Numbered from the stretch's first letter, positions 1 to 51,746 are shown. The stretch is 51,746 nucleotides of DNA from Bacteroidota bacterium (GCA_011049175.1 DSCJ01000108.1:1-51746); one strand, 5' to 3'. A program made the numbers and translations. The notes: generated by a model from the letters alone, not told the origin.

Positions 1-1
1 A

Positions 2-123
2 TCAAATCAAAGAAAGCGAGAAGGTTAAATTATGGTTCTGGCTGTCATTAAGTGTTGTAAATGCACTTGCTGAATTGAAAAAATTAAAAATGGGCACACC
101 ATATATTAGTACATAGCCAGTTG
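2..123. repeat. Terminal inverted repeat, left copy
   Basis: Bases 2-123 are the exact reverse complement of bases 51625-51746. Identity breaks at 124, where this copy has 12 extra bases (124-135) before a shared 9-base word ending in CTACGTAG (136-144). The repeat carries the 3' end of an ORF and a short tail after its stop. Both window ends lie inside the repeat, which is how a contig looks when assembly stops at a dispersed repeat such as an insertion sequence. The repeat identity is seen directly; the insertion-sequence reading is inference. Confidence 0.9.
3..116 (+). CDS. Partial 3' end of a repeated ORF, possibly a transposase
   Basis: An open frame enters from outside the window and runs 37 codons to a TAG at 114-116, ending in MGTPYIST. 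It has no start here. The same C-terminus occurs in opposite orientation at the far end of the window. The residues are basic and hydrophobic (a KLWFWLSLSVVNAL-type stretch), as in the C-termini of some transposases, but I cannot name a family. Duplication of coding sequence plus a short 3' tail at both contig ends suggests a mobile element. It could instead be any multicopy gene. Confidence 0.45.
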   Translation, partial: QIKESEKVKLWFWLSLSVVNALAELKKLKMGTPYIST

Positions 124-225
124 GCTACGTTGCAGTCTACGTAGTTATTTCATCATGAAATTCACTACTCTTTTTGATATAATTAAATATTATTTGTTTT
201 TCAATCCATTTCAGAAGTTATAACA

Positions 226-240
226 TCACCTGTCAGGTGA
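226..240. promoter_or_regulatory. 15-base perfect palindrome, operator-like
   Basis: TCACCTGTCAGGTGA is a perfect 7+1+7 dyad in AT-rich surroundings. It is the size and shape of a helix-turn-helix operator, but no intact gene lies just downstream. The word CTGTCAG recurs at 511-536 and near 665, so it may belong to the local palindromic repeats. Function is unknown. Confidence 0.35.
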
Positions 241-268
241 AATAATAATTCGTTCTTGCAACTTGCAT

Positions 269-455
269 TTTGACATGTTCTTTTCACCAGCCCCACAGGC
301 CGGTTTCGTTCGCCGCCCCATCAAGTCGCTTTGTATCGGCCTATTTGAAAAAACCTGATTTATCCATCCCGCCGGCCGCTGTTTCGCTCCGTTCCCGAAA
401 CGGAGCGACATGCTTTTTTGGGGGCAAAAAAGCATGCAAAAAACCCTTCGGCTAC
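269..455. repeat. Palindromic repeat element, copy A
   Basis: Copy A starts with TTGACATGTTCTT, shares about 45 bases with copy B (797-921), and ends with a shared tail containing CTGATGCTTTTA. Between these lie two hairpins: one around 384-408 with arms TCGCTCCGTT / AACGGAGCGA, and one at 409-436 with arms CATGCTTTTTT / AAAAAAGCATG. Copy A has about 60 extra bases in the middle compared with copy B. The similarity is visible by eye and the family has not been named. Confidence 0.65.
409..436. repeat. Hairpin of repeat copy A
   Basis: An 11-bp perfect stem (409-419 with 426-436) plus one further G-C pair closes a small G-rich loop. The same hairpin in copy B differs at the second stem base with a matching change in the opposite arm, so pairing is kept. 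Confidence 0.7.
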
Positions 456-510
456 TGATGCTTTTATGGAAAAACTACGGCGGGGGATAGCCTGCCGCGA
501 TCCAAACTCG

Positions 511-536
511 CCCTGACAGTGCTCCGCCTGTCAGGG
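511..536. repeat. 9-bp stem hairpin
   Basis: CCCTGACAG (511-519) pairs with CTGTCAGGG (528-536) around an 8-base loop. There is no U-rich tail on either strand, so it does not look like a simple intrinsic terminator. It is one of several palindromes in the left flank. Confidence 0.5.
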
Positions 537-683
537 ACTCAGACAGAATCGCTGCACAAGCCATGGCGCATTTTCCCCCGCCTTGTTTTTCACATAAAAC
601 CCTCAGAGGCCAATCCTTTTGAATCAATATGCGGAAATCCTGAAACATAGCGCCGTAGGAGCGGCCTGTCAGCGGCAACTGAT

Positions 684-700
684 CGACCCCGGAGGGGTCG
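684..700. repeat. 7-bp GC-rich hairpin
   Basis: CGACCCC (684-690) pairs with GGGGTCG (694-700) around a GGA loop. It sits in a block of roughly 650-710 that resembles the GC-rich palindromic intergenic words common in Bacteroidota genomes. That resemblance is from memory and unchecked. Confidence 0.45.
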
Positions 701-796
701 CAGGTGTCTATGGCGGGAAGGTGGGGTAAACGGAATGGGGTGATTGCGTGATGGAGAGGAGGAGTGGATTGGAATAATCACCCTGGATCTAATAAT

Positions 797-921
797 TTGA
801 CATGTTCTTCTCACCAACCCCTCAAGCCGGTTTCGTTCTCCGCCCAGTGGCGAACGACCTGCTTTTTTCAGGGATGAAAAAAGCAGGCAAAAAATCCTCT
901 GTCTGCTGATGCTTTTACCAG
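797..921. repeat. Palindromic repeat element, copy B, touching the trmN6 stop
   Basis: Copy B shares its first 45 or so bases and its last 35 or so bases with copy A (269-455). Its tail overlaps the trmN6 stop codon at 915-917, so the element abuts the gene's 3' end. It contains a weaker hairpin near 833-857 and the strong hairpin at 858-887. Confidence 0.65.
858..887 (-). terminator. Hairpin of repeat copy B, possible trmN6 terminator
   Basis: A 13-bp perfect stem (858-870 with 875-887) closes a 4-base loop, 27 bases past the trmN6 stop on the minus strand. The arms carry A/T runs like a terminator stem, but no clear U-tract follows. It may act as a transcript 3' end. It may also simply be the core of the repeat. 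Confidence 0.45.
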
Positions 922-1637
922 AATAATCCCTGGAATTTCAGATAGAATTCACCTGTAAGGCGGAGGTATTCCGGCGTATAGTCCCCGGCCCTGATCACCA
1001 GGGTTTCCTTCTCCCGTTTCCGGGGCTGGAGGGAAAATTCAAACAACATCCTGCCCGGTTTCCCATCTTTTACAGGGACCACCTCACACTGCCGGATCAC
1101 ATAGAGGTGCCTGTCCCTGGCCAGAAATTCAAATGCGCCGGCCTGCACTGCTGGGAGGATCACAGCCAACCGGCCTGCCGGTTTCAGCACCTTCAGGGTA
1201 CCATCCAGCAAATCTTCCGGGGAAAGGTTATCTGTATGCCGGGCCCGAGCTTTTGCCGGACTGGAGGATTTCAAACAACCGGAAAAATAGGGCGGATTAC
1301 TTACCACCAGGTCGTACCGGTTTTCTGTGAAAGAGACGTATTCCTGGAAAGAACCTTCCACGATCCTGATCCTTTCCGGCCAGGGCGAACGGCTTATGTT
1401 CTCCCTTGCCTGTTCCGCCGAAAGAGGATCGATTTCCACGGCATCCACTGCAACGCAGCACCGCTGGGAGATCATCAGGGCCAGCAGACCCGTACCCGTA
1501 CCCACATCCAGTACCCGGGTCATTGTTGGGTCAACACGCACCCAGGCTCCAAGCAACACCCCGTCGGTGGTTACCTTCATGGCTGCCTGATCCTGCCATA
1601 CGGTAAACTGTTTGAAGCGGAACCATTGATTGGCCAT
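915..1637 (-). CDS. trmN6: tRNA1(Val) (adenine(37)-N6)-methyltransferase
   Basis: This 240-residue Rossmann-fold methyltransferase of the YfiC/TrmN6 type transfers a methyl group from S-adenosylmethionine to N6 of adenine 37 in tRNA-Val. The N-terminus (FRFKQFTVWQD, residues 6-16, then a KVTTDG segment) is typical of the family. The SAM-binding motif DVGTGTG is at 44-50 and the N6-adenine catalytic motif NPPYF at 114-118. Length fits the family. The start is 11 bases downstream of the preceding gene's stop, and it is probably the last gene of a minus-strand run tatA-antiporter-lolD-TIGR02757-trmN6. The stop codon abuts a palindromic repeat. The family call is confident; the exact tRNA target is inherited from E. 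coli. Confidence 0.88.
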   Translation of the reverse strand: MANQWFRFKQFTVWQDQAAMKVTTDGVLLGAWVRVDPTMTRVLDVGTGTGLLALMISQRCCVAVDAVEIDPLSAEQARENISRSPWPERIRIVEGSFQEYVSFTENRYDLVVSNPPYFSGCLKSSSPAKARARHTDNLSPEDLLDGTLKVLKPAGRLAVILPAVQAGAFEFLARDRHLYVIRQCEVVPVKDGKPGRMLFEFSLQPRKREKETLVIRAGDYTPEYLRLTGEFYLKFQGLFW

Positions 1638-1648
1638 CGCGGGTACAG

Positions 1649-2425
1649 TTAAAATTTCTCAAAAACACCTGTTCCGAACAGGGCATAATCATATTTCACC
1701 GGGTCGTCCGGGCAGAATTGTCTCAGTCTTCCGGTCAGTTCTTTTACAGCCTTCCAGTCGTTCTGCTTTCGTTCCAGCAGTCCGAGCATTCTGGCCACCC
1801 TGCCGGAATGTACATCGAGGGGGATATACAGGGAAGCGGGCGGTATCTCCTCCCACAGTCCGAAATCTACTCCTTTCCCGTCGTTCCTTACCATCCAGCG
1901 CAAAAACAGGTTGATACGTTTGGCAGCCGACCCCCGGTCAATATCGGGCAGGTGTTTGCGGGTTCGTGCAGGGGCCCCCGGCCTGAAAAACTGTTGCCGG
2001 AAATGCCGGATAGCATCGTCCACCCTGCCGTTTCGTTGAAAACCCCTGATAAATATCTGTTTTATTCCTCCCTGTTCCTGCACCATTTGTTTGAGAGAAC
2101 GGAGAAAAAACAGGCAGTCGTCCGGCTGAAAAGTACGGTGAACAAAACCTAAAAACCTGGTCCAATCTTCTTCCCGGCTTTCTTTCAGGAATTCATACGG
2201 AGCGGGGCCCATCAGTTCCATCAACCGGGAAGCGCTCCGGATAATGGTTTGCCGCTGTCCCCATGCCAGTATGGCGGTAAGGAATGCGGCGATTTCAATA
2301 TCGTGCGGATCGGCAAAACGGTGGGGAACAGAAATGGGATCGGTGGCTATAAAATCGGGCCGGTTGTACTCTGCTGCTTTGGCTTCCAGAAATTCGTACA
2401 GTTCATTCTCACTCATCGCCACCAT
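1649..2425 (-). CDS. TIGR02757 / DUF2400 family protein
   Basis: A 258-residue cytoplasmic protein of the conserved TIGR02757 family, common in Bacteroidota and distantly related to helix-hairpin-helix DNA glycosylases. Recognisable features are the DPISVPHRF segment near residues 30-38, the following DIEIAAFLTAILAWGQR segment, a W-x-x-F-L-G-F-V-H region in the middle, and DVHSGRVAR near the position where glycosylase-like folds carry their helix-hairpin-helix. The activity is not established. A second in-frame Met at residue 4 is an equally possible start. It follows lolD after 12 bases, so the two are probably co-transcribed. Confidence 0.75.
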   Translation of the reverse strand: MVAMSENELYEFLEAKAAEYNRPDFIATDPISVPHRFADPHDIEIAAFLTAILAWGQRQTIIRSASRLMELMGPAPYEFLKESREEDWTRFLGFVHRTFQPDDCLFFLRSLKQMVQEQGGIKQIFIRGFQRNGRVDDAIRHFRQQFFRPGAPARTRKHLPDIDRGSAAKRINLFLRWMVRNDGKGVDFGLWEEIPPASLYIPLDVHSGRVARMLGLLERKQNDWKAVKELTGRLRQFCPDDPVKYDYALFGTGVFEKF

Positions 2426-2437
2426 CTCAACAAGTGA

Positions 2438-3088
2438 TCAAAGGATTTTTCCGTCCCGGATGGTCAGCATGCGGTCGGCCATGTGGGCCAGTTCGAGGTC
2501 GTGAGTAACCACAACGATGGTCTGGTTATACCGGTCTCTCAGGTCGAAAAACAGTTCGTGCAGTTCTTTCTTGTTCTTACTGTCGAGATTGCCCGAAGGT
2601 TCGTCGGCCAGGATCACATCGGGGTTGTTGATCAGGGCCCGGGCCACAGCCACCCGTTGCTGTTCGCCTCCCGAAAGTTCTCCTGGTTTGTGTTCAAGCC
2701 GGTTTTCAAGGCCCAGAAATGCCAGCAGCTCCCTGGCTTTTTTTTCAGCCTCCCGGCGGGGGATCCTGCCAATAAATGCAGGCATGCATACATTTTCGAG
2801 GGCGGTAAATTCGGGCAGCAGGTGATGGAACTGGAAAACAAAGCCTATTCGCCGGTTTCTGAACCGGGCCAATTGCCTGTCTTTCAACCGGAACACATCC
2901 TGCCCGTCGTACAGCACTTTTCCTGCAGTAGGCCGGTCAAGGGTGCCGATGATCTGCAACAGGGTGGTTTTCCCGGCCCCACTGGCTCCCACAATGGAAA
3001 CCACTTCCTTTTTGTTCACTTCCAGGTCAATTCCCTTCAATACCTGCAGGTTCCCAAAATACTTGGTGATATGTTCTGTCCTGATCAT
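2438..3088 (-). CDS. lolD: LolD-type ABC transporter ATP-binding protein
   Basis: A 216-residue ABC ATPase of the LolD/MacB/FtsE clade, which powers FtsX-type permeases that extract lipoproteins or substrates from the inner membrane. Walker A GASGAGKT is at 34-41, Q-loop Gln86, signature LSGGEQ at 138-143, Walker B VILADEP at 158-164 and H-loop His196. The open frame extends upstream to 3229, but that part overlaps the antiporter gene and lacks domain character. The ATG at 3088 gives the normal start ([12 protein letters not shown]) 8 bases after the antiporter stop. No permease is adjacent. Its partner could be a LolC/E protein elsewhere, or the ATPase-less permease at 11290-12675. LolD versus another member of the clade cannot be settled by eye. 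Confidence 0.8.
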
Positions 3089-3096
3089 AGGCGCCT

Positions 3097-4032
3097 TTAA
3101 CGGATGAAAACAAGATACACATATATAGCATAACATACAAGGAATACCAGTCCTTCCCACCGTCTGATCTTTCCGTTCCGGAAAGGAAGCATAAACAGCA
3201 GCAGCAGAACAGACAATCCCAGCATCCACATTACGTCAGGGATCACATCATGGGCGATGTGAATGGGTTTTACCGTGGCAGTGAGCCCGAGGATGCCGAA
3301 CAGGTTGAAAATATTTGAACCGATGATGTTTCCCACGGAAATATCCATTTCTTTCCGGATGGCGGCAACCAGGGATGTTGCCAGTTCGGGAAGGCTGGTT
3401 CCCAGGGCCACCACGGTCACGGAAATGGCATGTTCGCTCACCCCGAGACGCAAAGCAATGCCTGAAGCACCATTCACCAGCTGGTTGGCTCCGAATACCA
3501 GGCCCAGTGAAGACACCGCCACCAGCAGAAAAGAAAGCCATACCGGATAGCCGGCGGGTGGAAGTTTGACTTTCCGGTGGTGGTTCTCTTTGCGGGATCT
3601 GATAATTGACCACGAAACAAACCCGATAAGAGACAGGAAGAACAGGATCCCTTCCCAGCGCTGGAGCCATCCGTTCAGGATAAATAAAAAAAACAGCACG
3701 CTGGCCAGCATCATAACGGGCCAGTCGTACCGGATGGAATCGCGGTTTACCGGAATGGGAAGGATCAGCGCCACCAGCCCCAGGATCAGCGCCATATTCG
3801 AAATATTGGAACCAATGACATTGCCGATGGAAATGGCCGGATGGCCGGTAAGGGCTGCATCGATGCTCACCACGAGTTCGGGGGCGGAAGTACCCAGGGA
3901 TACCACCGTTACACCGATCACCAGGTTGGAAACCCTGAAATTCCGGGCCAGAGACGTTCCTCCCCGCACCAGGAATTCTCCGCTGAACAAAAGCAAAACC
4001 AGTCCCAGGATCAATGAAAACAGATCTCCCAT
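3097..4032 (-). CDS. Calcium/sodium antiporter, CaCA family (YrbG-like)
   Basis: A 311-residue polytopic inner-membrane protein with the two inverted alpha-repeats of the Ca2+/cation antiporter family. Alpha-1 (residues 47-77) contains [10 protein letters not shown] and GNVIGSN; alpha-2 (211-243) contains [10 protein letters not shown] and GNIIGSN. The Glu in each GTSxPEL and the Asn/Ser of GSN are the expected ion-coordinating residues. A hydrophilic loop around residues 145-158 separates the halves. Length is normal for YrbG-type exchangers. It lies 71 bases after tatA and 8 bases before lolD. Ion specificity is inferred from the family. Confidence 0.88.
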
Positions 4033-4103
4033 ACTTTCCGGATGTTACAGAAGCTGTGAACCCACACCCGGAACCGAAGAGGAAGGGAATGGATCCGTTT
4101 GCA

Positions 4104-4328
4104 TTATTTATTCAGGGTTTTCTTGAACTCGTTGATATCGTTGGAGATATCCTCCGATTGTTCGTTGATCTCGCGCTTGATATCTTCCGTAGCTTTCCGG
4201 AATTCTCTCATACCCTTGCCCAGGCCGCGGGCAATCTCGGGTATTTTTTTTGCACCGAAAAGCAACAGGACCACCACGAAAACGATAAAGATTTCCTGTC
4301 CGCTGATAAAACACAAGATGGCATTCAT
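4104..4328 (-). CDS. tatA: Sec-independent translocase subunit TatA/TatE
   Basis: A single-span TatA-type subunit of the twin-arginine export pore. After a short N-terminus, one membrane helix (about residues 8-24) leads into the family hinge motif [17 protein letters not shown], then an amphipathic helix and an acidic/basic tail rich in Glu, Lys and Asn. The frame can be extended to 4346, but a -7 box at 4349-4356 would then sit only 3 bases before that ATG. The start at 4328 (MNAILCF) gives a short leader and is preferred, at 74 residues. No tatC or tatB is nearby. It is separated from secDF by a strong terminator, so the export genes are neighbours but not one operon. Confidence 0.88.
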
Positions 4329-4348
4329 AGTTCCTGTCATATGCACTA

Positions 4349-4356
4349 CAAATATA
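4349..4356 (-). promoter_or_regulatory. Candidate tatA promoter, -7 box
   Basis: On the minus strand this reads TATATTTG, a full match to the Bacteroidota -7 consensus TAnnTTTG, about 21 bases before the tatA ATG at 4328. No clear -33 TTTG is visible at the expected spacing. Confidence 0.55.
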
Positions 4357-4382
4357 ATGAAGATTCAGACAGGTTGTATAAA

Positions 4383-4417
4383 ATAAAGGAGACCCGGTTC
4401 TGCCGGGTCTCCTTTAT
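4383..4417 (-). terminator. Rho-independent terminator of secDF
   Basis: A 15-bp perfect stem (4383-4397 with 4403-4417) with a GC-rich core AGACCCGG and a 5-base loop begins 4 bases past the secDF stop at 4422. On the minus strand it is followed by a T-rich run (TTTATTTTATAC). The A/T-rich outer pairs would also let it work in the other direction. It is the clearest terminator in the window. Confidence 0.88.
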
Positions 4418-4421
4418 ATTT

Positions 4422-7400
4422 TTATTCTCTTGCTTTAGCTCTCAGCCGGGCTCTTCCTACCGTATCATACAGGATGGGAGTAGCCACGAACCAGGAAGAA
4501 TAAGTACCCACAAGGATACCGATCAGGAGGGCAAATATGAAGCCGCGGATCACCTCACCACCCAGCAGGAAAATAGACAGCAACACCACAAAAGTTGTCA
4601 GCGAGGTATTCATGGTACGGGTAAGGGTACTGTTCAGGGCGGCATTGATGATCTCGCCCCTTTCCCGTTTGCGGTAAAGCCCCACATACTCCCTGATCCT
4701 GTCATATATGATCACGGTATCGTTAATGGAATACCCCACCACCGTAAGGATGGCAGCAATGAAAGCTTGGTCGATCTCCAGGGAGAAGGGCATCCGTCCG
4801 TACAACAGGGAGAACAGGCCCAGTACTATAATACTGTCGTGAACCAGGGATACCACAGCTCCCAGTCCGTACTGCCAGTTCCGGAATCTAATCAGGATGT
4901 ATAGGAAAATGGCGATCAGGGAGAACAAGATGGCCCATACTGCCTGCACCTTGATATCATCGGCAATGGTGGGCCCCACCATTTGGGAGCTCATCAACCC
5001 CACTTCCTTTTCAGCCGATTGTGCAGTAAACTCTTCCAGGGTAAAGTCTTCCGGATAAAAGGGTTTCAGCCCTGCAAACAGTTGTTCTTCCACATGCCTG
5101 TCGATATCATCCCCCACACTGTCGATCATGAACTGAGTGGAGATTCTCACCATATCGGTTGATCCGTATATGATCACCTGGGGGGGATCATTCAGCACAT
5201 CAGCCAGTGAGGCCTGCACTTCCGTTGTATTGACCGGTTCATAAAATCTCACCACAAAATTCCGTCCGCCCGTAAAATCCACTCCTGCATTCAACCCCCT
5301 AACCGACAGAGATACAATGGAAACCATCAGTATAGCACCGGACAACACATAGGTAACCTTTCTTTTCCCCAGAAAATCCACCTTCGGATTTTGCAGGATT
5401 TTTTCGGATATACGTGTAGCAAAGCTGAGTTTGGTATTCCTGTCGAGGCTTCTCTCAAACACAAGGCGGGTGATGAAAATGGCTGAGAACAGCGATGTAA
5501 GAATACCCAGCACCAGGGTAGTGGCAAAACCTTTGATGGGTCCGGTGCCAAAAACATACAGGATGATCCCCGTAAGCAGGGAAGTCACGTTTGCGTCGAT
5601 GATGGCCGAATAAGCGTTTTTGTATCCGTCGGCAATGGCCAGGCGCATCCCCTTGCCGGCCCGCAATTCTTCCCGTATCCTCTCGAAGATCAGCACATTG
5701 GAGTCAACCGAAATACCGATGGTCAACACAATACCGGCAATCCCGGGCAGGGTGAGTACCGGACCCAGGGACGCCAACACGCCCATCAGGAAGAACATAT
5801 TGGTAATCAATGCGATGTCGGCAACCAGGCCGGCACGGTGGCTGTAATAGAAGACCATATAGAACAGCACCAGCACAAAGGCGATCAGGAAAGAATTAAC
5901 CCCTGCCCTGATGGCATCACGCCCGAGCGAAGGTCCGACAATGGCTTCCTGAATAATCCTGGCAGGAGCCGGCAGCTTGCCCGATTTGAGAATATTGGCC
6001 AGGTCGCGGGCTTCGTCCAGGGTAAAGTTCCCGGTAATGGAGGTAGCCCCTCCCTTGATCTCACCCTGCACCACGGCAGACGAATACACCAGATTGTCAA
6101 GCACAATGGCAATGCGCCGTCCCACATTGTTGCCGGTGAGACGTGCCCACTCGCGAGCTCCTTCGGCATTCATATTCATACTGACCTCGGCATTCCCCTG
6201 GTTCTGGGAAAATTCCGCCCTGGCCTGAGTGATCACATCCCCGTCGAGCGGAGGCTGACCGTCACGGCTGGTAACCCTGATGGCATGCAGGTAATACCAG
6301 CTTTCTGTTTCATCTCCGCGAATGGGATTCACATCCCAGTAAAACCGCACATCCCTGGGAAAGATGGAACGGATCTGGGGCATGTTCAGATAACGCATCA
6401 CCTGAGCCGTATCGTTCCAATGGGCATATCCTACTTCCGAGCCGGGCAGAAGGGTGCGTCCGTCGCCGGCTGTATTCGGGTTCAGCACAGCAAACAGGGG
6501 GTAATTCTCCATCAGTTCCTGGGAAATCGCTGCCGAATCAAGGTCCTCCTGTTCCGCTTCCAGTTGTTCCAGGAGGGAGAGAGCGCCGGTATCGGCTTCC
6601 TCAACTGCTGCCTCACCGCCTGGCGTCTCCTGAAGAGAGGGGATTTCTGTCGCTTCTGCGGTTTCCTCATCGCTGCTCAACGCCTTTTCGGCATCGAGTA
6701 TCTCTTTCAGCTTGGCATTGGCCTCCAGGAAATACGGATAAAGTTCTTCATTCTCATAGGTTTCCCAGAACTCCAGCCGGGCTGATCCCTGCAATAATTT
6801 CCGCACCCGGTCGGGCTCCTTGATCCCCGGCAGTTCCACCAGGATCCTGCCCTGGGTTTCCAGCCTGGAAATATTGGGCTGCACCACACCGAACCGGTCA
6901 ATACGCGTGGTGAGGATATTGAATGCATTGTCAATGGCATCGCGGGTTTCATTTCTCAGCACCCGCATCACCTCATCATTTGTGGAGTTGAACGATACCC
7001 GATCGCGCAGTTCCATGGTATTGAAAATGGCAGCCAGGCTGGCATTGGGATCTGTTTCCTCAAAAGCCTGCTGGAAAAGGGTCAGGAAATCTTCCTGGCT
7101 GTTACGTTGTCGTTCCTTTGCCAGAGAAAGGGCCTTTACAAAAGTGGTATCGGTACTGTAATTGGAAAGCGATCTGACGATATCCACCACAGAGATTTCC
7201 AGGATTACGTTCATCCCCCCCTTCAGGTCAAGCCCGAGATTGATCTCTTTTTCCTGGCATTCCCGGAAAGTATTGCCCAGATAACTCCACTGGCTTTTCG
7301 GCAGGCCGGCAATGGAATCGAGATAGGACATTTCCTTCTCCAGGTTGCCCTGTGCATATTCCTTCGCATCCTTTCTCACCTTGTTGGTCACATATGTGAA

Positions 7401-7469
7401 AGATAGCTGGTACAGGCTGACCAGGGCCAGGGTGATGGCAAAAACTAAGATAGCATTTTTGTTACGCAT
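4422..7469 (-). CDS. secDF: Protein translocase subunit SecDF (fused)
   Basis: A 1015-residue single-chain SecD-SecF, the proton-driven accessory of the Sec translocon that pulls substrates across the inner membrane. Bacteroidota typically carry this fusion. Visible parts: N-terminal helix; SecD motif LDLKGGMNVILE near residue 80; a large periplasmic P1 region with an acidic low-complexity insert around residues 265-315; the SecD membrane block (YYSHRAGLVAD through GISVDSNVLIFERIREEL); then a SecF half beginning near residue 680 with DFTGGRNFVVRFYEP and ending with VGYSINDTVIIYDRIRE and a membrane block. The Asp/Arg residues in the two SNVLIFERI/NDTVIIYDRI motifs are the expected proton-path elements. 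It is monocistronic, with its own -7 box and terminator. Confidence 0.96.
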   Translation of the reverse strand: MRNKNAILVFAITLALVSLYQLSFTYVTNKVRKDAKEYAQGNLEKEMSYLDSIAGLPKSQWSYLGNTFRECQEKEINLGLDLKGGMNVILEISVVDIVRSLSNYSTDTTFVKALSLAKERQRNSQEDFLTLFQQAFEETDPNASLAAIFNTMELRDRVSFNSTNDEVMRVLRNETRDAIDNAFNILTTRIDRFGVVQPNISRLETQGRILVELPGIKEPDRVRKLLQGSARLEFWETYENEELYPYFLEANAKLKEILDAEKALSSDEETAEATEIPSLQETPGGEAAVEEADTGALSLLEQLEAEQEDLDSAAISQELMENYPLFAVLNPNTAGDGRTLLPGSEVGYAHWNDTAQVMRYLNMPQIRSIFPRDVRFYWDVNPIRGDETESWYYLHAIRVTSRDGQPPLDGDVITQARAEFSQNQGNAEVSMNMNAEGAREWARLTGNNVGRRIAIVLDNLVYSSAVVQGEIKGGATSITGNFTLDEARDLANILKSGKLPAPARIIQEAIVGPSLGRDAIRAGVNSFLIAFVLVLFYMVFYYSHRAGLVADIALITNMFFLMGVLASLGPVLTLPGIAGIVLTIGISVDSNVLIFERIREELRAGKGMRLAIADGYKNAYSAIIDANVTSLLTGIILYVFGTGPIKGFATTLVLGILTSLFSAIFITRLVFERSLDRNTKLSFATRISEKILQNPKVDFLGKRKVTYVLSGAILMVSIVSLSVRGLNAGVDFTGGRNFVVRFYEPVNTTEVQASLADVLNDPPQVIIYGSTDMVRISTQFMIDSVGDDIDRHVEEQLFAGLKPFYPEDFTLEEFTAQSAEKEVGLMSSQMVGPTIADDIKVQAVWAILFSLIAIFLYILIRFRNWQYGLGAVVSLVHDSIIVLGLFSLLYGRMPFSLEIDQAFIAAILTVVGYSINDTVIIYDRIREYVGLYRKRERGEIINAALNSTLTRTMNTSLTTFVVLLSIFLLGGEVIRGFIFALLIGILVGTYSSWFVATPILYDTVGRARLRAKARE

Positions 7470-7520
7470 ATTCTTGTTTAATTATTGATTCAGAATTATT
7501 TCAGTTCCTCTACGGACGCG

Positions 7521-7528
7521 CAAATATA
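7521..7528 (-). promoter_or_regulatory. Candidate secDF promoter, -7 box
   Basis: The minus strand reads TATATTTG, matching TAnnTTTG, about 50 bases upstream of the secDF ATG at 7469 and within an AT-rich stretch. No clean -33 element was found. Confidence 0.5.
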
Positions 7529-7622
7529 ATATATTTTTTTAGAAATCCCGGAATGAACCGTCCGGGAAAAAATAATGAATCCACTTTGTGGCAAAGGGTC
7601 ATAATGCGGCATGGCACATACA

Positions 7623-8606
7623 TCAAACGGCCTCGTTGCACGTTTCATCGGGAGAAAAAATACCCAGCTCATCCAGTTTTTTCAGCTGTTCTCTCACGGC
7701 CCGGGCAGACCGATGCAACAGGGCATACTCGTCCTTGTTCAGTTTCAGCTCGATAATTTTTTCGATGCCGTTCTTTCCCAGCACCACCGGAACACCCAGG
7801 TGAATATCCTTCAGGCCGTATTCCCCTGTAAGGCGTGCACATACGGGGAATACCCTTTTCTGGTTTCTCACCACCGATTCCACCATCTGGGCAGCGGCAG
7901 CCCCTGGTGCATACCAGGCAGAAGTACCAATAAGATTGACAAGTTCTCCCCCGCCTTTCTTGGTCCTTTCAATAATATCCTGCAAAGTGGCGTCGTCGAG
8001 CAGTTCGCTGATGGGAATACCTGAAACGGTTGTATAACGTGGAAGCGGGACCATGGTATCGCCGTGGCCACCCATCAGAATGGCATGAATGCTTTTGGGT
8101 GAAATAGTAAGTTTTTCGGCAATAAATGTTTTGTACCGGGCGGTATCGAGTATTCCGGCCATACCAAAGATCCTTCCGGAAGAAAGCCTGTTCCTTGCTG
8201 CTTTGCATACGGCACAGGTCATCACATCGAGCGGGTTCGATACAACGATCAAAATGGGATTGGGATTGTATTTCAGGATATTTTCCGTTACCGCCTTAAT
8301 AATCCGGGCATTGGTGTCGATCAGGGTTTCGCGTGACATGCCCGGTCCGCGGGGAACACCGGCAGTGATCACTACCACCTCCGATCCGGAAGTAATGGTA
8401 TAATCGTTGGTAGCTCCGTAAATACGGGTATTAAAGCCCTGCAAGGGGCTTGTTTGCCACATATCCAGGGCTTTCCCCTGGGGCAATCCCTCCTTGATAT
8501 CCACCAGGACCACCTCGCCGGCCAGCTCCTGACGGGCTATTTCATTGGCACAGGTAGCGCCCACATTACCTGCACCTACCACTGTAATTTTTTCAACAGC
8601 CGACAT
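7623..8606 (-). CDS. mdh: Malate dehydrogenase
   Basis: A 327-residue NAD-dependent malate dehydrogenase of the LDH-like type, interconverting malate and oxaloacetate in the citrate cycle or its reductive branch. The dinucleotide-binding GAGNVG is at 11-16, with the NAD-selecting Asp at 36. Substrate arginines are at 86 and 92 (AGVPRGPGMSR), Asn124 is in SNPLDVMT, Asp154 and Arg157 in GILDTAR, and the catalytic His181 in MGGHGDTMVPLPRYT. All are intact. It has its own -7 box and sits just downstream of a paralogue in the same orientation (8677-9641), with 70 bases between them. This copy is intact; the neighbour is frameshifted. Confidence 0.94.
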   Translation of the reverse strand: MSAVEKITVVGAGNVGATCANEIARQELAGEVVLVDIKEGLPQGKALDMWQTSPLQGFNTRIYGATNDYTITSGSEVVVITAGVPRGPGMSRETLIDTNARIIKAVTENILKYNPNPILIVVSNPLDVMTCAVCKAARNRLSSGRIFGMAGILDTARYKTFIAEKLTISPKSIHAILMGGHGDTMVPLPRYTTVSGIPISELLDDATLQDIIERTKKGGGELVNLIGTSAWYAPGAAAAQMVESVVRNQKRVFPVCARLTGEYGLKDIHLGVPVVLGKNGIEKIIELKLNKDEYALLHRSARAVREQLKKLDELGIFSPDETCNEAV

Positions 8607-8629
8607 TCAATGCATATATCAGGCAGAAA

Positions 8630-8637
8630 CAAAGATA
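8630..8637 (-). promoter_or_regulatory. Candidate mdh promoter, -7 box
   Basis: The minus strand reads TATCTTTG, a full TAnnTTTG match, 23 bases before the mdh ATG at 8606. It lies between the two mdh genes, so the intact copy can be transcribed independently of the frameshifted one. Confidence 0.55.
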
Positions 8638-8676
8638 AAAAAATCAGGGTTAACAGGAAGGTTCTTTTACAGCAAG

Positions 8677-9641
8677 TTACTCACAGCAATGGGCTCCTTC
8701 AAACAGGTTCATATTGTCCAGTACTTTCATAACGTCTTTCACTGAGCGGGCAGACTCCTGTAACAATTTCTTTTCATCCTGATTGAGTTCGATCTCTATG
8801 ATCTCCTCAATGCCGTTCCGGCCCAGCTTCACCGGAACCCCCATAAAAATATTTTCCAGTCCGTATTCTCCGTTCAGTCCGGCACATACCGGAAAAATCC
8901 TGTGCTGATCCATCACAATAGCTTCCACCATCTGCGCAGCGGCTGCCCCGGGGGCATACCAGGCTGATGTTCCCATAAGCTGTACCAGTTCTCCTCCTCC
9001 TTTACGGGTCCTTTCAACAATTTTTTCAATTTCCTCCTTCCCCAGCAGCTGCGTAACGGGAATCCCTCCTACTGAAGTATAGCGGGGCAAAGGGACCATG
9101 GTATCGCCGTGCCCCCCCCCAGCAAAAGAGCCTGTATGTCTCGGGGTGATACATTCAGTGCATCGGCAATAAACGACTTGTACCGGGCTGAATCCAGAAT
9201 GCCGGCCATGCCGAATACTTTGCGTGACTCCTTGTTGGCTGCCAGGTAAGCCACATAGGTCATAACATCGAGCGGGTTGGATACCACCACGATGACGGCA
9301 TCGGGGGAATACCGGATGGCTTTTTCCGTCACCTCTTTCACAATGCTGGCGTTGGTATGGATCAGGTCGGCACGCGAGATTCCCGGTTTGCGTGGAATGC
9401 CCGAGGTAATTACCACGACCGATGAGCCCCTGGTAGCCAGGTAATCGTCGGTAACCCCTGTGATCTTGGTATCGAAAATATTCACGGAAGCCGTTTGCCA
9501 CATATCCAGGGCTTTGCCTTCCGCAATTCCTTTTTTGATATCTACCAGTACGATTTGGTTAGCCAGCCCTTTGTGGGCAATGACATTGGCACAGGTGGCT
9601 CCCACATTACCGGCCCCGATAACGGTTATTTTTCTGCTCAT
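8677..9641 (-). pseudogene. Second malate dehydrogenase, frameshifted at a G9 run
   Basis: This paralogue of the mdh gene next door is split between two frames. The 5' part (from the ATG at 9641, MSRKITVIGAGNVG) carries the nucleotide-binding loop, the arginine segment SGIPRKPGISR, SNPLDVMT and GILDSAR. The 3' part carries HGDTMVPLPRYT, GTSAWYAPGAA and the C-terminus. The switch falls on a run of nine C (plus strand) at 9112-9120, exactly at the glycines before the catalytic His. Seven G on the coding strand would restore LLLGGHGDTM with the family spacing; ten would add one Gly. All other residues look functional and there is no other lesion. This may be a sequencing or assembly slip, a phase-variable tract, or a fresh pseudogene. 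An imperfect palindrome directly precedes the start codon. Confidence 0.85.
9112..9120. repeat. C9/G9 homopolymer inside the second mdh
   Basis: Nine consecutive C on the plus strand, the exact point where the reading frame changes. The corresponding place in the intact paralogue has no such run. Confidence 0.9.
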
Positions 9642-9687
9642 GGAGAATGTTTTACAGATCTGACATCTGCAAAATAGCACATTCTCC
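9642..9687. promoter_or_regulatory. 46-base imperfect palindrome upstream of the second mdh
   Basis: GGAGAATGT (9642-9650) is the exact complement of ACATTCTCC (9679-9687). Inside it, TTTT/AAAA and CAGAT (9655-9659) / ATCTG (9665-9669) also pair around a 5-base loop. The structure ends at the base next to the start codon (9641). It could be an operator dyad or an mRNA hairpin that hides the ribosome binding region. No equivalent is visible upstream of the intact mdh. Confidence 0.6.
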
Positions 9688-9780
9688 CAATATATAAAAA
9701 TAATTAACTATATAAATTGATTGTATCGTTTACCCCTTTCCCCTCCTCCTCTGCGTAGAGAAGCCGGTTGTCTGCATGAC

Positions 9781-11277
9781 TTATTCCACCAGGGCTTCGA
9801 AATCAGCCTGCAGTGGTTGATCTTCTATAAAATCATACAAGCAAAGGCGCCGGATAGCAAAAAAGGAGTCCCAGAAATTCCGCAGAGCGGAAATATATCC
9901 TCTTTTGGCCACGTCTTTCTCTTCCATGGCCACGTTCATATCCAGCACGTCGATTTTTCCGATCAGATACCTCTGTTTACTTACATCGTACCGTTTCTGT
10001 GCAATGGTGTCGGCTTTGGCAGCAATCTGCACCTGGTCGTCCTGCAGGTTGAAATTCATCACGTTCAGGAAAATATTTTGTTCAAAATCATTGAAGGATT
10101 GCTGCACGGTGGTACGCACCAGTTCCTGGCTGCTCTGGGCCATTTTATACCGGCCCCTTCCGAGGCCCCAGTCCATGATAGGAACCGAAAATCCAATCTG
10201 GACCCTCTGCTGCTGTGACGGGTCGGTATATGCTCCGGGAAGGTCGTCCGCACGCTGGGTAAGACCGAAGGTAGCGAACAGATCGGCATTGAAGCCTTTT
10301 TGCGCTCTTGCCTGGGCCACGTCGCGTTCAGCTTCCCTCAGCTGACGTTCCAGGCTGATCAGTTCGGGATTGTTTTCCCTGGCCAGGGCAATGGCCTGAT
10401 CCACATCTACTTCGAGTGCAGGAACGGAATTGGGAAGTATGAGCTCTATCCTCACATTTTCATTGAAACCCAGGAACGACCTCAGCTGAAATTCAGCCAG
10501 CTGAAGGTCAATGCCTGCCTGGTTAAGCCGCGTGCCGGCATTCAAAAAGCTCAGCTCCATCTGTAGAAGTTCGTTCTCGGCAATGGTTCCGATATTATAC
10601 CTTCCCTGGGCAATGCGGAAAAGGGTATCGGAGTTTTCATAGTTGATTTGGGCAATACCCATATTCTGTTCTGCCAGAGCCAGGTCGAAGAACAGATCGG
10701 CGGCACGGGATGCCACATTTTCAAGCTGGCTGAGGTAGGTCTTCTTTGCTTCCTCATACTCCATGGGAGAGATGATCTTCTGCCACTTCAGGCTGTTGAA
10801 GCCGGAAATGGGCTGGCGGTACCCGATACTGATGGGCGTAGTTACATATTCTGCACTGCCGTCCGGCCCGAAAATATCCAGACGGGTAATATCGGTATTC
10901 ATAAAAATGGATCCTCCGGTAAGGCCAATATTCTGCGATAACGACAGTTCCAGGGTGGAGTTGTTGGTGTTTTTCTCCACATAGATATCCCGGCCGGTAT
11001 TCGAATCGAATTCTTTTTCATACACCCTGTTGTAATTTGGGAATGTTCCTTCCAGGGTTAACGACGGAAGGTATTCGGCCTTGAAGGTCCGGTATTGCCA
11101 GTAACTGGCCCGGAAACGGTGCTTGGCCTGGATGGCCTGGGGCGATTGCTCCTTGGCCAGTTCAATCACATCCTGCAGGGTAAGTCTTTTTACCGTGGGT
11201 TGCTGCGAAAATGTTGAAAGGGAATAGAAAATAGTTCCCAGAACCACGACCGGGAGCAGAAAAATACGTTTTTTCAT
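9781..11277 (-). CDS. TolC-family outer-membrane efflux protein
   Basis: A 498-residue TolC-like protein, the outer-membrane channel of a tripartite pump. A signal peptide (Lys-Lys-Arg then a hydrophobic stretch ending near TFSQQ, residues 1-26) is followed by the two repeated outer-membrane-efflux regions: LTLQDVIELAKEQSPQAI at the start of the first, and DVDQAIALARENNPELISLERQL at the start of the second near residue 290, with long amphipathic helices between. The C-terminus is short and acidic. It is the last gene of the operon adaptor-permease-tolC (14150 to 9781), 12 bases after the permease. Substrate is unknown. Confidence 0.88.
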   Translation of the reverse strand: MKKRIFLLPVVVLGTIFYSLSTFSQQPTVKRLTLQDVIELAKEQSPQAIQAKHRFRASYWQYRTFKAEYLPSLTLEGTFPNYNRVYEKEFDSNTGRDIYVEKNTNNSTLELSLSQNIGLTGGSIFMNTDITRLDIFGPDGSAEYVTTPISIGYRQPISGFNSLKWQKIISPMEYEEAKKTYLSQLENVASRAADLFFDLALAEQNMGIAQINYENSDTLFRIAQGRYNIGTIAENELLQMELSFLNAGTRLNQAGIDLQLAEFQLRSFLGFNENVRIELILPNSVPALEVDVDQAIALARENNPELISLERQLREAERDVAQARAQKGFNADLFATFGLTQRADDLPGAYTDPSQQQRVQIGFSVPIMDWGLGRGRYKMAQSSQELVRTTVQQSFNDFEQNIFLNVMNFNLQDDQVQIAAKADTIAQKRYDVSKQRYLIGKIDVLDMNVAMEEKDVAKRGYISALRNFWDSFFAIRRLCLYDFIEDQPLQADFEALVE

Positions 11278-11289
11278 TGCTTGAACTGT

Positions 11290-12675
11290 TTATTCGTGTC
11301 TCAATGATTCAATTGGATCTTTTTCAGAAGCCCGCTTCGCAGGAGAATAACCAAAGATCACCCCCACTCCTGCGGAAACTCCAAAAGCAATAATAACGGA
11401 GAAGGGGGTAATGATCGTCTGGATATCCGCCACCCGTTCTATGATCTCCGTCAGGGCTATTCCAAGTATCACCCCGATAAAACCCCCTGCCACACTGATC
11501 AGTATAGCTTCTGAAAGAAACTGAACCACAATGTCGGTACGGTTGGCCCCGATGGCCATGCGCGTACCGATCTCCTTGATCCTTTCCATCACAGTGGCAA
11601 ACATGATATTCATAATCCCTATTCCGCCCACTACCAGAGAGATACTGGCAATAGCCCCCAGCACGATATTGAATATATCATTCGTGCGCTGCTGTTGCTT
11701 TAGCAGCAGTTCAGGAACCGTAATCTCGAAATCATTCACCTGATTATGCCTGCGGGTAATCATACGACCCAGCACTTCGGTGGTTGGGTTCAGTTGATTG
11801 GTTTCATGCACCTGAACCACCAGCCGATCAAGTTGATGGTAGTTGGCCTGTGTATTGGTGCTGGGGGTACTGCTCACCACCCGGATCATTGCCCGACCGC
11901 GTCCTCCTCCCATTCTTATTTCCGTGGATGCAGTCTGTGCAAATTTTGAATTTACCAGGGCCCTGTTTTCATAACGCAACAGCATGGTTTTGACAGGAAC
12001 ATAAATATTGTCGTTCATCACGTTCACGCCGGTATTTGTAAAACCGGAAACCTCCACGTTTACGGTAGCCCGTTGCAGCACCCCGATCACTTTCAGCCAC
12101 ACATGTCCGAATTTCAGGTATTTGTCTACCGGGTTTTCATGGGGGAAGAATTTACTTTGAATATTTGCCCCTATCACGCAAACCGGAATACCGTGCTCTT
12201 CGTGGTATTCGTTAAAAAAAGATCCGTATTGCAGGGGGAGGTTGTACAGCTCAAAATAATCGTTCGACACTCCTACAATCTTGGCCTTTTCCCTCTTTCC
12301 ACCCATTACGGCATAGGAGTTCAGGGTGATCTCGGGGCTGATGCGGTTCACCGAGGGAATCACCTCCCTTATGGCTTCCGCATCCAGAAGGTTTAGTCCG
12401 GGTGAAAATTTGTTTTTCGACCCCTCGCCCTCTTCTTCATCAGAAGAGGATTCGTCGCGCACGATGGGAGTAATCATGATGTTATTGACTCCCACCATTT
12501 TGATCTGTTCCAGTATCTCCTGCTGGGCACCCCTTCCAATGGCCAGCATACTGATCACCGCCGCCACTCCAAAGATGATCCCCAGTGCCGTTAGCATCGA
12601 CCTGAGCTTATTGCCCAGGATCGATTCCATGGCAATGGTGATATCATGAAAATATCTTGCAAACCATTTTTTCAT
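11290..12675 (-). CDS. MacB-type ABC permease without ATPase domain
   Basis: A 461-residue inner-membrane permease of the MacB/FtsX kind. A first helix around residues 22-48 (NKLRSMLTALGIIFGVAAV) leads into a large periplasmic domain with an acidic Ser/Glu-rich loop near residue 75-88, then the FtsX block of three helices from about residue 335 (NIVLGAIASISLVVGGIGIMNIM) and the family ending GYSPAKRASEKDPIESLRHE. E. coli MacB carries its ATPase on the same chain; here it does not, and no ATPase gene lies between this gene and the adaptor 14 bases upstream. The pump must borrow an ATPase, possibly the LolD-like protein at 2438-3088 or one elsewhere. Confidence 0.88.
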   Translation of the reverse strand: MKKWFARYFHDITIAMESILGNKLRSMLTALGIIFGVAAVISMLAIGRGAQQEILEQIKMVGVNNIMITPIVRDESSSDEEEGEGSKNKFSPGLNLLDAEAIREVIPSVNRISPEITLNSYAVMGGKREKAKIVGVSNDYFELYNLPLQYGSFFNEYHEEHGIPVCVIGANIQSKFFPHENPVDKYLKFGHVWLKVIGVLQRATVNVEVSGFTNTGVNVMNDNIYVPVKTMLLRYENRALVNSKFAQTASTEIRMGGGRGRAMIRVVSSTPSTNTQANYHQLDRLVVQVHETNQLNPTTEVLGRMITRRHNQVNDFEITVPELLLKQQQRTNDIFNIVLGAIASISLVVGGIGIMNIMFATVMERIKEIGTRMAIGANRTDIVVQFLSEAILISVAGGFIGVILGIALTEIIERVADIQTIITPFSVIIAFGVSAGVGVIFGYSPAKRASEKDPIESLRHE

Positions 12676-12689
12676 TGCCGGATCAATTA

Positions 12690-14150
12690 TCAGTTATTGG
12701 TCGTATCCCGCTGGGCTCTTCCCTGCATAAAACGCTGGCGTACTTCTTCCGGTATGTCTTCCGGATTGAAATCGCCGGGTCGCATTCTTCCTCCCGCTCC
12801 CCGGTTGTTGCGCTGCAGCCGCTGATTGTTCACCTTTTCGGCTTCCCGGGTCCGTCTTTCTTCTTCTTCTCTGGCCTGACGAGCCTTTTCCTGTATCACA
12901 GAAATCAGTTCTTCTCCTTCGATTTTCATTTCCTCATGTCCTTCGGGAAGATTCAGGTATATCAGTTCACCAGCATCCAGGCCCTGTTCAACAATAATCT
13001 CGTTTTCATTCGAGACACCCAGCACCACCACCTGTTTTACTCCTTTTTTCTTAACCACATAAGGAATGCTGTCATCCACGTGCACCGCTTCCAGAGGAAT
13101 ATAATTAACATCGTCAAATACCTGGGTAATGATCTGGTTGCTGGTTGTCATGGCCGGGCGGAGAATGGGATCATATCCGTCGAGTTTAATAAGCACCTCA
13201 AACACCTTGGCATCGGTATTGGGTAATTGTTCGCCAATATTGGCCACGTGGGTTACCACTCCCGTGTATTTCTTTTCAGGAAAGGCATCCACCCCAATCC
13301 GCACCGGCTGCCCGGCATTCACTTTGCTGATATCAATCTCATTGACGTAGGTTTTTGATATCATGGTTGTAAGATCGGGCAGGGTGGCCACCACCAGGTC
13401 CCAGGGGCTGATACTGGATCCCACCTTCCGCCTGGTTCCGTCGTTTTCTTTTTTATAAATTACCATGCCTCTGGCAGGTGCCCGTATTTCAAACTTTTCA
13501 ATCACTTCTTCCATATCCCGCACATTCTGCCTGGCCTGCTCCAGGTCGATCTCTGCTTCACGCATATCGGCCCTGGCCTGTTCAAGCCGGAACTGGTAAT
13601 TCTGAACCGCCTGTTCGTAAGCTCTTTTGGCTTTGTCAAGACTGATCTGAGCCTGGCGAATGGTTGCGGGAGGCTCAAATTTCGACTGTTCCAGGGTAAT
13701 CTCTGCTTCCTCCACATTGAACTGCATATTGATCAACTCATCTCGCAGATTGCTCAGAGTCATGGCCGTATCCATTTTCACCCGCATATAACTGGCCTCT
13801 TCCTCTTCCAGCTGATCCTGGGCATTCTTCAAACTGTTGGAAACTTCCGAGCGGTCAAGCAAACCCACATAATCGCCGGAATCGACCATGGTACCCTCTG
13901 CAACCAGATCCTGTATCTTGATCTCTCCGAAACGAAGGTGTCTGCTGGTACGCAGTTCGGTTGGAGCCGTGATATCCACAGAGCTTTCTGCCTGGAGCTC
14001 TCCGGTGGTTGTGACCACAATTTCAAATTTTCCTTTCTTGACCTCCACCTCCAGCAGATTTGCTTTATCCTTTCCTGCTGCAGTATAAATAATAATGATC
14101 ACAGCCACCACAGCTATGATAACGGTCGGAATAATAATCTTCTTTTTCAT
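12690..14150 (-). CDS. MacA/HlyD-type periplasmic adaptor
   Basis: A 486-residue membrane-fusion protein bridging the permease and TolC. An N-terminal anchor helix (about residues 5-24) is followed by a beta-barrel/lipoyl half, a long alpha-hairpin (about 115-225, rich in Glu, Ala, Gln and Arg), the second lipoyl half with RAPARGMVIY near residue 230, and a barrel domain with GVVTHVANIGEQ. The last 70 residues form an unusual charged tail rich in Arg, Glu, Asn and Gln with no adaptor-domain character. It is first in the operon, downstream of a full -7 box, and followed by permease and tolC at gaps of 14 and 12 bases. Confidence 0.88.
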   Translation of the reverse strand: MKKKIIIPTVIIAVVAVIIIIYTAAGKDKANLLEVEVKKGKFEIVVTTTGELQAESSVDITAPTELRTSRHLRFGEIKIQDLVAEGTMVDSGDYVGLLDRSEVSNSLKNAQDQLEEEEASYMRVKMDTAMTLSNLRDELINMQFNVEEAEITLEQSKFEPPATIRQAQISLDKAKRAYEQAVQNYQFRLEQARADMREAEIDLEQARQNVRDMEEVIEKFEIRAPARGMVIYKKENDGTRRKVGSSISPWDLVVATLPDLTTMISKTYVNEIDISKVNAGQPVRIGVDAFPEKKYTGVVTHVANIGEQLPNTDAKVFEVLIKLDGYDPILRPAMTTSNQIITQVFDDVNYIPLEAVHVDDSIPYVVKKKGVKQVVVLGVSNENEIIVEQGLDAGELIYLNLPEGHEEMKIEGEELISVIQEKARQAREEEERRTREAEKVNNQRLQRNNRGAGGRMRPGDFNPEDIPEEVRQRFMQGRAQRDTTNN

Positions 14151-14181
14151 TATCGGATCGTAATATTCGTTTAATGAATAA

Positions 14182-14189
14182 CAAAAATA
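14182..14189 (-). promoter_or_regulatory. Candidate efflux-operon promoter, -7 box
   Basis: The minus strand reads TATTTTTG, a full TAnnTTTG match, 31 bases before the adaptor ATG at 14150 and in AT-rich DNA. Confidence 0.5.
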
Positions 14190-14313
14190 ATTTTCAGATC
14201 AATGCCATTGAATTTTTAACCAAATTTTAACATGGTTGTACAGCGGCTTTGAACCACTGTTCGGATTGTTGGACCTTCCTTTCACGGCTTTTATTCCCGA
14301 AACGATGTCTTTT

Positions 14314-15708
14314 TTAGGAATTTTTTCGTTTCAACCCGGTAAGTCTCATGATTTCCTCCACCCAGGCCAGTGCCTCAGTCCGGTTATCCGCTTCTGCATA
14401 TATACGAACAATGGGCTCGGTATTCGACAACCGCAGATGCACCCAGGCATGGTCGAAATCTATTCTCAGTCCGTCTTCCCAGTTTAACAATTCCCCGGCA
14501 AAATGGTTTTCCAGTTTGCTGAAAAGTTTTTCAGGCTCGATATTATCTCCCAATACGGCCTTTTCTTTGATCATATAATAATCCGGATAACGTGCCCTGA
14601 GTGCGGAACAGGTTTCCCCGCTTTTTGCCAGGTGAGACAGAAAGAGAGCGATTCCCGCCAGAGCATCCCTTCCGTAATGCAGGTCAGGATAAATCACCCC
14701 TCCGTTGCCTTCACCTCCGATCACCGCACCGGTTTCTTTCATTTTTCTTACAACATTCACTTCCCCCACGGCAGAAGCTGCATATTTCCCCCCGTATTGA
14801 ACAGTAATGTCCCTGAGAGCCCGGGTGGAAGAAAGGTTGGAAACGGTATTTCCCGGCCGGTGCATCAGTACATAGTCGGCCACTGCCACCAGGGTATATT
14901 CCTCACCAAACAGGTTTCCTTTTTCATCGATCAGGGCCAGCCGGTCCACATCCGGATCCACCACAATGCCCAGATCGGCCCTTTCGGCTTTCACCTTTTC
15001 GCAGATCTCCTTTAGATGATCAGGCAAAGGTTCGGGAGGATGGGCAAAATAACCGTCGGACTCCGCGTTGATGCAAACGACCTTCTTCACACCCAGTTCA
15101 TAAAGCAATTTGGGAACAATGATCCCGCCAACCGAATTGATCCCATCCACCACCACGGTGAACTCGGCCTCCTGTATAGCCTCCTTGCTGACAAGATCAA
15201 GCTCCAATATCCCGGCAATGTGGGTATCATCAAAATCATGGACGGTAGTTATGCTTCCAAGATGATTCACCCGGGCATATTCAACAATACCCGAACCGGC
15301 CATGTGCAGTATCTCCTTTCCTTCCTTATCGGTAATGAACTCCCCGGCTTCATTGAGCAGTTTCAGGGCATTCCATTCCATGGGGTTATGACTGGCGGTA
15401 ATGATAATGCCTCCCTGTGCCCTGAAATGTGGTACGGCCATTTCCACTGTCGGGGTACTGGCCAGGCCGAGGTGAACCGTATCAATACCCATTCCGGCCA
15501 GGGTTCCCAGCACCAGTTGTTCCACCATGGGGCCCGATATCCGGCCATCCCTTCCCACCACCACCAGGGGCTTGCCGGCAGTTTTCCGTGAAAGAACACG
15601 TTTCCCGTAAGCAGCAGTAAAACGAACGATATCGGGGGGTGTGAGTCCCCTGCCCGGAACATCTCCGATGGTGCCCCGGATACCTGAAATGGATGCGATC
15701 AGGGTCAT
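14314..15708 (-). CDS. glmM: Phosphoglucosamine mutase
   Basis: A 464-residue alpha-D-phosphohexomutase converting glucosamine-6-phosphate to glucosamine-1-phosphate for UDP-GlcNAc. The catalytic serine is Ser106 in TASHNPMEWNALK. The Mg2+ loop DPDVDR is at 251-256, the sugar-binding loop GEGNGGV at 332-338, and a C-terminal phosphate-binding region contains RLSNTEPIVRIYAE. An N-terminal SGIRGT matches GlmM. The frame extends to 15732, but the ATG at 15708 (MTLIASISGIRG) is the natural family start. It is divergent from rluB. A phosphomannomutase role cannot be excluded, but the motifs favour GlmM. Confidence 0.88.
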   Translation of the reverse strand: MTLIASISGIRGTIGDVPGRGLTPPDIVRFTAAYGKRVLSRKTAGKPLVVVGRDGRISGPMVEQLVLGTLAGMGIDTVHLGLASTPTVEMAVPHFRAQGGIIITASHNPMEWNALKLLNEAGEFITDKEGKEILHMAGSGIVEYARVNHLGSITTVHDFDDTHIAGILELDLVSKEAIQEAEFTVVVDGINSVGGIIVPKLLYELGVKKVVCINAESDGYFAHPPEPLPDHLKEICEKVKAERADLGIVVDPDVDRLALIDEKGNLFGEEYTLVAVADYVLMHRPGNTVSNLSSTRALRDITVQYGGKYAASAVGEVNVVRKMKETGAVIGGEGNGGVIYPDLHYGRDALAGIALFLSHLAKSGETCSALRARYPDYYMIKEKAVLGDNIEPEKLFSKLENHFAGELLNWEDGLRIDFDHAWVHLRLSNTEPIVRIYAEADNRTEALAWVEEIMRLTGLKRKNS

Positions 15709-15793
15709 GGTTTTGACATTGGAATGGAACAAACAGGTACAAAGTTCATCAAATTCCCCGAACCGGCAAAAGGACAGGGATATTTCTTTTTCC

Positions 15794-15839
15794 TACCTTT
15801 GCAAAGGAAAGGGTCACTGTCCAATTTTTTCTACCTTTG
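15794..15839 (+). promoter_or_regulatory. Two tandem -7 boxes upstream of rluB
   Basis: TACCTTTG occurs at 15794-15801 and again at 15832-15839, each preceded by a T-run and followed by GCA. Both match TAnnTTTG fully and lie 58 and 20 bases before the ATG at 15860. They may be alternative start sites. The upstream copy also supplies a TTTG, but the spacing to the second box (30 bases) is longer than the usual 19-21 for a -33 element. Confidence 0.6.
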
Positions 15840-15859
15840 CACCTCCCAATACATTTACC

Positions 15860-16672
15860 ATGTCTTATCAACGCAACAGATCACCCGGAAACCGAAAAAA
15901 AAAGGAAGCCGCCCCACCAGGCAAACGGCAGTCAGCTTCCGTAACAAGGCTGCACGGACCTGTAAGGCTGAACCGCTATATTGCCCTTTCAGGAGTTTGT
16001 TCCCGGCGGGAAGCCGATGAAAAGATTTCACAGGGGCTGGTCACGGTGAACGGGAAACCGGTTAGTGAGCTGGGAACACAGGTACAACCCGGTGATACGG
16101 TAAAGCTGGAAGGCCGGCTAATCAAACCCGAAAAACCGGTATATATCCTGTTGAACAAACCCAAAGATACCATTACCACCCTGCGCGACCCCCAGGGGAG
16201 GCAAACGGTTGTTGACCTGATAGAAAAAGAGAATCAACCCCGGGTTTATCCTGTTGGCCGCCTCGACAGAAACACCACTGGGGTTCTGTTGCTAACCAAT
16301 GACGGGGAACTGGCGCGCAAACTGGCACATCCTTCTTCCCGTGCAGCCAAGGTATACGAAGTGACTCTTGATAAAAAGCTCAGGGAGGCCGATGTAGAAC
16401 AACTGCTTGAAGGAATTACCCTGGAAGACGGAAAGATCAGGGCCGACCGGTTGAGCTTTCCCGATGCTGACGATCATTCCCGGGTGGGACTGGAAATCCA
16501 TTCGGGGCGCAACAGGATTGTCAGAAGAATGTTCGAGCACCTGGGTTACCGTATCCGTAAGCTTGACAGGGTTTATTTCGCAGGGCTGACCAAAAAGGGC
16601 CTGTCGAGGGGAAAATGGAGATACCTGTCCCGGGAAGAAATCCAATCCCTCAAAATGGGGAGATTTCAGTAA
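15860..16672 (+). CDS. rluB: 23S rRNA pseudouridine synthase, RluB/RsuA family
   Basis: A 270-residue pseudouridine synthase. A basic, Pro/Lys-rich N-terminal tail (1-33) precedes an S4 RNA-binding domain (about 36-82, RLNRYIALSGVCSRREAD) and the catalytic domain, with the nucleophile Asp136 in GRLDRNTTG and the family motif SGRNRIVRRMFEHLG. The frame is open from 15641, but the ATG at 15860 just after two -7 boxes gives a start with normal spacing before the S4 domain. RluB (position 2605) is the best guess; RluE/RluF/RsuA relatives share the fold. It is followed by era after 33 bases. Confidence 0.85.
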   Translation: MSYQRNRSPGNRKKKEAAPPGKRQSASVTRLHGPVRLNRYIALSGVCSRREADEKISQGLVTVNGKPVSELGTQVQPGDTVKLEGRLIKPEKPVYILLNKPKDTITTLRDPQGRQTVVDLIEKENQPRVYPVGRLDRNTTGVLLLTNDGELARKLAHPSSRAAKVYEVTLDKKLREADVEQLLEGITLEDGKIRADRLSFPDADDHSRVGLEIHSGRNRIVRRMFEHLGYRIRKLDRVYFAGLTKKGLSRGKWRYLSREEIQSLKMGRFQ

Positions 16673-16705
16673 GTATATATTATATAATTATAAGATCCAT
16701 TATTT

Positions 16706-17587
16706 ATGGCACATAAATCGGGATTCGTCAATATCATTGGAAATCCGAATGTGGGAAAATCCACCCTGATGAATGCTCTGGTGGGGGAGAAGGTATCGAT
16801 CATTACCTCACGTGCCCAGACCACCCGGCACCGCATACAGGGTATTGTGAACGGCAGCGATTTCCAGATTGTATATTCCGATACCCCCGGAATCATTGAC
16901 CCCCACTACCGCCTGCAGGAAAAAATGCTGAGCATGGTACAGACTGCCCTCGACGATGCCGATGTTATTGTTTACGTAACCGATGTGGTGGAAACACCCG
17001 ACAAGCATGCGGGCATACTGGAAAAACTGCAAAAAACCGATATTCCGGTCATCCTGGTATTGAACAAGGCAGATCTGGGGAATCAGGAAACGGTGGAAAC
17101 CCTGCGGAAAAAATGGGAGGGCCTCCTTCCCCGGGCCACTTTTCTGGCCGTGTCGGCTCTTTACCGCTTCAACCTGGACAACCTGTTCCGCCTGATAATG
17201 GAATACCTTCCGGAAGGAGAACCTTATTATCCGAAGGACCAGGATCAGCTGACCGATAAAACGGAAAGGTTCATGGTGGCCGAAATGATCAGGGAACAGA
17301 TCTTCAAACATTACCAAAAGGAGGTTCCCTATTCGGCAGAAGTGGAGGTGGATTCCTTCAGGGAAGAACAGGATTTGATCCGGATCTCCGCAACCATACA
17401 TGTTTCCAGGGAAAGCCAGAAGGGGATCCTGATTGGCCGGGGAGGGATCATGCTGAAAAAAGTAGGAACAGCGGCCAGAAAAGAAATTGAGAAATTTTTT
17501 CAGAAGAAAATATTTCTGGAAATGGTTGTAAAAGTTACCAAAAACTGGCGCGACGAAGACCGTCACCTCAGAAAATTCGGTTATTAA
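16706..17587 (+). CDS. era: GTPase Era
   Basis: A 293-residue GTPase that chaperones 16S rRNA 3'-end maturation and 30S assembly. G1 GNPNVGKST is at 12-20, the effector Thr near 40, DTPG at 59-62 and NKAD at 120-123. A C-terminal KH domain includes GILIGRGGIMLKK and ends in a WRDEDRHLRKFGY-type tail. Length is typical. It sits between rluB and der, a ribosome-related cluster on the plus strand. Confidence 0.96.
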   Translation: MAHKSGFVNIIGNPNVGKSTLMNALVGEKVSIITSRAQTTRHRIQGIVNGSDFQIVYSDTPGIIDPHYRLQEKMLSMVQTALDDADVIVYVTDVVETPDKHAGILEKLQKTDIPVILVLNKADLGNQETVETLRKKWEGLLPRATFLAVSALYRFNLDNLFRLIMEYLPEGEPYYPKDQDQLTDKTERFMVAEMIREQIFKHYQKEVPYSAEVEVDSFREEQDLIRISATIHVSRESQKGILIGRGGIMLKKVGTAARKEIEKFFQKKIFLEMVVKVTKNWRDEDRHLRKFGY

Positions 17588-17632
17588 TCGAAATAAGCCT
17601 GAAAAAGATAACCAGCAGATTCTAAACAAGTC

Positions 17633-18940
17633 ATGGGAAACATCATAGCCATTGTCGGTCGCCCCAACGTGGGAAAATCGACCCTGTTCAACCGCATTAC
17701 CGGTACACGCGATGCCATTGTGGATGAGACCGAAGGGGTAACCCGTGACCGGCATTACGGCCGGTCGGAATGGAACGGTATTGAATTTTCGGTTATTGAT
17801 ACAGGCGGATATGTTCCGCGTTCAGCTGATATTTTCGAAGAGGAGATCCGCAAACAGGTTCACCTGGCCATTGCGGAAGCCGATCTGATCCTTTTCATGG
17901 TGGATGTTACCGTGGGAATTACCGACCTGGACGAGTCCATGGCCGGAATGTTGAGGAAGACCCGGAAAAAGGTGATCCTTGTGGTCAACAAAGTGGATAA
18001 CCACCAGCGCATCTATGAGGCACAGGAATTTTACAAACTGGGAATACAACCCCTTTTTTGCGTTTCCTGCCTGTCGGGTTCGGGAACAGGCGACCTGCTG
18101 GACGAGGCCGTAAAGGATTTCAGACCCGGGGCGGAGGTGGCAGAGGACCCCGATATACCCCGCTTTACGATAGTGGGACGGCCCAATGTGGGAAAATCCT
18201 CCCTCCTCAACACCCTGATCGGGGAAGAGCGGAATATTGTGACACCGGTTCCCGGTACCACACGGGATTCCATTGAAAGCCGCTACCGGAAATTCAGTTA
18301 TGATTTTTACCTGGTTGATACGGCCGGATTACGCAAAAAGGGTAAGGTACAGGAAGATCTGGAGTTTTACTCTGTGATGCGTTCAATACGTGCCATAGAA
18401 AAATCGGATGTTTGTTTCCTGATGCTCGATGCCACCCGGGGCATAGAAGCACAGGATCTGAACATTTTCGAACTGATCAGAAAGAACCGGAAAGGAGTGG
18501 TGATTGTGGTCAACAAATGGGATCTGATTGAAAAGGATCATCATACCCACCAAACTCTTAAAAAAGCCATTCTGGAAAAAACAGCTCCCTTTCAGGATAT
18601 TCCCATCCTCTTCATTTCGGCTATCCATAAACAGCGTATCCTGCAGGTACTGGAAAAGGGACTGGAAGTGTTCAGGAACCGTTCCCGGCGGATCCCCACA
18701 TCAAAACTGAACGAGGTGATGCTGGAAGTCATCGCCCGTCACGAACCACCATCGGTCAAAGGAAAGTTCGTCAAGATCAAGTATATTACCCAGCTTCCTT
18801 CCCCTACGCCGGCGTTTGCCTTTTTCTGCAATTCGCCACAATACATCAGGGACCCCTACAAACGATACCTGGAAAATCAGTTAAGGCAGCATTTCAGTTT
18901 CACCGGTGTCCCGGTGCAAATCTACTTTCGGGCAAAATAA
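17633..18940 (+). CDS. der: GTPase Der (EngA)
   Basis: A 435-residue double-domain GTPase needed for 50S subunit assembly. The first G domain has GRPNVGKST at 9-17, DTGG and NKVD. The second repeats GRPNVGKSS around 182, DTAG and NKWD. A C-terminal KH-like domain follows ([10 protein letters not shown], then [21 protein letters not shown]). Both nucleotide sites look intact. It starts 45 bases after era. Confidence 0.96.
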
Positions 18941-18964
18941 ACACCGCCTGTGGCGAAACTTTTG

Positions 18965-18972
18965 TACTTTTG
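18965..18972 (+). promoter_or_regulatory. -7 box directly before the lipoprotein gene
   Basis: TACTTTTG matches TAnnTTTG and ends only 4 bases before the first possible ATG (18977). The transcript would then start at or just before that codon, giving a leaderless message, or translation begins at 18989 or 19004. No -33 element is evident. Confidence 0.45.
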
Positions 18973-18976
18973 TATT

Positions 18977-19477
18977 ATGTGCAGGAAGATGTCATTCCCT
19001 TTCATGGTGGCATGGCTTATTGCCTCCTGGATAGCCGGTTGCCAGAAAATCGAAAGCTATCCCCCGGAACCTTATATCGAATATGAAAGATTTGAAGTGA
19101 GGGATTCGACGGATATGCTGGGCAACCAGAAGCTGATCGGATCGCTGTGGTTTTATTTTGTTGACGGTGACGGCGATGTAGGAGCAGCTGACACCAGTGA
19201 CATTTCCAGCAAATACAACCTGTTCTTCACCATGTTCGAGAAAATTGACGGGGAATTTTATCAGGTTGGACTGGACAAGCTGGGTGAACCCATCCGCTTT
19301 ATCATCCCCTTTATGGAAAGGACTGGGCAGAACAAAACCCTGAAGGGAGAAATCAATGTGGAATTTGAATATTATTTCAATGTATTTGATACCATCCGGT
19401 ATGATTTTTACATAATAGACCGGGCGGGGAATTACAGCAATATGGAATCAACTCCGGAACTGGTCCTGGAACTGTAA
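18977..19477 (+). CDS. Lipoprotein of unknown function
   Basis: A 166-residue predicted lipoprotein. A short basic N-terminus (MCRK) is followed by a hydrophobic core and the lipobox IAGC at residues 19-22; the mature protein begins at that Cys. The rest is acidic and looks beta-rich. It contains DGDGDVGAADTSD, an Asp-rich loop of the kind that binds Ca2+, and near the end FDTIRYDFYIIDRAGNYSN, reminiscent of an immunoglobulin-like domain. I do not recognise the family. Starts at 18989 or 19004 would still leave a signal peptide, though weaker. It stands between der and the hemerythrin gene, probably with its own promoter. Confidence 0.7.
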   Translation: MCRKMSFPFMVAWLIASWIAGCQKIESYPPEPYIEYERFEVRDSTDMLGNQKLIGSLWFYFVDGDGDVGAADTSDISSKYNLFFTMFEKIDGEFYQVGLDKLGEPIRFIIPFMERTGQNKTLKGEINVEFEYYFNVFDTIRYDFYIIDRAGNYSNMESTPELVLEL

Positions 19478-19513
19478 TTCCATGCTTTTCTGGCAATAAA
19501 ATAAATTTCCGGC

Positions 19514-20254
19514 ATGATAACGGGCAAAACAAAAATGGCCGATCTGATTCATCTGAATCATAAGTTACTACCCGTTATCGGAAGGTTCGGAATCAGCCTG
19601 GGGTTCGGCGACAGTACGGTGAATGAGATTTGCCGGAAAAAGGGTATTGAAACAGCCTTCTTTCTGGAGGTAGTGAACGCATTTCACGATCCCGACTATT
19701 ATCCACAGGAGAACCTTCGTCAATTCTCGCTTCAGCTTATTGTTGATTACCTCAGGAACACCCACCGCTTTTATCTGGATAAAAAGATCCCCGAAATTGA
19801 AGAAATGATCGAGGCAATGATCAGGGACTGCTATCCCGGAAAGGAACACATCGATCTGATAAAGGTTTTTTTCGGCAATTACCGGAAGGAACTCATCGCG
19901 CACATAGAACGGGAAGAAGAAACCGTTTTCCCGTATGCTCTCATGGTAGAAGAAGCTTTTCTGAAAGGCAGCCTGACCGGAGAGCAACGTGAACAGATCA
20001 GGAAAAGATCCATGAAAGATTATCAGGAAGAACATGATGATATTGAAGAGAAACTGTATGATCTGAAAAATATCATCATCAAATACCTCCCCCAACCACA
20101 GGATGTTTCAGGATGCACGCACATTCTCTATGAATTGTTCTATCTCGAGCAGGATATAAACGACCATTCCCGTATTGAGGACAAGGTACTTGCTCCCAAA
20201 GTAGAACAAATGGAAAAGGTACTTCTGGAGCGATACCCTTTGTCCGATGGCTGA
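19514..20254 (+). CDS. Hemerythrin-domain protein, Ric/YtfE/ScdA-like
   Basis: A 246-residue cytoplasmic protein with a four-helix hemerythrin domain. Candidate di-iron ligands are His84, His130, Glu134, His174, His218 and Glu222 (HIEREEETVFPY, HDDIEEKL, HSRIEDKVLAPKV). The spacing matches the Ric/YtfE group, which repairs iron-sulfur clusters after nitric oxide or oxidative damage. The N-terminal 60 residues (GRFGISLGFGDSTVNEICRKKGI) sit where ScdA-type proteins have a Cys-Cys motif, but that motif is absent. Its 3' end overlaps the next gene by 8 bases, suggesting translational coupling. The domain call is firm; the repair role is inference. Confidence 0.82.
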   Translation: MITGKTKMADLIHLNHKLLPVIGRFGISLGFGDSTVNEICRKKGIETAFFLEVVNAFHDPDYYPQENLRQFSLQLIVDYLRNTHRFYLDKKIPEIEEMIEAMIRDCYPGKEHIDLIKVFFGNYRKELIAHIEREEETVFPYALMVEEAFLKGSLTGEQREQIRKRSMKDYQEEHDDIEEKLYDLKNIIIKYLPQPQDVSGCTHILYELFYLEQDINDHSRIEDKVLAPKVEQMEKVLLERYPLSDG

Positions 20255-20843
20255 TCTTACGGCAATTGTTATTGAAAGTTCGTACGTGATACGCAAAGGC
20301 TGGACCCAGATACTCCGTTCCTTTGACGAAATCAGAAATATCTATGAATTCGCTGAAATAGAGGAATGCCTGCCCTTACTTCCCAAATACCATCCCGATC
20401 TGGTTCTGTATCATTCTTCCCGTATTCACCAGGAAATTGGATCATACCTGTCAGGAAAAGAAATTGGGAAAATTTTCTGGGTTGATATCTCACCGGAAGA
20501 ACATAAGAAAGAAAATGTTCCCGAATGGGCCGATCTGAGTCTTTCTCCCCTGCTCCCCCGCGAAAGGATCAGACAGTCGCTTGAACAGATCATGCATGAT
20601 CTGGGAGGAGTAACAGATCAGGACAATCACACGGAGCTGAGCCACAGGGAGATCACAGTACTTAAATTAATATCCAGGGGATTGACCAATAAAGAGATAG
20701 CCGATAAAATGTATATCTCGCCGCATACGGTGATCACTCACCGGAAAAACATTACACGTAAACTGGGAATAAAAACAGTGGCCGGTCTCACCGTTTATGC
20801 CATCCTGAACAAACTGGTAAGTCTCGATGAGATTGAATCGTGA
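20247..20843 (+). CDS. LuxR-type transcriptional regulator with degenerate receiver
   Basis: A 198-residue DNA-binding protein. The C-terminal 60 residues (131-190) are a clear LuxR/GerE helix-turn-helix (LSHREITVLKLISRGLTNKEIA, then HTVITHRKNITRKLGIKT). The N-terminal 120 residues have the outline of a receiver domain, but at the phospho-acceptor position after PDLVL the sequence is YHSS, with His56 where Asp is expected, and the acidic pocket near the N-terminus is not obvious. It is therefore probably not controlled by ordinary phosphorylation. The ATG lies inside the hemerythrin gene's last codons. No kinase is adjacent. It may respond to the hemerythrin's redox state or to a ligand; that is speculation. 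Confidence 0.82.
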   Translation: MADLTAIVIESSYVIRKGWTQILRSFDEIRNIYEFAEIEECLPLLPKYHPDLVLYHSSRIHQEIGSYLSGKEIGKIFWVDISPEEHKKENVPEWADLSLSPLLPRERIRQSLEQIMHDLGGVTDQDNHTELSHREITVLKLISRGLTNKEIADKMYISPHTVITHRKNITRKLGIKTVAGLTVYAILNKLVSLDEIES

Positions 20844-20870
20844 ATGGGGTCAGGGGATACTGATCCCCAT
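20844..20870. terminator. Hairpin at the convergent junction
   Basis: ATGGGGTCA (20844-20852) pairs with TGATCCCCAT (20861-20870) with one bulged T. An alternative stem is GGGGAT/ATCCCC (20853-20868). It overlaps the 3' end of the phosphatase gene between two stop codons only a few bases apart. No U-tract follows on either strand, so it is only a possible bidirectional transcription block. Confidence 0.3.
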
Positions 20871-23800
20871 AAACAGAACATCATCCACCTGGGGATATTC
20901 TTTTTTCCAAAGGAAGAAACTGGTTTTGATATGTTCATACTGTTCTTCCATAGGCAAACGGTGGATGTCATCCAGCAGATTTTTCAGCCTCACCATCTTG
21001 AATTTCTTGCCCAGCGGGCCTCCGAACTGGTCGGGATATCCGTCGGAGAACATATACAGAATATCCCCCGATTCAAGGGCATATTCCTGGTCCTGAAACT
21101 GCTTGGTGTCGAATAATTCGCCTCCGATGGAGCTTCTGTTTCCCCGGATATACATCAGTTCATTCCGGTGAAACAGCATAATGGGCCGCATGGCAGAAGC
21201 AAAACGCAGGTGACGGGTTTTCAGATTGATTTCGCAGATGGTAATATCCATCCCGTCGGTTGTACGCTGCATTTCCACATTCTGGTTCAGGGTCTGGGTA
21301 ATTTCATTATCGAGTTTCTCCAGTAGAAGTGAGGGGGTGGTAAGATCATCGCGCAGGGTGAATTCCTTGATCAGGGTAGACCCGATCATCGACATAAAAG
21401 CACCCGGCACACCATGTCCTGTGCTGTCGGCACATACGATCAGGAACCGGTCATTATTCACCCTGTCGAACCAGTAAAAATCGCCGCTCACAATATCGCG
21501 CGGAAGATAAAATATGAACGAACCCGGGAACTGTTCCTTCAGCTTGCTTTCGGGAGGCAATATACTGGCCTGTATGCGTTGTGCATAGTTGATACTGTCG
21601 GTAATCTCCCGGTTCTTGATCTCAAGTTCCTCCTTCTGCTCCACCACTTCGCGTGTCCTGATTTCCAGTTCCTTTTCCAGGTATTCCCTCAGCCGGCGCT
21701 GATTCTTTTCACGGATACGAATGATCAGAACAAACACCACAACGATGACCGATACGATGATAAGATAGAACCACCAGGTTTTCCATACGGGTTTCTGAAC
21801 AATGATCTCGAATGAGCAGGGAGTCTCGGTACAGATACCCGAAGAGGAGCAGGCGTGAAGCAGGAAACGGTATCTTCCGTCGGTAATCCTGGGGTAATTC
21901 ACAAAACGGTTCGACGAAGGCTCGGACCACTCGGGATCGTAGTTCTCCATCATAAACCGGTAAATCACACCCTGAGGATCTTTGTAGCTCAGGCCGATAA
22001 ATTCTATTCTTATCCTGTAAATGCCATAGGGAAGCCGGATGGTTTCCCGTAAGGGAACCGGGTCGTCGCCCACCCTTAGTGAGACAATGTTGGGTATGGG
22101 AGGACTGACAAGACTGCTTTCTTTCCTGTAATCATAACTGATCAATCCCTGTGTGGTTCCTATAAGAACACGCCCCGGCGTATCCAGTGTTATGGCCCCT
22201 GCATTGCAGTCGCTGGTTATACCCATGTTGGCGGAGTATGTTACCACCACGTTCCTTTCCACATCGATCCGGGAAATACCTGAACGGTGACCAACCCATA
22301 TATGTCCATTGGAATCAGCCAGTATACTCTTGCAGTATTCTGATAACAGGCCGTTATTCCGTGTATACATAAATACCGTATCGGAAGTAAAATGAAACAC
22401 ACCGTTCCCGTCGGTAGCAGCCCATACTTCACCGTTCGCATCGAGTATCAGATCGGTAAACACATTGGCTCGTATCAGAAAATGAGCGTCATGCACCTCC
22501 TTTAGTTCGCCTTCGGGAGAAATACGGTAGATCATCCGGGAAGTGGTGGCGATCCATGCATGATGATCTTCATCAACATATACAGCATTGATGCTGTTGT
22601 GCGAAAGTCCGTTCCGGTTGGTAAAATGCATTTTTTCTCCCGTACTGATCCGGATTCTGAAAACCCCGTACATGGTAGCGATCCATACATAATCGCCTCC
22701 TCCGGAAATATCCCTGACGGAGTTCTCGTTATTGTCCTGGGTACGGTGAACATTACGAAATAACCGTTCTCCTTTGCGTTTCAGGTATACACCGTTCCCT
22801 GAGGTACCTACCCACAGGGATCCTTTCTCATCCTTATAAATGGCAGTAATTTCATCATCAGGAAGTCCTGCTCCCGGGGTGGGGGTAAAAACGCCATCCT
22901 TATCCGGCGCGGAAGTGGCATATATTCCCGATTCGCTTCCCAGCCAGTAACCGTCCTCATCGGCAAATACCGACAAAATGTTATTTCCCAGTTCACTTTC
23001 GGAAAATTCATAAAAACCAAACGCCTCATCCAGTAACATGGATAATCCTCTGCCAAATGTCCCCATCCAGATATTCCCTTCGTGGTCCTGGTACACCTGC
23101 CGCACATTACCGGTAGGCAATCCGTTGGATGGATCGTACGCCACATACCCGGTATAGATTCCCTGCCGGGAATCAAAAACCAGCTTCACAGCACCCTGTC
23201 CAAAGGTGCTGACCCACAGGTTCTGATCCCTGTCTTCATATACATGCTGGATATTCAAATGATCCAGACCCAAACCCTGGGTAACGGATACGACTTCAGG
23301 CTCCATGCCGGGAACCACTGAATAAATGCCTCCGGCAGCAGCCACCCAGAACCCCCTGGCTTCTTTTCGGGGTATGATCCAGTTCACTCTTTCTTCGGGG
23401 ATTTCACCCACCCTTCTTTCCATTACCATCAGGCTGTCTCCCTGCTTCCGGTATACATACAATCCCCGGTCCGTGCCTATCAGCATCTTTTCCTGGTCCA
23501 TCCATCCGATAGAAAAGATCAGCCGGTCAATTTTTAAATGCTGCAGGGAATCCCGGTAATGGATCAGACCGTTTGCCTGGGTGGCAAGGTATATATCCCC
23601 GTCAGGAGTGGAGGTAATCTGGTTTATGTTTCCTCCCGTAAACTGCCGGCTGTTCACTAAATGAGAACCCGCTCTGTCTATAAACAATGCATTCCCGTCG
23701 CTGAATCCGGCCCATACCGTTCCGCCGGGGGTTTTGTAGAGGGTGGTCACATAGCCCTGCAGGGTGGAATCGTTCAGGGATACCTGAGTAAATTCTATTC

Positions 23801-24011
23801 CGTTGAAACGGCACAGGCCGTTGCCCGTACCCGCGATCAGATATCCGTTCTGATCCTGTATAATGCTATATATAAAGGAATTACAAATCCCTTCTGCCCG
23901 GTCGTAATTTCTGAACTGAAAGTTTTGTCCGGCCACCCCCTGAAAAGAGAACAGGATGACAGGCCATATCATCAGGAACCTTTTTATCAACTGAGCTGGG
24001 GAATATTGCAT
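20850..24011 (-). CDS. Beta-propeller sensor with SpoIIE/PP2C phosphatase output
   Basis: A 1053-residue transmembrane signalling protein. A signal peptide (residues 1-29) is followed by about 620 residues of two-component-regulator-type propeller repeats (recurring DxxGxxWxGTxxGL, W-I-A-T motifs), a Y_Y_Y domain (about 640-740, YRIRIEFIGLSYKDP and NYPRITDGRYRFLLHACSS), one membrane helix near 745-768, a coiled coil (about 770-820) and a SpoIIE-type Ser/Thr phosphatase. The metal-binding aspartates are in VSGDFYWF, ADSTGHGVPGAF and FSDGYPDQFGG. No histidine kinase part is present. Such proteins are expected to act on anti-sigma or anti-anti-sigma partners; none is encoded here. It closes the T9SS-linked block, 3 bases after the upstream gene. 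Confidence 0.9.
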   Translation of the reverse strand: MQYSPAQLIKRFLMIWPVILFSFQGVAGQNFQFRNYDRAEGICNSFIYSIIQDQNGYLIAGTGNGLCRFNGIEFTQVSLNDSTLQGYVTTLYKTPGGTVWAGFSDGNALFIDRAGSHLVNSRQFTGGNINQITSTPDGDIYLATQANGLIHYRDSLQHLKIDRLIFSIGWMDQEKMLIGTDRGLYVYRKQGDSLMVMERRVGEIPEERVNWIIPRKEARGFWVAAAGGIYSVVPGMEPEVVSVTQGLGLDHLNIQHVYEDRDQNLWVSTFGQGAVKLVFDSRQGIYTGYVAYDPSNGLPTGNVRQVYQDHEGNIWMGTFGRGLSMLLDEAFGFYEFSESELGNNILSVFADEDGYWLGSESGIYATSAPDKDGVFTPTPGAGLPDDEITAIYKDEKGSLWVGTSGNGVYLKRKGERLFRNVHRTQDNNENSVRDISGGGDYVWIATMYGVFRIRISTGEKMHFTNRNGLSHNSINAVYVDEDHHAWIATTSRMIYRISPEGELKEVHDAHFLIRANVFTDLILDANGEVWAATDGNGVFHFTSDTVFMYTRNNGLLSEYCKSILADSNGHIWVGHRSGISRIDVERNVVVTYSANMGITSDCNAGAITLDTPGRVLIGTTQGLISYDYRKESSLVSPPIPNIVSLRVGDDPVPLRETIRLPYGIYRIRIEFIGLSYKDPQGVIYRFMMENYDPEWSEPSSNRFVNYPRITDGRYRFLLHACSSSGICTETPCSFEIIVQKPVWKTWWFYLIIVSVIVVVFVLIIRIREKNQRRLREYLEKELEIRTREVVEQKEELEIKNREITDSINYAQRIQASILPPESKLKEQFPGSFIFYLPRDIVSGDFYWFDRVNNDRFLIVCADSTGHGVPGAFMSMIGSTLIKEFTLRDDLTTPSLLLEKLDNEITQTLNQNVEMQRTTDGMDITICEINLKTRHLRFASAMRPIMLFHRNELMYIRGNRSSIGGELFDTKQFQDQEYALESGDILYMFSDGYPDQFGGPLGKKFKMVRLKNLLDDIHRLPMEEQYEHIKTSFFLWKKEYPQVDDVLFMGISIP

Positions 24012-24014
24012 AAT

Positions 24015-24992
24015 CTAATCTTCCTTCTTTTGAACGGCAATTTTGTAGCGGTAGCGGGGAATTCCTCCAATAGGCGCCGTAAAGAAGGGCATGAATTCCC
24101 CGTATTGGTTCTGGATGGAGATCACTACATTGTTGTTTCTTACCATACCCGGTTCTTTTCTTTTGATAAACTGAAAATCAAGCGATGTACCGATCTCTTC
24201 CTCCTGTATCTGGAACTGGCTTTCGGCCCATTCGTCGTCACCAGATACGGCATTCAACTGGCTGTTCCTGACCACGGAAATGGTACGGATCTCCCCGTCA
24301 TCATCCCAGTCGAAATTTTGCTGTAAAACGCGTGTGGTTCCTTCATCCACAAAAGGATAGATATGTGAAATGTTGTTGGGATTGTTCCATAGCCGGAACG
24401 AATATTCATAGGTAAATGCATTGGCTCCTTCAATGGCTCTGTTATCATCGGGCAGTGAACTCAGGTAAAAACGGTACATGTTTCCATCGTCACCCGTAAC
24501 ACCCTCCACAATGATCTTGAACAGATACCCGTCGAAATCCTGGGAAAACTCTCCCTGGGTGGGGCTGAAAGGCCCGAAGGTAAACCAGTCATTATCATAT
24601 GTCGGATCATTCCCGAATGTTCTGGATGCCAGCAGGTTGCCGCTACGGTAATTCCCTACCGGATCAGCCGACCGGGCATCTTCATCCGACCAGCATCCAT
24701 TCCCTCCGTATACATCGTACTTCATCCGGGTATTGAATGCCACGTTGATTTCGTCATGATCTCCCCCGATATCCGGATCGAACACCCTGATATACAATGG
24801 TTCATCATAATCCTTTGGCACATAGAAAAAAAACACCAGGGAAAAATCATCATCTCCCCAGGATGTTTCAGCTTCCGGGCCGAAAGTCACCAGGTAGGGA
24901 ATATTTTCCTCCGGAGTGGGCACAGGCTGAAGGTATGCATGCACGGGCAGCAAAAAAATCAATAAACCGATATATCCTCTTTCCCCTTTCAT
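24015..24992 (-). CDS. Secreted protein of unknown function
   Basis: A 325-residue protein with an N-terminal signal segment (MKGERGYIGLLIFLLPVHAYLQ). The mature part is acidic and aromatic, with many Asp-Gly turns (FDPDIGGDHDEINVAF, SWGDDDF, DWDDDGEIRT) and probably beta-sandwich in character. I do not recognise a family. It lies directly upstream of the propeller-phosphatase (3-base gap) and downstream of the PD40-PKD gene. A frame start at 25004 is possible, but 24992 places the charged n-region correctly and follows a near-consensus -7 box. It may be a surface or periplasmic partner of the neighbouring type IX-linked proteins; this is inference from position only. Confidence 0.6.
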   Translation of the reverse strand: MKGERGYIGLLIFLLPVHAYLQPVPTPEENIPYLVTFGPEAETSWGDDDFSLVFFFYVPKDYDEPLYIRVFDPDIGGDHDEINVAFNTRMKYDVYGGNGCWSDEDARSADPVGNYRSGNLLASRTFGNDPTYDNDWFTFGPFSPTQGEFSQDFDGYLFKIIVEGVTGDDGNMYRFYLSSLPDDNRAIEGANAFTYEYSFRLWNNPNNISHIYPFVDEGTTRVLQQNFDWDDDGEIRTISVVRNSQLNAVSGDDEWAESQFQIQEEEIGTSLDFQFIKRKEPGMVRNNNVVISIQNQYGEFMPFFTAPIGGIPRYRYKIAVQKKED

Positions 24993-25005
24993 ATTGCTAA
25001 TCATC

Positions 25006-25013
25006 CAAATATT
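25006..25013 (-). promoter_or_regulatory. Possible internal promoter, -7-like box
   Basis: The minus strand reads AATATTTG, one mismatch from TAnnTTTG, 13 bases before the ATG at 24992. The 121-base gap here is the only substantial gap in the five-gene block. Confidence 0.3.
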
Positions 25014-25113
25014 ATGCCCGGTTTCGGTTTTTGCACGTTAAGCTCAGATTTCTGCACCTTCCAGCCGAAATTTACTGATTTTTCAAGAAATCGCAGGAGT
25101 GAGCTGTTTCTTG

Positions 25114-26559
25114 TCATGGCAAAACCTCTCCAGAATTATACAACACAACAATCTTTTTCATACCGCAAACCCTCACCCTGTTTTCAGCATGAGTCGCCCT
25201 GCTCTCAACAATCAACTGTACCCGGTACACTCCCGGTACCAGGAAAACATGCCGGGCTTCTATCCCCGTAGTTCCGGTTCCGTCTCCAAAATTCCAGTAA
25301 TATTCGTCAATGATCATCTCAGGCAAATAGGTATCTTCCCCGTTGAACAGGATTTCTTCTCCGGTATATACTGTATCCGGAGCGGCAATATGTACCTGTT
25401 CCAGTTTTTCAATATGCAACGGATAGGTAGCTACATTGGCCATGATAGCCCCGGTAAGTGTATCCACCACATTCAGTTTCAGCAAGTAGTCACCCGGAGT
25501 AAAGGTATGTTCCACCACACGCCCCCTCATGATCACCCCCTGATCAAGATCCCATTCATACTCATAGGTAAGGGTATCGAGGTCGCGGGTGCCGGGTTCA
25601 AATATTTCATAGGTAAAACGGTTTTCTTCCACTTCCTTGCAGGAATCGAGCCTGGGCAAAACAGAACGGAATTCGAATATATTATCTGTACGGGATCTGC
25701 TTGAAGTAAAATAACCTGAAGAAAGGTCCTCCCTGGCGATAAATGAAAAATCATCATCGGGTGAATTGAAGGGAGCAGGCAGGCAGATGGGTGGCAGCCA
25801 GCCGGTTTTCACCGGAACCGTAAAATAGATATCCAGTTGCCCGGCACCTCCCGGCCTGTCGGAGGTAAAATACAGTCTTCCGCTGGAGTGCACATACGGA
25901 AACATCTCATGAAAGGGCCCGTTAATTATGGGGCCGAGGTTCCGCGGTCTTCCCCACTGCCCGTTTTCCAGATAACATACATAGAGATCCGAACCACCGA
26001 AGCCACCGGCCTCATCAGATGCAAAGTAGAGTTTTGTACCATCGGGACTCAGGCAGGGATGGCCTATTTTATGCTCGGGATTATTGTAGGGAAAGGGCTC
26101 GGGCGTTGTCCAATGCCCGTTTTCCAGACTGGAAATAAAAATCCCGTAATTCGGGTTCCCTTTTTTTCTTTTCTTTTTTTCTCCGGCATCATAATTCCTG
26201 GTGAAATATATCTGTTTTCCGTCAGGAGAAAAAGTAGCAGGTCCTTCAAACTTCAGGCTCCTCAGCGTCTCATCGAAATACTGTGGTTTTCCCCATTCCG
26301 ATTTATCCGTCCGGCTGACAAAAAATAATTCCGACTGAGCTTCATTGTTTTCGTTGGCCACATAACCCTGAAAAATACCTGTCCGCCTGTCGGAACAAAA
26401 TACAATCCCGTTACCATAATACACCGGTGCAAAATCATTAAAAATCCTTGAACTGAAAGGCAAACGTTCCACCACATAGTTTTCCTGTGCCCCGGAAAAA
26501 CCGCTCAGGACAGAAAAAACCAGACTACATATCAACCTGTATGGTTTGCCCGTATTCAT
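25114..26559 (-). CDS. PD40 beta-propeller and PKD-repeat exported protein
   Basis: A 481-residue exported protein. A signal peptide (about 1-24, ending SGAQ) is followed by a WD40-like PD40 propeller (about 30-300) with repeats such as TFSPDGKQIYFTRN, CLSPDGTKLYFASDEAGGFGGSDLYV and GRLYFTSDRPGGAGQLDIYF. Two PKD-like modules follow (about 310-400 and 400-475), the second with the typical YYWNFGDGTGTTG. The propeller resembles that of the type IX component PorE, but the TPR and OmpA-like domains of PorE are missing. It follows porP/sprF after 6 bases, so the two are very likely co-transcribed. A role in binding peptidoglycan or carrying the surface protein is inference. Confidence 0.8.
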   Translation of the reverse strand: MNTGKPYRLICSLVFSVLSGFSGAQENYVVERLPFSSRIFNDFAPVYYGNGIVFCSDRRTGIFQGYVANENNEAQSELFFVSRTDKSEWGKPQYFDETLRSLKFEGPATFSPDGKQIYFTRNYDAGEKKKRKKGNPNYGIFISSLENGHWTTPEPFPYNNPEHKIGHPCLSPDGTKLYFASDEAGGFGGSDLYVCYLENGQWGRPRNLGPIINGPFHEMFPYVHSSGRLYFTSDRPGGAGQLDIYFTVPVKTGWLPPICLPAPFNSPDDDFSFIAREDLSSGYFTSSRSRTDNIFEFRSVLPRLDSCKEVEENRFTYEIFEPGTRDLDTLTYEYEWDLDQGVIMRGRVVEHTFTPGDYLLKLNVVDTLTGAIMANVATYPLHIEKLEQVHIAAPDTVYTGEEILFNGEDTYLPEMIIDEYYWNFGDGTGTTGIEARHVFLVPGVYRVQLIVESRATHAENRVRVCGMKKIVVLYNSGEVLP

Positions 26560-26565
26560 TTCGCC

Positions 26566-27507
26566 TTAAAAATACCTTGGATTATGAGCCCTGATTTTAC
26601 TGAACAATTCATATCTTATAAAGATCTCATGACTGCCATTCAGGTAATGATTCATTTGTGAAAGGGCATAATCATAGGAATAACCAATCAATAATCTGTC
26701 GCTTATCTGAAACTCGATAATGCCCACCACGGCAGGTCCGGTATTTTCGATATCGGTCCGGTAAGAAGCTCCCAGCCACAGAAAGTCGTTGAACAAAATG
26801 AAACTGGTATTGACATCGAACTGAATACTGTTCGAAGCGGGTTGATACTTAACCAGTACGGAAGGCTTCCATTTGAACGCCGGGGTTGAAACCAGGAGCA
26901 CCCCTCCGGTAAGGAAATAATTATAATCGACCATATCCCATGAGGGCTTGTAACCGGAACTGAGTGTATCGATACGGTAAGTGGTAAGCAGGGGAACCGA
27001 AGCGCCCAGGTAAAAACGGTCGGTTGAATAGTACATGCCGAACCCGAAATTGGGCAGAACAGCCGATTCGGGTACCCGGGTAAAATAGGGATCATCAGGA
27101 TCGTCCAGGGTGATTCTTGACAGATCCTGTGCTTCAAAAAACGCTCCGGCCTTCAGTCCCAGTGACATGATCCCATTTCCCATAGGAAAGCGGTAAGCAT
27201 AGTTAAGATACGCCTGGGTCCGGTTTCGGATATCGATCATTTCGCGCATCAGAAAAACACCCAGACCCACCCGCTGCTTTTTCAGGGGAGTATGCATACT
27301 GAATGTCTGTGCTTCAGGAGCATTTTCTATACCGGCCCATTGTTTCTGGTACATCAGGCTCATACTAAGCGCCTCCCTGCTGCCGGCATAGGCGGGATTA
27401 ATGGCCAGCCCGTTGAACATATACTGACTGAACCCGGAATACTGATTCTGGGAAAAAACCGCCAGGGAAGTCCCCGCAAGCCATATGAAAAGAAATATCT
27501 TTTTCAT
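26566..27507 (-). CDS. PorP/SprF-family type IX secretion membrane protein
   Basis: A 313-residue outer-membrane beta-barrel protein of the PorP/SprF family. A signal peptide ends near residue 19 (SLAVFSQNQ). The family hallmarks are QYSGFSQYMFNGLAINPAYAGSREALSMSLMYQKQW near the start and alternating beta strands to the end (LLIGYSYDYALSQM, then HEIFIRYEL). SprF is needed for secretion of the adhesin SprB in Flavobacterium, and such genes usually sit beside substrates with type B sorting domains. Here the upstream gene encodes exactly such a substrate and the two overlap by 4 bases. This is strong support for a substrate/partner pair. Confidence 0.9.
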   Translation of the reverse strand: MKKIFLFIWLAGTSLAVFSQNQYSGFSQYMFNGLAINPAYAGSREALSMSLMYQKQWAGIENAPEAQTFSMHTPLKKQRVGLGVFLMREMIDIRNRTQAYLNYAYRFPMGNGIMSLGLKAGAFFEAQDLSRITLDDPDDPYFTRVPESAVLPNFGFGMYYSTDRFYLGASVPLLTTYRIDTLSSGYKPSWDMVDYNYFLTGGVLLVSTPAFKWKPSVLVKYQPASNSIQFDVNTSFILFNDFLWLGASYRTDIENTGPAVVGIIEFQISDRLLIGYSYDYALSQMNHYLNGSHEIFIRYELFSKIRAHNPRYF

Positions 27508-30500
27508 CTTTCCGTACCGCGGATTAAGATAAAGCCACTGCGGGTACTGTCACCATCTACTTTAATAATGTAGTAATAAGTATCATCGGGCAATTGTTCT
27601 CCGTTAAGGTTCCTGCCATCCCAGCCGGTCTGATCATCACGCATGAAATTTTCTTCCCGGTAAACCATATTGCCCCACCTGTTAAAAATAATCAGTTCAT
27701 TGTTCCGGTCCCTGGGCAAATATATTCTGAAATAATCATTTTTCCCGTCACCGTTCGGTGTCAAACCCCTGGCTCCTGCCTTAAATGCCGGAACCGTAAT
27801 TATCATCGAATATACTTCCTCACAGGCACCATGGGTGATAGTGAAGAAAACCGTTTGCGATCCCATTTCCAGGTGGGTCAGCAGAGTGGTTTCGGAATTA
27901 TCGGGACTGAATACGACGGGGCTTCCCGGTTCTGCGCTCCACAGGTAGGTTCCGATCTCGGGATCCTCCACATCGGCCGTAAGCTCCACTTCATTGGCAT
28001 AAGGCTCAAGTACCGTATCACCGGGAAATGTAACCGCTGACACTTCGTTCCAGAAAGTAATGGTCACCTCGTCGTTATCGGCCGGACACGGCCCATTGAC
28101 AACGTTCCAGATAAAGGTGTGGGCCCCTTCCCCGGTTACCGTCACCGTCTTGTTTGGATTGGTATTATCCGAAACATCGGCCACTGCCGCCGGGAAGGTC
28201 CATGTACCGGTTCCCACATTCGTGCCGGCCTGCAGTTCATATTCCAGTCCGCACACTTCCTCATCGGGACCTGCATCGGCCACAGGGGCGCCGTACACGG
28301 TAATATTTGCTTCACCGGTCATTCCCGAACCATCGGCCTGGCAACCGTTACCGTCGGTCACAGAATACAGTGTGTACACCAGGGCTTCACTTTCCGTGGT
28401 TGTTTCGGGGGTAACCGGGTGCTGAAATACGGCAGTTCCAATGGCATTTTCGGTATACTGGGCGGTCCCGTCGGTCAGGGTGACATCCCAGGGAGCTGTA
28501 CCGGTAAGACTGATTGTAATATCCACAGGAGTTTCGCTGCAAACCGCGATGGAGGGATCGGTGATGGTTGCCGTGGGCAGGGGATGTATATCTACCATCA
28601 CGGAAGGGCTGATATCCAGACAGCATCCGGCCGGCCCGGAAATGACCGTTCTGCGGTAATACAACGGACTGGTAAGTGCCGGAGTAGTATAGGATAACTC
28701 ATCATGGGTTCCGTCAGCCCCAACCCAGTTGACATTGTCGGCACTCTGCTCCCAGTAGTAGGTATATGAACCTTCCCCGGCTCCTCCTTCCGGTTCTGGG
28801 GGATTCAGTGTGGTATTGGTGCCCGAGCAGATGGTTCCGGGATCGGGAATCACATTGTTTGTGATCACCGGCAGAACATTCACAACTACTTCATGGGCGC
28901 TGGTTTCCGTGCACTGGCCAGAAATCACGGTACGCCTGAAGCGAGTGGTCTCTGTCAGGGCTCCCGGACTGTAATCGGGAGCATCAGGGCCCGTGGGTGT
29001 CCAGGTAGCACCGTCGTCAGTGCTGAATTCCCACACGTATGTATATATTCCGGTCCCTCCGCTAAGGGGATTAGGTTCGGAAACCATTGGATTCGGGGTT
29101 TGGCCGGAACAGATCGTTGTGTCATATAAACCTGAAATGGTCTGAATATCGGTATGCTGCAGGGCCGGATGAACGGAAATGGTATCTATCCCGCTGATAT
29201 CCTGACACACATCGGAAGTAACTATTCGTCTGATAAAAACAGTATCTGTGAGGGGCGATGAGAAACTCAGGTCCCGGGAGTCAGCTCCGGAAATGTCCTG
29301 CCACGTTCCTCCGGAAAGGCTGTCCTGCCACTGGTACAGGTAGGTAGCCGGTTTTCCCCCGGAAACATCGTCGCCGATCACATCCTGGGGAATATCTCCT
29401 TCACAGATCACCTGGTCGGTAACAAAGGCATTGTTGGCAATGGCCGGCCACTGGATCAGGGTTACCGTATTGGAAATACTCTGGCAAACATCATCCGAAC
29501 CCGAATACACCACTCGTCGGAAATACCGGGCCGACTGGGACGGAAAAACGGGATCGCCCACCGCATCGGGCTGATAGTCTTCCTGGTCGGTCACAGCACC
29601 CCAGGCACTGGCATAGGTATTCCCGTCAAGACTTTCTTCCCATACAAACCGGTAAGTACCGTCGCCGTTGGCCGGAGGAAGCCCGTCGAGAAGGGCAAAG
29701 GCCGTTCCTTCACAGATCACCTGGTCGGCGCTGATGGTATTGTTGGTGATAGCCGGCAGTACCGTGATGGTTACCGTATCGCTCACCTCATAGCATTTTC
29801 CGGAATAAACCCAGCGCCGGTAATAAGTTGTTTGCGTTAGAGCAGGCGGCTGATAGGAAGCACCTGTAAAAGTACCGGCTGCCTCTGTAAAATTCACTTC
29901 ATCGAGACTTTCCTCCCAACGATAGGCATAGATACCATCCCCGCCGGTGGGAACGGCCACATCGGGCTCCAGCAGGGGAGGAACCTGATTATAACAAACG
30001 GTATCTTCGAAGGTAATGGAATAATCCTCCAGCGCGGGATGCACATTCACCACCACCGGTTTGCTCACATCCACAATCTGTGGAACGGACATATCCTGCA
30101 CAATGCGCCGGTACCATGTGGTATCGGCCAGGGGGGCAGTGGGTACATAATTTTCGCCGGTGGCCCCGGAAATATCGTTCCATGTCGATTGATCGGTACT
30201 GTACTGCCAGGTAAAACTGTAAGGAGTGACCCCTCCCTTGGGTTCTGAACCAATGATCATGGATGGGACCGTTCCCTCACAGATGGTATCGGTCAGGTCG
30301 TTGGTAGAAGCCCATTTGATGGTATTGAACAGGAAACCGGTAATGACCACATCCAGATTGGAAGTCATCTCACCGTTAGCCCCGTTATAACCAAAATCTC
30401 CACAACCATAATCCTGACCTCCCACACCACCGCCAATCAGGGTGGTTACATTGCCGGGCAATGTCGTTTCCTTATGCCAGATCAATCCCCCCCCTCCTCC

Positions 30501-31649
30501 TCCTCCCGGGCCACTGCAATTTCCGTCGCCTCCTTTTCCTCCAGTAACATTCACTTCCAATGAAGAAGTATGGTAAGAACGTACTTCTAACCCAATGGTA
30601 CCGCCAGCCCCGCCTCCACCTGCCCCGCCGGTGGAATTGGGCACATTGGCTGCCGATTCTCCAAGGGCCAGAATCCGGTGGCCGTTCCCCACCAGGCTGT
30701 CAGCCACCAGAATGATCATACCCCCTCCATTCCCCCCGTTCGTGGCATCACCCGGATTATCATAGGTAGAGGAACCTCCTCCCCCTCCCATCACCAGTCT
30801 GCGACTGGAAAAATATTCAATACCACTGAGGGAAAGACCGTTTCCAGGCAACCCTCCAAGTAAATACAAAGATGTGCAACTTTCATTCCCGGCGCCTCCT
30901 CCTTTTCCAATATTTCCACCTCCTCCACCTCCGGAATACCTTCCATTGCCCCCACCACCTCCGTTATACAATTTCCCCCGGCCTTTCTGATAAACTGAGC
31001 TGTATGGCGCCCCACCCTCAATAAATGAAACAATCCCCTCGCCCTTGTTTCCGGCCATCTGGGAGGAAGCATCATAATAATAGTCATCGTATAGATCGGG
31101 ATCGGTTTCCGAACAAACGCCATCTCCCTGATCAGCCACTCCCCCACGCAATCCCTTTGACGACACATCGATATCGGCATTCAGTACCAGGGTGTTACTG
31201 ACAAACAGGGTCAAGACACCCCCCTTCCCCCCGTCCCATGGGTCACAGGTAAGCATACCGGTTACTTCGGCTTTGTCATATCCATGTACGCGAACCAATT
31301 GCATACTTCCACCTACCTGATAACTGGCAACATTCTGCAGTTCATGGGTGAAGGAAATCTGGTTGCCGCTGACTGAGGCAATGCGGATAAATTCGTATTT
31401 CCCAACACCTCCCCATCCTTGTTTGGAACCAAAATTATTGTCGTTGCTCACCTGTATTTCCACCCCTTTCATCTGGATCACCAGTACCGTATCTTCTTCG
31501 GAAAAAGCCGAAGCATCATCCACGGTTACCTGGTCGGCTGCATCGATGGATACAATCCGGGCATAGTCGTTCACCACACCTGACAGGGGCGTTCCCTGCG
31601 GAAAGGCCAAATGCATCCCTCCTGCCATCAGCAGCAGGGAAAACATCAT
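27504..31649 (-). CDS. Giant surface protein with CHU_C type IX (type B) sorting domain
   Basis: A 1381-residue exported protein. After a hydrophobic N-terminus it has a beta-rich region, then a Gly-rich region (about 190-430) with many GGGGGG stretches. Six homologous modules follow (about 455-1040), each with ICxGxxP near its start, a central YxWExSxDxxxW and an ending YYRRxVxSGxC. PKD/Ig-like modules come next (about 1050-1290). The C-terminal 90 residues (LTPNGDGKNDYFRIY, IFNRWGNMVY, WDGRNLNGEQLPDDTYYYII) are the gliding-motility-associated CHU_C domain, a type B type IX signal. The family role is a surface adhesin or filament. The Met-Met start lacks a positive n-region; the codons just upstream would encode one, but only a CTG could start there. 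Confidence 0.9.
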   Translation of the reverse strand: MMFSLLLMAGGMHLAFPQGTPLSGVVNDYARIVSIDAADQVTVDDASAFSEEDTVLVIQMKGVEIQVSNDNNFGSKQGWGGVGKYEFIRIASVSGNQISFTHELQNVASYQVGGSMQLVRVHGYDKAEVTGMLTCDPWDGGKGGVLTLFVSNTLVLNADIDVSSKGLRGGVADQGDGVCSETDPDLYDDYYYDASSQMAGNKGEGIVSFIEGGAPYSSVYQKGRGKLYNGGGGGNGRYSGGGGGGNIGKGGGAGNESCTSLYLLGGLPGNGLSLSGIEYFSSRRLVMGGGGGSSTYDNPGDATNGGNGGGMIILVADSLVGNGHRILALGESAANVPNSTGGAGGGGAGGTIGLEVRSYHTSSLEVNVTGGKGGDGNCSGPGGGGGGGLIWHKETTLPGNVTTLIGGGVGGQDYGCGDFGYNGANGEMTSNLDVVITGFLFNTIKWASTNDLTDTICEGTVPSMIIGSEPKGGVTPYSFTWQYSTDQSTWNDISGATGENYVPTAPLADTTWYRRIVQDMSVPQIVDVSKPVVVNVHPALEDYSITFEDTVCYNQVPPLLEPDVAVPTGGDGIYAYRWEESLDEVNFTEAAGTFTGASYQPPALTQTTYYRRWVYSGKCYEVSDTVTITVLPAITNNTISADQVICEGTAFALLDGLPPANGDGTYRFVWEESLDGNTYASAWGAVTDQEDYQPDAVGDPVFPSQSARYFRRVVYSGSDDVCQSISNTVTLIQWPAIANNAFVTDQVICEGDIPQDVIGDDVSGGKPATYLYQWQDSLSGGTWQDISGADSRDLSFSSPLTDTVFIRRIVTSDVCQDISGIDTISVHPALQHTDIQTISGLYDTTICSGQTPNPMVSEPNPLSGGTGIYTYVWEFSTDDGATWTPTGPDAPDYSPGALTETTRFRRTVISGQCTETSAHEVVVNVLPVITNNVIPDPGTICSGTNTTLNPPEPEGGAGEGSYTYYWEQSADNVNWVGADGTHDELSYTTPALTSPLYYRRTVISGPAGCCLDISPSVMVDIHPLPTATITDPSIAVCSETPVDITISLTGTAPWDVTLTDGTAQYTENAIGTAVFQHPVTPETTTESEALVYTLYSVTDGNGCQADGSGMTGEANITVYGAPVADAGPDEEVCGLEYELQAGTNVGTGTWTFPAAVADVSDNTNPNKTVTVTGEGAHTFIWNVVNGPCPADNDEVTITFWNEVSAVTFPGDTVLEPYANEVELTADVEDPEIGTYLWSAEPGSPVVFSPDNSETTLLTHLEMGSQTVFFTITHGACEEVYSMIITVPAFKAGARGLTPNGDGKNDYFRIYLPRDRNNELIIFNRWGNMVYREENFMRDDQTGWDGRNLNGEQLPDDTYYYIIKVDGDSTRSGFILIRGTER

Positions 31650-31840
31650 ATGTACGGTTTTCTTTCTCAGTTTCTTCGCCCCGAATTATTGGATGAATAT
31701 AGCAATTTTAACGTTGTGTTCTTCGGGATTTTGGCACATATCCTGCTTTCAAAAGCCGGAAGGTGACCTTGTAAATACGGATTCTTACTGAAAATGTTAC
31801 AATTAAGTCCGGTTTCCTGCCACAGAACATTCATGGTTTC

Positions 31841-34800
31841 TTACGAGATTTTTCCTCCGGAGATTTCTTTGCCTGAAAACTGGTTTCCCGGATGATACAC
31901 AGGAAGTTCCACATAAAAAGTGGTTCCTTCACCCACACGGGTCTCATAATGGATACTTCCTCCCGTATTTGAAACGATATTGCGCACGATAGCCAATCCC
32001 AGTCCCATTCCGCTCGATTTGGTCGTAAAATTGGGTACAAACAATTTTTCCCCCAGCTCATCGGGGATCCCTTTTCCATTATCGGAAACGGCAATGATCA
32101 CCCTTTCACCCTCCAGGGTCAGATCGATCCCCACCCGACCTTGTCGGTCTTCGGGAATGGCCTGGATGGCATTTTTCACCAGGTTGGTCAGCACACGCAA
32201 CATCTGTTCCTTGTCGGCCATAACCATGGCTTCACTCAGGTCATGCACATCCACACGGATCTCCACATTTTCAGTATTGCCAAACAGTTCGGCGATATTC
32301 CATACCTTTTCCACCATGTTCACAGGCTCAAAGCTGGATGTGGGCATCTGGGCAAAATGTGAAAAAGCATTGGCTATGGCCGAAAGGTTTTCAATCTGTT
32401 CAATCATCGTATGGGTAAACCGCTGAAAGTTCTCCTCCCATCCGGGGGCCCGGTCTTCATAGGCCCTTTTCACCTGCTGAATACTCAATTTCATGGGGGT
32501 CAGAGGATTCTTGATCTCATGGGCTACCTGACGAGCCATTTCCCTCCATGCCGACTCCCGCTCGGAACGGGCCAGTTTTTCCACACTCCGGGCCAGCTCG
32601 GTTACCATGCGGTTGTATTCATGCACCAGTTCACCGATCTCATCTTCTCCCTCATAAGAAATCTTTTCATAGCTCCTTCCCAGTTTCAGGCGGCTGAATT
32701 TACGCTGAATCATCCGCAGCGGATCGGTAATTTTGTTGGAGATCAGTACCGCCAGAAAGATGGTCAGGATCAGCAAAAGAAAGGAAATATTCACAATGGC
32801 CACCACCAGAAGGGATATTTCCCTCGACAGCGAAGTTTGTTTGGTAAAATAGGGCAGGTTGAGATAGGCCAGCAACTGGTTTTCCGCATTGGTAAACGGC
32901 ACATAGGCCGACAGAAAATTCATTTCCCCTATGTTCTCACGGTGAACAAATTCGGCTTTCCGGTTCCAGCGGAGTTCCCGGTATGCCTGATTGTCAATGC
33001 GCCTCCCCGTTAGTCCTTTATCAAATATCTCAGGTCGTGAAGTGGCCAGTAACTTCCCCTCCGGACTGTAGAGGTTGATATCGGTATAGAACACATTGGA
33101 ATACCTTACCAGCAAATCGTTCAGGTCGACATACTGCCCCCCCGACCAGTCCGGATCCAGAAAAGATTCATAGGCCAGTTCATGATCCAGTACCACATAC
33201 ACCGACTGGATTTTCTCACGGATCATTTCATTGTGTTTGGCCCGGTATTGCCTGATGCTGTAATATACCGCACCTCCCCCGATCAGAACCAGTGCCAGAA
33301 TAAGAATTCCCACCATGGCCGTCTGTATCCTGGTTTTGAAAGTGAGCCGGATATTTTGAAAAATACCGGGGATATTGATCATCAGTAGGATGATGTTCAT
33401 CCACAGAAAAAAGTACACAAAAAGGTAGGAGGCATCGATCAACAGATCGATACCGCTCAGATCAGGTGTGCTTATAATGATCTGTTTGTCCGGGTCAATG
33501 CGGTAGATCAGATGGCTGTACCCGTCGAAATGAAGAAAACTGAATTCTTCTTCCCGGAGATCGTACACATCCAGGCTCAGGCTGTAAGGAAAATCACCCG
33601 ACTGGGTAATCAAACGGTTGCGGATGTACCTGGCCCAGGAGTAGCGCTCCAGACGGGTCGATTTCTCAAACCGGCTGTCAAGTAACAGTTCGGGATATCC
33701 CAAATGGGTATAGGTGAGGCGCGAATCCAACCTTATGAACAGGGTATTGGTCATGCCCGGGTTCAAAGGATAAGAAAACCTGCCGAAATAGGTGATTCTT
33801 CCATTCGCATCGTTCAGGAACCAGAAATTGCTGCTGGGTAAAGCTTCCCCTATCATCTCAAGCATTTCATCAAAGAAGGCATAGCAGTTACTGACGGTAT
33901 CCCTGTCGAGTATTTCCAGTTCCGATTGTTCATTACAGATGGTGATTTCCAGATAATACTGCTCCCAGAATCCGCTGAAATAATCTGTTTGCAGGTATTC
34001 GAAAATGCTGTCAACCTCTGCAGGGGAAAACCCCGGTTTGCCAAGTAAAGCGGCCAGAAGGGTGTCTGATTCCAGCTTTCCCCCCATTTCTTCAAGCAAC
34101 ACCTCGGCCACGGCATCATGTTCCGTAGCCAGATTCACTGCCAGCACCTTTCTTATATTTTTCTCCTTTTCATTATTGAAAAAAGCAATATTGTAAAGAG
34201 CCAGCAGGGTAAAAAGCAATACCAGCAGGGTCAGGAAACTGTATTTCCAGCCTTTCCGGTGGCGGTTTCTGATCCAGATCAGAAACGCATTGAACAGGTA
34301 AAAGAAAACCATCTGTACCACCTGTAAATTTCCGGTGAACCAACCGGTCAGCAGGAATGATATCGTGATCCCGGCCAGGGCCATCATTTGAAGCTTTTTC
34401 TGACCTGCCGGGGCGATCCCTGCCGAAAAGATTGCGTCGAGTATCAGAAAAGCGGAAAAAAACAGCAATCCCACAGCCATCAAAGCCAGAAAAGTATTGA
34501 CCGAAAGGTCAAGCAGGCGGTGAAGCTCAAAGGATATGCTGGAATGAATGATCAGTGACCTGAAAAGATACTCAACGAACAAAAACCATCCCCCTGCCAG
34601 AGCATAAAGAAATATACCCGTCACCCACTGAAGATTTTTTCTTTCCGGAAGTGTGATATGAAACCTGGTAATCCCGCCGTACAAAAGATAGACCAGAAAA
34701 AAGGCCATCACGGCAAAAATCACCAGGTCACCCAGTGATGCCCATGGACCTGTTCCTGCATACAAAAGAGGAGAAAACAGCTCCATCCGGCATACCAGTT

Positions 34801-35614
34801 CCGGTACTGCCAAAAACCGCATCAACTCCTTCAGGCCGGACAGGAACAGAAAGGAAAACAACCAGCCCGTAAAATACCGTTTCCTGTCGGGCATCATTCT
34901 GAGCCAGGAAGCCAAAAAAAACAGCAGCGACAGAAAGGTGATCAAATAAAGAAAAACCGGAATACTGAAAGGAGGGGCCGCATCTGAGGGAGGTGCCAGT
35001 CCGGTCAGGTAGAAAACCACCTTCCCTGAAAGATCATGTACCGGAAAAGCCTGGCTGCCGGGTTCCATCGGACCCTTCACCCGGATCCAGGATGGGAGCC
35101 CGTAATCTTTCTGGAACTCGTTTCTCAGAAACTCATTCTGATAGGGATATCTGTATTTGATCAGAATCATGCCCACCAGCCGGTAAGGCCCTGATTCCCT
35201 GTAAAGACCCAGATGAAAGGAGTTATCCAGTTCTAAAAAAGGCCGCGAAAACAATTCCGGCGACCATTCCCAGGGGAGGGGAATGTCGTTGTCCGACCAG
35301 TAGATTAAACTGTCGTTCCTGTACAGCAACAGGGTAAATCCCTCGCCCTGAAGTTTTTTCTCCACCTCTTCGCCATATTCCGCGCTCCAGGAATCCCCTC
35401 CAGTATGTTCCAGTTCCGCAGCCACCCGGTTGAGCAAAATATCCATAGCCTGTTCCTTTTCAAGCAGGATTTCCTGAAATTCAGCCATTTCCATATCCGG
35501 AACCCGGCTGCGGATATAGGCTTTCCCCGCAAGAAAAGATAAAAGGGTGAGCAACAGGAACAAAACCAGCAGCAGAAAGGGACTCTTAAAAGTAATTCTG
35601 GTCAGTTTCAACAT
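31841..35614 (-). CDS. Large NtrY-like transmembrane sensor histidine kinase
   Basis: A 1257-residue membrane kinase. It has an N-terminal helix and periplasmic stretch (1-210), a block of several membrane helices (about 215-490), a second extracytoplasmic region (about 490-720), further helices near 730-790, another sensory region and a helix near 925-950. A HAMP-like linker ([12 protein letters not shown]), a HisKA domain with the phospho-acceptor His around residue 1032 in [14 protein letters not shown], and a HATPase domain with N box [19 protein letters not shown] and [13 protein letters not shown] follow. The HEIKNPLTP motif is typical of NtrY. No response regulator gene is adjacent, so the partner is unknown. 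It is twice the usual kinase size. The rlmH stop lies 3 bases upstream of its start. Confidence 0.9.
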
Positions 35615-35617
35615 GGC

Positions 35618-36088
35618 TCAGGAGTGATGATATGGTTCCCCTTTCAGGATGGTGAAAGCCCTGTACAGTTGTTCAAGAATAATCAGCCGCACCATCTGGT
35701 GTGAGAATGTCAGCCTGGAAAGCGACAGCTCCTGGTCTGCCGCCTTTCTGACCCTTGAAGAAAATCCGTAAGGCCCTCCGATCACCAGGCAGATATTGCG
35801 GTTCCCTTCCATCATCTGGTGCTGAAGCCAGTTGGCCAGGCCCTCACTGGTGTATTGGTCTCCTCTCTCATCAAACAGAATGATTCTGTTGCCTGGGGAA
35901 ATGGAGCGCATAATATGTTCCGCTTCCTTTTCGCGTATTTGTTCCTCCTTCAGGTTCTTTCCCTTCACTTCGGCTAATTCCCTGTATTCAAACGGCACAT
36001 ACCTGAAGAGCCGCTTCAGGTATTCATTCTGGCCTTCTTTCAGGTAGGCCTCCTTTGTCTTTCCCACTGCAAGAAGGGTTATTTTCAT
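35618..36088 (-). CDS. rlmH: 23S rRNA (pseudouridine1915-N3)-methyltransferase
   Basis: A 156-residue SPOUT methyltransferase that modifies pseudouridine 1915 in helix 69 of 23S rRNA. The sequence shows the family N-terminus (KITLLAVGKTKEAYLKEG), the SAM-knot motif LVIGGPYGFSS near 100-110 and the C-terminal LSLSRLTFSHQMVRLIILEQLYRAFTILKGEPYHH. Length is exact for RlmH. It is the first gene of a pair with the large histidine kinase (3-base gap) and divergent from the DUF4783 gene. Confidence 0.95.
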   Translation of the reverse strand: MKITLLAVGKTKEAYLKEGQNEYLKRLFRYVPFEYRELAEVKGKNLKEEQIREKEAEHIMRSISPGNRIILFDERGDQYTSEGLANWLQHQMMEGNRNICLVIGGPYGFSSRVRKAADQELSLSRLTFSHQMVRLIILEQLYRAFTILKGEPYHHS

Positions 36089-36180
36089 TGGATTTTATCG
36101 GTTTTATATGTATTTTTTGACCGGATTTGAGAATAAATTTCATGTTTATCGCTCCGAAACCACCCAAATATGGTTCAATA

Positions 36181-36212
36181 TTTGTACCATAAAGATCGTT
36201 AAAATACCTTTT
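36181..36212 (+). promoter_or_regulatory. Promoter of the DUF4783-nadC operon
   Basis: TTTG at 36181-36184 and TACCTTTT at 36205-36212 (one mismatch to TAnnTTTG) are separated by 20 bases, the normal Bacteroidota spacing. The -7 box ends only 3 bases before the ATG at 36216, so the message would be leaderless or nearly so. Confidence 0.5.
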
Positions 36213-36215
36213 TTC

Positions 36216-36620
36216 ATGAAAAATAAAAAGTTCCTGCAGAGCTCCTGGATTTTTTTCATTGTTTTCACCGGTTCTGTATTTGCACAGAACCAGGGTATTC
36301 CCGAACAGATTCCCCTGGCTATCCGTACCGGCGATGCCAAAATGCTGGCCGCCCATTTCCATGAAGTGATCGAGCTGGTTATCCTCAGTAAGGAAGATAT
36401 GTACAGCAAGGAACAGGCTGAAAAGATCATCCGCGATTTCTTCACGAAAAATCAGCCCACGCAATTCACCATTAAACATCAGGGAGGAAAATTAAAATCC
36501 CGGTATGCCATAGGGCAACTCACTACCCGTTCAGGAAATTACCGGGTATATTTCCTGCTGAAAGGCAACGATGACAAAGCCCTGATCCACCAGCTAAGGT
36601 TCGAACCATCCCATGAATGA
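36216..36620 (+). CDS. DUF4783 domain exported protein
   Basis: A 134-residue protein with a signal peptide (Met-Lys-Asn-Lys-Lys, hydrophobic core, cleavage near VFAQ, residues 1-25). The mature part (ISKED-type segment, EKIIRDFF, QFTIKHQGGKLKSRYAIGQLTTRSGNYRVYFLLK) matches DUF4783, a small NTF2-like-looking family of Bacteroidota with no assigned function. An upstream extension of the frame to 36108 is possible, but it would precede the promoter and the hydrophobic core. The stop overlaps the nadC start by 8 bases, indicating tight coupling to NAD synthesis in expression if not in function. Confidence 0.8.
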   Translation: MKNKKFLQSSWIFFIVFTGSVFAQNQGIPEQIPLAIRTGDAKMLAAHFHEVIELVILSKEDMYSKEQAEKIIRDFFTKNQPTQFTIKHQGGKLKSRYAIGQLTTRSGNYRVYFLLKGNDDKALIHQLRFEPSHE

Positions 36621-37461
36621 TCCCTGGCTACAATCCTTCATTGAACGGGCGTTGGAAGAAGATATCGGAACCGGCGATCATTCCAGCCTGGCTTCCATCC
36701 CTGCCCGCTCAACCGGTCATGCCATACTGCTGGCAAAGGAAGAAGGGATCGTTGCCGGTGCAGATATTGCACGGCAGGTATTCCTTTTTATAGATCCCGG
36801 CATAGCCGTGCGTTTACTGAAAACCGACGGTGAAAAGGTTTTCCCGGGAGACCGGGTGTTTGAAGTAGAGGGCTCGGCCCATGCCATTCTGAAGTGTGAA
36901 CGCCTGGTTCTGAACATTATGCAGCGTATGAGCGGTATTGCCACCCAAACCAGGCTGTATACGGAACAGCTGGCCGGTACACAGGCCAGGCTGCTTGACA
37001 CAAGGAAAACAGCTCCCGGGATGCGATACCTGGAAAAATTAGCCGTACGGATCGGTGGAGGCGAAAACCACCGCATGGGCCTGTACGATATGATCCTGCT
37101 GAAAGATAACCACATTGATTTTGCCGGTGGAGTGAAGAAGGCCCTGGAAAAAACACGGATCTACCTGCAGATGAATCAACTGAATTTAAAAGTGGAAGTG
37201 GAAGCCCGGAACCTGGAGGAGGTAAAACTCATTCTGGAAACCGGCGGGGCCGACCGGATCATGCTGGATAATTTCACTCCCGAAGATCTGCGTCAGGCTG
37301 TAAGGCTGATCGGAGGAGTAACGGAAACGGAAGCCTCCGGAAACATAACCCTGCAGAATATCAGGGAATATGCGGAAACCGGAGTGGATTTCATATCGGT
37401 GGGTGCGCTTACCCATCATATCAAATGCCTGGACATGAGCCTGAAAGCCAGTAAACAGTAA
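36613..37461 (+). CDS. nadC: Nicotinate-nucleotide pyrophosphorylase (carboxylating)
   Basis: A 282-residue quinolinate phosphoribosyltransferase, which converts quinolinate and PRPP to nicotinate mononucleotide, CO2 and pyrophosphate in de novo NAD synthesis. Active-site segments include ECERLVLN-type KCERLVLNIMQRMSGIAT (94-111), DTRKTAPGMR (129-138), GGGENHRMGL (148-157), KDNHI (164-168) and LDNFTPEDL near 220-230. Length is typical. It overlaps the DUF4783 gene by 8 bases and is followed by a BrkB gene after 3 bases. nadA and nadB are not in the window. Confidence 0.95.
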   Translation: MNDPWLQSFIERALEEDIGTGDHSSLASIPARSTGHAILLAKEEGIVAGADIARQVFLFIDPGIAVRLLKTDGEKVFPGDRVFEVEGSAHAILKCERLVLNIMQRMSGIATQTRLYTEQLAGTQARLLDTRKTAPGMRYLEKLAVRIGGGENHRMGLYDMILLKDNHIDFAGGVKKALEKTRIYLQMNQLNLKVEVEARNLEEVKLILETGGADRIMLDNFTPEDLRQAVRLIGGVTETEASGNITLQNIREYAETGVDFISVGALTHHIKCLDMSLKASKQ

Positions 37462-37464
37462 AAT

Positions 37465-38451
37465 ATGGGGAACAATCCGGCCTGGCTGAAAAACACGGTA
37501 CTAGGGAAACAGATTGAGAAACTGGTTAACCACGCCAGGGTTATCACGCTGCCCGGACTGGATGGTATACCCGTATACGATGTACTGGCTTTTTTTGTGA
37601 AGGGTTTCCAGAAAGGAAGTCTGGTTACCCGCGCTTCATCCATTGCCTTTAACCTGCTGCTGGCTATCCTGCCGGGTACCATCTTTCTGTTTACCCTCAT
37701 TCCTTTCATCCCCATCGAGAACCTTTCAGAAGAAATCCTGAAATTTTTCGAAAACATCCTTCCGGAAAATGCATACCATATGATGGAATCCACCCTGGTG
37801 GAAGTATTCACCGAAAAGAGCGGGGGTTTGCTTTTCCTGATGTTTATCTCCACCCTGCTTTTTTCATCCAATGGTATCCATGCCCTCATTTCAGCTTTTT
37901 ACATCTCCCCCCACCAGTTCGATACCCGGGGCTGGATCACCCAGCGCTCAGTCAGTATTTTCCTGGTACTGCTGGTTATTATGCTGTTTACGCTGGCTAT
38001 TTTCCTGATCATTTTCAGCCGGCTGGCCATTCAAAAACTGGTTTCTCTGGGCATCCTGGAACAGAATTTTACCTATTACCTGATGTCTGCCGGAAAATGG
38101 CTGATCACATTTGCCCTGATCTATTTTGCCATCTCGTTTTTGTATTACATGGTTCCACGAAAACGGACGCGCTGGAAATTTTTCTCCGCCGGTTCTTCCC
38201 TCGCCAGTGTAGGATTTCTGGTGGCATCCCTGGGATTTTCCTATTTCGTGAATCATTTCGGCCAGTATAACAAGTTTTACGGTTCCATCGGCACCATCAT
38301 GGTGGTATTGCTCTGGATGTATTTCAACTCCATTTCCCTGCTGATCGGTTTCGAGTTGAACGTAAGCATACAGGCGGCTAACCTGCAAAAAGAACTCGAA
38401 TCGGGCGAACAAAGTCAACCCGATGATGTTTTATACGGGGAAGACCAGTAA
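37465..38451 (+). CDS. YihY/BrkB family membrane protein
   Basis: A 328-residue inner-membrane protein of the YihY family (formerly annotated as ribonuclease BN), with about six hydrophobic helices spread across residues 60-310. Family motifs are visible: SSIAFNLLLAILPGTIFLFTL near residue 55-75, FSSNGIHALISAFY in the middle and YGSIGTIMVVLLWMYFNSISLLIGFELN near 270-300. The C-terminus is short and acidic. Function is not established for the family. It is tightly packed between nadC and pdxH with 3-base gaps. Confidence 0.88.
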   Translation: MGNNPAWLKNTVLGKQIEKLVNHARVITLPGLDGIPVYDVLAFFVKGFQKGSLVTRASSIAFNLLLAILPGTIFLFTLIPFIPIENLSEEILKFFENILPENAYHMMESTLVEVFTEKSGGLLFLMFISTLLFSSNGIHALISAFYISPHQFDTRGWITQRSVSIFLVLLVIMLFTLAIFLIIFSRLAIQKLVSLGILEQNFTYYLMSAGKWLITFALIYFAISFLYYMVPRKRTRWKFFSAGSSLASVGFLVASLGFSYFVNHFGQYNKFYGSIGTIMVVLLWMYFNSISLLIGFELNVSIQAANLQKELESGEQSQPDDVLYGEDQ

Positions 38452-38454
38452 GCC

Positions 38455-39099
38455 GTGGAACCAAAAGATCTGTCCACTTTCAGAAGAGAATACCGGGGGA
38501 ATGAACTGACCGAAGAAACGGCAGGGAATGATCCCTTCTCCCTGTTCGGACAATGGCTCAACGAGGCTATTCGTTCGGAGGCCCCCGATGCCAATGCCAT
38601 GAGCCTGTCTACCGCCTCCCCTGACGGAACCGTTTCTTCCCGTATGGTTCTGCTTAAAAGCTTCAGTGAAGAGGGATTTACGTTTTTTACGCACTACCAC
38701 AGCCGGAAAGGGAAGCAACTGTCGGCAAATCCCCGGGCAGCCCTGTTGTTTTACTGGCCCGAACTGAACCGTCAGGTAAGGGTGGAAGGGGCGGTGGTGC
38801 GTCTGCCTGATGAAGACTCTGACCGGTACTTTGATTCCCGTCCCAGAGAGAGCCGGCTGGGAACGTGGATTTCACCCCAGAGCCAGGTCATACCGCACAG
38901 GGAATACCTCGAGCAGAAACTGACAGAAACAGGCAGGAAATTCTCCGGAAGCCGCATTCCCCGCCCTCCATACTGGGGCGGATTCCGGCTGGTTCCCTGG
39001 ATGGTCGAATTCTGGCAGGGGCGTGAAGGGAGGCTGCACGACAGGATCGTTTTCAAACGCTCACGCCGAACATGGCAGCGGGCACGACTGGCTCCCTGA
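38455..39099 (+). CDS. pdxH: Pyridoxamine 5'-phosphate oxidase
   Basis: A 214-residue FMN-dependent oxidase that makes pyridoxal 5'-phosphate from pyridoxine or pyridoxamine phosphate. Motifs: MSLSTASPDGTVSSRMVLLK (about 47-66), FFTHYHSRKGKQLSANPRAALLFYWPEL (FMN and substrate binding), SRPRESRLGTWISPQSQ, and the C-terminal RLHDRIVF and RLAP ending of the family. The start is a GTG at 38455, 3 bases after the BrkB stop. A later ATG would remove conserved sequence. It is last in the four-gene run and converges on glnA with 7 bases between stops. Confidence 0.94.
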   Translation: MEPKDLSTFRREYRGNELTEETAGNDPFSLFGQWLNEAIRSEAPDANAMSLSTASPDGTVSSRMVLLKSFSEEGFTFFTHYHSRKGKQLSANPRAALLFYWPELNRQVRVEGAVVRLPDEDSDRYFDSRPRESRLGTWISPQSQVIPHREYLEQKLTETGRKFSGSRIPRPPYWGGFRLVPWMVEFWQGREGRLHDRIVFKRSRRTWQRARLAP

Positions 39100-39106
39100 T
39101 CGCTTC

Positions 39107-40612
39107 CTAATGATAATGAATGTATTTCAGCACCAGCCTGTGGATTTCCTCTTCTTTCCCGTACAAGCGCTCACTCAGGTTTTCATCCTGGTATGACCGG
39201 AGCTTTTCAACCACATGATCGATCAGAGCCGGAGGAAACACCCCGTCTTTTTCGAACACAGCCCTTTTCTTTTCCAGGTTCATGGCCGATTCCCAGCAGG
39301 AAGCGGGCAGATGTTCCAGTTTCTCGGCCTTGCTTTTGTGCTTTTCGTCGAAAATGTTAACATCCACATACAGTCGGCGGGCCAGCTCCAGGGCATTGTC
39401 CATCTCCAGTCCATGACGGGTGGCAACAACCAGCCCGGCCAGCAGTGAATAAATATCGGCCGATCCGTCAGAAGCCCTGAATTCAACGGTTTGCTTGTCT
39501 CCGGCAAGATTTTTGTCGTTTTTCATGCCCGGGTTGGCATCCTCCGCCATATTGGCGGTCCCCGTCCATCCCAGAGGAACACGCACCAGCACCGAACGGT
39601 TGCGGTCGCCCCAGCATATGCTGGTAGGTGCTTCCTGATGCGGAACCAGCCTCAGGTAGGAAGTGGGAATGGTATTGCCGAAAGCCGTCAGCGCGCCGGC
39701 AAGATCCAGAATACCCGCAATCATTTTCCGGGCTGTATCACTGAGTCGAACCCCATCGGTCATCACATTTTTCCCGTTCTTTTCGAGCAGCATGTGAATG
39801 TGCATACCGCTACCGGCTTTCCCTACCGTAATCTTGGGAGCAAAGCTCACCTCCACCCCGTGCCGGTAACTGAGCATCCTGAGAATCCAGCGGGCAATAT
39901 GCATCTGATCGGCAGCATCTTCTACGTCCACCGGAAGAAATTCGATTTCATGCTGTTCAAAATCTTCCGTTTCGGTTGAAAAACTTCCCACTTCAGAGTG
40001 CCCGTACTTGATCTGCCCTCCGGCCATGGCCGTCAGCCTGAGGGCTTCCAGCCTGAGGTCCTCGAATTTTGCAAAGGGCTTCGACTGGTGATATCCCTTC
40101 TGGTCGATCAGCGGATACCTGGGATCATGCTGACTGTTCACATAATACTCCAGCTCTCCCAGCGCCTTGAAACGGCATCCTGTTTTATCGGTAAAATGCC
40201 TTGCGGCTTTCCGTAAAATATTGTCGGGTGAACTGGCCAGCGGGGCTCCTTCGCGGGTATAAAAAGAAGCCATAATCTCCAGGCTGGGAATATCTGAAAA
40301 AGGATTGACAAATGCAGTCCGGTAGCGTGGAACCACATAGAGGTCACTGGCTCCGGGCTCAATGAAGGAAAACAGGCTGGACCCGTCCACCCGTTCACCT
40401 GCTGCCAGGATCGTATCCAAATACGCCCGGCTGTTAATCATAAAATTCAGGGTTTTCAGTTTCCCGTCTTCGGCCACATACCTGAAATTGACCATCTCAA
40501 TGCCGTTTTCTTCGGCAAACTGAACCAGGTCGTGGCGGGTAAACTCAGAAGCCGGTTTTTTCAGGTAGGCAACCAGCGGATTGGGATTCATCAGAATTTC
40601 TTCTTCGCGCAT
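39107..40612 (-). CDS. glnA: Glutamine synthetase family protein
   Basis: A 501-residue glutamine synthetase, catalysing ATP-dependent amidation of glutamate. The N-terminal beta-grasp part includes VNFRYVAEDGKLKTLNFMI. The catalytic part has GELEYYV (first metal ligand), EVGSFSTETEDFEQHEIEF, GSGMHIHMLL (metal His) and the ATP/glutamate region SICWGDRNRSVLVRVP, followed by TVEFRASDGSADIYSLLAGL. There is no obvious adenylylation Tyr motif of the enteric GlnA, so the type is uncertain; it is close to type I in size. A second Met at residue 8 is an alternative start. It has its own -7 box. Confidence 0.85.
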   Translation of the reverse strand: MREEEILMNPNPLVAYLKKPASEFTRHDLVQFAEENGIEMVNFRYVAEDGKLKTLNFMINSRAYLDTILAAGERVDGSSLFSFIEPGASDLYVVPRYRTAFVNPFSDIPSLEIMASFYTREGAPLASSPDNILRKAARHFTDKTGCRFKALGELEYYVNSQHDPRYPLIDQKGYHQSKPFAKFEDLRLEALRLTAMAGGQIKYGHSEVGSFSTETEDFEQHEIEFLPVDVEDAADQMHIARWILRMLSYRHGVEVSFAPKITVGKAGSGMHIHMLLEKNGKNVMTDGVRLSDTARKMIAGILDLAGALTAFGNTIPTSYLRLVPHQEAPTSICWGDRNRSVLVRVPLGWTGTANMAEDANPGMKNDKNLAGDKQTVEFRASDGSADIYSLLAGLVVATRHGLEMDNALELARRLYVDVNIFDEKHKSKAEKLEHLPASCWESAMNLEKKRAVFEKDGVFPPALIDHVVEKLRSYQDENLSERLYGKEEEIHRLVLKYIHYH

Positions 40613-40637
40613 AGCCGGATATGGTTGGTTGGGACGT

Positions 40638-40645
40638 CAAAAGTA
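40638..40645 (-). promoter_or_regulatory. Candidate glnA promoter, -7 box
   Basis: The minus strand reads TACTTTTG, a full TAnnTTTG match, 25 bases before the ATG at 40612. No strong -33 box was seen. Confidence 0.5.
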
Positions 40646-40730
40646 CACAGAATGTCCTAATGGAATATCCGGGTATTTTCCAGAACATGATGTTTAATAA
40701 CAGGTTGGCTCCTGGAAGCATTCTTCCGGT

Positions 40731-43370
40731 CTACATGCCGGCCAGTTTTTCCTCCAGGGCCCGGATACGGGCTTCGGCATCTGCTTTTTTATTGAGTTCG
40801 GCCAGCACCACCTTTTCGGGAGCATTTTCCATGAATTTTCTGTTGTTCAGCTTCTTCATCACCGATTTGAGGAAACCCCGCATATACTCCAGTTCGTTTT
40901 CAACCTTCTTCCTCTCCGCATCCAGGTCGATATCATCACCCACCGGTATAAAGAATTCGGTGGTTTTTACCATGAACGAAAGAGCTTTTTCCGGTTTCTC
41001 ATCGATAAACCGGATATCCGACAAATTACCAAGTTTTTTCAGCACTTCCCCGAAACGGTTGTCGTATTCCGATTCTACCTGGCGTACCAGCAATTCCAGT
41101 GATTTTTTCAGGGGAATGTTCTGCTGTTTCCTGATGGAACGGATGGTGGTGATGGTTTGCTTGGCCTTTTCCACACGTTCCACCAGTTCCGCATCATACT
41201 TTCTTGCCCGGGGCAGGGGGACCATCATTACGCTTTCCCCATCTTTTCTATCGCGCAGCCGCTGCCATATTTCTTCCGTAATGAAGGGCATAAACGGATG
41301 TAACAGAACGATCAGTTGTTCCAGAAAATCCAGGGTCTTCTCCATGGTCACTCCATCTACAGGTTCCTGAAAACCGGGCTTGACGATCTCCAGATACCAG
41401 GAAGAAAACTCATCCCAGAACAACCGGTACAGGTTCATCAGGGCTTCCGACAGCTTGTAACCGGCAAACTGGCGGTTCAACTGGTGGATCGACTGCTGCA
41501 TTCTTGAATCGAACCATTCTGCTGCCCTGCGGGAATATTCGGGCTGTTTCCTGGTCGGGTCTACCTTCCAGCTCTTTACCAGCCTGAAGGCGTTCCATAT
41601 CTTGTTCCCGAAGTTCCTGCCCTGTTCCGTCAAACTTTCATCAAAAAGCAGATCATTGCCAGCCGGCGAACACAAAAGCATACCCACCCGAACACCGTCG
41701 GCTCCGTATTTCTTTATCAGCTCCAGAGGTTCGGGAGAATTGCCCAGCGATTTCGACATTTTCCGCCCCAGCTTGTCGCGTACAATTCCGGTAAGGTACA
41801 CATGATGGAACGGTTTTTCCCCTGTAAATTCGTAACCGGCAATAATCATACGGGCAACCCAGAAAAACAGGATCTCGGGGGCGGTTACCAGATCATTCGT
41901 AGGATAGTAGTATCTGAAATCCGGGTTGCCGGGGTTCCTGATCCCGTCAAAAACCGATATCGGCCACAACCAGGATGAGAACCAGGTGTCAAGTACGTCT
42001 TCATCCTGGTGCAGGTCGGCCGGCCCCAGCGACGGGTTTCCCGAATCCTTCCGTGCCAGTTCCAGTGCTTCGGCAGCATCCGCAGCCACCACAATCCTTT
42101 GATCTTTCTCACCGGGAACCCTGTAATACCAGGCGGGAATGCGGTGCCCCCACCATAGCTGGCGTGATATGCACCAGTCGCGCACATTTTCCATCCAGTG
42201 CCTGTACACATTCTTGAACTTGGCCGGATGCAGCCTGATATGGTTGTTCATCACATGCTCCTGGGCCGGCTGTGCCAGTTTATTCATGCGCAGGAACCAC
42301 TGCTGGGAAAGACGGGGTTCGATGGGCACGTCGGTCCTTTCCGAGAAACCCACTTTATTCACATAATCCTCCACCTTTTCCAGCACCCCTTCCTTCCGGA
42401 GCTGTTCTTCCGCCAGTTCACGGGCAACGAACCTGTCTTCCCCCACAAACAGGGTGGCCTGGTCGCTCAGGGTGCCGTCGTCGTTGAAAATATCAATCAC
42501 CTCCAGCTCATGCCTCAGCCCGATCTCGTAGTCGTTTTCATCGTGAGCCGGGGTGACCTTCAGCGCTCCCGTTCCGAATTCGGGATCAACATAATTATCG
42601 GCGATCACGGGAACCAGTCGGTTCACCATAGGCACCAGCACTTTCCTGCCAACCAGCCGGGCATATCTTTCATCATCCGGATGTACACACACGGCCGTAT
42701 CACCCAGAATGGTTTCAGGCCGTGTGGTAGCCACGGTAAGCCATTTATCCGATCCTTCCACTTTGTATTTTACATAATACAACTTCGACTGCAATTCCCG
42801 GTACACCACTTCCTCATCGGAAATGGCCGTCCTGGCCTGAGGATCCCAGTTCACCATCCTCCACCCCCGGTAGATGTATCCTTTTCTGTAAAGGTGAACA
42901 AACACCCTGATCACACTTTCCGACATGTCAGGGTCCATGGTAAACCGCGTGCGATCCCAGTCACACGAGGCACCCAGTTTTTTTAACTGCTCGAGAATAA
43001 TGCCCCCGTGCCTTTCCTTCCATTCCCAGGCATGCTGTAAAAATTCCTCCCGGCTCAAATCCGACTTCCGGATGCCCTTTTCCCTCAGCATTCCCACCAC
43101 CCTGGCTTCCGTGGCAATACTGGCATGATCGGTACCGGGAACCCACAGGGTATTGTATCCAAGCATCCGGGCCCGGCGTACCAGAATATCCTGAATGGTA
43201 TTGTTCAGCATATGCCCCATGTGCAGCACGCCAGTTACATTGGGAGGGGGAATAACGATGGTGTACGGCTCACGTTCATCGGGCTCTGAATGGAAAAAAC
43301 CCTGTTCCAGCCAGTAGCCGTACCATTTCTCTTCCGTTTTTGAAGGATCATATTTCGAGGGAATATCCAT
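40731..43370 (-). CDS. valS: Valyl-tRNA synthetase
   Basis: An 879-residue class I aminoacyl-tRNA synthetase charging tRNA-Val. The HIGH-type motif is in [14 protein letters not shown] near residue 45. The editing (CP1) domain contains [19 protein letters not shown]. The KMSKS loop is in [11 protein letters not shown] near residue 535. A C-terminal coiled coil ([21 protein letters not shown] region) ends the protein, as in other ValRS. The frame is open to 43532, and a start at 43385 is possible. 43370 ([20 protein letters not shown]) is the usual family start. It is divergent from the tetR-RND operon. Confidence 0.96.
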
Positions 43371-43406
43371 AGGGTTTCTTTTCATCGGTAAAACATGAAC
43401 AAGCTG

Positions 43407-43414
43407 CAAAATTA
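43407..43414 (-). promoter_or_regulatory. Candidate valS promoter, -7 box
   Basis: The minus strand reads TAATTTTG, a full TAnnTTTG match, 36 bases before the ATG at 43370. It faces away from the tetR promoter at 43540-43570. Confidence 0.5.
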
Positions 43415-43539
43415 AGAAATCTCTGCTTTTGTACCTTCCCGGCAGGAAAGATTCTCTCACCGCCGTTTGTTTTACAGTATACCAAAGGTCCCGCCGGCCG
43501 GACAATTCATCATCTTTACAAAATATTAACACAAAAAAC

Positions 43540-43570
43540 TTTGTAAACCGGAAAAGTTTTTTGATTTTTG
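43540..43570 (+). promoter_or_regulatory. Promoter of the tetR-RND efflux operon
   Basis: TTTG at 43540-43543 and GATTTTTG at 43563-43570 (one mismatch to TAnnTTTG) are 19 bases apart, the expected spacing. The box ends 23 bases before the tetR ATG at 43594. Autoregulation by the TetR protein through this region is likely from family habit; no clear dyad was seen. Confidence 0.55.
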
Positions 43571-43593
43571 TCGCTCTTTTAAATCAAAATCCA

Positions 43594-44214
43594 ATGGATA
43601 AGCAAAAATATATCCTGGAAACCTCCATGAAACTGTTCATGAAATATGGCATCAGGGCCATTACCATGGACAGGATATCGGATGAACTGGGTATTTCCAA
43701 GCGAACCATCTATGAATTGTTCCGCGATAAGGATGATCTGATCTATCAGGCTATTCGCCATTTTGCCAGGGAGAAGAAAAAAGAAACCGAAAAGCTGGTT
43801 CAGGATTCGGAAAATGTGATCCATACCATTTTCCAGCTTGCCACCCACCAGGCTGTCCAGATGCGCGAGGTAAACCCCCAGTTTGCTCACGATCTGAAAA
43901 AATATCATGCCAGAGTGTTCAGGATCCTTTCGGAAGACGAAGAAATGCGCGATTATTCCCTTACCCGTAAATTTCTGAATAACGGCATGAAACAGGGGCT
44001 GTTCAGAACCGACCTCGACATGGATATTGTAAACAAGTTCCTGCACCTGCTGATCGATAAGGCATTCGGTCACGAAACCGATCCCGCCCTGGAAAAATAC
44101 AGCCACCGTGAACTATTCGACAACATCTTCCTGACCTACATCCGGGGAATATCAACGGAAAAGGGGATTCAACTCCTGGATGAATGCCGTTCCTCAGTCA
44201 AACTTGAGTTTTAA
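43594..44214 (+). CDS. TetR/AcrR-family transcriptional regulator
   Basis: A 206-residue repressor-type protein. The N-terminal helix-turn-helix is clear (KYGIRAITMDRISDELGISK, then RTIYELFRDKDDLIYQAI, residues 18-54). The rest is a helical ligand domain ending with a TetR-like C-terminus. The frame is open from 43429, but that part overlaps the promoter and has no domain character; the ATG at 43594 is right for the family. It leads an operon with tolC, adaptor, RND pump and PII-like gene, so it most likely senses a pump substrate and represses the operon. Confidence 0.88.
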   Translation: MDKQKYILETSMKLFMKYGIRAITMDRISDELGISKRTIYELFRDKDDLIYQAIRHFAREKKKETEKLVQDSENVIHTIFQLATHQAVQMREVNPQFAHDLKKYHARVFRILSEDEEMRDYSLTRKFLNNGMKQGLFRTDLDMDIVNKFLHLLIDKAFGHETDPALEKYSHRELFDNIFLTYIRGISTEKGIQLLDECRSSVKLEF

Positions 44215-44250
44215 TTATACGAATGAAGCCAACCAAATAAAACAGAATGT

Positions 44251-45603
44251 ATGGAGAATCAACGAAGCAAATACATGTACCGGTTGTTTGCAGGTCTCTG
44301 TAGTTTCCTCATAGTACTGTCTGCCGGAGCAGCCGACAGCACGGCGGTCATGAAGCTGAGCCTTGATGAAGCGGTGCAGGTGGCCGGCGAAAACAACCGG
44401 AATCTGATCAACGCACGGTACGATGTCCGGATTGCCAGGCGAAGTTACCTGGAAACCCTGGCCAACGGATTGCCCCAGGTTACCGGATCGGCTGCACTGA
44501 ACGACAACCTGAAACTGATGACCCAGCTTATCCCTGCCGAAATATTCGGGGGGACACCCGGGGAATACATTCCCGTCCAGTTCGGAACCAAGTACAATGC
44601 CAATTACGGATTCAACGCCACCCAGTTGATCTTCAGCGCTCCCTACCTGGTTGGGCTGCAAACCACACGGCTGATGGAAGAGCTATCAAAACAGGGGCTG
44701 GAACAAACCGAACGGGAAGTGAAAAAATCGGTCATGAGCAATTATTTCCTCATCCTGGTTTCGGAAAAATCCCTCGAGATCATTCATGAAAACCGGGAGA
44801 ATCTGCTGGAAACCCTCCGGCAAACCCGCAAACTTCAACAGGTAGGTATGCGTGAGGAAACCGATGTTGACAAGATCGATGTTTCGGTATCCATGCTCGA
44901 CAATACCGTTCGTTCCACGGAATTGAACATCCAGCTAAATTACAACCTTTTGCGTTTCCAGCTCGGACTGGATCCCGAAACCGAAATTACCCTGACCAGC
45001 ACACTTGATGAAACGCTAACCAGGTACCTGGCCAGTTCCCTTCAGGAAAAAGAATTTATTCCTGAAAACCATATCGATTACCAGATAATGAAAACACAGG
45101 TGGAAATGGCTAAAAAAAACCTACTCATGGAAAAAGCCAGTTTCCTTCCTACCCTGTCGGGATTTTATTCCTATACCCGCCAGGGAATGGGTAACGAAAT
45201 TGCCATAGAACGCTGGTTTCCTTCTTCCATCATCGGTTTGCAGATGAACGTGCCCCTTTTTAGCAGCGGAGGACGGTACCAGAAAGTCAAACAGGCAAAG
45301 ATCGAACTGGAGAAGGCTGCCAATACCAGAGATATGATGGGCGAACAGCTTTCCATCACCGAAAGGCAGTACCGGAACAATCTCCATACGGCTCTGGAAA
45401 AGTATGAAAACCAGCAAAAAAACGTGGAAGTATCGGAAAGAGTGCTGGAAAGCACGCGCCGCAAATTTGAGCAGGGCATGGCTTCGGTATTCGATATGGT
45501 ACAGGCAAACAACGATTACCTGCAATCAGAATCGGAACTGCTGAACGCCATCCTGGAGGTGCTGAATGCAAGCCTTGAACTCGAAATGTTGTTAACTAAT
45601 TAA
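44251..45603 (+). CDS. TolC-family outer-membrane efflux protein
   Basis: A 450-residue outer-membrane channel of the RND pump. A signal peptide (about 1-27, ending LSAGAAD) is followed by the first efflux repeat (KLSLDEAVQVAGENNRNLINARYDVRIARRSYLE) and a second half near residue 270-440, with long helices (YENQQKNVEVSERVLESTRRKFEQGMASVFDMVQANNDYLQSESE). Length is normal. It starts 36 bases after tetR. It is not a close copy of the other TolC-like gene at 9781-11277. Confidence 0.9.
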   Translation: MENQRSKYMYRLFAGLCSFLIVLSAGAADSTAVMKLSLDEAVQVAGENNRNLINARYDVRIARRSYLETLANGLPQVTGSAALNDNLKLMTQLIPAEIFGGTPGEYIPVQFGTKYNANYGFNATQLIFSAPYLVGLQTTRLMEELSKQGLEQTEREVKKSVMSNYFLILVSEKSLEIIHENRENLLETLRQTRKLQQVGMREETDVDKIDVSVSMLDNTVRSTELNIQLNYNLLRFQLGLDPETEITLTSTLDETLTRYLASSLQEKEFIPENHIDYQIMKTQVEMAKKNLLMEKASFLPTLSGFYSYTRQGMGNEIAIERWFPSSIIGLQMNVPLFSSGGRYQKVKQAKIELEKAANTRDMMGEQLSITERQYRNNLHTALEKYENQQKNVEVSERVLESTRRKFEQGMASVFDMVQANNDYLQSESELLNAILEVLNASLELEMLLTN

Positions 45604-45621
45604 TCAGAAAATCCTAAACAC

Positions 45622-46674
45622 ATGAAACCGAAATATTACCAATTCGCACTCCCGGGCCTTGCCGGTCTGTTCATGCTTTTTTCCTGCACCGGCCCCAGGG
45701 AAACAGCTCCGGATTCGGAAACCGGAGCACCCGAACCGGTCAGGGTAATGACCCTGGAATACAAAAACATGGCCCGCACCGAAGAAGTCACGGCCGAAAT
45801 CAATGCATTCGAAGAAACCCATCTTGCCCCCAGCCTTTCGGGCAGGATCATGCGGATTCATGCCGATGTGAACGACAGGGTATCGGCCGGTCAGGTACTG
45901 GCCGAAATGGATCCCACCCAGCTGAGCCAGGCACGGGTACAGTACGAAACCATGAAAAAGGACCTGGCCCGCATGGATACACTGCTAAGGTACGGATCCA
46001 TCACACAACAGGCATACGACCAGCAGAAATCGGGGGTGGAAGTACAGGAAGTCCTGATCAGGAACCTGGAAAAGAATACCATCCTCAGGGCTCCTTACAA
46101 CGGACTGGTTACCGGCCGGTACTATAATGAGGGAGAACTGTTCTCTCCAACTCCCAATACCGCCGCCGGAAAAGCCGCCCTGTTCACCCTCATGCAGATC
46201 GACCGGCTGAAAGTGTATATCCACCTGCCGGAAAAATATCTCCCCGTAATCGAACCGGGCCTGACGGCTGAACTAAGAACCGATGTCTTCCCGGAAGAAT
46301 TCTTTGAGGGAAAAGTATACCGGATCTATCCTACTGTCGATCCAATGACCCGTACCTTCCAGGTGGAGATCCACCTGACGAACCCGGGGAAAAAGGTCCG
46401 GCCGGGAATGTTCGCCAGGGCAAGCCTCAAACTGGGCGAAAGCAGAACCCTCGTAGCTCCAGCCATTGCCGTCCTGCAACAGGCCGGAACGAACGAACGG
46501 TACATTTTTATTCACGACAGAGGAAAAGCAAAAAAGATTACCGTGCAGCTCGGACGCCGATTTGACGACCAGCTGGAAATCATTTCTTCCGAGCTGAAAG
46601 GAGGCGAACAACTGATCGTGTCAGGGCAGAAACGCCTGGAAGACCAGACACCCGTTGAGATCATTCAAGAATGA
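45622..46674 (+). CDS. RND efflux periplasmic adaptor, lipoprotein
   Basis: A 350-residue membrane-fusion protein of the AcrA/MexA type. The signal peptide ends in a lipobox (LFSC), so Cys at about residue 22 would be lipidated to the inner membrane. Then come the first lipoyl half (GRIMRIHADVNDRVSAGQVLAEMDPTQL), a short alpha-hairpin, the second half (ILRAPYNGLVTGRYYNEGELF), a beta-barrel and a membrane-proximal domain (IAVLQQAGTNERYIFIHDRG). It sits 18 bases after tolC and 43 before the pump gene. Confidence 0.92.
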   Translation: MKPKYYQFALPGLAGLFMLFSCTGPRETAPDSETGAPEPVRVMTLEYKNMARTEEVTAEINAFEETHLAPSLSGRIMRIHADVNDRVSAGQVLAEMDPTQLSQARVQYETMKKDLARMDTLLRYGSITQQAYDQQKSGVEVQEVLIRNLEKNTILRAPYNGLVTGRYYNEGELFSPTPNTAAGKAALFTLMQIDRLKVYIHLPEKYLPVIEPGLTAELRTDVFPEEFFEGKVYRIYPTVDPMTRTFQVEIHLTNPGKKVRPGMFARASLKLGESRTLVAPAIAVLQQAGTNERYIFIHDRGKAKKITVQLGRRFDDQLEIISSELKGGEQLIVSGQKRLEDQTPVEIIQE

Positions 46675-46717
46675 AAGGAAAAACAAGTATCCTGATCCCG
46701 TTTAAGAATAAAACAAC

Positions 46718-49700
46718 ATGAGCATATACAAGCAATCTGTTCAAAGGCCCATCACTACCCTGATGCTGTTTATCGGCCTGGTGGTGCTGGGTATTTATTC
46801 CCTTACCCGCCTGCCCATCGATTTCTATCCGGAACTGGAATTCCCGGCCATTTCGGTGTATACGGTTTACAGCGGAGCCGGTGCGGAAGACATTGAGACC
46901 AATGTCACCCGGGTGATAGAAGATAACCTGAACACCGTCAGCAACCTGAAGGAGATCACTTCGGTATCACGCGACAATATTTCCATCGTTTCCTGTGAAT
47001 TCGAATGGGGAACCAATATGGACGAAGCGGCCAATGAGATCAGAGATGCTCTCAGCCTGGCCGAACAGGTTCTGCCCGATGAAGTGGAAGACCCGGCCAT
47101 TTTCAAGTTCAGCAGCAGCCTCATGCCCATTTTAGTATTTGCGGTAACCGCCGATGAGAGCTATGCCGCCCTGGAAAAGATCCTCGAGGAAAAGATCATC
47201 AACCCCCTGAACCGGATCGAAGGCATCGGGGCTATCGGAACCTTCGGGGCTCCCGCCCGCGAAGTGCAGGTTACAATAAACCCCAGGAAAATGGAAGCCT
47301 ACCACCTGACCATTGAGCAGGTGGCGGCAGTGCTGAATGCAGAGAACCTGAATATGCCGGCCGGCCACATCGAGATGGGCAAACTCGATTATCCCCTGCG
47401 TGTTGAAGGGGAATTCACCGAAAGCGATCAGGTAAAAGAAATCGTGCTGGCCAATATCAACGGAAAACCCGTTTATCTGAAGGATATCGCCACCGTGCAG
47501 GACACCCTGCGCGATATGACCATTGATGAAAGGATCAATGGAAAGAAAGGGGTCAGGCTGATCATACAGAAACAATCGGGAGCCAACACGGTGAAAATTG
47601 CTCGCGAAGTAAACAAACAGCTTCCCGGGCTGGCCCGGACCCTGCCACCTGATATCCGTATCGAGCCCATTTTCGATACGTCAGACTTCATCACGGGATC
47701 GATCAACAACCTGTCGCAAACCCTTCTGTTCGCCCTGCTTTTCGTGGTGCTGGTAGTGCTGTTCTTCCTGGGAAGGTGGAGAGCAACATTTATTGTGGTC
47801 ATCACCATTCCCATTTCGCTGATCGTGGCATTTATATACCTGTATCTTACCGGGAATACCATCAACATCATCTCCCTGTCTTCCCTCTCCATTGCCATCG
47901 GGATGGTGGTGGACGACGCCATTGTGGTGCTCGAAAATATCACCAAGCATATTGAAAGAGGAAGCCGCCCCAGGGAAGCAGCCATTTATGCCACCAATGA
48001 AGTGTGGCTTGCCGTGATCGTTACCACGCTCACGGTGGTGGCCGTATTCCTGCCACTTACCCTGGTAAGCGGAATGACCGGTGAACTGTTCAAACAGCTC
48101 GGCTGGGTGGTCTCCATTACGGTGGTTACCTCCACCACGGTGGCCATTACACTCACCCCCATGCTTTCGTCAAAATTGCTCAGGCTGAGGCCCAAAAAGA
48201 ATACCACCCGCAAACTATCCTATGACAATACGGTGCTTCGTGTGCTCGACTGGCTTGACGGTTTTTATGAAAAAAGTCTGCAGTATGCCCTCCGCCACAA
48301 AGCCCTGGTGCTGATCGCTTCCCTGGCCATCTTCGGTGGCACCCTGGCCCTGATCCCGCTGATGGGAACCGAATTCCTGCCGGAAGCCGACCAGGGGCAG
48401 CTTTCGGCCACCGTGGAACTGCAAACCGGTGTTCGGGTGGATGAAACGATCCGTATCGCCCGGCAGATCGATAACTATATTGAACAAAATATTTCGGAAT
48501 ATACCCTGATGAGTACCTCTTCCGGATCGGACGACCGGGGAGGGATATTTTCCGTTTTTATGCAGTCGGGGTCCAATATCATCAACTACAACATGCGGCT
48601 GAAAAACATCGGGGAAAGAGACCGCTCAGTATGGGAAATTGCAGAGGACCTGCGTTCATACCTGAAAACCATTCCCGAGATCGTAACCTATACCGTTATC
48701 CCGAACGGAGGTATGGGTGGCACCACCGATAACAATGTGGTTGTGGAAATCATGGGATACGATCTGGATGCCACCTCGGCGCTGGCCGATACCCTGGCAC
48801 GCCGTTTCACCGGAATCCAGGGAGCCAGGAATATTGAGGTCAGCCGCGATCCGAGCAAGCCCCAGCTCAGGATCATTCCCGACAGGGAAAAAATGGCCCG
48901 CTACGGCCTGACCACCTACAACGTGGCCAACCAGCTCAGGAACCGGGTGGAAGGCCCCTATATGACCAAATACCGTGAAGAAGGCGATGAATACGATATT
49001 GTGGTGCGCTTCGACGAGGAACACCGCAATTCGATCTCCGACCTGGAATCGATGATCATTACCAGCTCCCGGGGGAACACCATCAGGCTGGAGGAAGTGG
49101 CCGACATCACCGAAACCTGGTCGCCACCCAATATCGAACACAAACGCAAACAACGTATCATTACGGTAAACATCACTCCCTATAAAGTACCGCTGAATGT
49201 GCTTACAAAAAATATCCAGGCACAGATCGACAGGGTGGAAGTGCCGTCTGATGTGCAGATTACCGTAGGAGGAGCTGTGGAAGACATGCAGGAATCCATG
49301 ATCGATCTGGCCATGCTCCTGGTGCTCGGCATGGTGCTTGTTTACCTGGTGATGGCTTCCCAGTTCGAATCGCTGCGCATGCCTTTCATCATCATGTTCT
49401 CCATTCCTTTCGCTTTTTCCGGAGTGCTGCTGGCCCTGTTTATCACCAATACCACCCTGAACCTTATCTCCATGGTGGGAGGCGTTATGCTGGTGGGCAT
49501 CGTAGTGAAAAACGCCATCGTGCTGGTCGATTACATCAACCTCATGCGCGACCGGGGCAATGAACTGACGGAAGCCATTGCCATCTCGGGCCGTTCGAGG
49601 CTGCGCCCCGTGCTGATGACCTCTTTGACCACCATCCTGGGAATGCTGCCCCTGGCCCTGAGCACGGGCGAGGGATCGGAGATATGGAGCCCCATGGGTA

Positions 49701-49852
49701 TTTCGGTGATCGGAGGACTGCTGTTCTCCACCATGGTCACCCTGATCCTGGTACCCGTGGTATACCACCTGTTCATCAAACGAATCGAACAAAAAAGGAG
49801 CCGGAAACTCATCTACTCCTTCATGGAAGAAACCACCAGTGAAAATGCATAA
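46718..49852 (+). CDS. RND efflux pump permease, AcrB/HAE1 type
   Basis: A 1044-residue proton-driven inner-membrane pump with the twelve-helix RND fold. The N-terminal helix (PITTLMLFIGLVVLGIYSL) is followed by porter domains, the TM4 proton-relay motif GMVVDDAIVVLENI near residue 400, a second porter region and the C-terminal membrane half (GGVMLVGIVVKNAIVLVDYI near 925). The double Asp in TM4 and the Lys in TM10 (VVKNAI) are the expected relay residues, and HAE1 drug pumps share this form. The substrate cannot be told; heavy-metal pumps usually have a different TM4. A PII-like gene follows after 9 bases. Confidence 0.94.
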   Translation: MSIYKQSVQRPITTLMLFIGLVVLGIYSLTRLPIDFYPELEFPAISVYTVYSGAGAEDIETNVTRVIEDNLNTVSNLKEITSVSRDNISIVSCEFEWGTNMDEAANEIRDALSLAEQVLPDEVEDPAIFKFSSSLMPILVFAVTADESYAALEKILEEKIINPLNRIEGIGAIGTFGAPAREVQVTINPRKMEAYHLTIEQVAAVLNAENLNMPAGHIEMGKLDYPLRVEGEFTESDQVKEIVLANINGKPVYLKDIATVQDTLRDMTIDERINGKKGVRLIIQKQSGANTVKIAREVNKQLPGLARTLPPDIRIEPIFDTSDFITGSINNLSQTLLFALLFVVLVVLFFLGRWRATFIVVITIPISLIVAFIYLYLTGNTINIISLSSLSIAIGMVVDDAIVVLENITKHIERGSRPREAAIYATNEVWLAVIVTTLTVVAVFLPLTLVSGMTGELFKQLGWVVSITVVTSTTVAITLTPMLSSKLLRLRPKKNTTRKLSYDNTVLRVLDWLDGFYEKSLQYALRHKALVLIASLAIFGGTLALIPLMGTEFLPEADQGQLSATVELQTGVRVDETIRIARQIDNYIEQNISEYTLMSTSSGSDDRGGIFSVFMQSGSNIINYNMRLKNIGERDRSVWEIAEDLRSYLKTIPEIVTYTVIPNGGMGGTTDNNVVVEIMGYDLDATSALADTLARRFTGIQGARNIEVSRDPSKPQLRIIPDREKMARYGLTTYNVANQLRNRVEGPYMTKYREEGDEYDIVVRFDEEHRNSISDLESMIITSSRGNTIRLEEVADITETWSPPNIEHKRKQRIITVNITPYKVPLNVLTKNIQAQIDRVEVPSDVQITVGGAVEDMQESMIDLAMLLVLGMVLVYLVMASQFESLRMPFIIMFSIPFAFSGVLLALFITNTTLNLISMVGGVMLVGIVVKNAIVLVDYINLMRDRGNELTEAIAISGRSRLRPVLMTSLTTILGMLPLALSTGEGSEIWSPMGISVIGGLLFSTMVTLILVPVVYHLFIKRIEQKRSRKLIYSFMEETTSENA

Positions 49853-49861
49853 AATCAAGCC

Positions 49862-50155
49862 ATGAAAGCCATATTCATCGTATATAACCACGCACACACC
49901 GAAAAAGTGCAGTACCTGCTCGACAAGCTGGAGATCCGGGGATTCACCATGTGGACCAATGTGTACGGAAGGGGAAGTGTGACGGGCGATCCCCACATGA
50001 ACACCCACACCTGGCCCGAACAGAACGGGGCCGTTCTCACCATTGTGGAAGATCACACAGTAGACCGGGTGCTGCATTACGTAAAAATAATGGACGAGGA
50101 AAACCAGGAAGTGGGCATTCGCGCTTTCGTTTGGGAAATTACCGGCGGTTACTGA
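49862..50155 (+). CDS. PII-like small protein linked to RND efflux
   Basis: A 97-residue protein with a beta-alpha-beta-beta-alpha-beta outline, suggesting a PII/CutA-like ferredoxin fold. It shows AIFIVYNHAHTEKVQYLLDKLEIRGFTMW, a loop GRGSVTGDPHMNTHTWPEQN where PII proteins carry their T-loop, and GAVLTIVEDHTVDRVLHYVKIMD. Six His (NHAHTEK, DPHMNTHTW, DHTV, LHYV) could bind metal. It starts 9 bases after the pump gene. PII-like proteins near efflux pumps are described (the PII-NG group), usually with metal pumps. The fold call is by eye; signalling of pump activity is inference. Confidence 0.6.
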   Translation: MKAIFIVYNHAHTEKVQYLLDKLEIRGFTMWTNVYGRGSVTGDPHMNTHTWPEQNGAVLTIVEDHTVDRVLHYVKIMDEENQEVGIRAFVWEITGGY

Positions 50156-50205
50156 ATAAATCGCTGCCCCTTTTCTTTAACATAGTTTCCCTCTGAAAAT
50201 AAATG

Positions 50206-50213
50206 TATCTTTG
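50206..50213 (+). promoter_or_regulatory. Candidate aminotransferase promoter, -7 box
   Basis: TATCTTTG, a full TAnnTTTG match, 95 bases upstream of the ATG at 50309. An upstream GTTT at 50185-50188 is only a weak -33 candidate. It implies an unusually long leader for this window. Confidence 0.55.
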
Positions 50214-50308
50214 CTAACCCGCCCGGGAAAGGAAGGATGCCGGAGCACCCGGGGAACAAAGTGTAACCGGAAAAGGAAGATCGAAAACCCAGATAACTGA
50301 TATCCAGT
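50214..50308 (+). ncRNA. Possible structured 5' leader of the aminotransferase gene
   Basis: The 95-base leader contains CCCGGG at 50222-50227 and 50248-50253, which can pair. An inner TGC/GCA mini-stem with a CGGA loop and a purine-rich bulge sit between them. A second purine-rich block (GGAAAAGGAAGAT, 50269-50281) repeats the first (GGAAAGGAAGGAT), and CCGG near 50267-50270 could pair with the loop. No known riboswitch consensus was recognised. It may simply be an untranslated leader. Confidence 0.25.
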
Positions 50309-51508
50309 ATGCCATCCATTTCAGAAAAAGGAAAACGTATGCCGGCTTCCCCCATCAGGAAGCTGGTTCCCTTTGCGGAAGAAGCCAAAAGAAAAGGCCG
50401 CAGGGTGTATCACCTGAACATCGGCCAGCCCGACATTCCCACACCGGACGTGGCCATGGAGGCCATCCGGAACACCGACCTGAAAGTGATCGAATACAGC
50501 CACTCGGCGGGGAACGAATCCTACCGCAGAAAACTGGCCGGCTATTACCGGTCGGTGGGAATCGATATCGACCATACCCAACTGCTGGTCACCACCGGCG
50601 GATCAGAAGCCCTGCTGTTCTCCATGCTTTCGGTTCTGAATCCAGGCGACGAAGTGATTATTCCCGAACCCTTCTATGCCAATTACAACAGCTTCGCCCT
50701 CATTGCCGGAGTGAAGGTGGTTCCGGTAACGGCTACTATCGAGAACGGGTTCGCCCTCCCTCCCATGGAGGAACTGGGCCAGAAGATCACCCTGAAAACC
50801 CGGGCCATCCTGATATGCAATCCCAACAATCCCACAGGGTACCTCTATTCACGAAAGGAGCTGGAACAGCTCCGGGAAATGGTTCTGAAACACGACCTGT
50901 ACCTTTTCGTGGACGAGGTATACAGGGAATTTTGTTACGATGGAAAAACCCATTTTTCGGCCCTGAACCTTCCGGGAACAGACCAGCACGTGATTGTGGT
51001 CGATTCGGTATCGAAAAGGTACAGCGCCTGCGGGGCACGCATCGGGGCCATCATCACCCGGAACAGCGAAGTGCTGCAAACAGCCCTGAAATTCGCCCAG
51101 GCCCGCCTCAGCCCCCCCACTCTGGGACAGATCCTGGGAGAAGCAGCCGTCGATACACCGAAATCGTATTTCGATGAGGTATACCAGGAATACATCCAAC
51201 GGAGGAACTTCATGGTCGATGCCCTGAACCGTATGGAGGGAGTGATATGCCCCATGCCGGGCGGTGCGTTCTACACCATCACCCAGCTGCCGGTTGACGA
51301 TACCGACCGTTTTTCACAGTGGCTGCTGAGTGATTTCGAATACGAAAACCAAACGGTGATGCTGGCTCCGGCCTCGGGGTTTTATTCCCGGCCCGAACTG
51401 GGGAAAAAGCAGGTACGCATTGCCTACGTGTTGAAAATCAACGACCTGAAAAACGCCATGAAATGCCTGGAGGAAGCCCTGAAAGTATATCCGGGCCGGA
51501 CGGTTTGA
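50309..51508 (+). CDS. Class I/II pyridoxal phosphate aminotransferase
   Basis: A 399-residue fold-type I aminotransferase, probably aspartate or aromatic aminotransferase-like. Visible motifs: LNIGQPDIPTPD near residue 33-45, VTTGGSEALLFSMLSVLNPGDEVIIPEPFYANY (PLP phosphate region), CNPNNPTGYLYS, DEVYREFCYDG (Asp and Tyr contacting PLP), and the PLP lysine in SVSKRYSACGARIG near 235. The C-terminal substrate Arg lies in VRIAYVLKINDL. Substrate specificity cannot be read by eye. A second Met at residue 11 is an alternative start. It is preceded by a -7 box and a 95-base leader and stands alone. Confidence 0.85.
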   Translation: MPSISEKGKRMPASPIRKLVPFAEEAKRKGRRVYHLNIGQPDIPTPDVAMEAIRNTDLKVIEYSHSAGNESYRRKLAGYYRSVGIDIDHTQLLVTTGGSEALLFSMLSVLNPGDEVIIPEPFYANYNSFALIAGVKVVPVTATIENGFALPPMEELGQKITLKTRAILICNPNNPTGYLYSRKELEQLREMVLKHDLYLFVDEVYREFCYDGKTHFSALNLPGTDQHVIVVDSVSKRYSACGARIGAIITRNSEVLQTALKFAQARLSPPTLGQILGEAAVDTPKSYFDEVYQEYIQRRNFMVDALNRMEGVICPMPGGAFYTITQLPVDDTDRFSQWLLSDFEYENQTVMLAPASGFYSRPELGKKQVRIAYVLKINDLKNAMKCLEEALKVYPGRTV

Positions 51509-51624
51509 CCAATGTTCCTCTATGATCCCGGCAGACAAAGTCTGATCCGGTAATGGCATTGATGACAAACGGATAGTGAATTCCAGAAGAAAAAACTAGT
51601 CAGGAAAACAGAAATCTACGTAGA

Positions 51625-51746
51625 CAACTGGCTATGTACTAATATATGGTGTGCCCATTTTTAATTTTTTCAATTCAGCAAGTGCATTTACAACACTTAA
51701 TGACAGCCAGAACCATAATTTAACCTTCTCGCTTTCTTTGATTTGA
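51625..51746. repeat. Terminal inverted repeat, right copy
   Basis: This is the exact reverse complement of 2-123. Just inside it, 51616-51624 carries the same CTACGTAG word found at 136-144 in the left copy, but without the 12 extra bases. The window ends within the repeat. Confidence 0.9.
51632..51745 (-). CDS. Partial 3' end of the repeated ORF, right copy
   Basis: The same 37 codons and stop as at 3-116, on the minus strand, identical in sequence and entering from outside the window. It is again only the C-terminus (ending MGTPYIST). The two copies point inward from the two contig ends, as expected if both flanks are copies of one mobile element in opposite orientation. The element's identity is unknown. 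Confidence 0.45.
   Translation of the reverse strand, partial: QIKESEKVKLWFWLSLSVVNALAELKKLKMGTPYIST

Follow-up and report, generated by a model that had tools for sequence, protein, structure and literature searches.

Analysis of a 51,746-nucleotide stretch of DNA (the window) from a Bacteroidota bacterium of the Bacteroidales (GCA_011049175.1, DSCJ01000108.1) revealed a block of five genes, all on the minus strand, in the order CHU_C protein, PorP, PD40/PKD protein, a secreted protein without a known family (UNK) and a propeller-SpoIIE protein. This conserved run combines a large secreted surface protein and its outer-membrane anchor with a very well conserved exported protein and a membrane receptor ending in a phosphatase, a composition that points to a cell keeping watch on the structure at its surface. 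The reading towards which we lean is that the block encodes a T9SS-anchored surface complex read by a trans-envelope receptor that acts on SiaC-type phosphoproteins. How Bacteroidota sense events at their own surface is a largely open question, on which the block would bear.

Layout of the five-gene block

The open reading frames lie -4, 6, 109 and 3 nt apart along the block, from the CHU_C gene to the propeller-SpoIIE gene (Table 1). An earlier note made from the sequence had described a five-gene block at 20850-31649 with a 4-base overlap, spacings of 6 and 3 bases and a gap at about 25000-25110, and our analysis agrees with it; the domains it had named were recovered with both Pfam and NCBIfam, the fourth protein giving no family match.

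Table 1. Features of the block and its surroundings, in window positions
Feature	Position	Strand	Evidence
CHU_C substrate, type-B T9SS (1381 aa)	27504..31649	-	Pfam CHU_C 1.9e-19; NCBIfam TIGR04131 7.8e-14, above cut-off
PorP/SprF outer-membrane barrel, cognate	26566..27507	-	Pfam PorP_SprF 6.1e-69; TIGR03519 247 bits vs cut-off 90.55; 0 cysteines
PorE-like PD40 propeller + PKD protein	25114..26559	-	PD40 3.3e-22; PKD_4 1.5e-19; NF052230 PorE 157 bits vs cut-off 600
UNK, Sec signal, DxDxDG loop	24015..25004	-	0 Pfam/NCBIfam matches; 31-sequence alignment; AlphaFold2 model
Transmembrane receptor, Reg_prop/Y_Y_Y + SiaA-like PP2C	20850..24011	-	Pfam Reg_prop, Y_Y_Y, SpoIIE; SiaA NF038263 171 bits vs cut-off 700
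NtrY-like histidine kinase, upstream neighbour outside block	31841..35614	-	HisKA, HATPase_c
Intergenic gap PD40-PKD/UNK, 109 nt	25005..25113	-	Terminator scan; RNA fold z-score -0.11

A terminator-like scan of the gap between the PD40-PKD and UNK genes found no intrinsic terminator, the RNA fold of the gap is not unusual, and at nine further block loci the equivalent gap measures between -4 and 208 nt. A 38-codon frame in the gap (window 25004-25117, minus strand), which overlaps both flanking genes and is open in two species (here and in locus L031), was considered as a gene and set aside as probably not coding, 13 of its 15 nucleotide differences being in non-synonymous codons.

The surface genes

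By homology, the first three genes are of a known kind, namely a type-B T9SS substrate, its cognate PorP/SprF protein and a PorE-like protein. The C-terminal CHU_C/TIGR04131 signal of the CHU_C protein is above cut-off in both Pfam and NCBIfam, and the protein also carries Ig_7-like repeats and a glycine-rich, AgmC-like N-terminal domain (window 30440-31580, minus strand; NF047640 AgmC_N 175 bits, under the cut-off of 275). N-terminal domains like that of the gliding protein AgmC were found again in several other block substrates.

The PorP/SprF gene follows directly downstream. The window PorP has no cysteine and hence no CxC in its C-terminal tail, which ends in NPRYF, so that an SprF-type disulfide to GldK is impossible. 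PorE combines TPR, propeller, CRD and OmpA parts. No OmpA domain, TPR or recognisable lipobox was found in the PD40-PKD protein. Its NF052230 match spans only positions 145-417 of PorE and lies below cut-off, and the protein is therefore called PorE-like rather than PorE; the PorE-like relatives in loci L068, L044 and L140 do carry OmpA. The genome itself encodes the T9SS core, with SprA at 2796 bits and GldK, GldL, GldM and GldN above their cut-offs. Among its other PorP loci, four lie next to a candidate for a large T9SS substrate, and no PorE-like or SpoIIE neighbour was seen in the stretch examined around them.

To our knowledge, no purpose beyond display is known for static type-B T9SS complexes. 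According to the available text of two papers, each type-B substrate binds a PorP/SprF protein of its own, and where the operon also contains a PorE-like gene, a static complex anchored to the cell wall has been proposed (PMC9143113, PMC12618676). The examples in the same text, Flavobacterium johnsoniae Fjoh_3952-3950 and P. gingivalis PG1035-PorP-PorE, resemble the block in having a CHU_C-type substrate, a PorP/SprF shuttle-anchor and a PorE-related propeller, the whole being proposed static (PMC9143113, PMC12618676). The block differs from them in that its PorE-like protein lacks OmpA, TPR and lipobox, and in that it adds UNK and a propeller-PP2C receptor, an addition absent from the available text of both papers. 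The earlier note knew of no described system of such composition; this has to be narrowed, since the first three genes are a kind described in that text, and what is new is confined to UNK and the receptor that are added to them. The large CHU_C-type protein beside a PorP-family carrier also recalls the gliding adhesin pair SprB/SprF. F. johnsoniae SprF, however, is tied to the GldK track by a disulfide made through a CxC (PMC12635249), and the block PorP has no such tail; the block also has a PorE-like gene, unlike SprB/SprF, so its complex is probably static.

UNK, a new protein family

UNK is, judged by its sequence, a new and highly conserved protein family. No match to it was found in Pfam or NCBIfam, and sequence and profile searches against the PDB gave chance matches only. 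Among the block members it is the best conserved, with a mean pairwise identity of 0.53 against 0.29-0.36 for the others over ten loci. The protein has a Sec signal, a near-invariant mature N-terminus (QPVPA-x-x-ENIP) and a C-terminal PIGGVPKY motif. In an alignment of 31 sequences the loop N-x-D-x-D-x-D-G at positions 230-237 is invariant (D232, D234, D236 and G237), and UNK is probably calcium-binding, as this loop is typical of such sites. The AlphaFold2 model (pLDDT 80.6, pTM 0.80) is all-beta and may be read as two sandwich-like domains. No global fold match to the model was found in the PDB; the best TM values were at most 0.26 of the query (DeCLIC, SIDT1 and CUB-type beta-sandwiches), and no function is transferred from these proteins because the values are low.

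Neither a lipobox nor a T9SS signal was detected in UNK, and from this and the Sec signal it is predicted to be soluble and periplasmic. The same signals leave its place open to another arrangement, in which UNK belongs to the outer surface assembly rather than facing the periplasm and the receptor is an envelope-quality sensor of periplasmic stress arising from failed assembly. A PDZ-trypsin-like protease gene after the receptor in locus L140 would fit this arrangement, but genes for proteases or chaperones were not seen repeatedly beside the block, and we regard it as very improbable.

The receptor

Analysis of the last protein of the block revealed Reg_prop propellers and a Y_Y_Y domain, predicted to be periplasmic, one transmembrane segment at about residues 745-767 and a SpoIIE/PP2C domain predicted to be cytoplasmic. 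The PP2C part matches the PP2C of Pseudomonas SiaA in the PDB (6k4e, 5.1e-33) and retains all four metal-site motifs intact (GDFY, DSTGHG, SDGY and DDVL). The match to the full-length SiaA equivalog NF038263 covers residues 775-1049 only, at a score below cut-off, so the likeness is to the SiaA phosphatase half. In a tree, eight of the block receptors group together with good support (99/99), apart from nine other SpoIIE proteins of the genome that holds the window (G000), the placement of the receptors of L068 and L044 in this tree not being settled. At locus L139 of genome G042 (5852-9434), the propeller receptor ends in HisKA and HATPase instead of a phosphatase, and a receiver gene lies alongside. 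Nothing else indicates as strongly as this exchange of the output that the last gene acts as the receptor of the block. Propeller-SpoIIE proteins of Bacteroidota were not found in our literature search.

The ectodomain matches those of HTCS proteins of known structure (4a2l, 2e-42; 3v9f also matched). As in HTCS of the BT4663 type (PDB 4a2l), a homologous periplasmic Reg_prop/Y_Y_Y ectodomain is followed by one transmembrane segment; the output of the block receptor is PP2C and not a histidine kinase with receiver, a kinase being found only in the L139 block. Sensors placed beside their targets are common in Bacteroidota, the hybrid two-component sensors next to polysaccharide utilisation loci being an example. 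This layout, together with the HTCS-like propellers, speaks for a receptor that responds to a separate soluble ligand, for instance a glycan, and governs the making or use of the surface complex without reading it. We consider such a regulator unlikely. PP2C is not a transcription factor, UNK, which has no known ligand, stays fixed between the surface genes and the receptor, and distant UNK domains keep signalling neighbours without PorP or CHU_C.

Conservation of the block

Comparison of 68 distinct UNK loci revealed that 60 of them have a PD40 gene directly upstream and a propeller receptor downstream, both in the orientation of UNK. Three of the 68 have the receptor with no PD40 match, and five have PD40 with no receptor match (L042, L043, L045, L046 and L047). 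In two of these five, from gut Bacteroidales (L042 and L043, about 11200-14200), a CarboxypepD_reg/OMP_b-brl_3 barrel gene follows UNK in the place of the receptor; L046 has neither receptor nor barrel gene after UNK, and in L045 and L047 little sequence is left downstream of UNK. The complete order CHU_C-PorP-PD40-UNK-receptor is kept in the longer loci of several families, with tight or overlapping spacing. UNK was found in 36 of 60 relatives, in 38 of 295 Bacteroidales genomes (about 15 families) and in 11 of 395 genomes across the phylum. The earlier note would have been refuted if the last two genes were not conserved with the first three; this is not the case, and the co-conservation of the block is far beyond chance.

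Part of this gene order is accounted for by vertical inheritance, since at the main chromosomal site the flanking genes, for Era/Der GTPases and an NtrY-like kinase, keep their places too in several families; much of the synteny there may be vertical. These flanks, and the five loci that keep UNK without a receptor match, would agree with mere neighbourhood, that is, a static type-B/PorP/PorE-like complex with UNK as its calcium-binding stabiliser, next to an unrelated phosphatase sensor that vertical gene order has kept in place. This seems to us quite improbable, because the block stays intact where the flanks differ (L137, L139, L140 and L145), it is duplicated within one genome with the output of one copy swapped, its genes are almost without spacing, and around the other CHU_C-PorP pairs of the genome the stretch examined shows no SpoIIE gene as a neighbour. 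The duplicated case is G042, which has three UNK loci and the block in more than one copy.

An apparent fusion of UNK and receptor in genome G672 (open frame of 1397 aa) was rejected: it consists of two separate open reading frames with 15 nt between them, which seem to share one frame that a stop codon interrupts.

The UNK domain in distant Bacteroidota

In distant Bacteroidota the UNK domain stands at the N-terminal end of giant proteins, about 1600 aa long, that carry about 15 PKD domains. In five loci (L061, L062, L065, L066 and L067) these giants adjoin genes for a Cache-HAMP histidine kinase or a guanylate cyclase, mostly with FecR-LysM, and receiver-SpoIIE genes occur in three; L061 has two copies in tandem. 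Two further genomes (L063 and L064) have the giant without such signalling partners. The distant loci with signalling neighbours have no PorP or CHU_C. Signalling partners thus recur alongside the UNK domain in the block and in the distant operons, although the two arrangements differ greatly.

SiaB and SiaC as the likely output

In Pseudomonas aeruginosa, SiaC is phosphorylated by SiaB and dephosphorylated by SiaA (PMC7647112). The block shares with this SiaABC(D) threonine-phosphorylation switch (PMC7647112) a membrane receptor with a homologous PP2C, and SiaB and SiaC homologues are present in the genome. It differs in that its sensor half is a Reg_prop/Y_Y_Y propeller, that SiaB and SiaC are encoded elsewhere in the genome and not adjacent to the block, and that it is tied to a T9SS surface operon. 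One siaB lies next to a siaC on contig C5, and there are five SiaC genes in all; a Ser/Thr-rich site is kept in the four SiaC proteins read (e.g. YFNTSSSK). At locus L044, a gene of the DUF6272/SiaB family directly follows the block receptor.

SiaB occurs in all 38 UNK-positive Bacteroidales genomes, compared with 123 of the full set of 295. The hypergeometric p is 7e-17 when genomes are counted and about 3e-6 when families are counted, the family totals being estimates; relatedness and lifestyle inflate the association. About 11 SpoIIE genes of the genome share one SiaB, which makes the assignment of the block receptor to this pathway uncertain.

Proposed mechanism and meaning

For a surface complex read by a trans-envelope receptor, the following course may be proposed. 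By homology, the CHU_C protein would be exported via SprA and dock on the PorP barrel that is its partner, to which PD40-PKD, the PorE-like protein, would bind at the periplasmic side. UNK would form a bridge between the surface complex and the propellers that the receptor has in the periplasm. Once a load, strain or ligand acts on the complex, the receptor may change its state across the inner membrane. The receptor PP2C would then dephosphorylate a SiaC-type phosphoprotein, itself phosphorylated by a SiaB-type kinase, and this dephosphorylation may alter the behaviour of the cell, for example its attachment. The physical contact, the stimulus, the direction of signalling and the choice of SiaC as substrate are steps that we infer.

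A putative signalling role is supported by the kinase swap at L139, the SiaB-family neighbour at L044 and the signalling neighbourhoods of the distant UNK domains. The earlier note had supposed a surface structure whose state is sensed and signalled inward. One functional unit that joins a T9SS-built surface structure with a transmembrane phosphatase facing inward is well supported by co-conservation, the kinase swap and the distant signalling neighbours; that the surface structure is the stimulus, that the proteins touch and that the signal runs inward are parts of the course proposed here.

Going further, and only tentatively, the block may represent a previously undescribed arrangement in which a T9SS-secreted, PorP-anchored protein is read, with UNK as a dedicated adaptor family, by a propeller receptor whose outputs can be exchanged; the UNK domain would then be a sensing module used across Bacteroidota and coupled to a phosphatase, kinase or cyclase. 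The literature searched, which lacks many subscription journals, shows no such operon extended by UNK and a propeller-phosphatase receptor, and the available text of the top-ranked papers that pair T9SS or PorP with phosphatases does not describe the operon. If a conserved operon ties a static type-B complex to a SiaA-type phosphatase, it would offer a path, open to testing, by which the state of the surface could reach protein phosphorylation in the cytoplasm; the block also defines in UNK a new, highly conserved family for study.

Genes beside the block

The NtrY-like kinase also lies upstream of the block in L031, L033, L034, L036, L037, L039, L040, L136, L138 and L141-L143. It was considered as a sixth member and rejected, being absent beside L137, L139 and L145 and having an RlmH-like housekeeping gene as its own neighbour. 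On the other side, a LuxR-type regulator (window 20247-20843, plus strand) is convergent with the block and adjoins a hemerythrin/RIC-like gene; it is kept in L031, L033 and L036.
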